The translations under genes were made by a program, and so were the position numbers. Shown here one piece after another: positions 1 to 64,000 of a stretch of DNA of 64,000 nt (the first letter of the stretch is position 1; each line of letters starts with the position of its first letter). Origin of the DNA: Asterella californica (lineage: Eukaryota > Streptophyta > Marchantiopsida > Marchantiales > Aytoniaceae); the NCBI GenBank assembly GCA_036924285.1, contig JAYKYS010000007.1:2914001-2978000 (forward strand), given 5' to 3'. The notes beneath the pieces were generated by a model. It was not told the origin of the DNA. It did no database searches and was given only the letters and a program-made list of their open reading frames with translations.

Positions 1-10
1 ATACTCACAG

Positions 11-3000
11 ATTGACTGGAAGTCTCCATTGGAGTTGTACAACCACTGGAAGCCGTTGAATGAAGCTAAGATCAGCTCAGCGCCAAATTCTTCCAGCGGA
101 GACGAAGGAAATGGGAACGGGTCGAGGTCAGAGATGAGATTTCGTGTTACCAGTGATCGAATCTGCAAGGACATGAGGAAGCAGACGTACACCTCCATGG
201 ATGCGTCTGGTAGTAGTGCTTTTATACCCCTGTATTTGTCCATGTTAACCGAAGGTTTTAATGGTGACCTCAAACCCCTCAGGTCAACTTGAGAGTTACA
301 AGTATTCATATGTTGGAAGTTGAAAGCTATGGTCGGACGGTGGTTTCCTTATCACTGTTTCTCTTAATGATTGTAGCTGCTATAGGTTATGGCGTTAACG
401 AGTTGCTAGGTTGGAAAGCGAGCATGAAAGTGTATGATGGTAAGTCGATCTGGGAATTAAAACTAATGGTGTTTCCAGCATGATAACTCAGTGATCCATA
501 TTCTTTCGTTCATTCTTTAGAATTTGTAGAGTGTGCCGAGATCCGTAAATACGTTAGTATGTAAAGTGGCCCTCTTAGCGTATGTTCGGAACATGTTGAA
601 GTTCTAACGTATCAGACATTCCGGCAGAACTTTCTAGTTCAGTTTCTAATTACGTAATTATCACCTTCATCAGTCGAGGTTTTGGCTTGGATTAGAGACA
701 TGGAGCTCCTTCTTGTGGTTGCTCTTATTTACAGGTACCATTACATGTCTTTTCCCAGAAACCTTCCACACTTGAAACTTTCGGCCTTCTACTCAGTCTC
801 CAAGCGTTGTTACCTCAAGCAATACTGGATGCTTTACGTTCCTGCTCTATGAGTTCGGAGGAATTGTCTGAAGGTCACTTCATTCTTGAACGCTTTGTTT
901 TGTGCTGTGATAGTGGGAATAAAACGATTGGGAGTAGATCTGAAAACAATGTTGATGAGCAAAGGTTTACCAAGGAGAGCTTGCCGCAGGACCCGGTCCT
1001 TTCTGAGTTAGGCAAGGAGACTGAAGTGAAGATACGGAGGCCCAGTCGTTCAGAGGCCCAGGTAATCTTCAGGCTGACCTTGAAGTATGGCCTTCTGAGC
1101 TCCTGGAGCTTCTACAGAGGAAGGTAGATCTGCACCATCAGTTTGAAGAACGATTCACCAGCTTTTAGATACGGACATATGGCTCTTGCTATAACCATTA
1201 CATTTTCAAGCCTCTACAGAGAGCTTGTCAGGAAGTCACTTAGCTCGTCGAGGTCAGATCCGCAGAAGAACTTAGATCAAGTATGAAGAAGAAGTTCAGT
1301 ACTTTGTCCATACTTTAAAAGTTCAAAAAGTGGGTGTAATTTGGACATACTTTACCGTGTTGAAGGCAGTGGTTGAAAATTTGGAAACTTTTCGAAATTT
1401 TCACTTACTATTTGGACCATCGTACAGCTCCATTCTCGAAGACAGTACCGGAAAGCTTTGGTGGGAACCTCGCTGAAGCCCAGGTTTGTTTATGTAGATT
1501 CTTCTACATGTAAGCAAGTATTTCATTCCTTGATTGTTTATCCAAATCAGGCTATAATGGAATTCACGCTTAAAGCTTCGCACTTGACACAGTTCCCACT
1601 TTCCCTTGGCTTCAATAGCTTAGACAGCACAGATAACGCTATCTGCTCCGTGTACTTACGATAGATCAAGATCGATAGGGCTCTGTTCTGTAATAATACA
1701 AGCTTGGTATTTTCTTTGTGCTAACGGTGGGTTTTGATGTCTTCTTTCAGTACATCATATGCACTGCTTCAACTTGCACAGATTGCACCTGGTCACATCG
1801 TCCTTGATCCAATGTAAATCCCAGATAACCAGCTAACCCACTGGGAGTATATATGAGAACATACGTGTCCTTATACGTTAGCCCTTAATTGCGTCTCCAT
1901 GACTAGAAACTGATTCCTCTCGTGCTTAATAGCCCGCCTGAGCGTAATTTCGATCAGTGAATAATATGGTCAGAAAGGTAAGATTCATTTTTGCAGTATC
2001 TGCAACTTTTCAGGTGTGGATGTGGAACAATACCCCTGGAAGCAGCAGACTCGCTTGGGGGCCAAGTTATGTCACTTGGAGCAGACAACAACTCTAAGGC
2101 TGTGGATGCTGCTGCAACTAATGCTTCAGGTATGGGAGCTAGGCTGCAAATGGCTATCAAGAAGTCGGGGTGAAAACTTGTTCCTCCGTATAGTTCTGTG
2201 TTAACGAATATCCAAATTTTCTCGAAGTAGGAAGCTCTTAAGCTCCCTCTAATATTTAACTTCCTCTTTGTGCAGGACGTGTAACTGGAGGTCCATGTGA
2301 TATTTTGCAGTGGGATTCAGCAAATCTTCCCTTACGGAGTGGTACAATAGATCGTGTAGTATGTGATATGCCATTCGGGAATCGTTGTGGTGATTCTCTT
2401 CCCTGTAATTAGCCCATCATACCGTTCAAGTATATCTGAGGTGTCGTTCTATGCTCTGCTCCTTCATGACATCTCTTCTTGGCCATCAATAATTCCATGA
2501 TTACCTGTCTACTTCTGCATCTTCACACTTTAGCAGGAGAAAAGGCTCTGACCTTGTAGTTTAGTTCTGCTTACGACAACGGATCTGACATTAAATTGCA
2601 GGAAATTACAAAGTCCGAGAATGGTTGTGTCCGAAGGTTGTAAAGGAGGTAAACTATCCCTCTACCGGTTGTTTCGTATAATCGACGACTGAGTCAACTC
2701 TCAGAGCGGGTCATTCAGTTTTGAAATCCAATGTACTGGGAGTGATAAAAATCAAGCTGCCAACTTCAGCTTGAGTAATCTTAGGACCTGAAAGTATAGC
2801 GAACCAGACATAACCGTCAGATAACCATTCTGCAGGTTGTCCGGATTCTCCTGCCAGGAACAGGTACGAAAATATCATGAAACGCTACTCACAGGACATT
2901 TCATGTTGGATCTTCTTCAAGAGCCCACTTTCTCTTACCATGCCTTTTCTGGTTCATATATCAGTCGGGCCGACCTCAGAATATTTGTTAGGCTGATTTC

Positions 3001-3780
3001 TTCCTACTCTTGTATCCTATAGCTGTATCTGGTCTCCTGCATTTGAACGTTAACAGACCTACTGTACATATTTATTCTGCAGTCGTGTGAGTTACTTGAC
3101 TGAAGAGAGTTCGACATAAACCTTCAGACTGTGTCCATTTTCACCCTGGGAATATTCTAGTAGGAGCCGTATGTCAGTTTCGCTGTTTCTCCTGGGATCC
3201 AGTGCCGTTTATTATCACTTGGCATGGAGCAGGGATGGCGGTGTTGATGGCACAGAGCAAGTCCATGCGTCAAGAAGTGGAGGTGAACCAGAAGGACTAC
3301 CTAGAGCTGATGCAACACATCCCGGTTGAAATGGAGGTGCGTGCTTGTCTCCGTTGTTTATTTCCACTGTACACTTCCGTTCCTCTCGGTTTGCTGAAGG
3401 TAGGAAGCGAGTAAAGCAACCTCCAGTGGATAGTTCCTACGGGGTTATGAGTAGTTTGTTTTCTTTCGTTGATGTTGTGAATTTTCATCACCGTGGGGCT
3501 TGAGGTGGACATCAGAGAAATGTTATGTTTTAACGAACACAGGGGCTCAAGGTAGATGTATACGTTCTGCGTCGAACAATGGAGCCGCCACCAATCAAAG
3601 TACGTGCAGACAACGTTTCATGTTTGGTTTTCAACCTTTCAGTTGGACATCCCCAATTCTTGTTGCTATGCTGGATACATGCTTTTCGTGCTTTAAATCA
3701 TAACTGATCAACCGGTTAACTCGCAGGAATTCAGACCGAAGGCGGCTAATCACAAGAGGCAAAGAACAAAGCCGCAGTGA
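11..3780 (+). CDS. THUMPD3/Trm14-like tRNA (guanine-N2)-methyltransferase, 3' part, multi-exon
   Basis: The family uses S-adenosylmethionine to make N2-methylguanosine in tRNA. It has an N-terminal THUMP region and a C-terminal Rossmann methylase. The 5' end lies outside the window. Exons I can splice in phase with GT-AG borders are 11-209, 377-439, 1428-1483, 1751-1813, 2014-2129, 2276-2389, 2602-2648, 2836-2863, 3233-3336, 3543-3599 and 3727-3780 (TGA stop). Visible motifs in order: FRVTSDR and GWKASMKVYD (end of the THUMP side), LHSRRQYRK, VLDPMCGCGTIPLEAA (SAM-binding loop), GADNNSKAV, CDILQWDSANLPLRSG, then DMPFGNRCG (catalytic motif of the family), VVRILLPGTG and VYVLRRT, ending in a basic tail. 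Order and spacing match human THUMPD3. One or more exons between 440 and 1427 are unresolved; an open stretch at 807-1060 is a candidate. No internal damage is seen, so the gene looks functional. Confidence 0.85.
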
Positions 3781-4386
3781 GCTGTAAGAGGGCTGAGAAA
3801 ATGTTTCTAGTCAATGACCTTCCGCCCCTAGAAAGAGTTTCCAGCCCGGGCGGTTGAGTCGAGTTTCTTCTCTGGAGTAGGAGGAAAAGGAGGTTATTTT
3901 CTAGGCTATGATCAGTAGAGGATCAAATTTGCGGGATCAAAGAAATTCGCTTTAATCCGTGGCCGGCCATCAAGTCCGCAAGCACGTCAAATTCCAAGCG
4001 TATTATCAGCAGAACGCTCTTCCCTAATCGTCATTGGGCTCGTTTGTACCTGTCGCCCCGGCTGAACGACCGTCACCTGCAGAAAGTTAGCCGCATGGCG
4101 CATATCTAATCCACTTTCACGCTGTAGTCGATTACGAGATCCGAGCAACGATGAAATTAGGGGAATACAATACAAAGTCCAGCTGAGCGTCGTTATGAAG
4201 GAAGAAGGTGAAGGAAGACAGTTAAATCTCCTACTTACACACTCTGGAGCAGTAAAAGCGGATAGGATAGACGATCAGGTCCAGAGATATCATCAGAAAT
4301 TAATTGGCAGGCCGTGTTGTATGACGTTACGAAGAAGAGGTGCAACACCATAGCGATGGGGGAGGTGCAGTAAACGATAACGTTTG
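3781..4386. other. Intergenic, probable 3' UTR and spacer
   Basis: Follows the methyltransferase stop. It probably begins with its 3' UTR. Short open frames here show no family motif or codon pattern, and I see no other structure. Confidence 0.4.
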
Positions 4387-4460
4387 ATCCGAAAACCGAG
4401 GAGTTTATCGTCGTTTAATCCGAAAACCGAGGAGTTCGATAAACTCCTCGGTTTTCGGAT
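4387..4460. repeat. 24 bp perfect inverted repeat with a direct copy of the arm in the loop
   Basis: The arm at 4387-4410 (starts ATCCGAAAACCGAGGAG) is perfectly complemented by 4437-4460. The loop contains a second direct copy of the arm at 4418-4440 that differs only near its end. Either left copy could pair with the right arm, giving two alternative hairpins. Confidence 0.85.
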
Positions 4461-6152
4461 GGAGTCATCTGGCTGTTCTCCATGAACTCAATCCATTCAT
4501 ATCCAGTTGACATAACCGCAAATGTCTGCTGACGAGCAATAAGTTCGATTGTCATTGTTACTTTCTGTGAACTACCGTAGGGATGTTTGAAGTTGATTGC
4601 AGTTCAAATCCGTTCCTCGTAGAATTACATAGAACGGACCTACGATTGCAGTTCCACTGCAAGCGTAGCTCCTTTTTATACGTTAGCGATTTATCGGGAT
4701 CTATCCCCTTGTTTCCGGTTTTCACAACGACTCCATCCGTCCGTCCATTTGCAACACGACTAAAAACTTCCTTTTTCTTTTCGGGTTTTCACAATCGACC
4801 TATATTTCCCTAAACCCTAAACATCTTTGCAATGATTATTGATTGGAACCTACCATACTGGTATTCGCATTCGCTTACTCTGGTAGCGAAACCCAAGTCT
4901 GATCGTACTTTATTCGCTAATTGTTTGGTATTAGTTTTGCTAATTCGTTCGTTTTGCACTTGTTATGATTTATAATTCGTTACTTTTACTCCGATTCAAA
5001 GAAATGTTTCTATGTAGTATGATGATTAAGTGCAGAACTTTATCATAATATTCATTTGTGTTCGAGGATGAACATTTCTTTTGATATTTCATGATACTTG
5101 TAGTTCATTATTCTTGTTTATTAGTATTGCCTGGAATGTAGATCCAAGTTTGCAATTCTCAAAAGATTAAAGCTTTAAGTATATAAACATTAATAAACAT
5201 AATAACATTATTAGTGTTCGAGGATGAGTATTCTTTTATATTTCATGATAATTCTAGTTATTATTTATTACAGTTCGTTAGTATTGCCTTGAATGCAAGT
5301 CCTAGGTTTGCATATTTTCAAAACATTAATTCTTTAAACACAAAGCATGACTAAAAGTGCTCCGGGTAACCAGAAGACCTTATTTCTGAGTTAGTTTCTA
5401 GAGAACTGAGAAATTTAACTGAGAAAATAATTATGATGATTACTTTCTCATCTCAACTTAGAATCAGTGAAATAAATAATCAAATGAAAGCTATTCACTA
5501 GCTTTACAAGTTAGGATTCACCTCGAACCAAACTAGTTAATATTGAGTATGCATATTCACCTCTTTCATTTTTTGATGGAAAAGGTTGCAATAGTTTATT
5601 ATTTAACCTTTCTTACAAGAAGAGTGAAATAATAAATAAAAAGTTATTAAAATCAATAACCAGCTGGACTTATACAGTTAAAGGTACGTTGCTATAGACT
5701 TCAGTTACAGGTTTTCTGGGACGTTTTCGCAGTTCCTTGTATGACTAACATGTAACACTTATGTAAATATGTTGATTTTCAATAGAGTTTTGTGCAGAAT
5801 TTCTCTATAATAGTTACAGCTTTTACTATCACAATACCGAGCAAAAGTTCCCAAAGGTGTTTGAGAATGCATATATTGCCAGAGAACTGTTAAGACAAAG
5901 CTTTTACGTTTCTTGGAGCAGAAGAGAAATTTTGACTCAAAGAACAATGTGAGGGAAAACAATACATTCTTTTTCATGTTTTTATACTCATACTCCTGGT
6001 TTAAATAGCGAATTCGAATGACAGCAAGATACTTGTGAAGGAAACAAACCTACGCTGCATGTCCAATATATGTCCACTTAGTCCTGGAGGGTGGAAGGTT
6101 GTACTTTACATTCATGTATTTGTGCTTCGAAATATCTGCATGCATATTAATT
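4461..6152. other. AT-rich non-coding DNA with a diverged 156 bp tandem duplication
   Basis: No gene is visible. A unit beginning GTGTTCGAGGATGA at 5058 recurs at 5214, and both copies contain a TTTCATGATA block and a TTAGTATTGCCT block. Around 4812-4826 there are two AAACCCT units (telobox-like), too few for a telomere. Confidence 0.5.
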
Positions 6153-6190
6153 TATGAGCTAACTTTTCTTCTGAGAAGGGTTAGCTCATA
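6153..6190. repeat. Short hairpin (TATGAGCTAA arms)
   Basis: TATGAGCTAA at the left is complemented by TTAGCTCATA at the right, with a TTCTTCTGAGAAG inner palindrome. First of four hairpins in under 900 bp. Confidence 0.7.
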
Positions 6191-6339
6191 GATTAACGTG
6201 ATTAATTAAAGATTATTTCTATTCATCTGGAACAATTCTTTTATAGTAAAAGGGGTTAAGTTTCAACTCATAACGCTTATAGCTTTTCCTTTTCTCAGAA
6301 TCCATGTGTTACGATACACTGAGAAGTATTTAAATTTTT

Positions 6340-6392
6340 ATTTGGATTTATCTTGCCACTTTGTTCAGTGCAGTGGCAAAATATATCCAAAT
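6340..6392. repeat. Imperfect hairpin with ~21 bp arms
   Basis: The left arm ATTTGGATTTATCTTGCCAC pairs with the right arm AGTGGCAAAATATATCCAAAT with two mismatches, across an 11 nt loop. Confidence 0.7.
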
Positions 6393-6447
6393 CTTTTATG
6401 GAATGACGCAATGTTTTTTTACTGTAGAAAAATCTTTTTTAAGAGAA

Positions 6448-6487
6448 AATATACATGATTATTTTTGTCAAAATAATCATGTATATT
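6448..6487. repeat. Perfect hairpin with 18 bp arms and 4 nt loop
   Basis: AATATACATGATTATTTT at 6448-6465 is perfectly complementary to 6470-6487 around a TGTC loop. The stem is too short for a plant microRNA precursor. It is most likely a foldback relic. Confidence 0.85.
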
Positions 6488-6980
6488 ATCAGCTTCCTCA
6501 TCACTCATAGCACTTCCTGCTCTATCCTCGCAAAAAGTTTCTCGTCCCCGAAATGTCAGCTCCTCCTTTACCCGCCATTTCCCAAAACCACCGTTTGCAT
6601 GGATATTTATGTATGTTAACTTCCTAAGAACAACATGGATTGTTTGGGTTCACAAGTTCTTATCTAAAGATGTTATGAAGAGAAAACGTTCTCACCTTTT
6701 CTCATCCCGTAATCACTTCATGACACAAAGCAGTGCACACCAATGTTCAGGAGACGTACTTTTCATCCCTAAGAATTCAGCTTTCGCCCCCAACGATTCA
6801 TTCTGAATTAGAATGTTACTCGCAACACATGCATATTATGTAATACTAATAGTAAACAAACTGCATATGATATTTAACACTTTGTTTTGTGTGTCGAATA
6901 AGTATGTGCACATGTGACAGGGAATTGCATGGTCGATGTTCGATTTCAAAGTTTTTCTTTATTTTTCTTTCTCAGACTTG

Positions 6981-7019
6981 ATGATTACATGTCATCAGTT
7001 CATGATGACGTGTAATCAT
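6981..7019. repeat. Hairpin with 17 bp arms
   Basis: ATGATTACATGTCATCA (6981-6997) pairs with 7003-7019 with one G:T-type mismatch around a 5 nt loop. Confidence 0.8.
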
Positions 7020-7929
7020 GATACGAACTTGTTTAAAATTGGTGGTTTAAAATAATCCAAAAGTAGTAATAAATATAATAGTTATAGTTATAATAAGTAT
7101 AATTTTATTTTAATCAGTGTTTTTTAATCCAAATTTAATTAAAGAGTTTATTGTAACTTTTAAACTGAACAGAAACAAGTATTGCTGGATCTTCTTCAGA
7201 TCTGATTGCTATAGACTTGTCATTTGACAAAATTTCTTCACTTACATTTAATTCATTATTCTCCAGCATCACCATCAACAACGAAGTCTCTCTCACAGAA
7301 ATCTACAGCGAAGTCTCTTGGTGCTATGAATCAATTCGCACCAAGCTATCCCAACTTCGGATTGGTTCGATATCACAAAGCTAAGTATCGATTCCACTAA
7401 TGATGACTTGTCTCCGTTCTTTGCAACTCTCTATGATCTATTTGAACCTCAAAAACCAGTTGGATCTCCTCTCTCTAGTCTTACGATAGGCAACAAAATC
7501 TCTCCCACAGAAATCTACAACAAAGTATTCAACTCCTAGATAGTTGAATTCAGAGAGATCTCTCAATTGATACTCCTTCTCGTAGTTCCAAAACAACCGA
7601 ACAAAGCAAAGTCTCTCCAAACCACATCACTCAATTTGAAACCTCGGAAATAAGTATTGCATTACTGGTGTTCCGAAAAGACTCTCATGACGACACTAGA
7701 CAAACACATTTCAGGCAATTAACACTAAACACATGCACTTCTTCAATAGGATACGTGCCATAGGCATTGGATTATCAGATTTTGAACTTCAAAAAGCTGT
7801 TTAAGAACTAATTTATGGCTGTGATTATTGATTATTTTAGCAGAAACTAGACTTCTTCTCTGTGATCTATCCATTCTTCAAATTATGCTATATCAAGATG
7901 GTACTCGCTTTAATCACCTTGGTCAGTAG
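7020..7929. other. Non-coding spacer
   Basis: No gene is seen. A segment containing CCACAGAAATCTACAACAAAG near 7502 resembles one near 7295 (CACAGAAATCTACAGCGAAG), suggesting an old local duplication. Confidence 0.4.
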
Positions 7930-8065
7930 TTTCAACTTCAGCGACTTCTTATAAACAAACTATTAAGGGTCGAGAGTAGATTTCAACACTCGAATTATAC
8001 TACACTAATAATGTAGTCGTTATTTCAAATTTACTTCTTCTTGAAGTTACGCTATTGAACCACAA
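7930..8065. repeat. Single copy of a ~180 bp satellite-like unit
   Basis: The stretch from GTTTCAACTTCAGCGACTTC through ACTTCTTCTTGAAGTTACGC closely matches the monomers of the tandem array at 18148-18720, so this repeat family is both clustered and dispersed. Confidence 0.8.
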
Positions 8066-8552
8066 GTGCAGCTATATTAGCGGTGAGGATGCCCACCGCT
8101 AATCATTCTTAACCATTACTAAGTAGATTTGACTCTGGCAGGACCTCTGTAAGATTTGCGCCTCGTTGTCACGATGTTCATTGAGCACGTAATGTATCCG
8201 CCAGGATATTGAGATGATCAGCATACAATAAGCTTCAAAATGAGACCATGATACCATTATTCTGATACCAAACTGATGAGAAAAAACCTCTAGAAGCGAG
8301 GATGAATGAGAGCATTGGAAAAAAAATATTCGTTTTTTTGAATTTCAAATTGTTCTACTCCATAATAATTTTTGTTACAGTGACCATGTCGCACTCTACA
8401 ATGATATTTCGAATGTCAAAAAATGTCAGCTAATATACAGTCCGATTGAAAATCGTCGATCGGGTAGGATGGCCGCTAGTTTGTTCAGATGCCGGTATTA
8501 TTTATTTGCACCGGCCAAAAAAAATTCCAGATCGGGGTCAAGCACTAACCAA
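8066..8552. other. Non-coding spacer
   Basis: No gene is seen. Contains a small palindrome, ATTAGCGGTG...CCACCGCTAAT, near 8087-8114. Confidence 0.4.
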
Positions 8553-8808
8553 TCCTGGCTAGTCACTAGATGACATCCGGTCAGTGGCTGGTTAGCCAGT
8601 GACCAGAAGACTGATATGACGATTGGTCAGAAGGCTGGCCAGCCAGTCGCGAGGTAGGCTGGTCTGGCGACTTGTCAGAAGACTGGCCAGTAGCTGGTCC
8701 TGGCTAGTGGCTGGCTAGCCAGTCGTCGAGAAGTGATGACTGGCTGATCAGAAGGGTGGCCGAAACCGAAGGGTGGCCAACCCTGGCTAGCCACTAGCTG
8801 CTATCCTT
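8553..8808. repeat. Degenerate minisatellite built on CTGGCTAGCCAGT / CTGGCCAG
   Basis: The words CTGGCTAG, GGCCAGCCAGTCG, GTCAGAAG.CTGGCC and GCTGGCTAGCCAGTCG recur many times in about 250 bp. The region is far more GC-rich than its surroundings. It sits upstream of the transposase at 9.3-11.9 kb, as subterminal repeats of plant DNA transposons do. No mirror copy was found downstream. Confidence 0.75.
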
Positions 8809-9340
8809 TCGAGGCTGGAGAGCTAGAAGCGGTTCTCCTATCAGAGCCGCCTTTGGTTCGAGAGGAGGTCTTTCTCCCGAACCTCCAAGACACCTGAAAG
8901 ACTTTGATTTTCCTCATTCAGTTTATTCTCTTTTGATAATTTGATCTCTTTTTCAGTCTTAGCCAGGTTTCTTCTCTAGTTTCAACATTAGAAGGTCTTT
9001 AGAACTACAATCTATAAGATAGATTTTCGGGGCATTGGATTCTCACCAATGTTTGCGTTACTCAAGTTTTCATAGAGATTTCTTATGCACATTAGCACAT
9101 AGTTCTAAGTAGCACTTAGTTTATTTGGAGACTTTTCTGATATAATATATTTAGTGTAGAATTTGGCTATTATCTTTTTCTTTATATTATGTAGATTACT
9201 TTTGTTTATTCTTTTTTCTCATGTATGTATAATTTTTCAGTGATATTATTTTGAACCGCTTGGTTATCATCGACAAGTTTAGTTCGGACCTCTAGACAGG
9301 TAGGTCAAACCTGATCAGTGAGGCTTTTTCACTATATAGT
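8809..9340. other. Spacer / 5' region of the transposase
   Basis: AT-rich with no ORF. A TATA-like CTATATAG lies a few bases before the first ATG at 9341, too close to be that ATG's TATA box. Confidence 0.35.
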
Positions 9341-11925
9341 ATGCCCCCCAGGGTTCATCTCCGACGGTCTGGAGATCGACACTTATCTAGAGGATGTCCG
9401 GAGGTCCCGGGTGGGAAAGTGAGAGTGTCGGAGTGGTTATTGCTTCGCTATGTGCAGACAATGCGACTTTTAGGACCAGATGCAGGTCATACCGCTGTGT
9501 TCCATTTTCTTTTCTCAACCGCCGCTGTTCGCATAGATCAGATGGTGAGAGAAGTGCAAGTTAGGTTGGACGAGCTAGATGTAATTCCAGAGGAGGGTGA
9601 TCTAGAGGGAGATGTTAGTCGGCCGGAGGATACCGAGTTTCATGCAGACCCTATCATATTGCGAGCTCTTGGCATTGACCATGCTGAGCATCAGGTGCAG
9701 TTCAAGTTCAGCTAAATGTTTTTCTTTCAGTTTTTTTATGAATGCGAAGTTGTGACATGACTAGAAATTTAATTTATTTGATCATTGATGTTAGAACCTA
9801 GACATGATCAGACTTTGTGTGGTATTGTCATTTCTAAGATCGTTTTGATCCTTCCATATCAAACCCGTCTATGCTAGATTCGGCACTTCTTTCTGAGTCG
9901 ATCCTTGATTCTCAAGTACCCAACGTCTTAGAGCCACCCATATCAAAGGACATAGCTTCAGCTACACCTGAGGTCCAGAGTCGAGACTTAACGGTTTACG
10001 GGTTTGTAGGTATTTCTAAGTTGATGGATTATTCACTCTATTCAAGGTGAGATGTCATCATTATGGATGTGAGTTGACTTTCGATCCTCCAATAGTTTCA
10101 TGTATCCATCAGACATACTCCGTGAAGCTTAGATGTGCATAAGATCACACGTTTGGATGGAGATCGACTGAGATGGAGTTATATCACGGTGTTCTCGATG
10201 TCACTCGCCGTTTTTATCATGCTGGTTTGTGCGCCGGATTGGGATACGAACAACTAGATAGTTTATGTCAAGAGGTAGGGTTATCTCCAGTTTTGAGGTC
10301 TCATTTCTTTGGATTCCAGAATGGAAAGGATCGCTTCATAGGATGGATTCAAGTGACACTTGAAAGATGGACCATGAAGAAGGAGGAGGTTCAATCTGAA
10401 GTGCTTGCACAACATTTTCTGGACTTGAATGAGGCTCCTGTGGGTGGTAAGTGCTCGAGCTTGTGCTTAGTTATGAGGTTTTATTGTGAAGGATGCAAGT
10501 TTTGATGAAGAAGTTTTTGAGGAGGATCTGATTTAGTTATCGGATATTTTAGGTAACTTCGTGGTGTATGCTGATTTGAGACACGACTTGACTAGGAATG
10601 ACTACAATGGGACATGTGCTTTCATCTCAACAAATGATGGTAAAGTGATCGAGATGGTGAACATGACTTGGGTAGAGACTGAAAACAACTCGTGGTTGAT
10701 TGAGGATCGAGCATTTGAGTTGGGTATTCAGCGACTCATCTCTAGGGGCATAGTACCAGATGAGGTTGTACATGACGATAAGTTATCAGTTGATGCCATT
10801 TTGTCTCGTCATGGGATTGTTAGTCAGAAGGATCTATGACACAAGTGCAAGAATGTAATCAAAAAGTTCTTAGTAGAGGTGCAGAATAAGAAGCGTGTAC
10901 TAGCGGGTGTGGAAGAGGCTGAGGTTAGGGCTGACCTCGAGCTCCTCACAAAGAGACATTTGGTGTCATGGTTTCGAGAGCATGGAGCCTCTATACAAGA
11001 GAACAAGCATGTATTGATACAACGAGTTGTGGAGATGCGAGAGTTGGCACATGGAGATCTCATTGCATCTAGACGGTTCATGTATCCTGAGACTCAGACA
11101 CATGACATAGCTGACAAATTGAAAGGGTGGATATACACATGTTGTCAGTTGAATGCGAGGAGGACGATTGGACCTGATGGACGTTATCCGCAAGTGGAAG
11201 ATGATACATCGGTGTTGGTCATGGATATTCGCAATGCTGCAAATCATTGGGCGGGAGACCACACACTATGTAGAGACCTACCAGGAAATAGACCTTGTTG
11301 CTCAGTCCCTGATCTGAATCGACCAGCCTCTGACCAATACTATGAAAGAGGTAAGTTCATAAACTCCATCTTTCATTTGGAATGACCACACTTCATGTTC
11401 AATGAAATATGTGTTGCTCACACTATGAAACTCGCAGACTCATCCACACACTTGGCTATGGTGCAGTTCTTGACTAGTAACATTACGCTGGCAAAAATGA
11501 GATTCTATACTCGAGCCAGAGAGAACTATATGTCAGAGACATTCAACTCTGTCATCAACAAATTTGCTACGAAGAGAATCCTTTATGCACAATCTCATGA
11601 GGCCCGCCTTGCTGCATGTTGTTTGGACTGGAACGAGAATATCATACGTGAACTCATAAAGATATTGCAACGTCGACCACAACACACTATCGTTCGACAC
11701 AAGACAGCAACGACGCGCATATTATCACCGAGGACAACTGAGTGGAAAGGGGAGCTCCGACAACGGTTATTTGGTGTGCGAGAAATTGAGGTGGTAAGAA
11801 TATTATATCATGCTTTATCTCTTATCACGATGGTAAACTCTTTTGCATCTTTTGTTCTTGTTTTTATGACTATGGTGCTTGGGTGTGTGCAGGAGACGAC
11901 TCCACAATCTACTCAACCAGTATAA
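9341..11925 (+). pseudogene. DDE-type DNA transposase, intron-containing, decayed (Kolobok-like suggested)
   Basis: Exons run from an N-terminal ORF (9341-9715) through a cysteine/histidine block near 10036-10170 (VRCHHYGCELTF, then HTFGWRST) to the catalytic core. Introns that splice in phase: 10447-10552, 11351-11437 and 11794-11892; the last exon is 11893-11925. Core motifs: YADLRHDLTRND (first Asp near 10573), VVHDDKLSVDAIL (second Asp), DL-stop-HKCKNVIKK, and YMSETFNSVINKFATKR (probable catalytic Glu). This order is known from transposases found in cnidarian and vertebrate genomes with a DxRxD, D-W-H and ExxxS...K layout. Damage: TGA at 10837-10839 exactly where that family has the conserved Trp of DxWH, and TAA near 10137. 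The N-terminal exon joins are uncertain. The family name is an inference. Confidence 0.65.
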
Positions 11926-11933
11926 AAGTCTAC

Positions 11934-12200
11934 ATCATATTTCTCAAAGGGACCACTTCTGCTATCTTACTAGTGCTTTTGCAAAAGATGATCGGCTCTT
12001 TTTTCGCTGAACTGTTAGAGGGTTTGTAGCAACCTAATTTCTGGTTTGTTCCTCTTTGAGCTATAAACTGTTGCCGCTATGAAGGCCTATATCATATTTC
12101 TCAAAGGGACCACTTCTACTGTCTTACTAGTGCTTTTGCAAAAGATGATCGGCTCTTTTTTCGCTGAACTGTGAGAGGGTTTGTAGCAAGTCAATTTCTG
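11934..12200. repeat. 157 bp direct tandem duplication just after the transposase stop
   Basis: ATCATATTTCTCAAAGGGAC at 11934 recurs at 12091. Each copy continues for about 110 bp to TTTGTAGCAA..AATTTCTGG with only a handful of changes. Confidence 0.9.
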
Positions 12201-13829
12201 GAGAAGTATAGAGAAGTCTCTTGGTTTTGACTGAAAACAGTACAAACAAAAAATCACATCGGTTACGAACTAACCACTTTACGCATATTCGCAACAATCC
12301 CAGGAAGTAAACGAGTAACCTATGATACGATCAGCTCAAGGTAGAATACCAAAAGCTCTTGCTCACAAGTGCAAAAGGTCTGGACACTAAGAATGGTGCA
12401 CTAAAGATATTGGTACCACCGCAGTCAAGAAATATTTCTGCATCAAGATCAAATCAGTGCAGGTTACCAAAGATCAAGAGCCGATGAGTACGCCGGAATC
12501 AAGCACTAAGAACTAAATAATCAAACTTCGACACTGATCAGTATAGACTTTATCGAACCATATCGTCAATCATTCGACCTTCAACAACAACAAAGCATGG
12601 GCCTGGCATGTAACACCACGACTGACTTCAACGGCTCCTTCCGTAGCTCGTTAGTAAATCTGAATTTCTCTTTTTCCCGGAGGTGGACAAGAAAAACCAG
12701 GTCATGTGCAGTATACTGTTTGCACTGAAGACATCGTATGGTTTACAGTTTGCTTCGCTCCATGGTGAAAAGCACTGCACTTTTCACATCCTGGAGATTT
12801 TACTTGGTGATATTAGATCAGGATAATCACTCGTCGTTGGCGGTTGGATGCTGCAGATGATCCAAACCTCTGGTTTCTGTACAGCCGTATTTGCTGTTCA
12901 ATAAAGTAAATCATGTAAGAGGATCCTTCTAATCAATGAGGTATTGTACACTGCTATAGGGTTCTAAGCTGCAAAAGAAGATGCGGAATTTCTTCAACAA
13001 CTTTACAACTTACGAAACGAGAGATTAGTAACCAGAGAGACGGGACAAGATTTTTTGAACTGTAAAGAAAGACATCTATAACCGAGACTGCAACAGAGGA
13101 TCCTGAAACTGCAGGCAACAATTTCGTCCACAACAACGTCAACTCAACTCGGAAGAAAGTTTCGGCCCATATCAACATCCTCTCATTACTTGGTTTACAC
13201 AATTCTTTTTTGCTACTAGTCTGCTAAAAGTATGTCTGATACTTATCAAGTGAAATTTCATTATAAAGAAAGAACTCTGTAGCATATGGAAGGGAAGAAT
13301 TCTAGTGACCTTTATTAGCAGGAACTAAAGTCGGCTGCAGGTCTCACAGTGCGGACATCAAGCTGCCTCTTTCGAGGCTGAGGCTCCGCATAGAGATATA
13401 GTATTCGGTTGTACTCAACACTCAGAACCAAACAATCGGAAAGATTTCAGAACGTGTTCTGACTTCAAAAGCGAAAAGAGTGTTGTCCGGTTGAGTCAAC
13501 AGATACGATTACTACGATCGGCTACGATATGCATATCATTCAGACAGGTTTAGAGAACACGAAGAAGTCAAAACACTGTGACAAATTTGATTTCCTACAT
13601 GGATACAGACTCCAACCGAACTGCAATGACTTAAGTCATTCCAAAAGGTCAACCAATCCACTAATCTGCAGCAAGAAACTGTTCTGGATACTGAAACTCC
13701 GAAAGGTGGCGATCCTAAAGCTTCTTGAGCAAGTGAATAATATTATCCTGGAAGCTACTTGCGTAATGAATAATAATATACAGGCAAAGAGCTAGTACAA
13801 GAAACCCACAGTGTGCACACAAGAAACCG
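12201..13829. other. Non-coding or unrecognised DNA
   Basis: Only short open frames, none with recognisable motifs. May include the 3' end of the transposon, but no terminal repeat was found. Confidence 0.4.
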
Positions 13830-13915
13830 ATCGATAACCTCCAGAAACAACTGACCGATGACAAAACTGACCGATAACCTCTAGAAAAGATCGATCGATA
13901 ACCTCCAGGCCGAAG
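13830..13915. repeat. Short tandem repeat with core (C/A)CGATAACCTCCAG
   Basis: The core CGATAACCTC(C/T)AG occurs three times with ACTGACCGATGACAAA between copies. Confidence 0.7.
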
Positions 13916-14081
13916 TATTGAACTACTATGTAATATCTTCGATGGGAGTTGAACTCATCTAGCTGGCCGTTCCAGCGAAAGTTCACTCCCCTCGCAAGAG
14001 GGGAGGAGGCTCAAGCCAATAAAATACTGAAACACTAAACACTTGTAACAAAAATAATCAAAACCTGGACTAGAAGAAAAA

Positions 14082-14303
14082 TCAAGGGATGTATCCTACA
14101 TGCTCCTCGCCTGGCTCTTCCCAACTCTGTTGCAGAGCTGACTGTAGAAACTGTGGAAACTGCTTTCTCTCTCTCCATCTCGCTGCATAAGAGAAATGCT
14201 TGTATACTTGAAAACGCTTCCTCCTAGGTTCACTCTCAGTCCAAGCATAACAAGCAGCCATCAAAAAGATATCCGGCTCCATCTCCAAAGACGCAGCGAA
14301 CAC
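14082..14303 (-). CDS. Unrecognised C-terminal exon or coding relic
   Basis: A 73-residue frame ending in a normal stop, with a protein-like composition (MEPDIFLMAACYAWTE, KHFSYAARWRERKQFPQFLQ). The reading frame is open upstream of its first Met. I recognise no family. It may be a relic of a transposon-encoded protein. Confidence 0.3.
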   Translation of the reverse strand: MFAASLEMEPDIFLMAACYAWTESEPRRKRFQVYKHFSYAARWRERKQFPQFLQSALQQSWEEPGEEHVGYIP

Positions 14304-14536
14304 AATACAAGAATCAGAAAAGTGTGGATAAAGCTCTCACAACCGGTCCAGACTCACTAATCTGACGAAGCATCTCGGTGCCCCATCCTCATCTGTCCTT
14401 GGTCAAGAGAACTTCCAGACGTCCTCTAGCACAGAGTCAAAACACGGTTTGCTCGAGATATCCTGCAAGGAGTCCAATCTGGTCTAAAATATCTGCTCAC
14501 CCGCCTTGGCCATGAGGATAAACAACTCAAAACACC

Positions 14537-14758
14537 TCGCTGTCTTGGGTAAACCGATGTTAGAGAGAAGAGCTGTAGGAAGGAAAATAGAAGTAGAACG
14601 AGAGAGCCTACAGAAAAATAATAGGACCAAAAGAAGAGCATGTGTCGAAAATAAGCTAAATACGAACCTCACTGTCTTGGGAAAAATCGAGGTTACAGAG
14701 AAGAGCTGTAGGAAGGAAAATAGAAGTAGAACGAGGGAGCCTACAGGAAAATAATCGA
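14537..14758. repeat. ~131 bp direct tandem duplication
   Basis: CTGTCTTGGG...AGAGAAGAGCTGTAGGAAGG...GAACGAG(A/G)GAGCCTACAG at 14540 recurs about 131 bp later at nearly full identity. Confidence 0.85.
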
Positions 14759-17700
14759 TTCAGCTTCGCTCTCAACCCCAGAGTCGTTAGTAGATATGCA
14801 GTAACCGTTCAGTTGGAAAGCGTCTCCTCGATAAAATATCCACCGACCATATATCTCGCATCCTTGAGTTCTTGTTCGCATGCAGACGACTAGAACGCAG
14901 ACGACAAGATCAGATTAGTCAGAATCCACTTAGAGAGGTCCAGAAAAGGACCTGCAAAACGGGAAATAACCAAGAGCGAGTATGACATCATCGGCATATC
15001 TTACTTGATTTCGATCATTTTGCTTGTGAGTTTTTGCAGTAGGAAAATCTACTACTCCAAGTAAGGATTCTAGGTTTCAGGCATAAAATAATCATAAATA
15101 AATCATACTGTAACTCATAAAGGCGATCCTCAGCGTATCACGGTTTTAAACAAAACTAGTCGATAGTAAATTATAGTTCTTTTCCTCTCTGACAGTTAGA
15201 GAATATTTTCGTAAACTTTTACACCCCTAATACCTAACTACGGCTCTAATAGGGCCACTCAAACTTTCTCCATATAAATTTATGACAAGTGTTGTAAAAT
15301 TTGTTATATACTCTTGTTGCAAATTTTCCGTACCACCAACAGAGGTGGTATGTAAAAATTTTATGTTTTTTACGTTCGGTAGTGAGCATTGGAAATATTA
15401 ATTTACATTATTGTTAACTCTTTGCTCTTGTTAAGATCTGAAAATGAAAACACGTAGAACGGATAAAAGGACTACAACGAGATTAAGACTACTGTAACAT
15501 CAAAGATGACTATAACGAGATTTTATTATAAGCCATTCTTTTTAATCTCCCACAATAAACGGAAAGGGTACTGAGCCTTTTCAGCCAGGAGCAGCAGTAC
15601 ATAAGTATAATTATCCACCTAGCACTGCTCCTGAACTGTTCAAGAACTCAGCAGTTACCGTTTAGTTTATAACCTAATCTTCAGTCAATTTTTTTAAAAA
15701 AATTTGCCAAGCGGTCGCTCATATGGTTTTGAGAGTACACTTATGGGTTGCTTCGATTATTCCAATTTGGATATAACATATAACAGTTAACTTAATCTAT
15801 AAATTTATTTTGATAATTATATATTTTTTTATGATTATTTCAAAAGTTCGCCGAAAGTGAACTGGGATTTATCTTACTTGATTTCGATTGTTTTGCTTGT
15901 GATTTTCTGCGGATATCTGTAGAGGTGCCTCTCTTTTATAGATGTCAAGCTGAGATCATAACCCTCTCTCATGGATCAAGAATATTTGAAAAATGTTTCA
16001 ACATTGACACCCTTATTTGTACATTTGTTGTAGAATATAAGCTGAATACAAAATGTAATGTTAGTAATAGTTATTCATGATGATTATACGAGAGAACATA
16101 TGTAAATCAGGATATCACTTGATTAAGTGATCATCTAGATATGAAAACCGAGCTCAAAACAATACAGAATACGGAAGAAGCCCGTGTAGCATTATGAAAT
16201 ATTCCAGATAGCTGATACAATAAACCGGACAAGAAAACAACATGTTATGAGATACCTCAAATAAGAAGTCATATTGAATACTACTTCTTTGAGTTGCTTT
16301 AGTTAGAGAGTTGTATGGTCTGGAGTAACTTGAATACTGATTAATTAGGTACTGTAATCATTTTTTGAAATCGATAATCTGGCAGTTTAACAAAGGCAGG
16401 ACCTTCTAGGTGCCTTTGGGTCGGAGTGCTGATCATTGATCAATCACAATGGTATAGGACTTGACATTTTCTTTGTAATAACATGAGATTGAAGTTTTGT
16501 AGGACATTGGTGTGCATTACTTTTGTGTTTGGAAGTTCAGTATGATGAATATGGATGTGAGCAATTGAAAATCTGTCTTAACTATCTTATTCGAGAGAAA
16601 TCATGATTAATAAACATCCGGATATATTATGAGTACATATTGATGTGTCTGAGAGGGAGAAACTCACAGAACATGTTGACGATCATGCTGGAAAATGAAT
16701 TCAACATTTCAAAATCTTTATCATACCAGAAGAAGGCAATCGTAAGGTAGAGCGTACTCATAAAGGGAAAGGTATCTTGAATGAGAGTACACCACAATGA
16801 TACACGAAAGAGGAGATCAAACTGAAAATGAAATACAAGAAGACATATTGGAAGTGCTTGCAGTATCGCATTGATCACAGTTAGAGGAAATTCTAGACAA
16901 CCTCAGTTAGTATAGTCATTCTTTATACATTTTGATCTTGTCACGTCATTTTTCCTAGTTGCTAGTTCAGGCAAGTGTGAAGTGACGTGCGCCGTTAGTG
17001 CCGGTAGTTTTGATAGTGTCATTGTGGTCGTTAGTAGAGTTTAATGGGTTGACATCATCAAAGAGTATATTTCGAGTTGGAACTTGTAGTCTCTTATTTT
17101 TCTCGAGTTGAATCTTCAAGCTCCTAGCTATGATAGATGCACTTAGTGAGTCGAACTTGGATTCTCTGCAAGCACAAGTGGCTTTGGCTTGATTCATGAG
17201 TGATCTGTTGCTGGTTGGCAGGTGTCTATGTATGTGTTCTCATAATACTTGAGAAAAGTCATTCACAAAGTTTTGATTGAGAAAAATCAGATCGTGAATT
17301 TTCTGCCAGTGGTATCTTCGGGTGGTCGCAGACTGATGATATCTTCAATTTGTGGAGTGGGGGTGATTTACGCTTCGCTTGGTATATTCCCGGAGTGATT
17401 TGGTGGAGGTTTGGTCGCTGGTTGGATCGAATTCTGGTCGCTGGTGACAATTTATCATTTTTTGAAATCTGACATTTGGCTGATGTACGGAAGTGCTGGT
17501 CAGATTTTATTGTGGTGGTCGGTTTTGGTCTGCAAAGGGTGCAATAGAAGCACACTGGACACTTCTAACGCAACTAAAATTGTTGGAAACAGAGTCTGTT
17601 TGAGTTCAGTTTTTGTGTTGTCGAGAATCAAAATGAAGATTTAAGACAGAATTGATGAAATCAGCAGGTTTGTAGTGGGTCATCAGAATATCGACACCAC

Positions 17701-18147
17701 CAACAAACGATGCATCCACTAAACCACCGCCGACAAATGAAGCAGCATCTCAAGCAAAGAAAGTCAAAACGGAACCACATTTGCAGAAAAGCGAATCTGA
17801 GTATTTGCGTCGATCGACAACCATAGTAAATTAGTTACAATGCCCGACGAGATACTCTGTGAAGTCGTCTCTAAACTACCGCCATCGATTGCACAGATTT
17901 CATCGAGTCTCAACACTCTCCAACCCCATCGAGTATGCATAGTGTAGCCAGCCTCCTCCGCTCTCCTATCGCAATGATAACATGCGATCCCACCAAAACA
18001 CCCAAAACCCTAGCCGCTCGCCGGGAACACCGTCTGCCGCTCTCCGGCCTGCGAACACAGTCTACCGCTCACCTGGCTACAGTGACAAGAAAGGGCGCCG
18101 CGTGCTAGCAAAGGGGTTTTATACCCGAACTTGTGGTTTAAAGCAAA
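14759..18147. other. AT-rich non-coding region
   Basis: No supported gene. At 15249 the 17 bp TAGGGCCACTCAAACTT matches the terminal sequence of the MITEs at 33157-33641, so an eroded MITE end is likely here. Longer minus-strand frames (16627-16878, 17259-17555) have no recognisable motifs. Confidence 0.4.
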
Positions 18148-18720
18148 GTAGTAGATTTAATAAACTAGAGAGCATATAGTTCCAGTAGTGGTTTCAACTT
18201 CAGCGACTTCTTATAAACAAACTATTAGAAGTCAAGAGTATATTTCAAAACTAGAATTATACTATACTAATAAAGTAGTTTTTATTTTAAATTTACCTCT
18301 TCTTAAAATTATGCTATTAAAGCAAGATAGTAGATTTAATAAACTTGAGATATGATATACAAGTCCGGTAGTGGCTTCAACTTCAATAACTTCTTCTTAG
18401 AAAACTATTAAGGACCGAGAGTATATTTCAAAACTCGAGTTATACTATACTAACAAGGTAGTTGTTATTCAAATTCACTTCTTCTTGAAGTAACGCTTTC
18501 AAAGCAAGGTAGTAGATTTAATAAACTCGAGATATGATATACATGTCCGGTAGATAGTGGTTTCAACTTCAGCGACTTTTTCTAAAAAAGCTATTGAGGA
18601 CCGAGAGTCAATTTCAAAACTTGAATTATACTATATTAATAAGATAGTTGTTATTTCAAACTTACTTTGAAGTTACACTATTCAAGCCCCGTAGTAGATT
18701 TAATAAACTTGAATTAAACT
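18148..18720. repeat. Tandem satellite array, ~182-186 bp monomer, about three copies
   Basis: The landmark GGTTTCAACTTCAGCGACTT recurs at 18191, 18373 (variant) and 18559, and GTAGTAGATTTAATAAACT at about 18150, 18328, 18510 and 18692. Monomers share an ACTCGAATTATACTATACTA block and an ACTTCTTCTTGAAGTTAC block. The length is in the range of many plant satellites. Confidence 0.85.
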
Positions 18721-19094
18721 TCTTCTTGCACTTTTAACCAAACGTTATCACCGATTTAGACACCCTACAACCGTTGAGTGAATAAATAATGATACATTTT
18801 GATATATCGCAAACTAGGAATTATGGTATTTTATTCTTAACCCTCTTTTAGCGAACTTCCTACCCTACTCTCGATAACCAAGAGTAGCATCGCTCCCGAT
18901 CTCACAGAAAGGATGTAGATGTAGACCGACCTAGGGTGATTTCACCTTCTCTTGTATTTCTTAAAGCAAAGCCTGTTGTGGATTATAAATCTCAACTAGA
19001 GTAGAATACTAAGTATTATTAATTTTAATTATATATTAAAAATATACATGATCGGTTAAATATTTTATGTATTTCTGAAAAAATGTGCAATGGT
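18721..19094. other. AT-rich spacer
   Basis: No gene, RNA or repeat recognised. Confidence 0.4.
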
Positions 19095-19830
19095 GTGCAA
19101 CGTCCCGTCTGAGTCAAGTTCCAAAATATGAAAATATATGGAGTCCGCGCATAAGAGTGCCTTGAACGACCACTCAAAAGACAACCGGCACTTTTAGCTT
19201 ATACAAAAACAACAGCAAGTTGTTATTTCAGGATCTTTATGTCTTGGTTGTCTTTATCTCCGGTCACTCTACAATGAGCGGCTGGTGTCTTTAAATGTGC
19301 GTCCTCTAGGGCACGCATTGACCTTATGTCCTAGTCATTTTTATCTCCGATTGCTCTATTATGAGCGTTGGACATCCTTAAACGAACGCCTATGAATGGA
19401 CAGACGCCTTTAAACGTTCGCCCAACAATGAGTGTTTGGGTGTCTTTTAACGGTAGCTCGACAATGAGCGACCAACGTCTTTAAATGAGCGTCCATGAAT
19501 GGACGATGGTCGTCTATAAGTGGATCTTCCATACTGTTTAAAACAACAATATTTTGATATTTACACGCATCATAAGATGATCAGAGTTAAGGACGATCCA
19601 CATAAGAACGTCCATGGGCGATCACTCAAAAGACGGCCGAAGTCTTTAGCTTACACAAATATCAATAACAAGTTGTTATTTCACTCGTATAAATATCAAG
19701 ATGTTGTCATTCTAGATAGTATCCTATGGCAAAACATGAGGTCAACTATTGTATTTTCATATAATGTGTGCAAGGTCCACTTATTAGTCAAATTTCAAAA
19801 TATGATAATATATGGAGTCCACGCATGGAA
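19095..19830. repeat. Repeat island: degenerate minisatellite between inverted-order duplicated blocks
   Basis: Between 19260 and 19510 the words CAATGAGCG, CTTTAAA(C/T)G and GCGTCC(A/T) recur in a decaying ~40-55 bp pattern. Two larger blocks occur on both sides but in swapped order: a TGGAGTCCGCGCAT block (19095, again about 19768) and a CACTCAAAAGAC...AGCAAGTTGTTATTTCA block (19168, again about 19620). Confidence 0.7.
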
Positions 19831-20714
19831 AGAAATCAATCAAATCATTCTTTTTAGCATCATTTGATCAAGACTCAAAAATATGTAGTTGATGAATTAT
19901 TCTCGCATAGAAGTTCAGCTAGACCACATCTTAACCATAAAGCATCTCTCACATTGCACCAAGTTTTCATATCATCAATGTCTTAAGCTTCATTTAATTG
20001 AGCCCGTGCTCTTATCATTGGACGAATCATGATCAGCAGATGAAGATCACAATCATACATGTTTGTTTGTTGAGACACTCGCGTAAAAAAAAATGACTCA
20101 CTATTAAAAATATTTTCATAATAGAATATGTACTTGGATATAAAATGTAATCAACTGTAGATATATATGTCCCAGCCAAGTATATTACACCATAATGCTT
20201 TCATAGCTCAAGTGGTATGACGATCTCCAACCACTTCTCGATATTCTTATAAATATCGATATATGCGTCCTTCGCGTAGATCGATATGATAAGATAATAG
20301 ATAGATCATTATAGTTTTTGTTGACTGAGTAATTCGTACCATCGCATATTTGAAATTCGTGCAACTTCTCGTACCAGAATGTGTGGAAAAATGCCATCCT
20401 AGTAAAGTCGATGACAGACTATACTCTTTGAGATAAATGACCATGAAAAAGAAGAGATATCACTCATTAATATTTGGCCGGGTTGGATGGATGCAATGGT
20501 GATGGGTGTCAGATTCTACAAGGATACACTAAAAATCTCCTTCCATGAATCAAGTTGGTCTATGTTTCTCGAGACTCAATCTGAACATAATCCAAATATA
20601 TCTCAATGCGGATCTATCCAAACATCAACGTCAAGACTCAAGACTTAAGGACCTACGAGTATTTTCCAAGACAAAAAATTAACATCCAACGTTGGACCAG
20701 GCTAACTTGATTTG
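19831..20714. other. Non-coding or unrecognised DNA
   Basis: A minus-strand frame at 20185-20397 has no recognisable motif. Nothing else is supported. Confidence 0.35.
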
Positions 20715-20945
20715 TCAACCACCTTCTTCTTGACTATTTTGTTCACGACTAGTCGATGCTTCTCCTTCATTGTCCATCTGTCGATATTGTGCTCGAGTCT
20801 GAACATTACTTCCATTCATCGATTCAACTATTGTCCTCTGAAGTGCAACTCGTTCTTCACTAGACATGGCTTCTTCCCAGTCTTCGTCTTGAGTAGAAAG
20901 AGTCTGATCGACAGTTTCTTGAGATGGAAGTGTAGAAAACATCAT
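20715..20945 (-). CDS. Acidic low-complexity coding relic
   Basis: A 76-residue frame rich in Glu, Ser and Gln (SSEERVALQRTIVESMNG and STSREQNSQEEGG at the end). It lies directly downstream, on the same strand, of the relic at 21000-21400 and could be its C-terminal tail. No family recognised. Confidence 0.3.
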   Translation of the reverse strand: MMFSTLPSQETVDQTLSTQDEDWEEAMSSEERVALQRTIVESMNGSNVQTRAQYRQMDNEGEASTSREQNSQEEGG

Positions 20946-20999
20946 CGAGAGTATCTCTGATCATTAAGTTGTCAATTAGAGGAACAACTCCTAGAGTAC

Positions 21000-21400
21000 C
21001 TTCAGCATGATATAAGAGTCAAACACTTGCATCATTTTGTCTACCACAGCTTGCGAAAGACGAAATTTAGAACCAATTTCATGGAACCTCTCGTGTATTT
21101 CTGCGTGTAACTTCGTACAGAACTCTTTCTCACCTAGGATTGTTGACTTCATGTAACTTGTTGTCAGTTTAGCTCCACCAAATCCATCTCAACGATTAAT
21201 CCATAAATATAGAGCATACTTTACTTGTTGTCGTACAACTCTGCTCTGATCAGAATGATGAGATCGTTTAGCATCATTCACTGAACTTCGATCAGCAACA
21301 ACGTTACGAACAGATTTGAAATCTCAAGCAGCAACTCCAACTTTTGGACTCTCAATAATCCGATAGTCGATAGTAACTCACGTCCAGACATTTAGCGATA
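21000..21400 (-). pseudogene. Decayed ORF with a helical segment reminiscent of a TFIIB-type cyclin fold
   Basis: One minus-strand frame, interrupted by two nonsense codons, reads DFKSVRNVVADRSSVNDAKR, then VRQQVKYALYLWINR, then SYMKSTILGEKEFCTKLHAE, then IHERFHEIGSKFRLSQAVVD and KMMQVFDSYIM. The alternation of charged and hydrophobic residues and the LSQAVVDKM segment resemble the first cyclin repeat of TFIIB-like proteins. This is only a resemblance. No zinc ribbon is visible upstream. A transposon-encoded protein is an equal alternative. Confidence 0.35.
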
Positions 21401-21449
21401 TTTATACCCTCGCAAGTAAGTCATCATGATAATCGGAAGTTAACACACA

Positions 21450-22070
21450 CTGCAAGTTTCAACTCTCACGAACTCTTTTTGACTGAAAAATGAGAATGAA
21501 AAAAACAATCGATACATATATGTAACTGTCTTTCTTCACTAGACTAATGACTAATGACAAAGGTGAAACCTTAATCCTAAGAAATATAATGAACCTTGAT
21601 ATCGATATCATGTTTCGTGTAGTAGCCATGCGAACTTCAAATGTTCTCTCTTGAGAACTGAACTTATCAGTATAACGGTTCATAAAACTGAGAGAACCTT
21701 CGTCGAAAATGTAACCTCTCGTGCAAAAAATTAATCTTAAAATCTGGACCTAAAATCTCTCCTAAAATCTAACTCTAAAAGCTTCTTCCGTCTCAAGAAA
21801 TACAAAGTGCAAGGTTCAACTCTCAACGACCTTCTGCCAAAAATGAGAAAGAAAATAATGAAAATTACTCGATTCTTATATATTTCTGCCTCTACTCCCA
21901 ATCTATGGAAACCTAATCCTACAATCTAGACCTAAAATCTCTCTTCAAACCTAACCGTAAAAACTTTGAGCGTCCTAGAAAATATGGAGTGCAAGATCCA
22001 ATCCTCAATGACCTTCTACCAAAGACGATAATGAAAAGAATATAAATTATCCGTTACTTGTATGTTTCAG
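21450..22070. repeat. Degenerate ~180 bp tandem repeat array
   Basis: The landmark GTGCAAG(G/A)TTCAACTCTCA is at 21806 with a weaker copy at 21989 (spacing 183), and GCAAGTTTCAACTCTCACG occurs at about 21451 (twice that spacing). Each is followed by a CCAAAAATGAGAA-like block and ACCTAAAATCTCTC. Confidence 0.6.
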
Positions 22071-22766
22071 CATCTCTTCTCTCTCGTGCCAAAACCTAAC
22101 CCTAATTGTTTATCGCTTCTCAAACCTAATCATACTTTTCTCCATGAGAAATCGTTTGGTACAAACCTATCCTTAAAAACTTGTGCTGTCTCAAAAAATA
22201 CAAGATCCAACCTAGACCTAAAATCTAATACTTCTGGTGAATCATAATCCTATCAGTTCATGCCAAAAATACTTCGCTAGATACTTAACTGTAATTACAT
22301 TTGACGTGCTTATGCATATAGACTGTAACTTCCAAAACTGAAAGCGAAACCTAACCAAAACAGTATTTTTCATCACCAAAAAACTCATCTGAACATAAAG
22401 ATATCGAAGTCTGATATTTTTACAAATAACTCAACGAAGTCAATTTGAGAGACTAAAAGACATGATTGTCTTCATCTATTATCTTGCATTGTTCTAGTGT
22501 TAATCATCATTTGATACTTTCACAGTCAAACATATCCATACTTATGATGTTAATGGAAATCAACAAAATATACTGATTTCATCCCTGAATCTAGTAAGAT
22601 TCAAATTTAGAAGTTACAAGCCATTCATTTCAGATTTCTCATCAATATCAATGTTAAACGTCTTGCAAAAAATTCTTTGTATTCATATAATACAACATAA
22701 CATAACAACACTAAGCTAGATAAGTATTGTTAACGGTCTGATATGTGTATAGCTAGAGATGTTCGA
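22071..22766. other. AT-rich spacer
   Basis: No gene recognised. Confidence 0.35.
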
Positions 22767-23110
22767 TATCTACACAACTTGTTGAGACATCAAAACGAGA
22801 ATGTACTCTTGTTGCAATATACATAACGTAGTCCGATATCTATATTTCAAATGCGTGTGTAAAAAATATCGATCTTGTAGTATAAAATCGATAATCAACA
22901 ATGTTGCAAAAACTACTTCCACCCTTGAATACAAAGATATCAATCTTCGATATCTACACAGCTTGTCATGACATCAAAACCAGTCCTATATTTATATTTC
23001 ACATGTGTATGGAAACAAAATTGATAATGATAATATAAATCTATAATCAACAATGTTGAAAAAATTACCTCAACTCCTGAATGCAAAGATAACGATGTTC
23101 GATATATATG
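22767..23110. repeat. Degenerate ~150-180 bp tandem repeat array
   Basis: TTCGATATCTACACA.CTTGT followed by GACATCAAAAC occurs at 22767 and 22947, with a truncated third unit near 23097. The intervening block ATAATCAACAATGTTG is at about 22900 and 23040. Confidence 0.7.
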
Positions 23111-26100
23111 CACACATGGACCAGATGTATGATGAGATCACAATCACCTAACCATTACACGCCCTTATAAATATTTCTAACTACTCTCGAGTGCACGATG
23201 CTGTTTGTCTATGGCCGTAGAAAACATATCAGATGATTCGACAACACTATTCGACTTCACACTTTTTCTATATTCGGTCGTTGGTTCTCCTTTTTGTCGT
23301 CAAGTGGATACGTTTGCAAATAATGCATGCAGAAATCTTCCAACTCTCTCAACTCTTGGATTACTCGATTCATATCACTGAACTCTTCACTCTAGTTTGA
23401 CTCCGGATGCACATCTGTCCTTGCCCTTTCTTTAAGTATCGTTGTTGAGTTGTGTATTGCAAATGTATTTGAGAACGCAAGAATAGTGGACGAAAAAAGA
23501 GATGATATTTTTTCTTTTTTTCATGAGATACACGGTACGGGATCGAGGCTCATAGACATGATCATCAACACATGTATGTGAAATTCTCTTCGATGACATG
23601 TTTGGTTATTTATGTGATCACAAACATATCAAAAGAAACTCAGCTCTTTTGACAAGACGATAATCGGATCAATATGATACCACGACAGAAATTAAATCAA
23701 GATACTCGGTAGATATTTCGATATGAAATGTCTGAACTATGACAATCCACGCTTGAGTAACCTTATACTGTAGCACGAAACACAAACTAAACCTGCCAAA
23801 AACTCAATATCGAAGCCTTGTATATCTAATCATTTTTTCTTCACAAAACTCTATTTGCATAAGAAATGTACAAATCAATACTCAATAGTTAAAAGTTATC
23901 TATGTTCGATATCTTTATGTCCAACATCAAAATTACATTTGCTCCTCTTGTGTTATTAATCTCTCGATGAAACAAAATGATGGAGTCTTCACTTCTCCTC
24001 CAAGGATGTACATATGACTTACTACTATTCTTTTACTACGATGTCTGCAAATGTATATATTCTGCACAGTTCTATATATCTCTTAATTTTCCGTTCTCTA
24101 AAATTTTTGTCTGACTACTTGTGTTTTTCTTTGGATTATATTTCATTAAATTATATATCAACCTCGATGTTTAATTTTGAGCTGGTATAAAAATCTATTC
24201 TCCTTTAAGTTTCCGCTATTGTTTCTAATTCTACTATTGCAGACAAGTTTTATCAGATATATCTTTGGATTATATAAATATCGTTTTAGATATCTAAGCC
24301 TATATGGATATTGATCTCCATAACTATATCCTGATATCAACAAAATTTCCCTGATAGAAGTCCTGATTACTTATAGGTATCTCATTCCCATGTAATAACA
24401 TGAATAGTAAAAGGGTATACTTAACTTACTAACTACTTAATAGGGTATACATAACTTACTAAGGTAATTATTCATTTCAGTTTTTTTTTTCCCTTGGTTT
24501 TCATTCCATACCTACATGCATTACAAATTACTTGATGTTACTTAAATGTGCGAATACAAATATTTTTCTTAGAAAGTATTCTACAAGATGTATCATTCTA
24601 TATTATTGTTTGTACCTCATACCAATTTTAAAAAATTTGAATTCATATTCTATAATTCTTTTACATTTGTATTTGATTATATTTACATGAGGTATCTGAT
24701 TACATTTTACGCTATTTGATTATATTTACAGCATTGAGATACTCAACTGTGTTTTATGTAATTATGTTAGAACGAAATCTAACAATGAGAAAACAAAATA
24801 ATCCAAAGAGAATCTAGTTAGAGAGCTTTGACATATCATATTAGATGTCCATCGGTTTCACATTCTAACTTATATTTCTTGTGTCCTCTATCATATTATA
24901 GTAGTTTTGTTTTTTTACTTATGTTTTTTAAACTACTCATTCTGGATCTATTAAAGACTATCGATTTTATTTTAAACATTTTTGTGGATGTGAGTCTTTT
25001 CACTGCATGTTATTTCAAGAGTTAGAAAGACATTCATTTTCTTTCTGGATATCTTAGTCACACAAGATTCATTACATTCTATGAATATCGCAATGAAATA
25101 TATTATATAGTTGATCTATCTTGAAAATTTTTTGATTGATTTTATATTGAATAAACAATCAAATTTCTTTATTATTCTTATTTTCTGTCTTACTTTATCT
25201 TATCGTTCTACGCATGTGCATCTCGACTAATGGTCCAAAAGATTCTTGCGTATCTTCAACAAAATCTCAACTCAAATGGAGTTCAATGAATCTAATTTCC
25301 ACTAAAATTTTACGTTTTATTGTTTTTTTGCACTATGTTATGGACAAGTTATACATGTTACATTTGCAATGTACAAGTTTTATGAACATGCTATTGAAAC
25401 ATAAATATAATTGTTTATCCTTACAAACTTGTAATGACAAAAACTCTTTCAAATATAAAAAAGAGAAAATTACATGAAAACCTCAAAAGATTTCGTTCAC
25501 TTCAAAAACATAATTTAAAAAATATCAACTTTATGCAAATGAGTATATCAAAACTAAACTATGATATTCTCATCGCTAAAGAAAATCAATGAACATAAGT
25601 AGAAATGATTAAATGCAAACTACGCAATCACAACTCGAAATAATATACATAAGAAAAATATGATCTATTAAAAAACTAAAATTAACAAACCTCCAAGTTG
25701 ATAATATTTGACTCTAATCTCTTATTGAACATGTGATCATGTGAATTCATTTTTCTGCTAACATATAGATCTTAATGAGCGTTTTCGATCACTATCAAAC
25801 TTATCACAAACCATTAAATGCGGTAGAGAAATAGACGCATAAAATTTTGTTTGGACAATTATTAGCTTTGTGTCCTCGTAGTTTATAATATTATCCGTTG
25901 ATTGATTCATGTGCTGTTATACAACTTCTTGAATTTCTGATCTCGGTCCTGTCTCGTTGAAGCTTGAACTTAAAGTCCAATCGCATCACACAATTATCGC
26001 TGAAAAGCTCGTCAGAAGCTTGTCAGTCCGATGCAAAAACATCTATCGATTAGAAATCTAGCTTGTTGATGCAATAAGTTGAGAAGTAATAACATATTTA

Positions 26101-27097
26101 TTTGTAACATTATTCCGAGAGTTCGGAGACTCAAGGATAAGAAAAGTTTACAAAAAAAAAACATAAAAAAATACACATTAACTCGAAACGTCTTAATCTT
26201 TCTTCTTAACTCTCATGTTTAATCTAAGTTTTGAGTGATCAAACAAGGTTTAAACTAAGCATACAGCATACCACTAGAAAGCTTATCTTCTAGAGTTTTC
26301 AACAAGATAAGACATGCACGTAGCAACCAACCAATGAGCTTGGGACGTGATGTAACAACTTTGACGTAGTGTAACTTCTTCTCTGATTATGATCTTCATG
26401 CCACATTCAACTTTATAACCTTATTGCAAGTTGTTCCAGAATAAATTTCTAAGATTTTACATTTGCATCCACAGTATAATTGTATTTAAACAGAAATTTC
26501 TATTTTCTGTTTTAGTTTAATAATTATATCATCTCATAAATTTTGGAAACCAAAAAACGTTACATTAAATAAATATAATCAGGTACGCGAAAAAACCGAG
26601 TAACATCAAAACGTTACAACGTATGCCGACATTCTCTCGTCGATCCGTTCCGAACCTACTACCGGATGCACTACCGGATGCGAAGCCATATGGGTAGGTT
26701 TGAGACCCGCTACTGTATACTCTTATCAGCACTGCGGTTCTACCATTTTCTAATACTATTCCTGTAATAGATATGGTATTCTAATGATATTCCTTTTATA
26801 TTTTACTTTTTTAGTTATTGAAAACTTCGCCCTCAGTGCTACATACAACAAACCAGAGGTAAGAGGATTGCGGCAACTTTCCGTCTCTTTCCTTCGCTAT
26901 ATAACTACGTCAGTTACTTGCAGTACTCTTTTCAGCTCTAAGATATTGCTCTGTAGGGCCATTGGAATCCAATGCACTTTGACGTGGAAGGAAGTAAAAG
27001 TAGTAGGCCCAGTGGTACCGGCGTAGAGTAAAGAAAAGATTCGCACAATATGTAGTAAGTTGTAATTTAATTATTAACCTGTGTAAGTGTAAGTTAA
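23111..27097. other. AT-rich region without recognisable genes
   Basis: Long homopolymer-rich DNA. The open frames present (for example 25214-25477 and 26784-27026) have no motifs and are expected by chance at this length. Confidence 0.45.
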
Positions 27098-27275
27098 AGT
27101 TGGAATTAGATTATGAGAAAAAGTAAAGCATATATATATGAATGCCCAGCAACTTTGCTTTCTTTTCTCTCTCTTATCTTATTATAGTTGGAATTAGATT
27201 ATGAGAAAAAGTAATGCATATATATATATGAATGCCCAGCAACTTTGATTTCTTTTCTCTCTCTTATCGTTCTTG
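27098..27275. repeat. ~89 bp tandem duplication
   Basis: GTTGGAATTAGATTATGAGA ... ATGAATGCCCAGCAACTTTG ... TCTCTCTCTTATC occurs twice in a row, differing by a few bases and one TA unit. Confidence 0.9.
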
Positions 27276-27610
27276 TGCGACGATATAACATCCGTTAGGC
27301 AGCCGACATAGAAAAGAGTTTTATACTAGCCAAATGAATGCAGTTTCGACGACTGGAAGTCGAAGCTGTAGATGACATAATCATTTTATTATTATTCTAC
27401 AACATGTACATACTTCCGCACTGTTGATAAAATACAAGCTTGAGGACTGACTTCGGCCATACGGTGTCGTTGATCATACACATCTGTCAATCCCAGTCCC
27501 CAAGTGAGACTGCGCACAGTTCCTTCATGGTACAAGTGGTCTAGACGGGAAGAAGTACGTTGTTCGCAGTTACGGCTATCTATTGAATGCGCATCATCCT
27601 TCGGAACTGT
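27276..27610. other. 3' flank / probable 3' UTR of the minus-strand LHCB gene
   Basis: Lies downstream of the stop at 27611. It shows no similarity to the 3' flank of the plus-strand copy. Confidence 0.45.
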
Positions 27611-28613
27611 CTATGAGCCGGGAGTGAAGTTGGTGGCGTATGCCCAGGCGTTGTTGGCGACTGGGTCGGCCAAATGGTCGGACAAGTTCTCGATGGGTCC
27701 CTTGCCGGTGACGATGGCCTGGACGAAGAATCCGAACATAGAGAACATGGCGAGCCGTCCGTTCTTGAGCTCCTTCACCTTCAACTCGGCGAAGGTGTCT
27801 GGGTCCTCAGCCAAGTTCAGGGGGTCGAATGAGCCGCCTGGGTAGATGGGGTCGACAACGTCTCCCAAAGGCCCTCCTGCTACTCGGTATCCCTCGATGG
27901 CTCCCATGAGCACGACCTGGCAAGCCCAGATTGCCAGAATGCTCTGAGCGTGTACCAGGCTCGGGTTCCCGAGGTAGTCCAGTCCTCCCTCAGAGAAGAT
28001 CTGGGATCCAGCCTTGAACCACACTGCCTCTCCGAACTTCACTCCGTTCTTAGCCAGCAGCTCCGGGGTCACACATCCCAGAGCCCCGAGCATTGCCCAT
28101 CGCGAGTGGATCACCTCCAATTCACGGTTCTTGGCGAACGTCTCCGGGTCAGCAGAGAGTCCAGCAGTGTCCCAACCGTAGTCACCGGGGAACTCACCGG
28201 TCAAGTAGGATGGGGTAGCCCCGGAGAATGGGCCCAAGTACTTGGGTCGGTCCTCACCGTACCTGCCAGTTCAAGATCAGAAAGTGAGCACGAATTAGTG
28301 TTTGAAATTTTGAACGTAGAACCCCGAACCCGATCGATTCTCACGTAGAGACGTGAGAATCGGCTGCTATATAATGGGATCTCATCGGCTGCTATATAAT
28401 CTATCTCAGCGATCACATGCACAGACCCTCGCTTTACCTTCGAGGATTTGTGGGCTGGGAGCAACGTACGTACCAGATGCTGGAAGGAGCGCTACCCTTG
28501 CGCATGACGACGCGCGCTTCTCCAACGTTAACCACGCGGGAGAGCTCATTCTTGGAGGCGCCCAAGGTCTGTCCAGCCAAGCTGGTAGAAGCGCAAGCCG
28601 TAACAGCTGCCAT
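27611..28613 (-). CDS. LHCII type chlorophyll a/b-binding protein (copy 1)
   Basis: Major light-harvesting antenna protein of photosystem II. It is imported into the chloroplast and inserted into the thylakoid as a trimer. Exon 1 is 28474-28613 (ATG at 28611-28613), the intron 28263-28473 with GT-AG borders splitting the Trp of SSIW|Y, and exon 2 is 27611-28262: 263 residues. Residues 1 to about 40 form a Ser/Ala/Thr-rich, acid-poor transit peptide with VVMRK near the cleavage region. The mature part has the trimerisation motif WYGEDR, helix B ([15 protein letters not shown]), helix C ([20 protein letters not shown]) and helix A ([20 protein letters not shown]). The helix A and B Glu/Arg chlorophyll-ligand pairs are intact. 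It belongs to the LHCB1/2/LHCBM group. I cannot choose between LHCB1 and LHCB2. The frame is open upstream of the chosen ATG, but the transit peptide starts [10 protein letters not shown], matching the other copy's start. Confidence 0.97.
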
Positions 28614-28717
28614 TTCGCTGGAAGGGATGAAAATGGTCGAGAAGCTGCAGAGAGCTTTGTACAAGATGGCACAGAAAACCGAGCGTGTGACAAGTTTCGA
28701 CAGGAGAAGTATGGTAC

Positions 28718-28725
28718 TATTTAAC
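28718..28725 (-). promoter_or_regulatory. Putative TATA box of the minus-strand LHCB
   Basis: TTAAATAG on the minus strand, about 105 bp before the ATG, leaving room for a normal 5' UTR. Confidence 0.4.
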
Positions 28726-31700
28726 AAGGGCGAGATGGTGGAGATGTTGCAGTAGTGTGTTGCAGGGCCGGCGTCCTACGAGCTTACTTGGCAAAAGAGG
28801 ATGAGCTCCCTGTGCTCATGAGATTGAAAGCACCAATGATGGCGCTCGAGAGGAGGATATCATGGGACCACCAGCACTACTGTAACAGTGATTCCAGTTT
28901 ACCCGTATTCTGCAACCCTTGCTCTACAGAGCATCGGATTCGACTTGACCACTGGATGACGACCGGGAGTGTGTTTCGTGATCAGATTCAGATCTACGGA
29001 TCTTCACTTACGATAGGTTGTGCAGATTTCCTGGCGCAGCCCATCCAAGAATAACGCACTCTTTCACCGCCTGCCAGCCGGCCGCCCGGCACGTTACTAT
29101 GTACTTCAGAATATACTTGGGTCGATGGGGTCTTCCCGTCCGTTGGCTATTCATTGCGTCGCGTGTATCTTTCTAGAGAATATACAACTGTAATGATGTC
29201 GGTACGTATAGCTAAGTGTGGTAAAGTTATGTGTTGCCATGATTATGTATTTGCCTATCGTAGTTTACTAGTATAGGACAAAAGATAACTGTCGTAAGAA
29301 ATCCGCACCCAACCGCCGTCAAATAGAAGACCACCCAGATAATCAGATTTGGATGATATCGAGTGCAACTACTTTACTTTCCACTTGAAGTCCTACTGCT
29401 GAACAGTAGGCGGATGAGAGGAGAGGAGAAGCAAACTAAAAGCATTATCGACAGACATCATGAGCTCCGTCGTTACGTGTTCTAGTGATTCGATCTTTCC
29501 TTTCGTATTCTTTGTGATGATTGAACCACGATGTGAGATGTTTCCTCCTCTGCCACTGCAAAATGTTGTTCGTCTGTACAAAAAAGGACAGGCATCATGG
29601 GCATCCAGAGTCCAATATCTGAGGCGAGATTTGCATCTCTGAATGATGAGAGAGGCGTACGCCTCACGCATGAATTTGACATTCTGCTTCTCAGGACAAC
29701 TGCTCTACGACCATAATAACCCTTGCCTGCTTGGGTTTCTGCGATTATCTTTTCTCTGCTGCATGGCTTGGGGATATAGAATGTATAGTGCAGTGAGATC
29801 CAGGGCTATCTCGTTAGACCATTTCCAGCGGACGAGCCCTCAAACCACCTCTAACTAACTTTTTTGACACCAGTATTCAGACAAACGGACGCTATCCGTT
29901 CAGCGGCATCCTGTCGATCCTTGACTCGGGTTTCCCAGACTAAAATTTGCACCGGGAAATCTATCCATATTGAGCGGGCACCTGCAAAAGTAACAAACTT
30001 TTTGTTTCAGAAATGGAATCTGAATAAAAAATTGGCGCATTCAGGATCAATTTACAGACCTGAGAAAGTTCGATCTTTTACTTTAATCTGCCCATCAACG
30101 CTCCAAAAAAGCGGTGAACAAGAAACAAGAACAAGTTGTAGTGACCGTTTACACGATATGTTAAGAGGAATCAACCCTCAAACTAGAGCAGAGGGTTAAA
30201 TAAAGTCTCCTCTGCAGATCTATTAAGGTAGTGGAATGATTGCGAAGGTAGTGTTTTGTAGGGTATATAGTTTACAAAACATCTACATCATTCCAACGAG
30301 TTTGATGGTGACGATAACGGGAGAACTTGAAAAGGTCCCAAATGATCACACTAGATGTATAGTGATGAAAACGAGTTTCTTTTGTGCTGCTGGCTGCAGG
30401 ATAATGGCTGTCAGTGAGTCAATCTCTGCGAACTTGGATAAAGGAAAACGTCCAGTGTGGTCAAAATTATAACGAAAGTGTTCAGAAACCGACAGCGTGG
30501 ACCTGTTAGCGAAACACGTTGCAGAGTGAGGAGGAGAGAGCTGGACCCATTTTGGGCTATAACATCCAGCAGAACAGAACATAGAACTCCTCTCCGCTCA
30601 TTGTCGGCAGCACAGAGAGTTTCTCGTCTGCAGTAAATCGGACAGAGTCGAATAATCAATCCTTGCATTGGACAAGCGCTGCATAACTTCATCAATTTTC
30701 ACGGACTTGGCAAGAAGCGTACAGTGTAACTGTACGCAGAGGAAACGTCGGCTCTAATATATGCTGCGACCTTTTATCGTACCAGGACCACTTTCAATAT
30801 GTGTAGCGTGCCACATAAATTAACCACCTTGTTGAGAATTGTCGTTTCAACAGTCCGCTTCCTTGGAGACACGCTCACGGGGAAGTCATCTTCAAGCCCA
30901 TGGAATCCAACTTCCACTGCCATCATCAGCACTCACCACATCGCCAAGTTGAGTACAAATATCACACTGACAGTCCACTCAGCTGCTCTTGACGTAAAGA
31001 AACTGGGACAAATTTCCAGGCACTCTGTATCCAGTACACCACTCGGAATTAGATTTGATCCAGGCTAGCTGCTTGTCATTGTCATGTCTCTTTATATCCA
31101 ACTATAGTATACAAGCTCCGCTTAGTATAAGTCTTATCTCCGTTCTGTCTCTAATATCGTCCGCTTCGAATTATGTTTCGACAAAGGGCAAAACTAAGGC
31201 CTACTGAAGTACAGTAGTAACAGAAGGAACTGCATTCTTCACAGATCCTTTGAAAATCTTCAAAACTAACATAATTAAACCAGTTTACTGATAAAGATAG
31301 AATTTGAAGCAAGATTGAATGATCAAACTTTCTGTAAGCGAAACTGTAAATTAAATCTTTCTCATAGATGTCGGCTGGGTTATTCATGAGCTTCCGTCTG
31401 GAAGTTTCTTGCTTTGCATCCATGCAGGCAGAGTGAAAAGAGATACATTGGAATGGGAATCGGTTATGCGGTTTGGTTCAGCCCTTGATAGTGCTAAGTC
31501 CTAATTTGCGCCTCGGCACTTGTACAAATAGTAAGAGGCAATAGAACCGAGCTTGAGTAAAGGGAACTCGCATTTCTGCATCGCGAATGCCTTATCGTCG
31601 GATTGAGCTTGGAACTGAAACTGTTAAAACAGGAGTCACAGTCAGTAAAGTGGATACACGGCAGACACAATATTATTAGTCTGATTTCTCGCGGAGCAAA

Positions 31701-33156
31701 GCTCTTCGGCTTCGATCTCTGATCCACAAACAGCTGGTGACCGTTACAAGCCACGTTCAACTTCATTGTGACGTAATGCTTATGCTCTAGATATGGTTTC
31801 CACGAGTGAAATCGGAGGCCCAGGCCTAGCTTTCCACAGTTTGATCAGCCACAAGTTCTTAATGGGTCCGGATCTGGATCCTTTCCCGGTGACGAAAATC
31901 CGCACGTGGAACATCCTTCACCTTCACCTTCCTTGACCGGATCCAGCAACTACCATCTCTCTCTCTCTCTCCCTCTCTCTCTCTCTCTTTTTGATTGGAT
32001 GCTACTGTGCTCAAGTTTCCACTGCGTCCATTTGCTTTGGACTTCGATGCTCATTCCGGACACCACCATGGGAAGTAATTCTGGACTTGTGAGGGAAGTT
32101 GATCATGGACGACTACCGTAGCCAGAAGACTACTGAGCCTGGCCAACGTACGTTGACTTGTGCCCCGCGGTGCTGGAAGAAATTTACTTGATCACACCTC
32201 ACCTGGAGTTTTCAGTCGTACACGTAACTTTGCCTAGTCAACAATGAGTTTTAACAGAAAGACTATGCATACATAGAGAAAATCAACCCGCAAAAGATCT
32301 AAAATTGATGTTTCCGCGACAGGAAAGCGGGGAAAACCCTAAACCCAAGTTTCAGTTTTTGGTGTGACTTGTATGACGGACGACTCCAGGTTAGAGGTAT
32401 GATCAAGCAAGAAATTATAAGACGAACCTGATTAAATCCGACTTTGATTGTGGAGGTATGATCAGGTAAGTCCCATCCGATTCTGAAAGCCTTTCCAGCT
32501 ATGATGGAGTTCGATGAGCATGCTGCTATTTGGACTGAAATATATCAAGATGCTAGATGCGCTGCAACTGTAGAATGTGCTTCGGAAGCTACTGCGTTCT
32601 GAAGGCAGTGACGTAGTTGTCATCGATCGGGAAGCAGTACATATATTAAAAGAAAAAGTCAGTAAACTATAGCGGGATAAGGACAAAATATGCATCCAAA
32701 GTTGGCCCAGGGAAGGAAAAGAGAAAAGCAAGTGGAATCTGCAAGTATATTCGGAGGCGTAGAGTGAGGTCTGGGAGTGTTTTTCACTTTTTCACTTGAT
32801 ATTTATATATTAGTAGATAGATATAAATATACTATATAAAACTTTAAGATTTATAAATTCATATTTCTGTTTATTTCCGGATGTTAAATTTTTGACAAAC
32901 GAGAAACATCCAAACAAAGTGAAGCGCGTACATACTTCCGATAGTACGAGGCAAGAGCCAAAAGAAAAGTTTAACTATTTATGTATGATAATTGTTAATT
33001 TTTTTATCTGATCCTTCCATCATAAAAGTTAGCTAATAAATTAATGAAGCATGCCACTTTCTCTAGAAGATGGAGCAGGTGAATAATATGCATGCTTCCT
33101 GAGAGAACACTGCAAATAAACTTACAAAATGCAAGAATCACACGTACAAAGCTCTT
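28726..33156. other. Long intergenic region between the LHCB genes, first part
   Basis: Includes the minus-strand LHCB promoter. No other supported gene. Contains a CT microsatellite at about 31954-31988. A plus-strand stretch at 32464-32600 reads like protein (KAFPAMMEFDEHAAIW) but stops quickly and has no recognised family. Confidence 0.45.
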
Positions 33157-33400
33157 TAGGGCCACTCAAACTTAGCTTTTAATACAGAATTCTCTTCACT
33201 CTCGTATAACTTTTTATAAGTTTATGTAGTGAAATTTACAATCATTAGACATATGATCATGAATAGTATATCTCCTGAACACCACTGAAAAAAATGAATC
33301 AGATGACTACAAAATTTCTGCAATCCCTGATAAACCTTTACATTTAGGCTTATGTCTTCTCATTTGAATCTTGTAATATAGAAAGGTTTGAGTGGTCCTA
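33157..33400. mobile_element. MITE, copy A
   Basis: Starts TAGGGCCACTCAAACTTAG and ends GGTTTGAGTGGTCCTA, giving ~15 bp terminal inverted repeats on a 244 bp non-coding body, with TA at both edges (TA target site preferred). Confidence 0.8.
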
Positions 33401-33401
33401 T

Positions 33402-33641
33402 TAAGACCACTCAAACTTAACTTTTATGGAACTTTTGTACTCTCTAGTGGTGGTACATAAAAGTTATAGTCACTGTGTGTAGTGTATGCCCTAAACGAGA
33501 TTTTCTGAACACGGTTGAAAATATATAAAATTGAATAACTCTAGTTGTTTTATGATCTTTGACAAAGCTTGACATTTTAGACTTACGTCTTCACATCTAA
33601 ACCTGTAAATTTCTGATATTGGAAAGATTTGAGTGGCTCTA
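33402..33641. mobile_element. MITE, copy B, head-to-tail with copy A
   Basis: Starts TAAGACCACTCAAACTTAAC and ends AGATTTGAGTGGCTCTA. Body length (240 bp) and internal blocks (ACTTTT...TATAAAAG-type start, CTTATGTCTTC / CTTACGTCTTC and TTGTAA / CTGTAAA near the end) match copy A. The abutting ends of A and B form the hairpin GTTTGAGTGGTC / GACCACTCAAAC. Confidence 0.8.
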
Positions 33642-35746
33642 TTCGTTCAAACCTTTCCTCACCAACAAAAATTACAAGATTCTGATGAACGAACCAACAA
33701 GTCCAAAACAAGTTCAAAATTTTCGTCTTGTCAGGAACGCCTCTATGGTAAAAAGTAAATTACCATAGAGATGTTCTTGCATGTCCCTTGGGGTCCTCGA
33801 GGACCATGAGACTGTGCATGTGAGTCCACAGAGAGACTCGGACCAGAAGCTTCATTAACAATTTGAAGCAACATGCATCTCCAACCGTGCCCATAAGGAC
33901 TGAACTCACTATCTTTTTCTTAGAGGACTGTAAACTAAACCACTTGGGACACTGATCTTCGATGTCATCTGATATCAGTATTTTCAATGATATTAAAGAA
34001 TTTTACAAGAATCTTTTACAGCCCAGGTTTGAATTAATGACCGTATTACCGTTGGAAGGGGGAAACGACTGAAATCAAGCAGCGACGTTTCATTTCCTTT
34101 TGACCTTTCTCTTTTAGCTTCAGCCTATCCATAGAGTCTCCGCCAACTCATTCCGCCAATAAGAGGAATACAACTCACCATCCTAGCTGTCCGACGTCTT
34201 CTTGCTAGCTCCAGCACACTAGACTAAGTCCAGTAGGTAGTACCTACTGTCTCAATGAGCAACTTACATTTTTAAACCTTTCAGCAAACTTCTCGCTTTT
34301 TTTCTCTTTTGTTTCATATTTGAATGTATTACATATACCAGCTTGAACTACAATCTCTATCTTGAAAACTGAGAATTCAGATACAATTTAGGTTTTCCAC
34401 TTTTCCACTCAAAATGTTTTTATTTCAAATGATTGTCATGAGAGTTAGTTCTGATGTGGGACATTCAGTAGAAATTTGTAATGATGTGGTGTGCAAAACT
34501 ATTAATATATTTTGAAAACTTCCAAGAAAATCCCAACATAAGACAAGAACATAATTTTACAAGTATTTTCTATGTTTCACAAAGGGTTATTCTGTTTCTC
34601 AAAGTAGAAGTCATTGAGGTTAACCGTGCAATAATCTCACCTTTTAAAGAAAGAAAATTCGGATATTTATTAATATTAATTTAGTAACTCTGATAATAAC
34701 CAAATTGACATGAAAATATAATCATATTTACCAGAAACTGGAAAGCAGTATTATGATTATACACAATTTCACCTAAAAGACTTCCTTAAACATTTTAGTT
34801 TGGAAATTCGAACTTTGAAATAAAAGTTTTATACACATAAAAGTATATCCTGTCATGATATTTAATTTCCATTTAAGTAAACAACATTCTTGAAAAAATA
34901 GGTCAGTTGCATACGATGCACTATTTAGGTAATTCTTGTCAGAAGTTTGGAATTTCAGAATTTTACTTCGATGTCGCAATCAAATTTAACTTTTCACTTG
35001 ATAATAATTTTTGGAATTGATTAATTTTCTTCCAAAACTCTTTGAAACAATCTGACCTTCAGCCAAAATCTGAACCTGATGAAATCACTTATACAAGCAA
35101 GTATTCATCGAGACATCCTTCGTTTTAAAGTCTAAAGAGCTGTGCAAACTTTAATGGTATAAATGGCAATTTTCTCTATGATATAATATGATTTTAGCTT
35201 TTGTAATTTTAAGTACAATGTTATGCAATATTATGAAGCTGCAATATTATGAATATTATATTCTTCATAGAATTTTTTTCATCATTATAGTGAGTTACTA
35301 TAGCAACGTTGAGAGCTTCAGTTACAGAGTAAAAGTTGTTTACTTTGAAAATGGACTGTAGCGAGCATAACCATATCGCGGTTTAGTGTAGGTGACTACG
35401 ACCGACGAACTGTGGAAGTGATCCGGACTGCAGTATCCGAATATACAGTATTTGCTCCGCTCCCTAAGCACAGCTGGCTCGGGCACTTACCAAGATTAGT
35501 GCAAACTGAAGGACGGCAGCGATTGGTCGATCGCGAACATGTGCCCCTCGGGAAGCGCTGCAATCTTATTCGTTCGTCCGATTGCGCAGAGCTCGGACAG
35601 ACTCATCTTCACGGGAGAGAATGCCGAGGAACAAGAGGCACGACTCAATTTAAGTGACACAATCGAACCGACGAGAGCAGAGAGTCATTCATTCCCGACC
35701 GCGACTTCTTTCATTCTCTTCCCTCAACACTCAGAAGTCGGAAACC
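33642..35746. other. Intergenic region and 5' region of the plus-strand LHCB
   Basis: Contains a hairpin at 33742-33771 (CTCTATGGTAA / TTACCATAGAG). The last ~350 bp are GC-rich and include an inverted CCAAT box (GATTGGTCGAT near 35520). No clear TATA box. No other gene is supported. Confidence 0.45.
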
Positions 35747-36766
35747 ATGGCTTCCGTCAGCGCATGCGCCTCCACCAGCCTGGCCGGAACAACTTTGGGC
35801 GCCAGCAGCAATGAGCTCCGCAACGTCGTGACCGTCGGAGAAGCTCGCGTCGTGATGCGCAAGACTGCGAAGAGCGCAGCAAGCAGCATCTGGTTAGTTA
35901 GTCCCACTTGATGCACTAGAACCTGTCAATGAAGTTCCGGCATTGCAAGTAGGAAGGGAAAACGAACGATATGCGTCAGTCTGATAGACCTGTATGTGAT
36001 ATCCGTCATCTGTTATGTAGCAATTTGAGGCGATTATGAGCGTGTTTCGAATTTTTGGGTTTTCCGTTCAGACGAATTGAGAAGATCATTTGCGTGTTCT
36101 CTTCTCTTCTGCAGGTACGGTGAGGACCGACCCAAGTACTTGGGCCCATTCTCCGGTGCTACTCCATCCTACTTGACTGGTGAGTTCGCCGGTGACTACG
36201 GTTGGGACACTGCTGGACTCTCTGCTGACCCGGAGACGTTCGCCAAGAACCGTGAATTGGAGGTGATCCACTCGCGATGGGCAATGCTCGGGGCTCTGGG
36301 ATGTGTGACCCCCGAGCTGCTGGCTAAGAACGGAGTGAAGTTCGGAGAGGCAGTGTGGTTCAAGGCTGGATCCCAGATCTTCTCTGAGGGAGGATTGGAC
36401 TACCTCGGGAACCCGAGCCTGGTCCACGCTCAGAGCATTCTGGCGATCTGGGCTTGCCAGGTCGTGCTCATGGGAGCCATCGAGGGATACCGAGTAGCAG
36501 GAGGACCTTTGGGAGACGTTGTCGACCCCATCTATCCAGGCGGCTCATTCGACCCCCTGAACTTGGCCGAGGACCCAGACACCTTCGCCGAGCTGAAGGT
36601 GAAGGAGCTCAAGAACGGACGGCTCGCCATGTTCTCTATGTTCGGATTCTTCGTCCAGGCCATCGTTACCGGCAAGGGACCCATCGAGAACTTGTCCGAC
36701 CACTTGGCTGACCCAGTTGCCAACAACGCCTGGGCATACGCCACCAACTTCACCCCCGGAAGCTAG
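35747..36766 (+). CDS. LHCII type chlorophyll a/b-binding protein (copy 2)
   Basis: Same family and role as the copy at 27611-28613, in opposite orientation about 7 kb away. Exon 1 is 35747-35892, the intron 35893-36114 (GT-AG, same phase and position, splitting the same Trp codon), and exon 2 is 36115-36766: 265 residues. The transit peptide differs clearly ([20 protein letters not shown], later [12 protein letters not shown]). The mature protein differs from copy 1 by a single residue in the stretch after the intron (GEFAGDYG here, GEFPGDYG in copy 1). By eye about 20 of 652 exon-2 bases differ, mostly synonymous. Introns and flanks share no obvious similarity. WYGEDR, all three membrane helices and the NFTPGS end are present. 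The first Met of the transit peptide was chosen as start; CC immediately precedes ATGG, a good plant context. Confidence 0.97.
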
Positions 36767-36900
36767 ACATTCTAGCGGGAGAAAGATTTGTATTGTAGGT
36801 CGATTGTGCCATTTCCACGGGCTTGTACAATATCTTCTGGCTCTCATTATCATAGTGGGCATTCGTAGAGTAGATTAGTGAGGTACATTGGACGGACCAC

Positions 36901-37100
36901 TGATTGTGCTCTATCATTCATATCTCTTTCACTGGAAAAGGAAAACAACATATTGGCCGCTTGGACAAAAGTGGAGAATCCTGTGATCAAGTACGCGTTC
37001 TGATTGTGCTCTATCATTCATATCTCTTTTCCTGGGAATGGAAAAGAACATATTGGCCGCTTCGACAGAAGTGGAGAATCTTGTGATCAAATACGCGTTT
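36901..37100. repeat. 100 bp tandem duplication in the 3' flank of LHCB copy 2
   Basis: TGATTGTGCTCTATCATTCA at 36901 recurs at 37001. Each copy ends TGTGATCAA(G/A)TACGCGTT. Not present in the flank of the other LHCB gene. Confidence 0.9.
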
Positions 37101-38678
37101 CGATCGGGATCACTTTGCTCTAATTCAAACCAACAGTGAACCAGAACAGGAAACCACAACTGTATCTGAGGGAGAAACTCGCAAGAAGCCGCGAATAATA
37201 AGCAGATTAAAAGCTCGACAGTAAATTATATCTAAAATTCATAAAATATGCATCTGAGGTTCAAAGTCCCCATGAAGGTAACATGAAGGAACGAAGCACA
37301 CTGTCAAATGTGAAAGTCCTTCAACTATTCAGTGAGAGGAATGTGACTGTCTAAATCCCCGCTGAATATATGCACTCAGCCTAAACATACTAGTTAGTCC
37401 GACGATCCTCGACTGAACTTCCAATCTTCATTGTCTTCGTACGAAACCTCCTTTCCAGTCATCACCCTAGAATTCATTAAAAAAGAAAAGTTCATTGGTT
37501 TGTGCACCACTCGTGACAGAATGGTTATGTGACACAATCTGTATCCATGGGACAGACAACTGCAAGAGAAAGAAAAGCCAACATCCAGCTCGACTAAAGA
37601 GTTTCCTGACCAGTGCCATAGGTTTGGGAAGGCAGTGGAGAAAGGCTCTGATCGAATCGCGTCATGGCCAGGTAGTGATCAGAGTAAACGAGAAAGCTCG
37701 AAAGATTCGGAGTTTGGCTACAAATGGTGACAGCAAGCACGCAAGGAGGGGCAAAATATGCAGCTATCGACAGTTGCGGTAAACCAAGAAAGTCTCCTGT
37801 AAATAAAAATAACCCAAGCATCTAGGATCAGATTAATCTGCATGCAGATGCAGCATGTCAAATCTTCCTGTGTCTATATCTGCTACAGGATCCAACCGAT
37901 TCACATTTTTATTTACTTTCACCGCGCGCGAGTCCCCGATAAAACCCTCTTTGACTTACTCCGCGGATCTTGTGTGGATAACGTCAGTTCGAAAAGCATA
38001 GTAAAGCGAGATTCGTACTCGATGCTCTATCCGTATCCGTAAAGCAAAACGTTCCAGGACGAGACCATCTCGTAAAGAACATCAGAAGAAAGAATATTCC
38101 CCTTGTTGTCGGAGTTATCTCAGCAGAGGAGTCAGGGTCAACTCGACCCTTCAGGGACCACCACGAACAGCTGGTTTTGGGTCAAGTTTGGTGGAACGGG
38201 TAGGGTCTATACTTCATTTGTCAGATCAAGTCGATAGCAGGTGAAGGCGTTCCCGACTGCGACTCCACGTGGTGGACACGGCCGCATGGAGTCCGACGTA
38301 GTGTGGTACGTGGTGGACACGAGTTCTACGCTAGGCTCGCTGCTTCTCCAGATTATAGAACCTAATTTCTTGCGTAGGTAGCTCCCATCTTGAACACCGT
38401 GGCTGCTGCTGCATCGTCCATATCAGCTGATCAGGCTCTCTCTCTCTCTCTCTCTCGGCGCTCCCTCAAGCATTCAACCAGTTTTTGAATGTACGGCTGG
38501 CTGCTGTTAACGGCAGAGTCGGTCGTCGTTGTTTCCCGAAGTGCGTTTTGTGCGTGAAATATTTGTGTCGTATTTATTAGGGTGTCTCAAACCATTCCCC
38601 GTCAGATTGAAAACGGAAGGGTTAGTAGAAGTAACTTACTTACCTCATAGTTGTAAGAGAAAATGACGGCAGGTTCTT
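37101..38678. other. Spacer between LHCB copy 2 and the large TIR element
   Basis: No supported gene. A CT microsatellite lies near 38430-38456, and GTGGTGGACACG is repeated near 38270 and 38310. Confidence 0.4.
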
Positions 38679-39020
38679 CAGTGGTGTCACTATTTCTCAA
38701 ATTAAGGTGTGATCTAGCACTTGATTAAAGATTAAAGATTAAAGACGTTTTAATGCGAAAGTTAGGTGACTTGCCCGGTCACTATGACTGTTCGCGATCT
38801 GTTGTAGCGAGGTTGACCACACTGTTAGAGCCAAGTTCGACTACGGTAACGAGGGGACGAGGTGTGGAGGGGACGGCGGCATAGCGACGGCGAGGTATCG
38901 GGATATCGCAAGTGCAGAGTAGCCAGACAGCGAGAGCGGGGTAGCGCGATAGCGTAGCGACGGTGAGGTGATAGCGACATATCGACATTGCGGCATTCAC
39001 GGAATTCAAATGAGATAGTG
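38679..39020 (+). repeat. Left terminal inverted repeat
   Basis: Inverted homologue of 56030-56345. Differences are scattered substitutions and small indels, including an extra pair of GATTAAA units on this side. Confidence 0.8.
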
Positions 39021-39540
39021 GCATAGCGACGTGTAGCCGGATAGCGACGTAGCGAGGTGTAGCGGCATAGCGAGGTGTTTAGCGATAGAGGCGTTGCTGC
39101 ATGCTGCGAGAGCGGGATAGCGAGAGAGCGAGGATAGCGGCATAGTGAGAGTGATAGTGGCGCGAGGGTGGTCCGCGAGGGTGACAGAGGCTGCAGCGTT
39201 CGAGAGCGAGAGCAGGGTAGCGGCATAGCGACCAGAGCGAGGATAGCAGCATAGCGAGATATCGCGGTAGCGAAGCTGACAGCGGCGGTGAACGAGCGAA
39301 CGATGTTTAGAGAACGAGGTATCACGTTCCTAGCGAGAGTTTCAGTATCGCTCTATCGCTTGTGACAGCGACATAGCGAGGTGTAGCGGCGATCATAGCA
39401 AGAGTGAGGTATGTCGCAGCCGTGAGGGTGACAGCGGCATAGCGAGAGCGAGAGCGAGGTAGCGACATATCGACCTTCAGATAGCGAGAGTGAGCGGCAT
39501 AGCAAGAGCGACAGCGGCATAGCAAGAAAGAGCACCTGTT
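38870..39540. repeat. Left subterminal array of AGCGA / CATAGCGAG words
   Basis: Dozens of copies of (T/C)AGCGA in phrases such as GGCATAGCGACG, GACATAGCGAGG and GCGAGAGCGAG. Begins inside the TIR and runs well beyond it toward the transposase. Such arrays are typical binding arrays for transposase at transposon ends. Confidence 0.8.
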
Positions 39541-40467
39541 CTTGATCGTTATTGACAGCAGCTGAGAGAGCGAATTGACTTGACTGCACGGCAAGATGAG
39601 CATGTTCGCGAGAGAACGAGCTTTCACTTTTGGGAGGACGTTACGACATATTTACTAGCTCTATTGCGGAATCGATCATGTTTGCTACATGGAACGAGAC
39701 ATCATGTCACGAGAGACGAAGACATGCACGTATAGCGACGGGTTCATGTTTAGAACGGATTTTGTTCCAGTTTGAATGGTAAATTCGTCCAGCGTCTGAC
39801 ACAGCGCTCTCGTGATATTCAGACGGTGACATAGCGAGAGAGATGACGGCATGACCGAGCACTTGTTCTACAGAGCTCACCTGTTCATAGCTCTTTGGCC
39901 GCCTGAGTTGTAGCTACCGCGCGGCATCGAGCCATCGACGCGGCTGTGAGTAAACAAGACATTCATTCACAATTGTTTCATTTTGTTTTCATTGTTTATT
40001 GAACTTACGGCAAAGAGAGCGATTCACTGTATCGGCAAAGAGACAGAATCAGGAATTGGAATCCAGATTCATTGTACCGATTGGAGATGAAAAGATTTGA
40101 TCTGAGTAGTGCGGGACGATACACTCTTTGGGGATCAGGTTCTTTCACTACGACTTATTTTTTATTTCAAAGTTATCGTAAGTTCAATGAACAACGAAAA
40201 TCTAAGTTCGAATGTCGCAATGTTGAAGTGTTTACATTCATCGCTGTATCATTGTTTGCTTAGAAACAAATGTCGCTTAGTTTATTTTAAATTCATCGCT
40301 GTATCTTCCTTTGTAAACTGTGAATGTCGCAGTGTGGAGTAACGCAACACAGTTATCGTCTTGTTGCAATTCTAACACATTTTTGCAACGCCTTCTTATT
40401 TGAAGCTATTGTGCTTACACTCTGATTTAATGACACTGTTGACAGATATATTTGGAATGAAAACACA
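39541..40467. other. Region between the left array and the first transposase exon
   Basis: No confident coding. May hold the transposase promoter, 5' UTR and an undefined first exon. Near 40100-40335 a short phrase containing GAATGTCGCA(A/G)TGT and TTCATCGCTGTATC is repeated. Confidence 0.35.
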
Positions 40468-42402
40468 ATGTTGCTATCGTGTTACAAGGATCAACTTTTA
40501 ACTCGATTTACGTGTGTTCGCAAAAGATCCAACCCGTTCGACTTGGTAATTTTCATGACGTGTAACGCCTGTTATGCTAAAGCCGAGAGGAATGAAGGGA
40601 GTGCAATAGATGTCGATAATGAAAAAGACGCGAGCTTCTTAGTGACAAGTAGAGTGTGAGATGTCCGAAATATTTGACGTACTCAAAGAGTGTTTTTTTT
40701 GCCGCAGAACTGACTGAAGATAATGTTGTTTTTTGACAGTTCGTCTAACTGACGAGTCTATGACAGAGGAGTTTACGAGTTGGAACTCGAGTAATGGTAG
40801 TAGTAAATTGTCGTCTTGGGTCAAGATTCACGTCATTTCTTACTTAGAATTTGCTTGTTCGTATTATTGGGATGTCTGGAATCCACGTGCTAGCTCGAAA
40901 GAAACGATGATATTCAAAACGACCTTCTGGTGTGTCTCGGCGCTGCGACCAAATTACGTATGGGAGCCGAGCATCTACATCTACCTCGCAGCGCGCTCAG
41001 GAGAAAAAATGGAAGATCTGCAGGTTTGAGTGTGGAGGTACCATTCGAGTTATCTTAGACACATGCTCGAAAATAATGCTTCTAACTTGTCAACATTTGT
41101 TGATACATGAGAAACATACTTACAAGCTGAAAGCTTTTCCAAGAGAAGCTATTGTGTTTTTAGAGGACATCGCCATCATGAATATTCGTAAACTTGAAGT
41201 GTATCGGATGCTTAGCGATAGGGACATTATCAATCCTCTGAATATAACAAGGGCCCAAGTGAACTTTTGGATTTCTGAGGTACAGTCTAGACAGTAACTG
41301 CGTGACATCGATGACCAAGTGAGATCTACCTCACTATTGATAAGAAGTTCTAGATTTGCATCAAAGAACTTCGGGCAAGTGTTGTATGAACACACTGACT
41401 GCTTCATGTCCTTTGGGTTCTGCACTCCTTTCTTTGAGCGAACGAGTTCAGTACGCAAAATTGTATTAGATAGTACGTTCAAGATCAATTTTATGCGTTT
41501 TGAACTGTTCGTTGTAGCTGCTAACTTGGGAGGATTTGGTGTTCCGCTTGCATACTTGTTTTACTTGAAGGTTGGTGATGGTAAGAAGACCACCGGTTCT
41601 GAGACTGAGCAACAACGTAAGGCAGTGCTAACATCTTGGTTTGTGTGCTTGAGAGACAGAAGCTTGAAACCAGTTTTTGCCCTCACTGACAAGGACTCTG
41701 ATCAGATCTCGGCACTACGCATAGCGTTTGTTCCAATGAACATCCAGCTATATTTGAAGCATGTCCAAGCGGCTGTAGAGGTAAAATGTATGTCATTAGG
41801 AAAAGCATCAAGCTCTTATACTGGAGTAGAAGCAACTGCGATTTTCTCTTTCATTGATCCCGACTGGGTTCCAGCATCTATTCTTGATGGTACTAACTTG
41901 CCGGGAGTTCAAACCAGAAAAGAGGTGTTAACTTTGCTCACCAGTCACTACAATCTCCATCCACTTATTCCGAACTCTTCAGGTGAGTTCGAGTCATCAG
42001 AGGCTCTCCATGCAAGGCCAGTTCATGAAATGTATGACTGATGTAAACGACATAATTGTGTCTACATGTGGGGATATTTGTGGAGAGAGTGGTATAGTCC
42101 TGCGAAGTTCATCTTCAGCCGTTCGTCCAAGCCTCTCTTTATTTTATCTCGAAACACTACCATTGTGGAAAGTCACTGGAGAAAACTTAAACATGATTAT
42201 AAGTATGCGCTGAATAGACCTCGTCTGGACAAGTTGACTTTGGTAATAGCAGAAAGTTTGGTCGCTGACATGCAGATAGTGTTTGACCAAGTGCTCAATA
42301 GGAGGACGTTTCCTTCGTGGTGGGAGACCTTCAGAGTTACATGGCAGAAGCTTGCAACACATCCTATTTCGACTGCTTCCACATATTTGACTTGCAAGAG
42401 TT
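40468..42402 (+). pseudogene. MULE-type transposase, dead, 3' end cut by an LTR element
   Basis: An N-terminal exon (from about 40468, ending 40646 by a GT-AG intron to 40733) leads to a FLYWCH/zinc-finger-like block (CRFECGG ... TCQHLLIHEKHTY) and ITRAQVNFWISEV. Next comes the MULE catalytic core: KIVLDSTFKINFMRFELFVV (first Asp near 41469), FALTDKDSDQISALR (second Asp near 41690), YLKHVQAAVEVK at the position of the usual CxxH, YLWREWYSP, and TTIVESHWRKLKHD (probable catalytic Glu near 42170). All three acidic residues remain. Damage: a frameshift at an A-run near 41010, TAA at 41295-41297 in place of an aromatic residue, TGA at 42039-42041, and interruption at 42403 where the LTR begins, before the expected SWIM zinc finger. 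I do not see the C-terminal SWIM segment after the LTR insertion. Confidence 0.8.
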
Positions 42403-43308
42403 GTAACGACCTATGTTACACATAGGAAGTTTGTCTATTAGTAAGGTGTTTAGTTATAACTAAGGGTTGAGAATGTTTATTTGCTGCCAAAGTACTTTAA
42501 GGAGGTATCAAGTTAGTCATGACTAGCTAAAAGTTAGTTATGGTTAAACTTAGTTGTACTTTTGGCAGAATTCAGATATTTGCTAAAGAGTGAGCACTAC
42601 TATCTTGTCATCTTGTCTAAAAAGTAGAAAGGAGGTGGAAAGTATCCCTTATTTCTTTTTTGACTTGATATTAGTGGTTGGATTAAAGTTGTGGACTTTG
42701 TGGGCATTAAAAACAAGAAGAGATTCCACATGTTTCCTTTTTAGTGGGTCTTAGTGTAGAAGGGGGGTGGAAATTCGAGATTCCTTGAGAATATTCCAAA
42801 ATCCTTCTAGAAGTTGTTGACTTTGAAAGAATAAACCCATGTGAAAAGCCCATGTGATTAATGCTTTTACCTTAAGTAATATCTTAGTAAAACCCGGTAA
42901 AAGTAGTTACGGCTGAGTTACCGGAGGGTACCAAAGTAAAAACCTAGAATGTATAAATAGAGGAGTAGAGAAGAGCTCCTCATCCTTGTTTTCAAATCGT
43001 CGTAATGACAACTTGAGTAATATAGAGAGTGTGGGATATTTTTAGCATGTGAGAACTTGAGAGACGTAGTTAGAATAGAAGGATTTTAGTTGATGAGTTT
43101 ATGGAGATCTTTAGTTGATAAGTTTGTGGGTGTATGAATGAGTGAACTTAGCATTTTTCCCTTCAAGATTCATGGTGTGCTTCCATCAAAGCCATCAGAG
43201 GTGACCCTTGAGTGAGAGACAGACCCGACATTTGCAGATTCATCGATGACGATCGTGGTGGTTGAGAGATCGGGGGTAGTTGATCGATGGGATCGTGAAG
43301 GGTTTACA
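42403..43308 (+). mobile_element. Ty3/gypsy long terminal repeat (LTR1)
   Basis: Begins TGTAACGACCTATG inside the transposase and ends TTTACA just before a tRNA-Asp-type primer site. TG..CA ends with TGTAA/TTACA inverted tips. TATA box GTATAAATAG at 42951. Two two-unit heat-shock elements at 42789-42796 (GAATATTC) and 42805-42812 (TTCTAGAA). Length about 906 bp. The 3' partner with the same sequence is not in this window. Confidence 0.7.
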
Positions 43309-43312
43309 TTTT

Positions 43313-43330
43313 TGGTTCCGTTATCGGGAT
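43313..43330 (+). promoter_or_regulatory. Degenerate tRNA-Asp primer-binding site
   Basis: TGGTTCCGTTATCGGGAT corresponds to the plant Ty3/gypsy PBS TGGCGCCGTTGCCGGGGA with C-to-T and G-to-A changes, five bases after the LTR end, as is usual. Confidence 0.65.
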
Positions 43331-43353
43331 CTCACTTGAAGGGATCATTGAAA

Positions 43354-43524
43354 ATGTTTAGAGTTCAGTTTTATATTAGACAAAAAGAAATTATGAGAGA
43401 ACACATGGAGAGAACGTTGGGAGGAGAGAGAGCTAACGCGATATTAGCAACATTGGAACCTTTCGTGTATCCCATAGTGATCTATGACGCATTCGAGGTT
43501 ATTCTTTACATCTTGTTCACTTAG
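43354..43524 (+). CDS. Small ORF upstream of gag (accessory ORF A)
   Basis: 56 residues from ATG at 43354. Pattern: ...IMREHMERTLGGERANAILA, then LEPFVYPIVIYDAFEVILYI. It shares the order RE-(H/F)...G(G/E)(R/D)...(S/L)(P/E)....P-V/I-V.Y......V..LY with the two ORFs at 50827 and 51048 downstream of the second LTR. The frame is open further upstream, through the PBS into the LTR, but that part is probably not translated. Function unknown; not a capsid, protease or polymerase motif. Confidence 0.45.
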   Translation: MFRVQFYIRQKEIMREHMERTLGGERANAILATLEPFVYPIVIYDAFEVILYILFT

Positions 43525-44177
43525 AAAGAGTTTGAGGAGAGTCGAAAGGGGATGAAACAAGAGTTTAGAGAAAGGAGGAGAGAGAAGTATTAGAGAAGAA
43601 AATTTTCCGAGTTTGAGGATTTCTGCTCTTTGGAAAATTTTTACAGTCATTGTCAGATTTTCTGTGAAACTTTCAAGGATTGTAGCTTGGCTGATAACCT
43701 ATCTACGACAAAAGAAATCATAGGAAAAAGGTGGTCTAAAGAGGGAGCAATGAATTTTCAAAGTTGAGGGTGTCTATTCGTGAGAGTTGAGGAATTCTGT
43801 TCTCTGGAAAAAGTTTACAGTCATTGTCAGATTTTCTGTGAATTTTATTTCTTGAGAAACTTTCTAGTGTTTTAGATTGGCTGATAAGCTATCTAGGACA
43901 ACAGAAATCAAGAGAAAAGGTGGTATGGAGAGAGAGCCATGAATTTTCAAAGATGAGGGGGTTGAAAGCCATGAGAAAAGTGAAAATATACAAATTTCAG
44001 TTCTCTGAAAATTTGTACAATCAGCACCATCTCTTTTGATTAAAGAATTTTCTATTGAAATTTCATTAGTAAGTAGCTTGGAGGTTGAGCTACTGGAGAT
44101 CACAAAAATCTTAGAGAGATCTCTTACCGATTAAGAGATATACGGTTCGACATACAAGGAGGTCTTGACGATACGTC
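43525..44177. other. Internal non-coding part of the LTR element with a ~180 bp internal duplication
   Basis: TTTACAGTCATTGTCAGATTTTCTGTGAA is present at about 43639 and 43816, with matching flanks (AGAGGGAG / GGAGAGAG, GCTGATAA(C/G)CTATCTA). No coding motif. Confidence 0.5.
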
Positions 44178-44396
44178 ATGAGGAATCCAGTTCGAGTGCC
44201 GAGGTTGAAGAAGAGACGTTTGGGAGTTAGAACGGAGACGGAAAAGCTAAAGTTAACTATAGAGGCGTTGCGATCAAGCATCTATTGCAAGTGGGGTGCC
44301 ATTTTTGCTTTATATCAAGAAGCTTCTGCGAGCATCGGCACAAATGCGAAGAAGGTTGAGTTCAAAGTATCATTCACTGTAGAGGCCACGAAGTAG
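44178..44396 (+). CDS. Small basic ORF of the LTR element, unknown
   Basis: 72 residues with a basic start (MRNPVRVPRLKKRRLGVR) and ALYQEASASIGTNAKK. No recognised family. May be a relic of an untranslated leader or an accessory ORF. Confidence 0.25.
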   Translation: MRNPVRVPRLKKRRLGVRTETEKLKLTIEALRSSIYCKWGAIFALYQEASASIGTNAKKVEFKVSFTVEATK

Positions 44397-44605
44397 AGTG
44401 TGATCCTTACAAAAGTGACTTTAAGATGTCTGCTAGGATTAGTACAGATGATGGTCATGAAGATCTTATCATGGACTCTTAATTTTAGATGGGATTTTAT
44501 TTCGTGTATAGCATGTATAATATACGATTTTCAGTATAAAGCTCGAAAGAGTTAAGAAAGTGATGTAGAGTTATTTTCCTCAAAGATATTTTGTCCACTT
44601 AATGG

Positions 44606-45097
44606 TTGAGAAGGTGCAACATGAGTGGAAGTTCAAAAGATTGGAAAGTTAGACTTAGAAACCTTCCTCAAGGTTTAGATGTCATAGTAAGCGTCGGAGA
44701 GAGCTCGAAAGAGATTATCGTTGAGTTTGAGAACCCTAGTACAAAACCTCAAGTAGAATCTCCGAGGAGAAGAGTAGAAACCGACTTGTGGTGTTATTTC
44801 TGTAGAGGGTTGAGACATAAAGTAGTGAATTGTCCAACTAGAATCAGAACCGAGAGAGCTAAAGGGAAGCGGGAGTTTACTGATTTAAGTCTTCGAGTGG
44901 GTCCATTGTCACCAGCGCCAATTCATCTTCTAGGAGAAGATCTTTGTCCAAGTTGTGGAGTGGGTGATCTATCAAGAGGACACAAGTGCGTCGATATGGC
45001 CGCTCTACTTACGTCAGTAGTCGAGAAGTTGGACGAGACTCAAAGAGCTGAGACGGAGAAGTTGTCGACTTCAAAAGAGGACTCGGCTGAATTGTGA
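44606..45097 (+). CDS. Zinc-knuckle ORF upstream of gag
   Basis: 163 residues. CYFCRGLRHKVVNC (near residues 65-78) is a perfect CX2CX4HX4C zinc knuckle, normally found in nucleocapsid. A second Cys/His cluster, CPSCGVGDLSRGHKC, follows. No gag capsid domain, protease or RT. It sits before a complete gag-pro ORF that has its own weaker knuckle. It could be an accessory RNA-binding protein or the tail of another damaged gag. Confidence 0.5.
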   Translation: MRRCNMSGSSKDWKVRLRNLPQGLDVIVSVGESSKEIIVEFENPSTKPQVESPRRRVETDLWCYFCRGLRHKVVNCPTRIRTERAKGKREFTDLSLRVGPLSPAPIHLLGEDLCPSCGVGDLSRGHKCVDMAALLTSVVEKLDETQRAETEKLSTSKEDSAEL

Positions 45098-45310
45098 TGG
45101 AGATCGTCATTCGGATGGTTGAGAAGACGATGATGCGACTCAGGCTCATGATTACCTTGAGAGAAGAGATGACACAAGAGGTGTTGTTACAACCATTTCC
45201 TTTCATTTTATCTATGGTAGATTATTCGCGAATGGAATTGGTGATGTTCGTACTCTTTTAGCGAGTAGTTATTGCACAAAAATTAGAAGGGTAGAAATAA
45301 TAGTTACAAG

Positions 45311-47167
45311 ATGGGGAAGTTACCAGTGTTTCATGAGAAGGACAATGAAGATGTAGAACCATTTGTACGAGACTTCAAAAGGGATTGCATCCGAAACAAC
45401 GTGAGAATGAAGGAAGAATGGGTGTTGTTACTGCTAGATTTTTTAGAAGATTTTGCTCTTACGTGGTATGAAGACCGAGTGAAGAGCAAGACACCTGGTG
45501 CAGTTGAGGACACATGGGAGACGTTGAGTAATGCATTCATCGAAGAATTTCTTCCAGAAGAGAGTTATGAGAAGCTCATGGTGGAGCTTACTCATTTGAA
45601 GCAACGGGACGACGAGAAAGTTCAGCAATATGCCGAAAAGGTGGATAAGTTGGAGCAACGATTTCGGACGATCCTACGGAAGAGTGGAGACAATGTGGAG
45701 CTAACGATGACGAGGATTGGAGCAATGTTGATCAAGAACTTGGTGGGAGGGTTGAGGCCTTCAATTCGAACCCAAGTGAGGTACGAGAAGCCAGCAACCA
45801 AAGCGGAGGCCATCAAGATTGCGACAAATATGGAAGAGAGTTTGGATGAAGGAGATATCATCCAACCTCATCATGCTGCTCTGGTGTCGACTCCGACTCC
45901 TGGTGTAGCCACAACGATCGCACCTGCACCATCACAATTGGTGATTGCTTCAACGTCAGCTCCTACTCCAACTGTGGTGCCAAGACCGTTTGTCCCAACA
46001 ACGATGTCTACTGCCACCTCTGATTTTCATGCCGAGTTGAAGAGCATCATCGATACTCTTGCGGATCTCAAGATAAACGTGGTGCAGTTACGAGAATGGA
46101 GGAACAAAGGTGGAGGAGGAGGTCAAAGAGGTTACGACAACAATCCCAACCGAGGAAATCAAGGTAACTTTAGAGGCAACCAAGGTAACTTTGGAGGAAT
46201 CACTTGTTGGACGTGTGGAGGTTCTCATTTCCAGCGAAATTGTCCTAACAACGGAGCAAGAGGTGCCGAAGCTGTCAGAATGAATGTGGGTGGAGGAAAT
46301 CCATCACAAGGACGAGACAAGAGGGTGGCTACTATCGATGTCGTGCGAGATCCCATATACGAGAAAGGAGAGAGTTCAAACTCTTCTCATGCACCGGTGG
46401 AGCTTTTAGCTCAAGAAAGGAAAAGAACTCAATTTTCTGATGAACCAGTTTTCATGGAGGAGTCAGCAAGTAGAAGTACTCGTTCGAGTAATGTTTCGAG
46501 TACACCAAGGGAGCCAAGAAGGAAGCTGGGGATGGCGGATTTCACCATTTCATCTTCCCAAGCGGGATATGATGTGGTTGAAGATGTGGGTGCTCAGAAA
46601 GCCAACATCACTGTTGGACAACTGATCGCACTTAATCCCAACTTACGAAGGGAACTCAGAGGAGGACTGAGTTCTAAGAGAAGCAAGAAGAAGAAACCCA
46701 AGAGCAAGACATCAAAGTCTGTGAGAGTTGGTGTGGTGGATGTGCATGCTTCAGAGGTATGCACTAGAGCTTCAAAGATTGAAGTCCGGTTGAATGGTCA
46801 CTATGTCTCTGACGTATTGGTGGATGGAGGATCGGCTGTAAACGTCATATCGGAGAGGTTGATGAAGAAGTTGGGGATGGAACCAACTCGTCCGGCTAGC
46901 ATTGTCGTGGGGATGGCTAACAAGCAACGGGTAAGACCTCTTGGTGTGTTAGAGAAGGTGGTCGTGTCTGTGATGGGAGTTCAAACATTGAGGTCCTTTC
47001 AAGTGTTAAAGGACTCTAGTTATGATTTACTCCTAGGTAGGCCTTGGTTGAGAGTTGTGCGCATCACTGATAGGTGGCACAAGGGATACTTACGGATTGG
47101 GCCTAGAGATCATAGAGTGATAGTACCTCTCTCGGGTGTTGGAGTACACTCTCATAGACTCTTCTGA
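45311..47167 (+). CDS. Ty3/gypsy Gag-protease ORF
   Basis: 618 residues from ATG at 45311. Residues ~10-190 are the retrotransposon Gag capsid domain (FALTWYEDRVKSK, LPEESYEKLMVELTHLKQRD, VGGLRPSIRTQVRYEKP). A Thr/Pro/Ala-rich linker and a Gly/Asn/Arg-rich segment follow. CWTCGGSHFQRNC near residue 299 is a knuckle one residue shorter than the CX2CX4HX4C norm. After an acidic/basic linker (SKRSKKKKPKSK), residues ~490-600 form an aspartic protease: VLVDGGSAVNVIS (active-site D with GG in place of the usual SG/TG) and DLLLGRPWL flap-side motif. RT lies in another frame after the stop. Makes capsid and matures it. Confidence 0.85.
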   Translation: MGKLPVFHEKDNEDVEPFVRDFKRDCIRNNVRMKEEWVLLLLDFLEDFALTWYEDRVKSKTPGAVEDTWETLSNAFIEEFLPEESYEKLMVELTHLKQRDDEKVQQYAEKVDKLEQRFRTILRKSGDNVELTMTRIGAMLIKNLVGGLRPSIRTQVRYEKPATKAEAIKIATNMEESLDEGDIIQPHHAALVSTPTPGVATTIAPAPSQLVIASTSAPTPTVVPRPFVPTTMSTATSDFHAELKSIIDTLADLKINVVQLREWRNKGGGGGQRGYDNNPNRGNQGNFRGNQGNFGGITCWTCGGSHFQRNCPNNGARGAEAVRMNVGGGNPSQGRDKRVATIDVVRDPIYEKGESSNSSHAPVELLAQERKRTQFSDEPVFMEESASRSTRSSNVSSTPREPRRKLGMADFTISSSQAGYDVVEDVGAQKANITVGQLIALNPNLRRELRGGLSSKRSKKKKPKSKTSKSVRVGVVDVHASEVCTRASKIEVRLNGHYVSDVLVDGGSAVNVISERLMKKLGMEPTRPASIVVGMANKQRVRPLGVLEKVVVSVMGVQTLRSFQVLKDSSYDLLLGRPWLRVVRITDRWHKGYLRIGPRDHRVIVPLSGVGVHSHRLF

Positions 47168-47195
47168 CTCTGATAGACCCACTAGTGACTATTAG

Positions 47196-48949
47196 GAATC
47201 TGATACGGAAGATGATCAGAGTGTCTCAGAAGTAGATACCGGAGATTCTTACGATCAAGAATCCTCGTCTGAGGACGAAGGATTTGATCGAGATGAATCA
47301 TTACATCAGCTTAGTGCTATTGACTTGTTGCCTCGACCAGCAGTGGAAAAAGATTCTGACAAAGAAGAGTTGAGTGAGGCAGAGATTGTGAGAAGACTCT
47401 CTACCATGAAGTTTGGTATCAATGTTACTCAAGAGGAGAAAAGTAGATTCCTAGATATATTTCGAAAATATATCCATGTGTTTGATTTCAGCTACAAGGA
47501 TTTGAAAGAGGTGACTCTCAAGACTCATCGAATCGAATTGGAGGAAAATGCAAGACCAGTTCGACAAAAGCAGAGAAAGGTCAATCCTACAACAACAATG
47601 ATGGTCAAGGAGGAGATAGACAAGTTGAAGGAAGCGAGTTTCATCTATGAGGTGGAGAACTCAGAATGGGTTTCACCCATTGTGATTGTCAAGAAGAAGA
47701 ATGGTAAGCTGCGAGTGTGCATAGACTATAACAAGTTGAATGCAGTTACCAAGAAGGATTATTATCCTCTACCATTATAGATCAGATTTTGGAGGAAGTT
47801 GCTGGTCATGAGTGGTACAACTTTGGTGAGAGTTATAGTGGACATAACCAGATCAAGATAGCACATGAGTACCAACAGTTGACTACTTTCACTACTCCTT
47901 GGGGAACATTTGCATTTCGGGTGATGCCATTCGTACTGTGTAATGCTCCGGCCACGTTTCAAAGGTTCATGAACAAGGTGTTTGAACCATTCATAGGGAA
48001 GTTTGTTCGGGATTTCATTGACGATTTCTGTGTGTACGGAAGAAAAGAGGACCACTTTGATCATGTGATCAAAGTTTTGCAGCGGTTGGAGCAAGCCAAC
48101 GCTTCTCTAAATCCAGAGAAGTGCATCTTTGGCTGCGAAGAAGGTCTACTGTTGGGACACATCATTTCCAAGAATGGGATTGCGGTAGATCCCGAGAAGG
48201 TGAAGAAGATTATGGATCTTCCATTTCCGATCAACTTGACAAAGTTGAAACAATTTCTTGGCATGGTTGGATATTATCGTAAGTTTATCTTTTCCTTCTC
48301 AAACAAAGCAATAGCTTTGACTATGTACATGAAGAAGGGAGTTGATTTTGACTTGATAGTGCATGATCATAAGGCAAAGGAAGCATTTGAGGAGCTGAAA
48401 AAGGCATTAGTGACAGCTCCTATACTTGCTAAACCTGAGTGCAGTAAAGCATTTATTCTGTATACGGATGCCTCCAATGTAGCAATTGGATGTACATTAA
48501 GTCAGTTAGATGGAGATGGGCATGATCATCCTATAGCTTATGCTAGTAGGCAGATGGTTCCAGCGGAGAAGAATTACTCCGTGACTGAACGAGAAGGATT
48601 AGCGGTGATCTTTGGATTGAAGAAATTTCGACACTACTTGCTAGGAGGAAAATTTTTCATAGTCACAGATCACAAGGCTTTAAAGTATATCTTTAATTTG
48701 CTTAATGCCAAAGGTCGTATTGCTCATTGGAAGATCCTTCTAACAGAATACGATTACGTGATCGAAGATAGACCTGGGAAAAAGCATACGAATGCTGATC
48801 TTTTGTCGAGGGCTTATGATGATGAGGGAGAAGAACCGTTTGATGATTCATTTCCAGACGAACATCTGATGACCATCACAAGCACTGAGGAGATACCGGA
48901 CGAGTACAAGAAAATCTGGAGTTTCCTTACAGATGGTTCTTTTCCATAA
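47196..48949 (+). pseudogene. Ty3/gypsy reverse transcriptase and RNase H, frameshifted
   Basis: An acidic Ser/Asp/Glu linker in one frame (47196-47780) leads into RT ([37 protein letters not shown]). One base is missing at about 47778, and RT resumes in the gag-pro frame: EEVAGHEWYNFGESYSGHNQ, MPFVLCNAPATFQRF, FVRDFIDDFCVYG (motif C intact), then RNase H (YTDASNVAIGCTLSQ, TEREGLAVIFGLKKFRHYL, VTDHKALKY). Motif A carries Glu in GESYSG where the family has the catalytic Asp (LDGYSG), and MPFGL is MPFVL. With the frame change from protease and a TAA at 48947-48949, this copy cannot make an active polymerase. Confidence 0.85.
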
Positions 48950-50200
48950 GGTATGCATATTCGAGAACGTAACGCGTTGATCAAGAGATGCAAACCTTAC
49001 ACCATGGTGGAGGGAATTCTGTTTCATCAAGGAGCAGATGGGTTACTAAGGAGAGCAGTTGGTCAGAAGGAGGCATTCAAGTTAATGCACGCGTTTCACG
49101 ACGGAACTGTTTGCGGAGGTCACTTTGCTGGTAAGATAACAGCATTCAAGATTTTGGATGCGGGTTATCACTGGAGAGGGATTTTTAAAGAGTGTTTAGA
49201 CTATTGCAAAACTTGTGACGTATGTCAAGCATTTGCTCTAAAGTCTACTAGAACACCTCCGTTAAGATCAACTCCAGTATAAGGGCCGTTTGAGAAGTGG
49301 GGTATTGACTTTGTAGGTCCTCTTAATAAGACACCTCGAGGCAATAGATACATTGTAGTCGCCACTGACTATTGTACCAAGTGGGTAGAGGCTAGACCTT
49401 TGAGGGAGACTAATGAAACAGAAGTCGATAGATTCCTATGGGAGAAGATCGTCACCAGATTTGGATGTCCGTTAGAGTTGGTCTCAGATAGAGGAGGAGA
49501 GTTCGTAAGGAGCATGACTATTGCTATGCTACAACACTTTTCTATCAAGCCACGAGTAACGACCTCATACAAACCAAATGCTAATGATCTTGCGGAGAAG
49601 ATCAATCTCACACTCTGTATGATGCTCGTCAAAGATGCTGGTGTTGAGACTGCGAAACATACTTGGGATAAGAGGCTACATGCCATCTTATGAGAGTATC
49701 AAACAACAACAAAGACTTCTACTGGATACTCCCCATTTCGACTGATTTATGGAGTGGAGTCCAAGTTGCTCATCCAATTGGATACTTTTCAAACTATTCA
49801 ACGAAAGTTGAAGAGGTCGAGAGGAGAAGATGTGGTCAGATCAAGAAGGGAGCAACTCATGGAGTTAGAAGAGACCCGAGCGATAGCAATGATCCGGATG
49901 GAACGAGCTCAAGCGTATCAAAAGAAGAGTTACGACAAACGGTTGGGCAAGAGGGAGGTAAAACCTTTTCAAGTCGGAGATTGGGTAATGTTGTATGATG
50001 CTATCAGATTCAAGAGGGTTAGGAAGAAGTTTCTTCCTAGATATTTTGGTCCTTTTGTTGTAGATAAGGTGTGGAGCAACTTCACATATGACCTTCAAGA
50101 GTTGGGAGGAAGGAGATTCGATCGGGTCAACCATGACAAGTTGAAGTTGTTTCATCGACGAAAGTTCTCTCTTCACTCCGAAGACGGAGCGAAAATTTAG
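48950..50200 (+). pseudogene. Ty3/gypsy integrase with two internal stops
   Basis: Continues the same frame as RNase H. Zinc domain HHCC: HAFHDGTVCGGH ... CKTCDVCQ. Core: WGIDFVGPL (first Asp), LVSDRGGEFV (second Asp), and LAEKINLTL where the Glu is in place. The C-terminal part (SYDKRLGKREVKPFQVGDWV, then FGPFVVDKVWSNFTYDLQEL) ends at TAG 50198-50200. Nonsense codons: TAA at 49280-49282 before GPFEKWG and TGA at 49691-49693 where the family has Trp. A polypurine-like AGTCCGGGGGTAAAA follows directly before the next LTR. Confidence 0.85.
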
Positions 50201-50378
50201 TCCGGGGGTAAAATGTAATGACCTATGTGTAATAAGTAGAGTCCTACTTATCAACTAGAGGAGAAATTGGTCTGGTAGAAGTCCTTGGTATAAGAATTAG
50301 TTATGGCTAAGTTGGCCAAAGAATACATGCAGCAAATAGTACTTCTACCAATAGGCGAGTGCGCCAAAAGTCCGCCGG

Positions 50379-50506
50379 GAAACTTCCAGAAGGAAGTTTC
50401 TAGAAGGAAGCTTCTAGAAGGAAGTTTCTAGAAAGAAGCTTCTAGAACTTTCCAGCCGGGAAGCTTCCAGAAGGAAGTTTCTAGAAAGAAGCTTCTAGAA
50501 CTTTCC
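50379..50506 (+). promoter_or_regulatory. Array of perfect heat-shock elements in LTR2
   Basis: Perfect three-unit sites: GAAACTTCCAGAA (50379-50391), TTCTAGAACTTTC near 50441, GAAGCTTCCAGAA near 50459, and TTCTAGAACTTTC near 50493, all with the 2-base spacing of HSF trimer sites. Additional TTCTAGAA pairs lie between. The block is a ~54 bp unit repeated with one internal expansion. It lies about 130 bp upstream of the TATA box at 50640. Confidence 0.85.
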
Positions 50507-50639
50507 AGCGAGCCTTCTACGTGGTTCATTCTGAACCTCTAGATGTTGTTCTAGATCTAAGGCTGCATGTAAGCCACATCAGCGATCCGCGTGAGAGATG
50601 AGCATTGGCCGGAAGCTTATCATGTACTATTCCTCTCAC

Positions 50640-50649
50640 TATATAAAGG
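50640..50649 (+). promoter_or_regulatory. TATA box of LTR2
   Basis: TATATAAAGG about 70 bp before the LTR end, the usual U3/R position. Confidence 0.7.
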
Positions 50650-50710
50650 CTGTGAATGCACCACCACGGGCATTCGAGTTTCGAGTTCACTCTAGAGCCT
50701 CATCTTACAA

Positions 50711-50724
50711 TGGTATCAGAGCAG
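50711..50724 (+). promoter_or_regulatory. Initiator tRNA-Met primer-binding site
   Basis: TGGTATCAGAGCAG, one base after the LTR2 end, matches the plant iMet PBS TGGTATCAGAGC. Confidence 0.9.
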
Positions 50725-50826
50725 GAAACTCTAAGAGAGCGGATTACCCCTCTTAGAAGGACCTTTGATCGAGGTACCTAGCAATTGGAACTCTGAGTGC
50801 GCTGAAAGGATCAAGAGAGCTATGCG

Positions 50827-51042
50827 ATGGATGGGGGTAGATTTCCAGCTCCAGAATTACCATTCTTGAATCCTTTTCATATCAAGCTTATGTATATGCG
50901 TCGAGAGCATTTTCGAGTGTATCTTGTTTATCATTTCGGTGAGGATTTCATGGGTCAAGTGATGAATTCGCCAGTCCTGGTGATTCTTCCAGTAGTGACA
51001 TATGCAGCTAGTTGGGATTTGACCGTCTACATCTTGATTTAG
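50827..51042 (+). CDS. Small ORF upstream of gag (accessory ORF B)
   Basis: 71 residues. LYMRREHFRVYLVYHFGEDF-type region: REHFRVYLVYHFGEDFMGQV, then SPVLVILPVVTYAASWDLTV. Its 3' end meets the start of ORF C, and the two are clearly related, so this looks like a tandem gene duplication. Function unknown. Confidence 0.45.
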   Translation: MDGGRFPAPELPFLNPFHIKLMYMRREHFRVYLVYHFGEDFMGQVMNSPVLVILPVVTYAASWDLTVYILI

Positions 51043-51047
51043 TGAGC

Positions 51048-51251
51048 ATGGATCTAAACTTACCCGCTCCTGTTCCCTTCAACACGTGGATGGAGATCCG
51101 CTATGTTTGCAGACCGAAATCGTTACATAGAGAGTTTGTGATTAGAAATTTTGGTGAGGATTTCTACCGCGAGATAATTGATTCTCCTGTCCCTTTTGTA
51201 GTACCTGTAGTATACGAACGTTTCCGAGTGGCCGTCATAACTTTGTACTAG
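51048..51251 (+). CDS. Small ORF upstream of gag (accessory ORF C, paralogue of B)
   Basis: 67 residues from ATG at 51048, six bases past ORF B's stop. LHREFVIRNFGEDFYREIID, then SPVPFVVPVVYERFRVAVIT. Shares NFGEDF/HFGEDF, SPV..V.PVV.Y and the hydrophobic end with ORF B. Both start LPAP/APELPF-like. Confidence 0.45.
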   Translation: MDLNLPAPVPFNTWMEIRYVCRPKSLHREFVIRNFGEDFYREIIDSPVPFVVPVVYERFRVAVITLY

Positions 51252-51298
51252 GAGAAGCTTGAAACTTACATGTCGTAAGAGAGAGAGAGAGAGCGATC

Positions 51299-52567
51299 AT
51301 GGAGCAACAACCTCCAAATCCAGAGTTGGTGATGCAGGAACTGATGCAAGGCATGTTGACCGAATTTCGAGAAATGAAGATGACGGTTGAAGCATTACAG
51401 AACAAAATGCTGAACCTCGAGGGTCAGAGTATGACAGACGTTGCAAGAAGAGGACCGTCTCAAGGAGTACCGGTGGTGGGAGAGCAAGCTGCACCAAGAG
51501 AACCCGTGGCACAAATCGTTAGAGCTCCAGTCGATGAGGAAGGTGCCCTACTACTACGGATGAAGAAGACATGTAACATTGAACCGTACAAAAGCCAACG
51601 ACTTATGGGAGTAGTCGAGAATTGGATTTCTCGGATGAATCGATATTTGCGACTTTTCAGTACGCAAATCACGGACCACGTAGCGGGAGTGTTTGCGTGT
51701 GGCTACTTGACTGATAAAGCTCTCACGTGGTATGATGCATGGGAGAGATCGGTGTTGGCGGAAGGGAGGACAGTCACATGGACTGCAATGCAAGAAGGGT
51801 TGTTGAAGAATTTCCAGTCTGTGGACTCGGTGCAAATGGCTCGAACGAGGATGTGAGGATTGAAACAGAAGGGAAGCCTTCAAGAGTATGTAGAAGCCTT
51901 CCTCGACTTGCAAGTTGCAATCACTGATATGAGTCCGGCGGAGGCTCTTGATAATTTCAAGAGGGGGTTGAAGGAAAGAATTCGACAAGAAGTAATGGTG
52001 CAAAACCCACTCACGGTTTTTGAGGCCATCGCTTGCACTCAGAGAATTGCTGGAGCATTAGGAGGAGAAGTGATGATTCCACCAAATCATCAGAATAGAT
52101 CCGAAATCCCGTATGCAAACGGTCCGACACCCATGGAGCTAGGCAACATCCGCTATCAGCCACGACAATTTCAAGGTGGAGATCGTCGAGGGCGGTCAGA
52201 AGAAAGACGTCGAGGAGCTCCTAGAGGAGAAGGTGTCAGGAATGCTACACCTCAACTCGAGCAACGTCGATGTTACAGCTGTGGGCGATTCGACCACATA
52301 GCTGCACCTCGCGGCCTTACTGGTGCAAGGAGGGAGAAGAAAGGCGAGGGAAGGAGAAGGAGATTGACAAAAAACAATGCACAATTGATTGTCACGGATG
52401 GAGTCTTGGAAGGGACCCAGGTGAGAGTACTAATTGATCCTGGTGCAACAGAGAACTTTTTGTCTCGATCGACTGCTATGAAGTTGGGAATGGAGTTAGA
52501 AAGTGATGAGAATGAAGAGGTAGAACTGCCCAATAGAACCCTAAGTGGTTCTCTGAACCAAGGTTAG
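51299..52567 (+). pseudogene. Second Ty3/gypsy Gag-protease, one nonsense codon, truncated
   Basis: Starts MEQQPPNPELVMQELMQGML with a coiled-coil-like N-terminus. Capsid region: VAGVFACGYLTDKALTWYDA, TWTAMQEGLLKNF, then TGA at 51854-51856 (Arg codon expected), the same frame continuing GSLQEYVEAFLDLQVAI and FKRGLKERIRQEV. CYSCGRFDHIA starts a zinc knuckle that loses its last Cys. Protease start: VRVLIDPGATENFLS. The frame ends in unrelated sequence at 52567, before RT. It is a different family from the 45311 gag. Confidence 0.8.
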
Positions 52568-53560
52568 AACCTTGGGTTAGGACACAAGGGCCTACCCCAA
52601 GAGGGCCCCAGACGAACGCTGACCTAAGGGGGCGAGACTGAGAACGGGCTGAAACATGAGTCTCAGACATAGGTCTGAGACGTGGGTCCGAGACGTGGGT
52701 CCGAGACGCAGACGAACCACAGGGTTCGACCCTGGGTCTGGACCACAGGTTTTGGAAAAACTGCTAAGTGTTGGAGCTCCAGGGACGTTTTAGGTCGTGG
52801 ACGGAGCTCCACGTAAGATCTCGAGGCGAGTGAGATATCATTGGAAAGGTCTCGTCGAGAGCTTTCCAGTGATATATAACACTCCTCGATCTGACCTCCG
52901 AGCTGGAAGTTATGGCCGAACCACAATCGGGTTGTGGTATAATTTTCAGGGACCAAAGAGGAGGGCGGGGCCGCCGATCCCCAGAAGTATATATGAGGGG
53001 GGCTCGATGCCTGGGTGGGCCATGACGAGTCACCCGACCCCAAGGTTTGGCAGGCGGACTCTGGGGGTATGAGATGATGGCTGGGCCAGTTCCAAGGCAC
53101 GTTCCGATCTAGACTTGAACGTCTAGACTTAGGAACGATGTAAGGGCTGGGACAAGACTAGGGAACGAGTCGGCGGGTTAGACCACCGTTCGGGAACCTA
53201 GACCCAGACGGACATCACGGGCGGTTGGGCCGCTAGGTGTGCTGGAGGCACCGTTTAGGACCTTGGACTTTATGGGAAGTCCGCCCCAAGTCATATTGTG
53301 ACTTGCTCATGTTTGGGACCGACTTAGGCGGATCTAAGTCGGGACTTAGGATTGCTGAGCTTGATGATTAGGGAGACAGTCCGGCTCCGGTCCGGACCAA
53401 ACAGAACTAAGGTAAGTGGTGCATGGACGCTAACTTGTGATTGTGTTTGCAGGTTAGCGGTGTAAAGTTTGCGACCTACTGAGCTAGAGCTTCCGCTGGC
53501 GCAACAAGGCGGTAGGTGCGTGAAACTCATTGTGGTTCAAAAATACTAGAGTAGTTGTAA
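52568..53560. other. GC-rich block, possibly part of another LTR or unit
   Basis: Clearly higher GC than its flanks. Near 52556 an AACCAAGGTT / GAACCTTGGGTT palindrome; 52655-52715 has GGTC(T/C)GAGACGTGGGT repeated three times. Towards the end, CGCTGGCGCAACAAGGCGGTAGGTGCGTG resembles U5 regions of plant gypsy LTRs. No coding motif. Cuts the second protease. Confidence 0.4.
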
Positions 53561-54733
53561 ACTTATAGTGTAAGTGTAAACGTTTGCGTTCGTAATAAGG
53601 GTGTGGTCAAGTAAATCCATGCTACAGTACATAGAGGTGGAAAAAATCGTCAAGAAATACAGATAAGGTATGATTTTGTTGTCTATATGGTTCAAGGTCC
53701 TTATAATGCTTTAACTTCGATTTAACGGGATAATATGCCTTACCCAAAGTGAATGACGTTTACTTAAAGTATGAACGTAATGAACGTAATGAATACAATG
53801 CTAGCGTTCTATGGAGAGGCATGGACAAACTAAGTTCGCAAACTAACTAACTCTCTCCAGAACACATGCAACGTTTATATTTCTCTCCGAATCCAGGTAA
53901 AGGACGACATAGACTTGAACAGTAACTCCGCCCTCATGACGACATGTGCCCGGGAGCTATAGTCCTTCCACGTCTTATCCATCACCCTCTTTGAGTAAGA
54001 TTGTCTTGCAAATCGGTACTCTCTGTTGTAGCTTAGCATCAATTAGTATATATACATAGTTGATCAGTGGGCGGAATCATATGTGATATGTGGTTCATAA
54101 CCCATCCTCACAACTCGCTCGGTTGATAACAAGAAAACCAATGGATCAATTAAAATAGTCACCTCCTTTCAATCGGTTGAGTTCACAGAACCAATGATGG
54201 ATTAATTTAAATAATAAACATAAACATTCACATGTACCGTCTGTCGAGGATCTTAAGGCACACCCTGTTCTGCTTCAAGACCCAAGGGTCCTGAAGAGGA
54301 GATAGTGTTGTCTTTCTTTCAATCTGCGCAGTGCCAAGTCCCGTCGAGACTAATCCACTACACTTAGCAAATGAGAAGACTCGAGTCGAGTATCCACTAA
54401 TAGTCCTATTATGCCAAAAGGAAAAGTTCACTACACTCTGCAAATGAGAAGACAAGAACTCGGCTGAGGGAGAGGGAACATAAAGCTTCTATCACTAGTA
54501 CTGGAGCCTTGTCTCTTTTATGCCAGTAAGTAGTTCTCACGATAAGAATAAGATCTTCTACCTAGTACCGAAACATGGACAAACTAAGTTCGCTGTTAAC
54601 CAGAAGAACCATGAACCTGCCGAGTTAACAACATCCATCGTGAGACTACCGACAGCAGGCAAAGGTTCCAAACCTGCTTCGTCATCAGTAACCTAAACTA
54701 CCCTGTCGGGGTGTGCTAAAGCAACTACAACTT
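53561..54733. other. Unassigned interior of the large element
   Basis: No convincing ORF. ATGGACAAACTAAGTTCGC occurs at about 53822 and 54576, and CAAATGAGAAGAC at about 54369 and 54441. Confidence 0.4.
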
Positions 54734-55051
54734 TCGTGTATACTAGCGCTAGCGGAGGCCAATGAGACTCTAGTGTCCGCAGATGAAGATGTAGCAAAAG
54801 CAATGATGGAGGGTGTACAATAGAGAGTTCGTGATGCTGAGATTGCTGTACAAAAAGCAGAGAAGCAAGCTGCGTCAAGAGCAGCAGCTTTCGCTGCACC
54901 AAAGAGAAACTTGCACAACAAGTTCGAAAACCTCCAGAGTCCCATTCCCTGTACGATCCACAACTACACGATCGATAAACTTGATGAACCTCAAACAGGA
55001 AACGATATCGTCAGGATGGAGGTTCACTTCGAATTTCTTCCACAATCCTAG
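54734..55051 (+). pseudogene. Helical Ala/Glu-rich coding relic, perhaps the transposase C-terminus
   Basis: One frame reads LALAEANETLVSADEDVAKA, one TAG (about 54822), then RVRDAEIAVQKAEKQAASRA, ending KLDEPQTGNDIVRMEVHFEF and a stop at 55049-55051. Coiled-coil-like. Same strand and order as the transposase, so it could be its tail beyond the LTR insertions. No SWIM motif is seen before it. Confidence 0.35.
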
Positions 55052-55057
55052 TACGGG

Positions 55058-55794
55058 TCAACTCCATCTCCACGCAACAAGCATGCCTAAGACGAACAAT
55101 GTTATTGTTATGCTCATAGCCCCTATAAAAAAACCTACGTAGAATTCACTACTTCTGATACGAGCGTGAAAAAGCAGTACATTCGAACTATTGTGCACTT
55201 CATCTTCAGCTACACGCGAAGCGCCATCATTTTCAATCCGTTGATCAGATCCAGGGAGATGATTGTGCTCCTCTCTAGATGATGACTCCGACGTGTTGCT
55301 TACAACATCAGTGGTCGAGGTCTCTGATGAAAACAATACGCGTTTCACACAAGGATTTGTCTGCTCGATCCTCATGTATTTCTCATCGAAGTCTTCTTCT
55401 TGAGAGCAGTCAGTTTTACGATCCAAAAACTCCCGACGAGTCTCTCTAGTAAAACAATACCCTCGTCTTTCTGCTCCAGTTGGTGAAATTCGTCCGCTGA
55501 CATTTGCAGTAAACTTGAAGACGCGTCCCAAGCCACGGCCCAGCTCTCAGTCGACTCGTCCACGATCAACAGTAACCGATAACATCTTCTCATGAGACTC
55601 ATCTTTCGACATCGATTACAATACAAGTGCGCCGCTATGAGCTTCTTTCCACAGTTGAAACACCCATCGTAGGTCCGAAATCCGTCTTTCTCATAAATGA
55701 GGATCTGCATTTTCATTCGAACAGTTTTTGACGTTCTTCCACTCTCAAGACAATCGAGTACATATTGCAAGTTTACATGAGCATCCGCTTTCAT
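55058..55794 (-). pseudogene. RPA-like C4 zinc ribbon/OB-fold protein with C-terminal membrane segment, one frameshift
   Basis: Starts at ATG 55794 (minus), just inside the right-hand array. CFNCGKKLIAAHLYCNRC is a CX2CX10CX2C zinc ribbon. It is followed by YRLLLIVDESTESWAVAWDA, then LLQMSADEFHQL and LLERLVGSFWIVKL, the strand order of the RPA70 C-terminal OB-fold (YRL-V-D-T, FD/WD, SA-EL, G--W-F-L). After FWIVKL one base appears missing (near 55420), and the last OB strands (EEDFDEKYMRIEQTNPCVKR) lie in the next frame. An acidic Ser-rich linker follows, then a hydrophobic helix (YVGFFIGAMSITITLFVLGM) ending WRWS at the stop 55058. RPA-type proteins bind single-stranded DNA. A membrane helix is not expected in the family. 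It could be intron-spliced rather than frameshifted. Confidence 0.65.
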
Positions 55795-55869
55795 CGCACA
55801 TTACGCCTTATGAACAATAACCCACTAGACTCGAATGAACTAGCAACTCCAGTTGAATTTGAAATATAG

Positions 55870-56345
55870 GACACTGGTACCTCTCTCTCTCTCGCTATCG
55901 CTTTGTGCCCTCGCTCTCACTATCCCGCTATGATACTTGCCATTGTCATCCTCGCATCCGTGTCCATCGCTCACAACCAACAGTAGTACCTCATTCATGC
56001 CACTGTCACACTCGCTACGAACCGCTGTCACCTTCGCATCGAATTTGAATTTGAATTCCGTCAATGTCGCTATGTCGCTGTCACCTCACCGTCGCTACCC
56101 TACCGCGCCGCGCTACTCCGCTCTCGCGATATCTCGATACCTCGCCGTCGCTATGCCGTCGTCTCCTCTACACCTCGTTCCCTTTTTATTGTAGTCGAAC
56201 TTGGCTCCAACGGTGTGGTCATCCCCGCTACAACGGACCGCGAACGGTCACAGTGACCGGACAAGTCACCTAACTTTCGCATTAAAACGTCTTTAATCTC
56301 CACACGCTCGATCACACTTTAATTTGAGAAATGGTGACACCACTG
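55870..56345 (-). repeat. Right subterminal array and terminal inverted repeat
   Basis: Read on the minus strand from 56345, it gives the same ordered blocks as 38679-39020 for about 320 bp and then AGCGA-type repeats down to about 55870. The start of the RPA-like gene lies directly inside. Confidence 0.8.
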
Positions 56346-56997
56346 TAGGGTTCGGTTTGAACGGAGTCTGTAAACAAATTTACATCTTTGAGAAGCTTCA
56401 TGACCCTTCTCGAAATTTGAACTGAACTTGTCATAAATATACTAATTATGAAACTTGAAATTACATCAAATGACATAAGTATGTTACATGTATCTCTTGA
56501 AGTGCCCTGTAATGTTTACATTGGATTGCAGTGACGTGCATTACAAAAATTGGAGTCTAGAGCTACGACTGAAATTTGAGACCCCCTATTGCTCGGTTTA
56601 CTACCCGTTCTATGCATCTAAACCCGCGTCAACCGCACTATGCTAGGCGCTTAGCCCCGATGTTCTTCCTCCCAGCGGGGCGTTGGTTGCTTTGCCCTTG
56701 GGATCCCTCTTTCCCTTGTGTCTTCCATCGTCGGCTATTCATTGCGTCTCGTGATTCTCACTATGCTAGTAAACTAGAATTAGTCGGCCGGGTGGAAAGT
56801 CCATCCAAGGTAGAGTGAAACCAAATCTGAATCACTAGAAAGTTGAATTTTCTTTTAGCCCATATGGCAGCGACAAAGACTTCTTCATCTTAAGTCAACG
56901 ATGAAAAGACTTTATTCAAAGCGAAGAAAAACAAAAAGTAGTGCACTCTCTCGACCGTATGCTAATATCACAAAATACATTACATAACAAAAAGAGC
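56346..56997. other. Spacer right of the large element
   Basis: No gene supported. Confidence 0.4.
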
Positions 56998-57361
56998 AAT
57001 TTGCTTGATCACACCCCCAGTAGGTTCCTTGAGCTTGATCACACCCCTCTTACGATGTATGGCTTGATCACACCCTTGACTGGCTGTTGCCTGTAAAACC
57101 AGTCACTTTGTGATATTACTCACATGTGAGACTGCACATATTAAATTTCAGAGCATGTATAGTCTAATTATATTAAATAATGTTAAATATTTTGAATTAC
57201 ACTGATATTTAGTCAAAGTTGGAAGTACTAAAATGATGAACCAAAAGATAAAATGACTGGTTCTACTGTCAATAACCTGTCAAGGGTATGATCAAGCTTA
57301 AGGAACCTAAGAGGGGTATGATCAAGCTCAAGGAACCTACTGGGGTGTGATCAAGCAAATT
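56998..57361. mobile_element. Foldback MITE with ~110 bp inverted arms
   Basis: Both ends read AATTTGCTTGATCACACCCC inward. The arms continue AGTAGGTTCCTTGAGCTTGA and carry three spaced copies of CTTGATCA(C/T)ACCC each, followed by CCAGTCA(C/T)TTT. The centre is ~150 bp of AT-rich DNA. Total 364 bp, no coding. Confidence 0.9.
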
Positions 57362-60300
57362 CCGCTAACAAAAAGCCCCTTTTCCTTTCTGCTTTTTACA
57401 ATCGACGTAACGTATAGCAATAACCGATATAAAGAGCGACGGAGCCATAGACACAAAATCGGAAAATGTGACTGCAGTTAATGAAGTTCGCTAACTGTTA
57501 GAACTCATGTCCAACAGCGTGAACGGAGTGAAAGCACTCCCCCAACAGTAGGTCGTGCAGGCCTGTGGACGCGTCGCTAAGCCATGTGCCCAGGCCGAGG
57601 ATGTCCGTGGAGGACGCGGCAGGGCTCGTGCCCTGGACTTCACTCCAGACGTCCTACTCAAACCGGCCCCGCACTGCACCAACCGGTGATTTTCGTAACG
57701 AGTCTGTCGCCACACAGCGAAGACTATGGCCACTCCTAAATCACCTAGATTAGATATGTTCGGTTTACATTTTTCTTTTCTTTTTTTCTTTTTTTTTCTC
57801 TTTTTCTTCTTTCTTTATATTTATCTTAGAATTTATATTAGAATAGGGTATAGAATGTGTTCATTTATGAAATATAAGTGTTTAAGTATTAATGGACAAA
57901 ATACAAAAACTAGATGAAAAATCGCTCGACTTACAATAATTATGCAGCTATGCCTGATGTACTATTCTGTTTCTCTTATCTATGGATTCTAGATTAACTT
58001 CTGCGTTCTTGGACCAGAAAACGCGATACGGGGGATACGAAAGCTGGTTATATATTTTAAATTCGGATATGATTAATATTTATTGAAAATTTATTTGATG
58101 AAAATTCCATGGTCGGATTACAAGTGTCATTGTATTCTATGTATTTGTTAATTAGAACTCACTAATATATCGAATTACTTTACGAGAAATAAAGAACTAA
58201 AATCTCCTTCAATAAAGAAATCATGGGTTCGACTGATAGTCCACCTTGATAGAGAAGTGAGAACCTTCTATGTATGTTCTCTCTTGTCCATCTCCAAAGG
58301 TACCTTGTAGGTGGTCTAGATCCATGCTTGCGAAGACACTTGTTCTAGATTCGAATCCTGCTGTTCAAATTCAAAACTTTGAAGAAGTTCTGGAGAAAAC
58401 TCTTAAAAAAATAATTTTGATGAAATACATTCGTTTTAGGCGAGTCGATAACTGTATTGAGATTTTCTCACATAATTGTAAAGAGTTTGCTAAAAAGAAA
58501 GACTTTTCAGATCTCTAAAATATCATATGTTTTTTTTGTGATACATTGTAGTTCTTTTCTTTTAGCTTTTTAGTCGTTAGATCTCGATTTGAGAACATCT
58601 ATTACTCATTTAATAGATCTCAAGCTTTAGATCTATTAAATGAGCACTAGATCATCAATTTCTAATAACAAATGATGATAAATAGAAAATGTTTTGGTGG
58701 TCCAACCTCTCATAACTAATCACAAATTAAAAAACAAAAACTAATTTCTATAGTTAATATAATGATATTTGTAATTTAAGTAATTATGGCTAAAGTCATC
58801 CATCGTTCTTAAAATATCACGTCGGTAAATCAAAATCCTTTGGATACAACAGATGCACAAGAAGAAGTGACATCGTCTACTGCAATTATTCTCTTCTTCT
58901 GTAGACTGAATCAACTATAATTCTCTTCGGAACAATGAAAAATAAGATGTCTAAAAATAATAAAAAACTATTAAAATAAACACCAATATATGTAAATTCC
59001 ACATGATCTAGAGTATATCGGAGTACGAGCGAAAAGAATAAAGTAAAAGGGCGATAATCACATGTGTAACAGTAAAAGTAAACAATATGCTTTTACACTG
59101 TAATTTTTCTCCAAATTATCCAAAACCTCCAACCTTGAAAGGATGAATATTCTATGATTGAACATCCTCTTTACCTTGACTTTACCAACTTCATTTCATT
59201 TATTCACTCGCTTCGATAATACATTTGTTTTTACATATTGTTCACTACTGAGTTTCTGGAACTGAGTTGTAATTCTGAATTTCAACGATCGGTTAGAGTG
59301 AAGTTGTTTAGATTAGAACTCGATTCATTTAATTCAAACACCTGAATACTATAATAGGTATAGTCCGATCGACTGGACCTCCTATAACATTTTGCTATAG
59401 AGGTGTGTACAATTCAAGTGATCACTGCCTTGGGCAAAAATCGTCCTCTCCTTCCCGAACTGCCCTTAGGAGCTACTTCAGGAAAACGTCGTAGAATTCT
59501 CTGTTCTGAAATGTGTGCCTGGATGAAATTAGTTTAGTTAAGTGAATTGTTGACTATTGAAAACTGAGCAAGGCATGACTTGTGTCCATTACCCTGAGAC
59601 CAATAGTTATGGGGAGCTCTTCTCTGCGGGGTGCTAAGCCGGATGGATGCCGAGACAAGTCCAGAGAACTGGCAGGTGCACTATGGCAGAGAGAAGTAAG
59701 AAGAAGACAGTCGCATAGTCCCCCCAGTCCAAATACAGTTCAGTGGGAGATTAGACAAGAGAAAGAAGATAAGGTCGGAATTCACCGACACATAGTGCAC
59801 TTGCACCGAAAACTATCGAATTTGAAACTGCTCAGTACACTGCTGGTAGATACTTCCCTCTTCCAAGAAAAAAGTAACCTCTTCCAAGTAAATAATTGTC
59901 TGCAGGCACCATTCAAGTAATGCGTAATCAGTACCTCTGACTTAGTGGCACATCCGGTGACAGATCCGGGTACGTTATAAGCCTCCACTACATCCGTCAA
60001 CGCGGTTAATGGCATCGCATAAGTGTACAGATACATTCAGATGCCCCCAAAGTTTACCATTCACGAAGTACTACACACAAAACCCAGCCAACATTTTCAT
60101 CTTAAGGTTGTGAGCAATCAACCAAGTACTTCGAACTGAAACCAAGTATGATTCAGAACTGAACTCGCCCACCCTAAAATCAAAACGCTGTTTCATCCGT
60201 AGCAACAAGGATGGTAGGCAAACGAGCATCATTTAGAAAGAAGGTATAGTATATGCTATGCGCAGTGTTTATCAAAATGCAAAAGGGACATGCTACTTGG

Positions 60301-60956
60301 TGAAAGTTTAGACTAAATTTCAACTCATGATGTAGAGTAATAGCATCAAACATAATGGGACTTCGGAGACATTCAGGCGGCTGTCTGTCTACGCATGAGC
60401 TAATTTAGCTGGTACATGCTTTGAGATTGTCATCAGTCAGTTCATAAGCCACCTGCGTTGCTCATGGTACTTAATTATGGTTTAAGACTGGGATGTATAT
60501 ACAGTAAATGCATCAGTTCAGAGTACAGAGGTTTTAGGTAAAGGCAGAATGTCTTCAGATCAAACCCCCCTCGCCTCTTCCAAACTCGATCTACCTCACA
60601 CCCCGCTTCTCTTAGTACTAAGGAAACTTCGGCATTCATGCCACTGCCCCGCTCTGTGACTATGGGTAGCGGAGGAGCTGATGATGCAGATAAGTTAGAG
60701 TTACAGCACTGGAAACATCCATTTCCTACGGAGCTCTGGAAGGAGCCAACCGACATTGGCTCAAGCAGTGCAGAAGGTGGCTGCACTTGACACGCTCGGA
60801 GAATCTACACTGGTCGGGTCATATAGGGAGCTTCCACGCTAAATTTGTGATATCCGTACACACCGCCTCTAACTACACCACACTTTTAAGAGAAAACGTG
60901 GCCTTGCAACTCCAGTCCTGCCGTCTTGAACCAAAGACTTCAAAAGCAAGAGTCAT
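57362..60956. other. Region without supported genes, ending in the 3' flank of the minus-strand gene
   Basis: AT-rich with a TTTTTCTTTTTT run near 57780. AACTCATTTAATAGATCT and its partial complement AGATCTATTAAATGAG near 58607-58645 form a hairpin. The last few hundred bases may be 3' UTR of the gene ending at 60957. Confidence 0.4.
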
Positions 60957-61869
60957 TTAGTTGCCAACCTGCCAGAACGTCGTCCCCATATCTCCCTGCA
61001 GAACACTAGCTCTTCGTTCTTCGAAAGAGTATTCTTCCAAAGCTGGTGTGGTGTTCTCGAGGTCTACCCATTCACCCGTCCGACCTGGAGACGATGCCGG
61101 GCTTCTACCCGCTGGTTTTCCAGGGCTACTGCCGCTGTGTCTAGATGAGGTATCCTCGGAATAATGCCCATTCGAATGCGGGGCAGCTCCAGATACTGGG
61201 GAAAGAGGGCAACGGGAACCTTGCTCGCCCTTGTGCTCGTCCTTGAGGTGATGAACACCATTAGAGAAGTTGACAGATCCACCTAGTAACAAGGACGAGC
61301 ATCTTTCAGAAACCTTGCCGTAACCTTGCGTTCAGTTTACCTCCAGCAGGGAGACCATGAGAGAAACCATGGTGCTGAGCTCGTGGAGGACGTGATGAAT
61401 ACAGACTACCACAAAGTTGATGCCCATAAGAGGATGTGCACAAGTGCTTTGGTTGTGGGACTCTGCAGTCAAGACATGAAAATGCAAACGCACAAAGCAC
61501 ACAGGACATGCACCAAGGGGCAAACGTGCGACCAAGTACCTTCTGGTCTCGAACCTATGCAGCTGCTCTCGTGGACACAAAAGGACCAGGCAAATGCAAT
61601 GCAGACCCGGTTGATGAAAGAAGCGTATTTACATTCAGGTAATACCGGGCCAATGGTCGCACTCGTAGGAGGGGGATTATCCAGCCTGGGGAGAGGTGGG
61701 GTCAGACCCACCTGCTGATGCAAGTGAGGCAGTGTCCTCTTTGTTTATGGCAACATAGTTCACAGGAGCTGTGGGCCGTTGTGTTAACTTGCCACTCTTG
61801 GCTCCACCATTTACGGAACTCAACCGAGAAGGAGTGGCGCCATCCACTCTGGGGATCAGCAACTCCGAG
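60957..61869 (-). CDS. Unrecognised host gene, last two exons
   Basis: Exon 61712-61869 and exon 60957-61282 join in phase over a 429 bp GT-AG intron (61283-61711). The product is a Ser/Pro/Gly-rich C-terminal tail: ELLIPRVDGATPSRLSSVNG, PVNYVAINKEDTASLA, then SSPGKPAGRSPASSPGRTGE, WVDLENTTPALEEY and RRASVLQGDMGTTFWQ, stop at 60957-60959. Low complexity suggests a disordered, phosphorylatable tail of a larger protein, but I do not recognise the family. The acceptor before 61869 is TAATAG, so more exons lie to the right; none is seen up to the transposon sequence beginning near 62.1 kb. Confidence 0.55.
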
Positions 61870-62109
61870 CTATTAGGGGGTGTCAAAGTTAAAAGAATAT
61901 ATTCTCTTATGGACAAAAGAATATTTGTCGTAACTCGAGGACGGTCATTCAGTAGAGCTGCAAACGCCTAACATTGACAAGTACTCATATCTTATGGTTG
62001 CGGGTAATTAGGGGAGCCTGTCAAAGTTAGCCGTGGTTCATTAGCAGTACTTGTTATTTAAACTAATTTGATTTTCCACGTAGCAGGAACTCCGGCATTG
62101 AAGGTGCGT
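61870..62109. other. Intron of the minus-strand gene and left edge of a further insertion
   Basis: Non-coding. The repeat-rich sequence starting at 62110 suggests an insertion into this intron. I cannot define its end. Confidence 0.35.
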
Positions 62110-62225
62110 GAAGTAGTGGAAGTAGTGGAAGTAGTGGAAGTAGTGAAAGGATTCGCTCCCAAAGATGAGTGATACATATGAAAGGAAGAGTTCAAAGATG
62201 AGTGATACATGTGAGAGGAAGAGCG
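62110..62225. repeat. (GAAGTAGTG)4 and a duplicated AAAGATGAGTGATACAT block
   Basis: Four perfect 9 bp units at 62110-62145, then AAAGATGAGTGATACAT(A/G)TG followed by GA(A/G)AGGAAGAG twice, about 38 bp apart. Confidence 0.9.
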
Positions 62226-62320
62226 ATAACTCTGAAAAGTGAAACTCGCATACAAACAGTTGCGAGAGTTGTGAAAAGATCGATCCAGAGATATCCAGTA
62301 GAGGAGGATCAGAGTGTGAT

Positions 62321-63320
62321 ATGGCTCCGAAGACGATAGACTCTTTGAAGAGAACTCGTATTCGTCTAAATAGTGACGATTACGAGAAAATTGTAGCCTA
62401 TATCGAGGATGAGGAGAATTTTGCATCACTTCATGGAGCGGGTCGGAAAACAAAAGTAGGTGCAGGAAAGTGTTTGAGTAAAGCAACAGCTTTTGGAATT
62501 ATGACAGCACAGCTCTCAGGGAAGACCGGGTTTCCTGTTGTTACAAACGTAGAACTGAAGAAGCGGTTCGAGAGATATGTGGATATGTACAAAAAAGCTA
62601 AAGAGATTCAAGACGGCACAGGAGGAGGTCTTACGGAGGATGAAGTGATTAGAGGTTTGACATTGGAGGAGAAATTGAATGAAAAATATCCTCATTACTT
62701 TAGAATGAATGCAGTTTTTGATAGTAGAGCAAACATCGATCCTCCTGCTTTGTATTCTATACCATCAGAAAAAGAAGTCGTGGGTTACGACTCTCAATTT
62801 CAAGCGGAGAGTACAGTTCTTCGATATCAGACTGAGGGTACATTGCCTCGGTATGGATATGAGACTGAGAGTTCACTGCCTCGGTATGAAGAAGATGACG
62901 AAGATATGGATATCTCTTAGTGCGGATATCAAACTTACCAGGAAGAAACTCCAAATGCGGAAGAAAGATCTACTACGAATGATGAGGAGGAAGAAGAAAG
63001 TATTCACGATGAAGCGAGGGGAGGAACTGTCCTTGATCTTGCTCAGTCTGCACAGGAGACGTCTCGAAATCACAAAGCCAATCCCAATGTAAAAGTGGGA
63101 GTTTTGAATTATACGAGGAAAGTATCAGAGAGAAAGTTCAATATAGAAAGGTTTATGTAGAATATCTTATGGCTTCATTGGAAGAAAAAAAAGAGCGCGA
63201 GAAAGTCACGAGAGAGAGGAAAGTAGAAAGAGACACACGTCTTTGTTTGTTGAGTTGCATAAAGCTGGCAAGTCTTTTGAGGAGATAAAGGAAATTATCG
63301 AGGAACTCGATACTATGTAA
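62321..63320 (+). pseudogene. Myb/SANT-like DNA-binding protein of transposon type, frame broken in the 3' half
   Basis: The intact N-terminal ORF (62321-62920, 199 residues) has RIRLNSDDYEKIVAYIEDEE, VTNVELKKRFERYVDMYKKA, GTGGGLTEDEVIRGLTLEEK and YPHYFRMNAVFDSRANIDPP. This order (helix-turn-helix, long helix, TG.GL.E..., phYfrM...) is that of Myb/SANT-like proteins common beside DNA transposases in fungi and plants. Two degenerate repeats (L(R/P)RY..E(T/S)..) precede the acidic end. After the stop, acidic and then basic helical sequence continues in changing frames (VEYLMASLEEKKEREK, HKAGKSFEEIKEIIEE) to TAA at 63320, so the original protein was longer. Acts presumably in the nucleus. Confidence 0.55.
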
Positions 63321-63479
63321 ACAGTAAATTTGACGTTTATAAAATGGCGTGTACCTTACGTTTTATGTGTTAACCATGAACCGGTTTAGGGTTCAAGTTT
63401 AAGTTAAGTTAGGGCGAGTGTATTCTTATGCTTGTCTTTAAGGTGATTGTTTGGTGTTTAAGGTGATAGTTTCGTTCTC

Positions 63480-64000
63480 GACCACCAAAGGAGAAGCAGG
63501 GACGTTGGACGCCGAGAGAGAGCATTTAGCAGCGAGCATAGAGTCGCTTTAAGAGCATTTCTAGTGCGGTCGATCGAGCGAGGTTCACTGCGGTTGATCG
63601 AGGTCAGTGCGGTCGGCTGAGAGTCGCTTTGAGAAGTGTGCGGTGAGAAGTGCGGTCGGCTGAGAATCACTTCGAGAGCATTTCATTTCCTACTGCGGCC
63701 GATCGAGGTCAATGCAGTCGGCAGAGAGAGTCGCTTTGAGAGCCAATGCGTTGTTCTCAAAGCATTGCTAGTGCTAGTGCGGTCGATCGAGCTCAGTGCG
63801 GAGCGAAGTGTGGAGCGAAGTGCGGTTCGAAGTGCGGCCATCGAGCTCAGTGCGACGTGCAAATATCGCGAGAGTGCGGTTCGCAGCAAACTAGTACGGT
63901 AAGTATCGCTTAGCGCGACCCTTAACCGCACTCTGCATAGTCAGAGAAACGGAAGTTTGTAGGATCGCAGTCAGTGCGTGTTAAGACTCCAGGATCGCAC
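63480..64000. repeat. GC-rich subterminal-type array of AGTGCGGTCGATCGAG units
   Basis: GTGCGGTCG(A/G)(T/C)(C/T)GAG, GAGAGTCGCTTTGAGA and GCGAAGTG(C/T)GG recur to the window end. Organised like the AGCGA arrays of the 38.7-56.3 kb element but with different words, so probably the edge of a different large DNA transposon running off the window. Confidence 0.65.

What the first reader, a model, noticed from the sequence alone, without database searches (positions are those of the whole stretch)
38679..56345. Large MULE-like transposon with a convergent transposase and RPA-like gene pair
Seen: inverted terminal regions of ~320-340 bp, AGCGA arrays at both ends, a MULE-type DDE transposase pointing in from the left, and a zinc-ribbon/OB-fold ORF pointing in from the right end. 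Known: MuDR in maize has two genes transcribed convergently from its TIRs, and the second (mudrB) has no clear homology. Inference: this element fills the mudrB position with an RPA-like single-strand-binding protein. RPA-type genes are known from Helitrons, not as the second gene of MULEs as far as I know.
Basis: partly seen in the sequence, partly recalled or inferred. Interest (0 to 1): 0.85.

Follow-up and report, generated by a model that had tools for sequence, protein, structure and literature searches.

The report
Dead Mutator-type transposon carrying RPA-like ORF
A plant genome window holds an old, broken Mutator-type jumping gene whose far end carries a reading frame resembling part of a single-strand DNA-binding protein, an unusual partner for this kind of transposon but seen here in one damaged copy only.

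Summary
The anatomy is real. Inverted repeats of 333 and 303 bp (38679-39011, 56043-56345; 89% identical without gaps) face each other across 17.7 kb. Inside the left end is a defective transposase with all three DDE positions. Its best hits are proteins of the liverwort Riccia (41 and 44%), and a tree groups it with them. Near the right end, pointing inward, a 142-codon frame matches part of the RPA1 C-terminal DNA-binding domain (Pfam E 7e-7, just above the curated cut-off).

Limits. Ty3/gypsy-type retroelement domains fill much of the interior (45287-52567). The transposase's C-terminal zinc-binding part was not found. No target duplication exceeds chance. The RPA-like match covers 88 of 146 domain positions and had no relative in two limited protein searches. 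Genome copies, the decisive test, could not be examined: the genome search did not complete.

Best reading: an old two-gene MULE with an RPA-like ORF where MuDR has mudrB. A captured passenger is the main rival. Convergent second ORFs in MULEs are already in print; an RPA-like one was not seen in the nine paper searches made.

The parts
38679..39011 (+). left terminal inverted repeat, tip CAGTGGTGTCAC
   Evidence: aligns with the complement of 56043-56345, 89.4% identity over ungapped columns; BLAST homology reaches 38676/56348
39012..39540 (+). subterminal AGCGA/TAGCG-rich array
   Evidence: 21 AGCGA on the plus strand in 39001-39500, against 81 on that strand in the whole window; internal repeats
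40483..40626 (+). possible N-terminal zinc-ribbon piece of the transposase (weak)
   Evidence: profile from 5 relatives, 3.4 bits, domain E 0.015 for six frames; a minus-strand frame in the same scan reached 0.037, so it is little better than chance and rests on its order
40736..40900 (+). second N-terminal piece of the transposase, another frame
   Evidence: domain E 0.0011 for six frames; covers the YYWEV region of relatives
40911..42398 (+). main part of the MULE-type DDE transposase, with in-frame stops TAA 41295-41297 and TGA 42039-42041; catalytic D (DSTFK), D (TDKD), E (VESHW) kept
   Evidence: 42 homologues at E<=0.001; Pfam MULE domain E 0.033, below the cut-off, for the window ORF
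42402..52567 (+). retroelement-type sequence that cuts off the transposase: LTR-like start TGTAACGACC at 42402; gag, protease, RT and RNase H domains within 45287-48949; LTR-like start TGTAATGACC at 50214; tRNA-Met-type primer site at 50711; protease and weak gag at 51263-52567
   Evidence: domains only where Pfam was run (5 ORFs here); the two LTR-like starts do not align beyond their first bases, so element number and borders are not settled; LTR and primer-site labels are recalled readings
55372..55800 (-). RPA1-C-like ORF (zinc ribbon C-x2-C-x10-C-x2-C); first ATG at 55794; stop at 55372-55374
   Evidence: Pfam Rep_fac-A_C E 7.3e-7, 29.5 bits (cut-off 28.5); TIGR00617 rpa1 E 1.8e-4 at 460-551 (20.2 bits, cut-off 334.2 for whole RPA1); CDC24_OB3 E 0.0018, below its cut-off
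56043..56345 (-). right terminal inverted repeat

Best explanation
This is one old, immobile DNA transposon of the Mutator (MULE) type in a bryophyte-like plant genome, later invaded by Ty3/gypsy retroelements. When alive it had two convergent genes. One was a DDE transposase that would bind the long ends and the left AGCGA array, cut the element out and insert it elsewhere. The other was an RPA1-C-like protein that would bind single-stranded DNA exposed at transposon ends or donor gaps, or hand it to host repair, so taking a helper role like that assigned to mudrB. Shown here: the ends, the transposase family and its DDE residues, the partial RPA-like match, and its position and direction. 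Inferred: the host group, that the two genes belonged to one element, that both were expressed, and every step of the mechanism.
For: Inverted ends with a shared outer border and no third end in the window. A transposase inside the left end with conserved DDE positions and 42 homologues. The window copy groups with 10 Riccia rows, support 100/99. The RPA-like ORF begins about 250 bp inside the right repeat and faces inward. Three related profiles hit that ORF, while its reversed sequence hit none of them (the rpa1 profile was not run on the reversed sequence). No relative was found among candidates of 136-432 residues (E<=0.001) or 264-840 residues (E<=10), which speaks against a recent capture of a conserved host RPA1 gene.
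Against: One copy only. No target duplication above chance. The transposase C-terminus was not found after the retroelement sequence, so continuity between the left and right halves is not shown. The RPA-like match covers only positions 8-95 of 146, barely passes the cut-off, falls below it in 3 of 4 longer read-throughs, and is not reported in a 981-residue one. The reversed control itself gave unrelated chance hits at E 0.0057 and 0.01, so the CDC24_OB3 hit (0.0018) adds little. The open length alone is not unusual: 21 of 300 resampled sequences had a run of 142 codons or more. None of the 10 relatives scanned of 42 shows an RPA domain at E<=0.1, though a separate partner gene would not appear there. 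The folded model was too poor to use (mean pLDDT 45.8), and no solved RPA structure was matched by sequence.
Confidence: 0.45

Rival explanations
1. The element is a MULE, but the RPA-like ORF is a passenger: a fragment of an RPA1-like gene captured by this copy or lineage, with no role in transposition.
For: MULEs are known to capture gene fragments, and additional ORFs are often assumed to come from the host genome (PMC6431247 and PMC6446971, passages). Only part of one RPA1 domain is recognisable (positions 8-95 of 146), and no other domain was found beside it.
Against: No relative among the protein-search candidates, which a recent capture from a conserved host RPA1 gene should give; the search needs shared 5-residue words, so this is limited. 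Pack-MULEs as described have lost the transposase, and this element has one.
Confidence: 0.3
2. The RPA-like ORF belongs to another mobile element, such as a decayed Helitron, inserted near the right end.
For: RPA genes are known from plant Helitrons (PMC4683698, abstract and section 9), and the interior holds other insertions. That paper also found two extra RPA paralogs in the moss Physcomitrella and the alga Chlorella branching at the same level as Helitron RPAs, which it thought possible contamination.
Against: No Rep or helicase domain in six frames of 53400-54350 and 54300-55400 (one search covered 53400-56345 but was insensitive, since it missed the RPA match itself). PMC4683698 reports its plant Helitron RPA clade only in monocots and dicots. 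Helitron end signals, and a Rep/helicase in the rest of the window, were not tested.
Confidence: 0.13
3. The two ends come from two different, truncated or recombined copies of one transposon family, and the space between is not one element.
For: No target duplication above chance, transposase C-terminus not found, about 11% difference between the ends and LTR-like sequences that do not match each other.
Against: Exactly two ends found in the window, correctly inverted, with the transposase inside one of them.
Confidence: 0.12

Closest known systems
MULE transposase family of Riccia sorocarpa and mycorrhizal fungi (for example R1sor_024588)
   Same: 41 and 44% identity for the two best hits, shared DDE positions; the tree places the window copy with Riccia
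   Different: the window copy is broken and its C-terminal zinc-binding part was not found; ends and neighbours of the relatives could not be seen
MuDR of maize
   Same: long inverted repeats and a second ORF running against the transposase (PMC6446971 and PMC9168764, passages; repeat length recalled)
   Different: the second ORF here matches part of RPA1; mudrB is described there as of unknown function. No mudrB sequence was compared here
Abermu MULEs of grasses (ORFR)
   Same: second ORF opposite to the transposase, between it and the 3' inverted repeat, unrelated to mudrB (PMC9168764, passages)
   Different: ORFR function is not known there; 'RPA' does not occur in that paper's main text
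Plant Helitron RPA (PHRPA)
   Same: element-borne RPA homologue (PMC4683698, abstract and section 9)
   Different: those sit in rolling-circle elements and were found in flowering plants; here the ends are long inverted repeats beside a DDE transposase

Membership tests
Mutator/MULE superfamily | DDE transposase of the MULE type | tested here: met
   DDE positions aligned with 9 of the 42 relatives; PF10551 E 0.033 in the window ORF (below cut-off) and above cut-off in 2 of 10 relatives scanned
Mutator/MULE superfamily | long terminal inverted repeats | tested here: met
   333 and 303 bp
Mutator/MULE superfamily | 8-11 bp target-site duplication | tested here: not met
   at lengths 8-11 the best in-register agreement is 5 bases, reached by 24-68% of random place pairs; 4-of-4 and 5-of-6 matches with tips moved out by 3 and 2 bases are each reached by 4%. 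The copy is old, so I place the transposase in the superfamily and file the whole element only provisionally
Mutator/MULE superfamily | C-terminal zinc-binding (SWIM-like) part, as in relatives | tested here: not met
   profile from 12 relatives; after 42398 nothing better than domain E 0.4 (sequence E 0.099); the frame is cut off by LTR-like sequence at 42402
MuDR-type two-gene element | second gene running against the transposase, next to the other inverted repeat | tested here: met
   ORF at 55372-55800 on the minus strand; expression not testable
MuDR-type two-gene element | second gene homologous to mudrB | not tested
   no mudrB sequence was used
RPA1 C-terminal (DBD-C) domain | profile match above curated cut-off | tested here: met
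   29.5 bits against 28.5, 30.1 for a trimmed piece; partial, positions 8-95 of 146; 28.6, 27.9, 26.4 and 25.8 bits in longer read-throughs and not reported in a 981-residue one
RPA1 C-terminal (DBD-C) domain | OB fold | tested here: inconclusive
   model pLDDT 45.8, not usable, no fold search made; no solved RPA structure matched by sequence
Helitron | Rep/helicase gene near the RPA gene | tested here: not met
   no family at E<=0.5 in six frames of 53400-55400; the rest of the window was not fully scanned
Helitron | Helitron end signals | not tested
   no scan was made
Pack-MULE passenger | cargo closely similar to a host gene | tested here: inconclusive

The most novel reading that the evidence does not exclude
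A lineage of bryophyte MULEs carries its own RPA-like single-strand-binding protein as a true second gene, a convergent solution to the need met by mudrB in maize and by RPA in Helitrons.
Probability: 0.33. Interest if true: 0.65.

Novelty: new variant of a known kind. Interest (0 to 1): 0.42.

Why it matters
Why some cut-and-paste transposons carry a second protein is unsettled: mudrB is described as needed for insertion but of unknown function (PMC6446971, PMC9168764, passages). A MULE whose second gene is a recognisable single-strand-binding protein would point to handling of single-stranded DNA at ends or gaps and make the question testable. The transposase family, found here in a liverwort and in mycorrhizal fungi, may also bear on transfer between the two, which was not tested.

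Tried and rejected
Search for genome copies: the genome search was sent the same request fifteen times and never answered. Relatives in viral contigs (transposase alignment; RPA-like ORF) and prokaryote genomes (transposase alignment): none confirmed. Known RNA families in the window: none.

Adjacency of Riccia locus tags as a test of gene pairing was planned, but the RPA-like ORF had no hits, so it could not be used.

Structure prediction of the RPA-like ORF alone: pLDDT 45.8, so no fold search was made. Sequence search of solved structures gave one unrelated weak hit and no RPA. Phage families gave only weak hits of unknown function.

A target duplication was looked for with tips shifted by up to 4 bases and lengths 4-12 (of which lengths 6-11 were printed; in register with random pairs). 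The 4-of-4 and 5-of-6 matches with shifted tips are each reached by about 4% of random pairs; with nine lengths tried this is not evidence.

A matching LTR pair for the retroelement sequence was sought and not found. The rest of the transposase was sought beyond 42398 and not found.

Rejected: that the pairing of the ends is chance. Not rejected: captured passenger, foreign insertion, recombined ends.
Full report
The region. The window is plant DNA: two chlorophyll a/b-binding protein frames lie at 27611-28270 and 36029-36766 (Pfam was run on the second only). Its transposase is closest to proteins of the liverwort Riccia sorocarpa, so I infer a bryophyte host, probably a liverwort. No tool named the organism.

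The ends. A repeat of 333 bp at 38679-39011 is inverted at 56043-56345 (303 bp). The alignment has 334 columns: 270 identical, 32 with gaps, 24 transitions and 8 transversions, 89.4% identity without gaps. The score is 362, against at most 28 in 200 shuffles. BLAST gives 80% with gaps and an outer border at 38676/56348. A BLAST of the ends against the window at E<=0.001 finds no third end, only a short match inside the left array. The AGCGA motif is concentrated on the left and only weakly on the right; a bin outside the element (63501-64000) has more than the right end. No target duplication stands out: 4 of 9 bases agree at the natural tips. In register, lengths 8-11 give at most 5 matching bases, which 24-68% of 5000 random place pairs equal or exceed; 4-of-4 and 5-of-6 matches with shifted tips are each equalled by about 4%.

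The transposase. The main frame runs from 40911 to 42398 with two in-frame stops. A search returned 42 proteins at E<=0.001. By the names given, 12 are from Riccia, 21 from genera that I recall as arbuscular-mycorrhizal fungi, 1 from Mycena and 8 unnamed. The best two are Riccia proteins with 41 and 44% identity; two unnamed metagenome proteins and then Paraglomus follow. In an alignment with 9 of the 42, the D of DSTFK and the D of TDKD are invariant and the E of VESHW is nearly invariant. The Pfam MULE match in the window ORF is weak, E 0.033 and below the cut-off; it passes the cut-off in 2 of 10 relatives scanned. A profile from 5 relatives finds two earlier pieces in other frames: 40736-40900 (domain E 0.0011) and, weakly, 40483-40626 (domain E 0.015, while a minus-strand frame in the same scan reached 0.037). 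These may be frameshifts or unrecognised introns. A tree of 31 of the 42 proteins plus the window puts it with 10 Riccia rows at support 100/99. Eleven proteins were left out: two short Riccia ones and nine that I did not list. In that call Mycena fell into the unnamed group through a text match of mine; this does not affect the Riccia result. Transfer of MULE transposases from plants to Rhizophagus has been proposed before (PMC5982333, passages); I did not test whether it is the same family.

What interrupts it. At 42402 the reading frame runs into sequence that starts like a retrotransposon LTR (a recalled reading). Gag, protease, reverse transcriptase and RNase H domains follow within 45287-48949, and a protease with a weak gag match at 51263-52567. 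The LTR-like starts at 42402 and 50214 do not align beyond their first bases, so I cannot say how many insertions there are. A profile of the transposase C-terminus, from 12 relatives, finds nothing convincing after 42398 (best domain E 0.4), and a tblastn of C-terminal pieces against 50200-55400 gave a best E of 0.042 to unrelated parts. I infer that the original element was several kilobases shorter than 17.7 kb; continuity across the insertions is also inferred.

The RPA-like ORF. On the minus strand, 55372-55800 is open for 142 codons, with its first ATG at 55794, about 250 bp inside the right repeat. Pfam Rep_fac-A_C matches residues 33-113 at E 7.3e-7, 29.5 bits against a cut-off of 28.5. 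The NCBI family rpa1 matches at E 1.8e-4 at 460-551 of 608, far below its whole-protein cut-off, and CDC24_OB3 at E 0.0018, below its cut-off. The reversed sequence hit neither Pfam family, but it gave unrelated chance hits at E 0.0057 and 0.01; it was not run against the NCBI library. A trimmed piece scores 30.1 bits; four longer read-throughs score 28.6, 27.9, 26.4 and 25.8, and a 981-residue read-through gives no report at E<=0.5. The match covers only positions 8-95 of 146. An open run this long is not rare by itself: 21 of 300 resampled sequences had one. Two protein searches found no relatives, one at E<=0.001 with 41 candidates and one at E<=10 with 116 candidates. Six-frame scans of 53400-54350 and 54300-55400 found no other domain at E<=0.5. 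The structure model was not usable.

Reading. The simplest account is one old MULE-type element with two inward-facing genes. A passenger captured by a MULE is the main rival, because that is known behaviour of the group. The evidence that would separate them is recurrence in other copies, which I could not examine.

Compared with what is known. Second ORFs of MULEs in print include mudrB, mutB of Mutyl and vanB/vanC of Hiun (PMC6446971, passages) and ORFR of Abermu, which like mudrB runs against the transposase (PMC9168764, passages). RPA genes are described in plant Helitrons; the clade was found only in monocots and dicots, though the same paper notes RPA paralogs of Physcomitrella and Chlorella branching at that level, possibly contamination (PMC4683698, abstract and section 9). 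In the nine paper searches made, seen as listings, and in passages from PMC6431247, PMC6446971, PMC13359780, PMC9168764, PMC9033089 and PMC7385966, I saw no MULE with an RPA-like gene. The library holds open-licence papers only, and no paper was read whole.

Noticed in passing
27618-28266 and 36111-36759: Two chlorophyll a/b-binding protein genes in inverted orientation, 97.4% identical DNA over 649 bp: an ordinary gene duplication.
   Followed up: partly
56998-57361: A 364-bp self-inverted repeat just outside the right end, with six copies of GTGTGATCAAGC at up to one mismatch; the same motif with one variable base occurs once in each MULE end (38707, 56306). The pattern has 12 matches in the window against 1.6 expected. 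In the small repeat the motif lies in the opposite direction relative to its ends. One-mismatch copies also lie at 32186 and 32397, facing each other.
   Followed up: partly
10840-11925: Two adjacent open frames with a possibly transposase-like look by eye; no Pfam match at E<=1 when read through.
   Followed up: no
18138-18712: Tandem array of a unit of about 182 bp, 3.2 copies, with related sequence at 7925-8062.
   Followed up: no
55058-55546, minus strand: A 162-codon frame overlapping and following the RPA-like ORF, ending in a hydrophobic stretch by eye; no Pfam match and one weak NCBIfam hit at E 0.11.
   Followed up: no
52567-53600: Stretch of unknown origin between the last retroelement ORF and the right part of the element; G+C about 0.50 for 52001-54000.
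   Followed up: no
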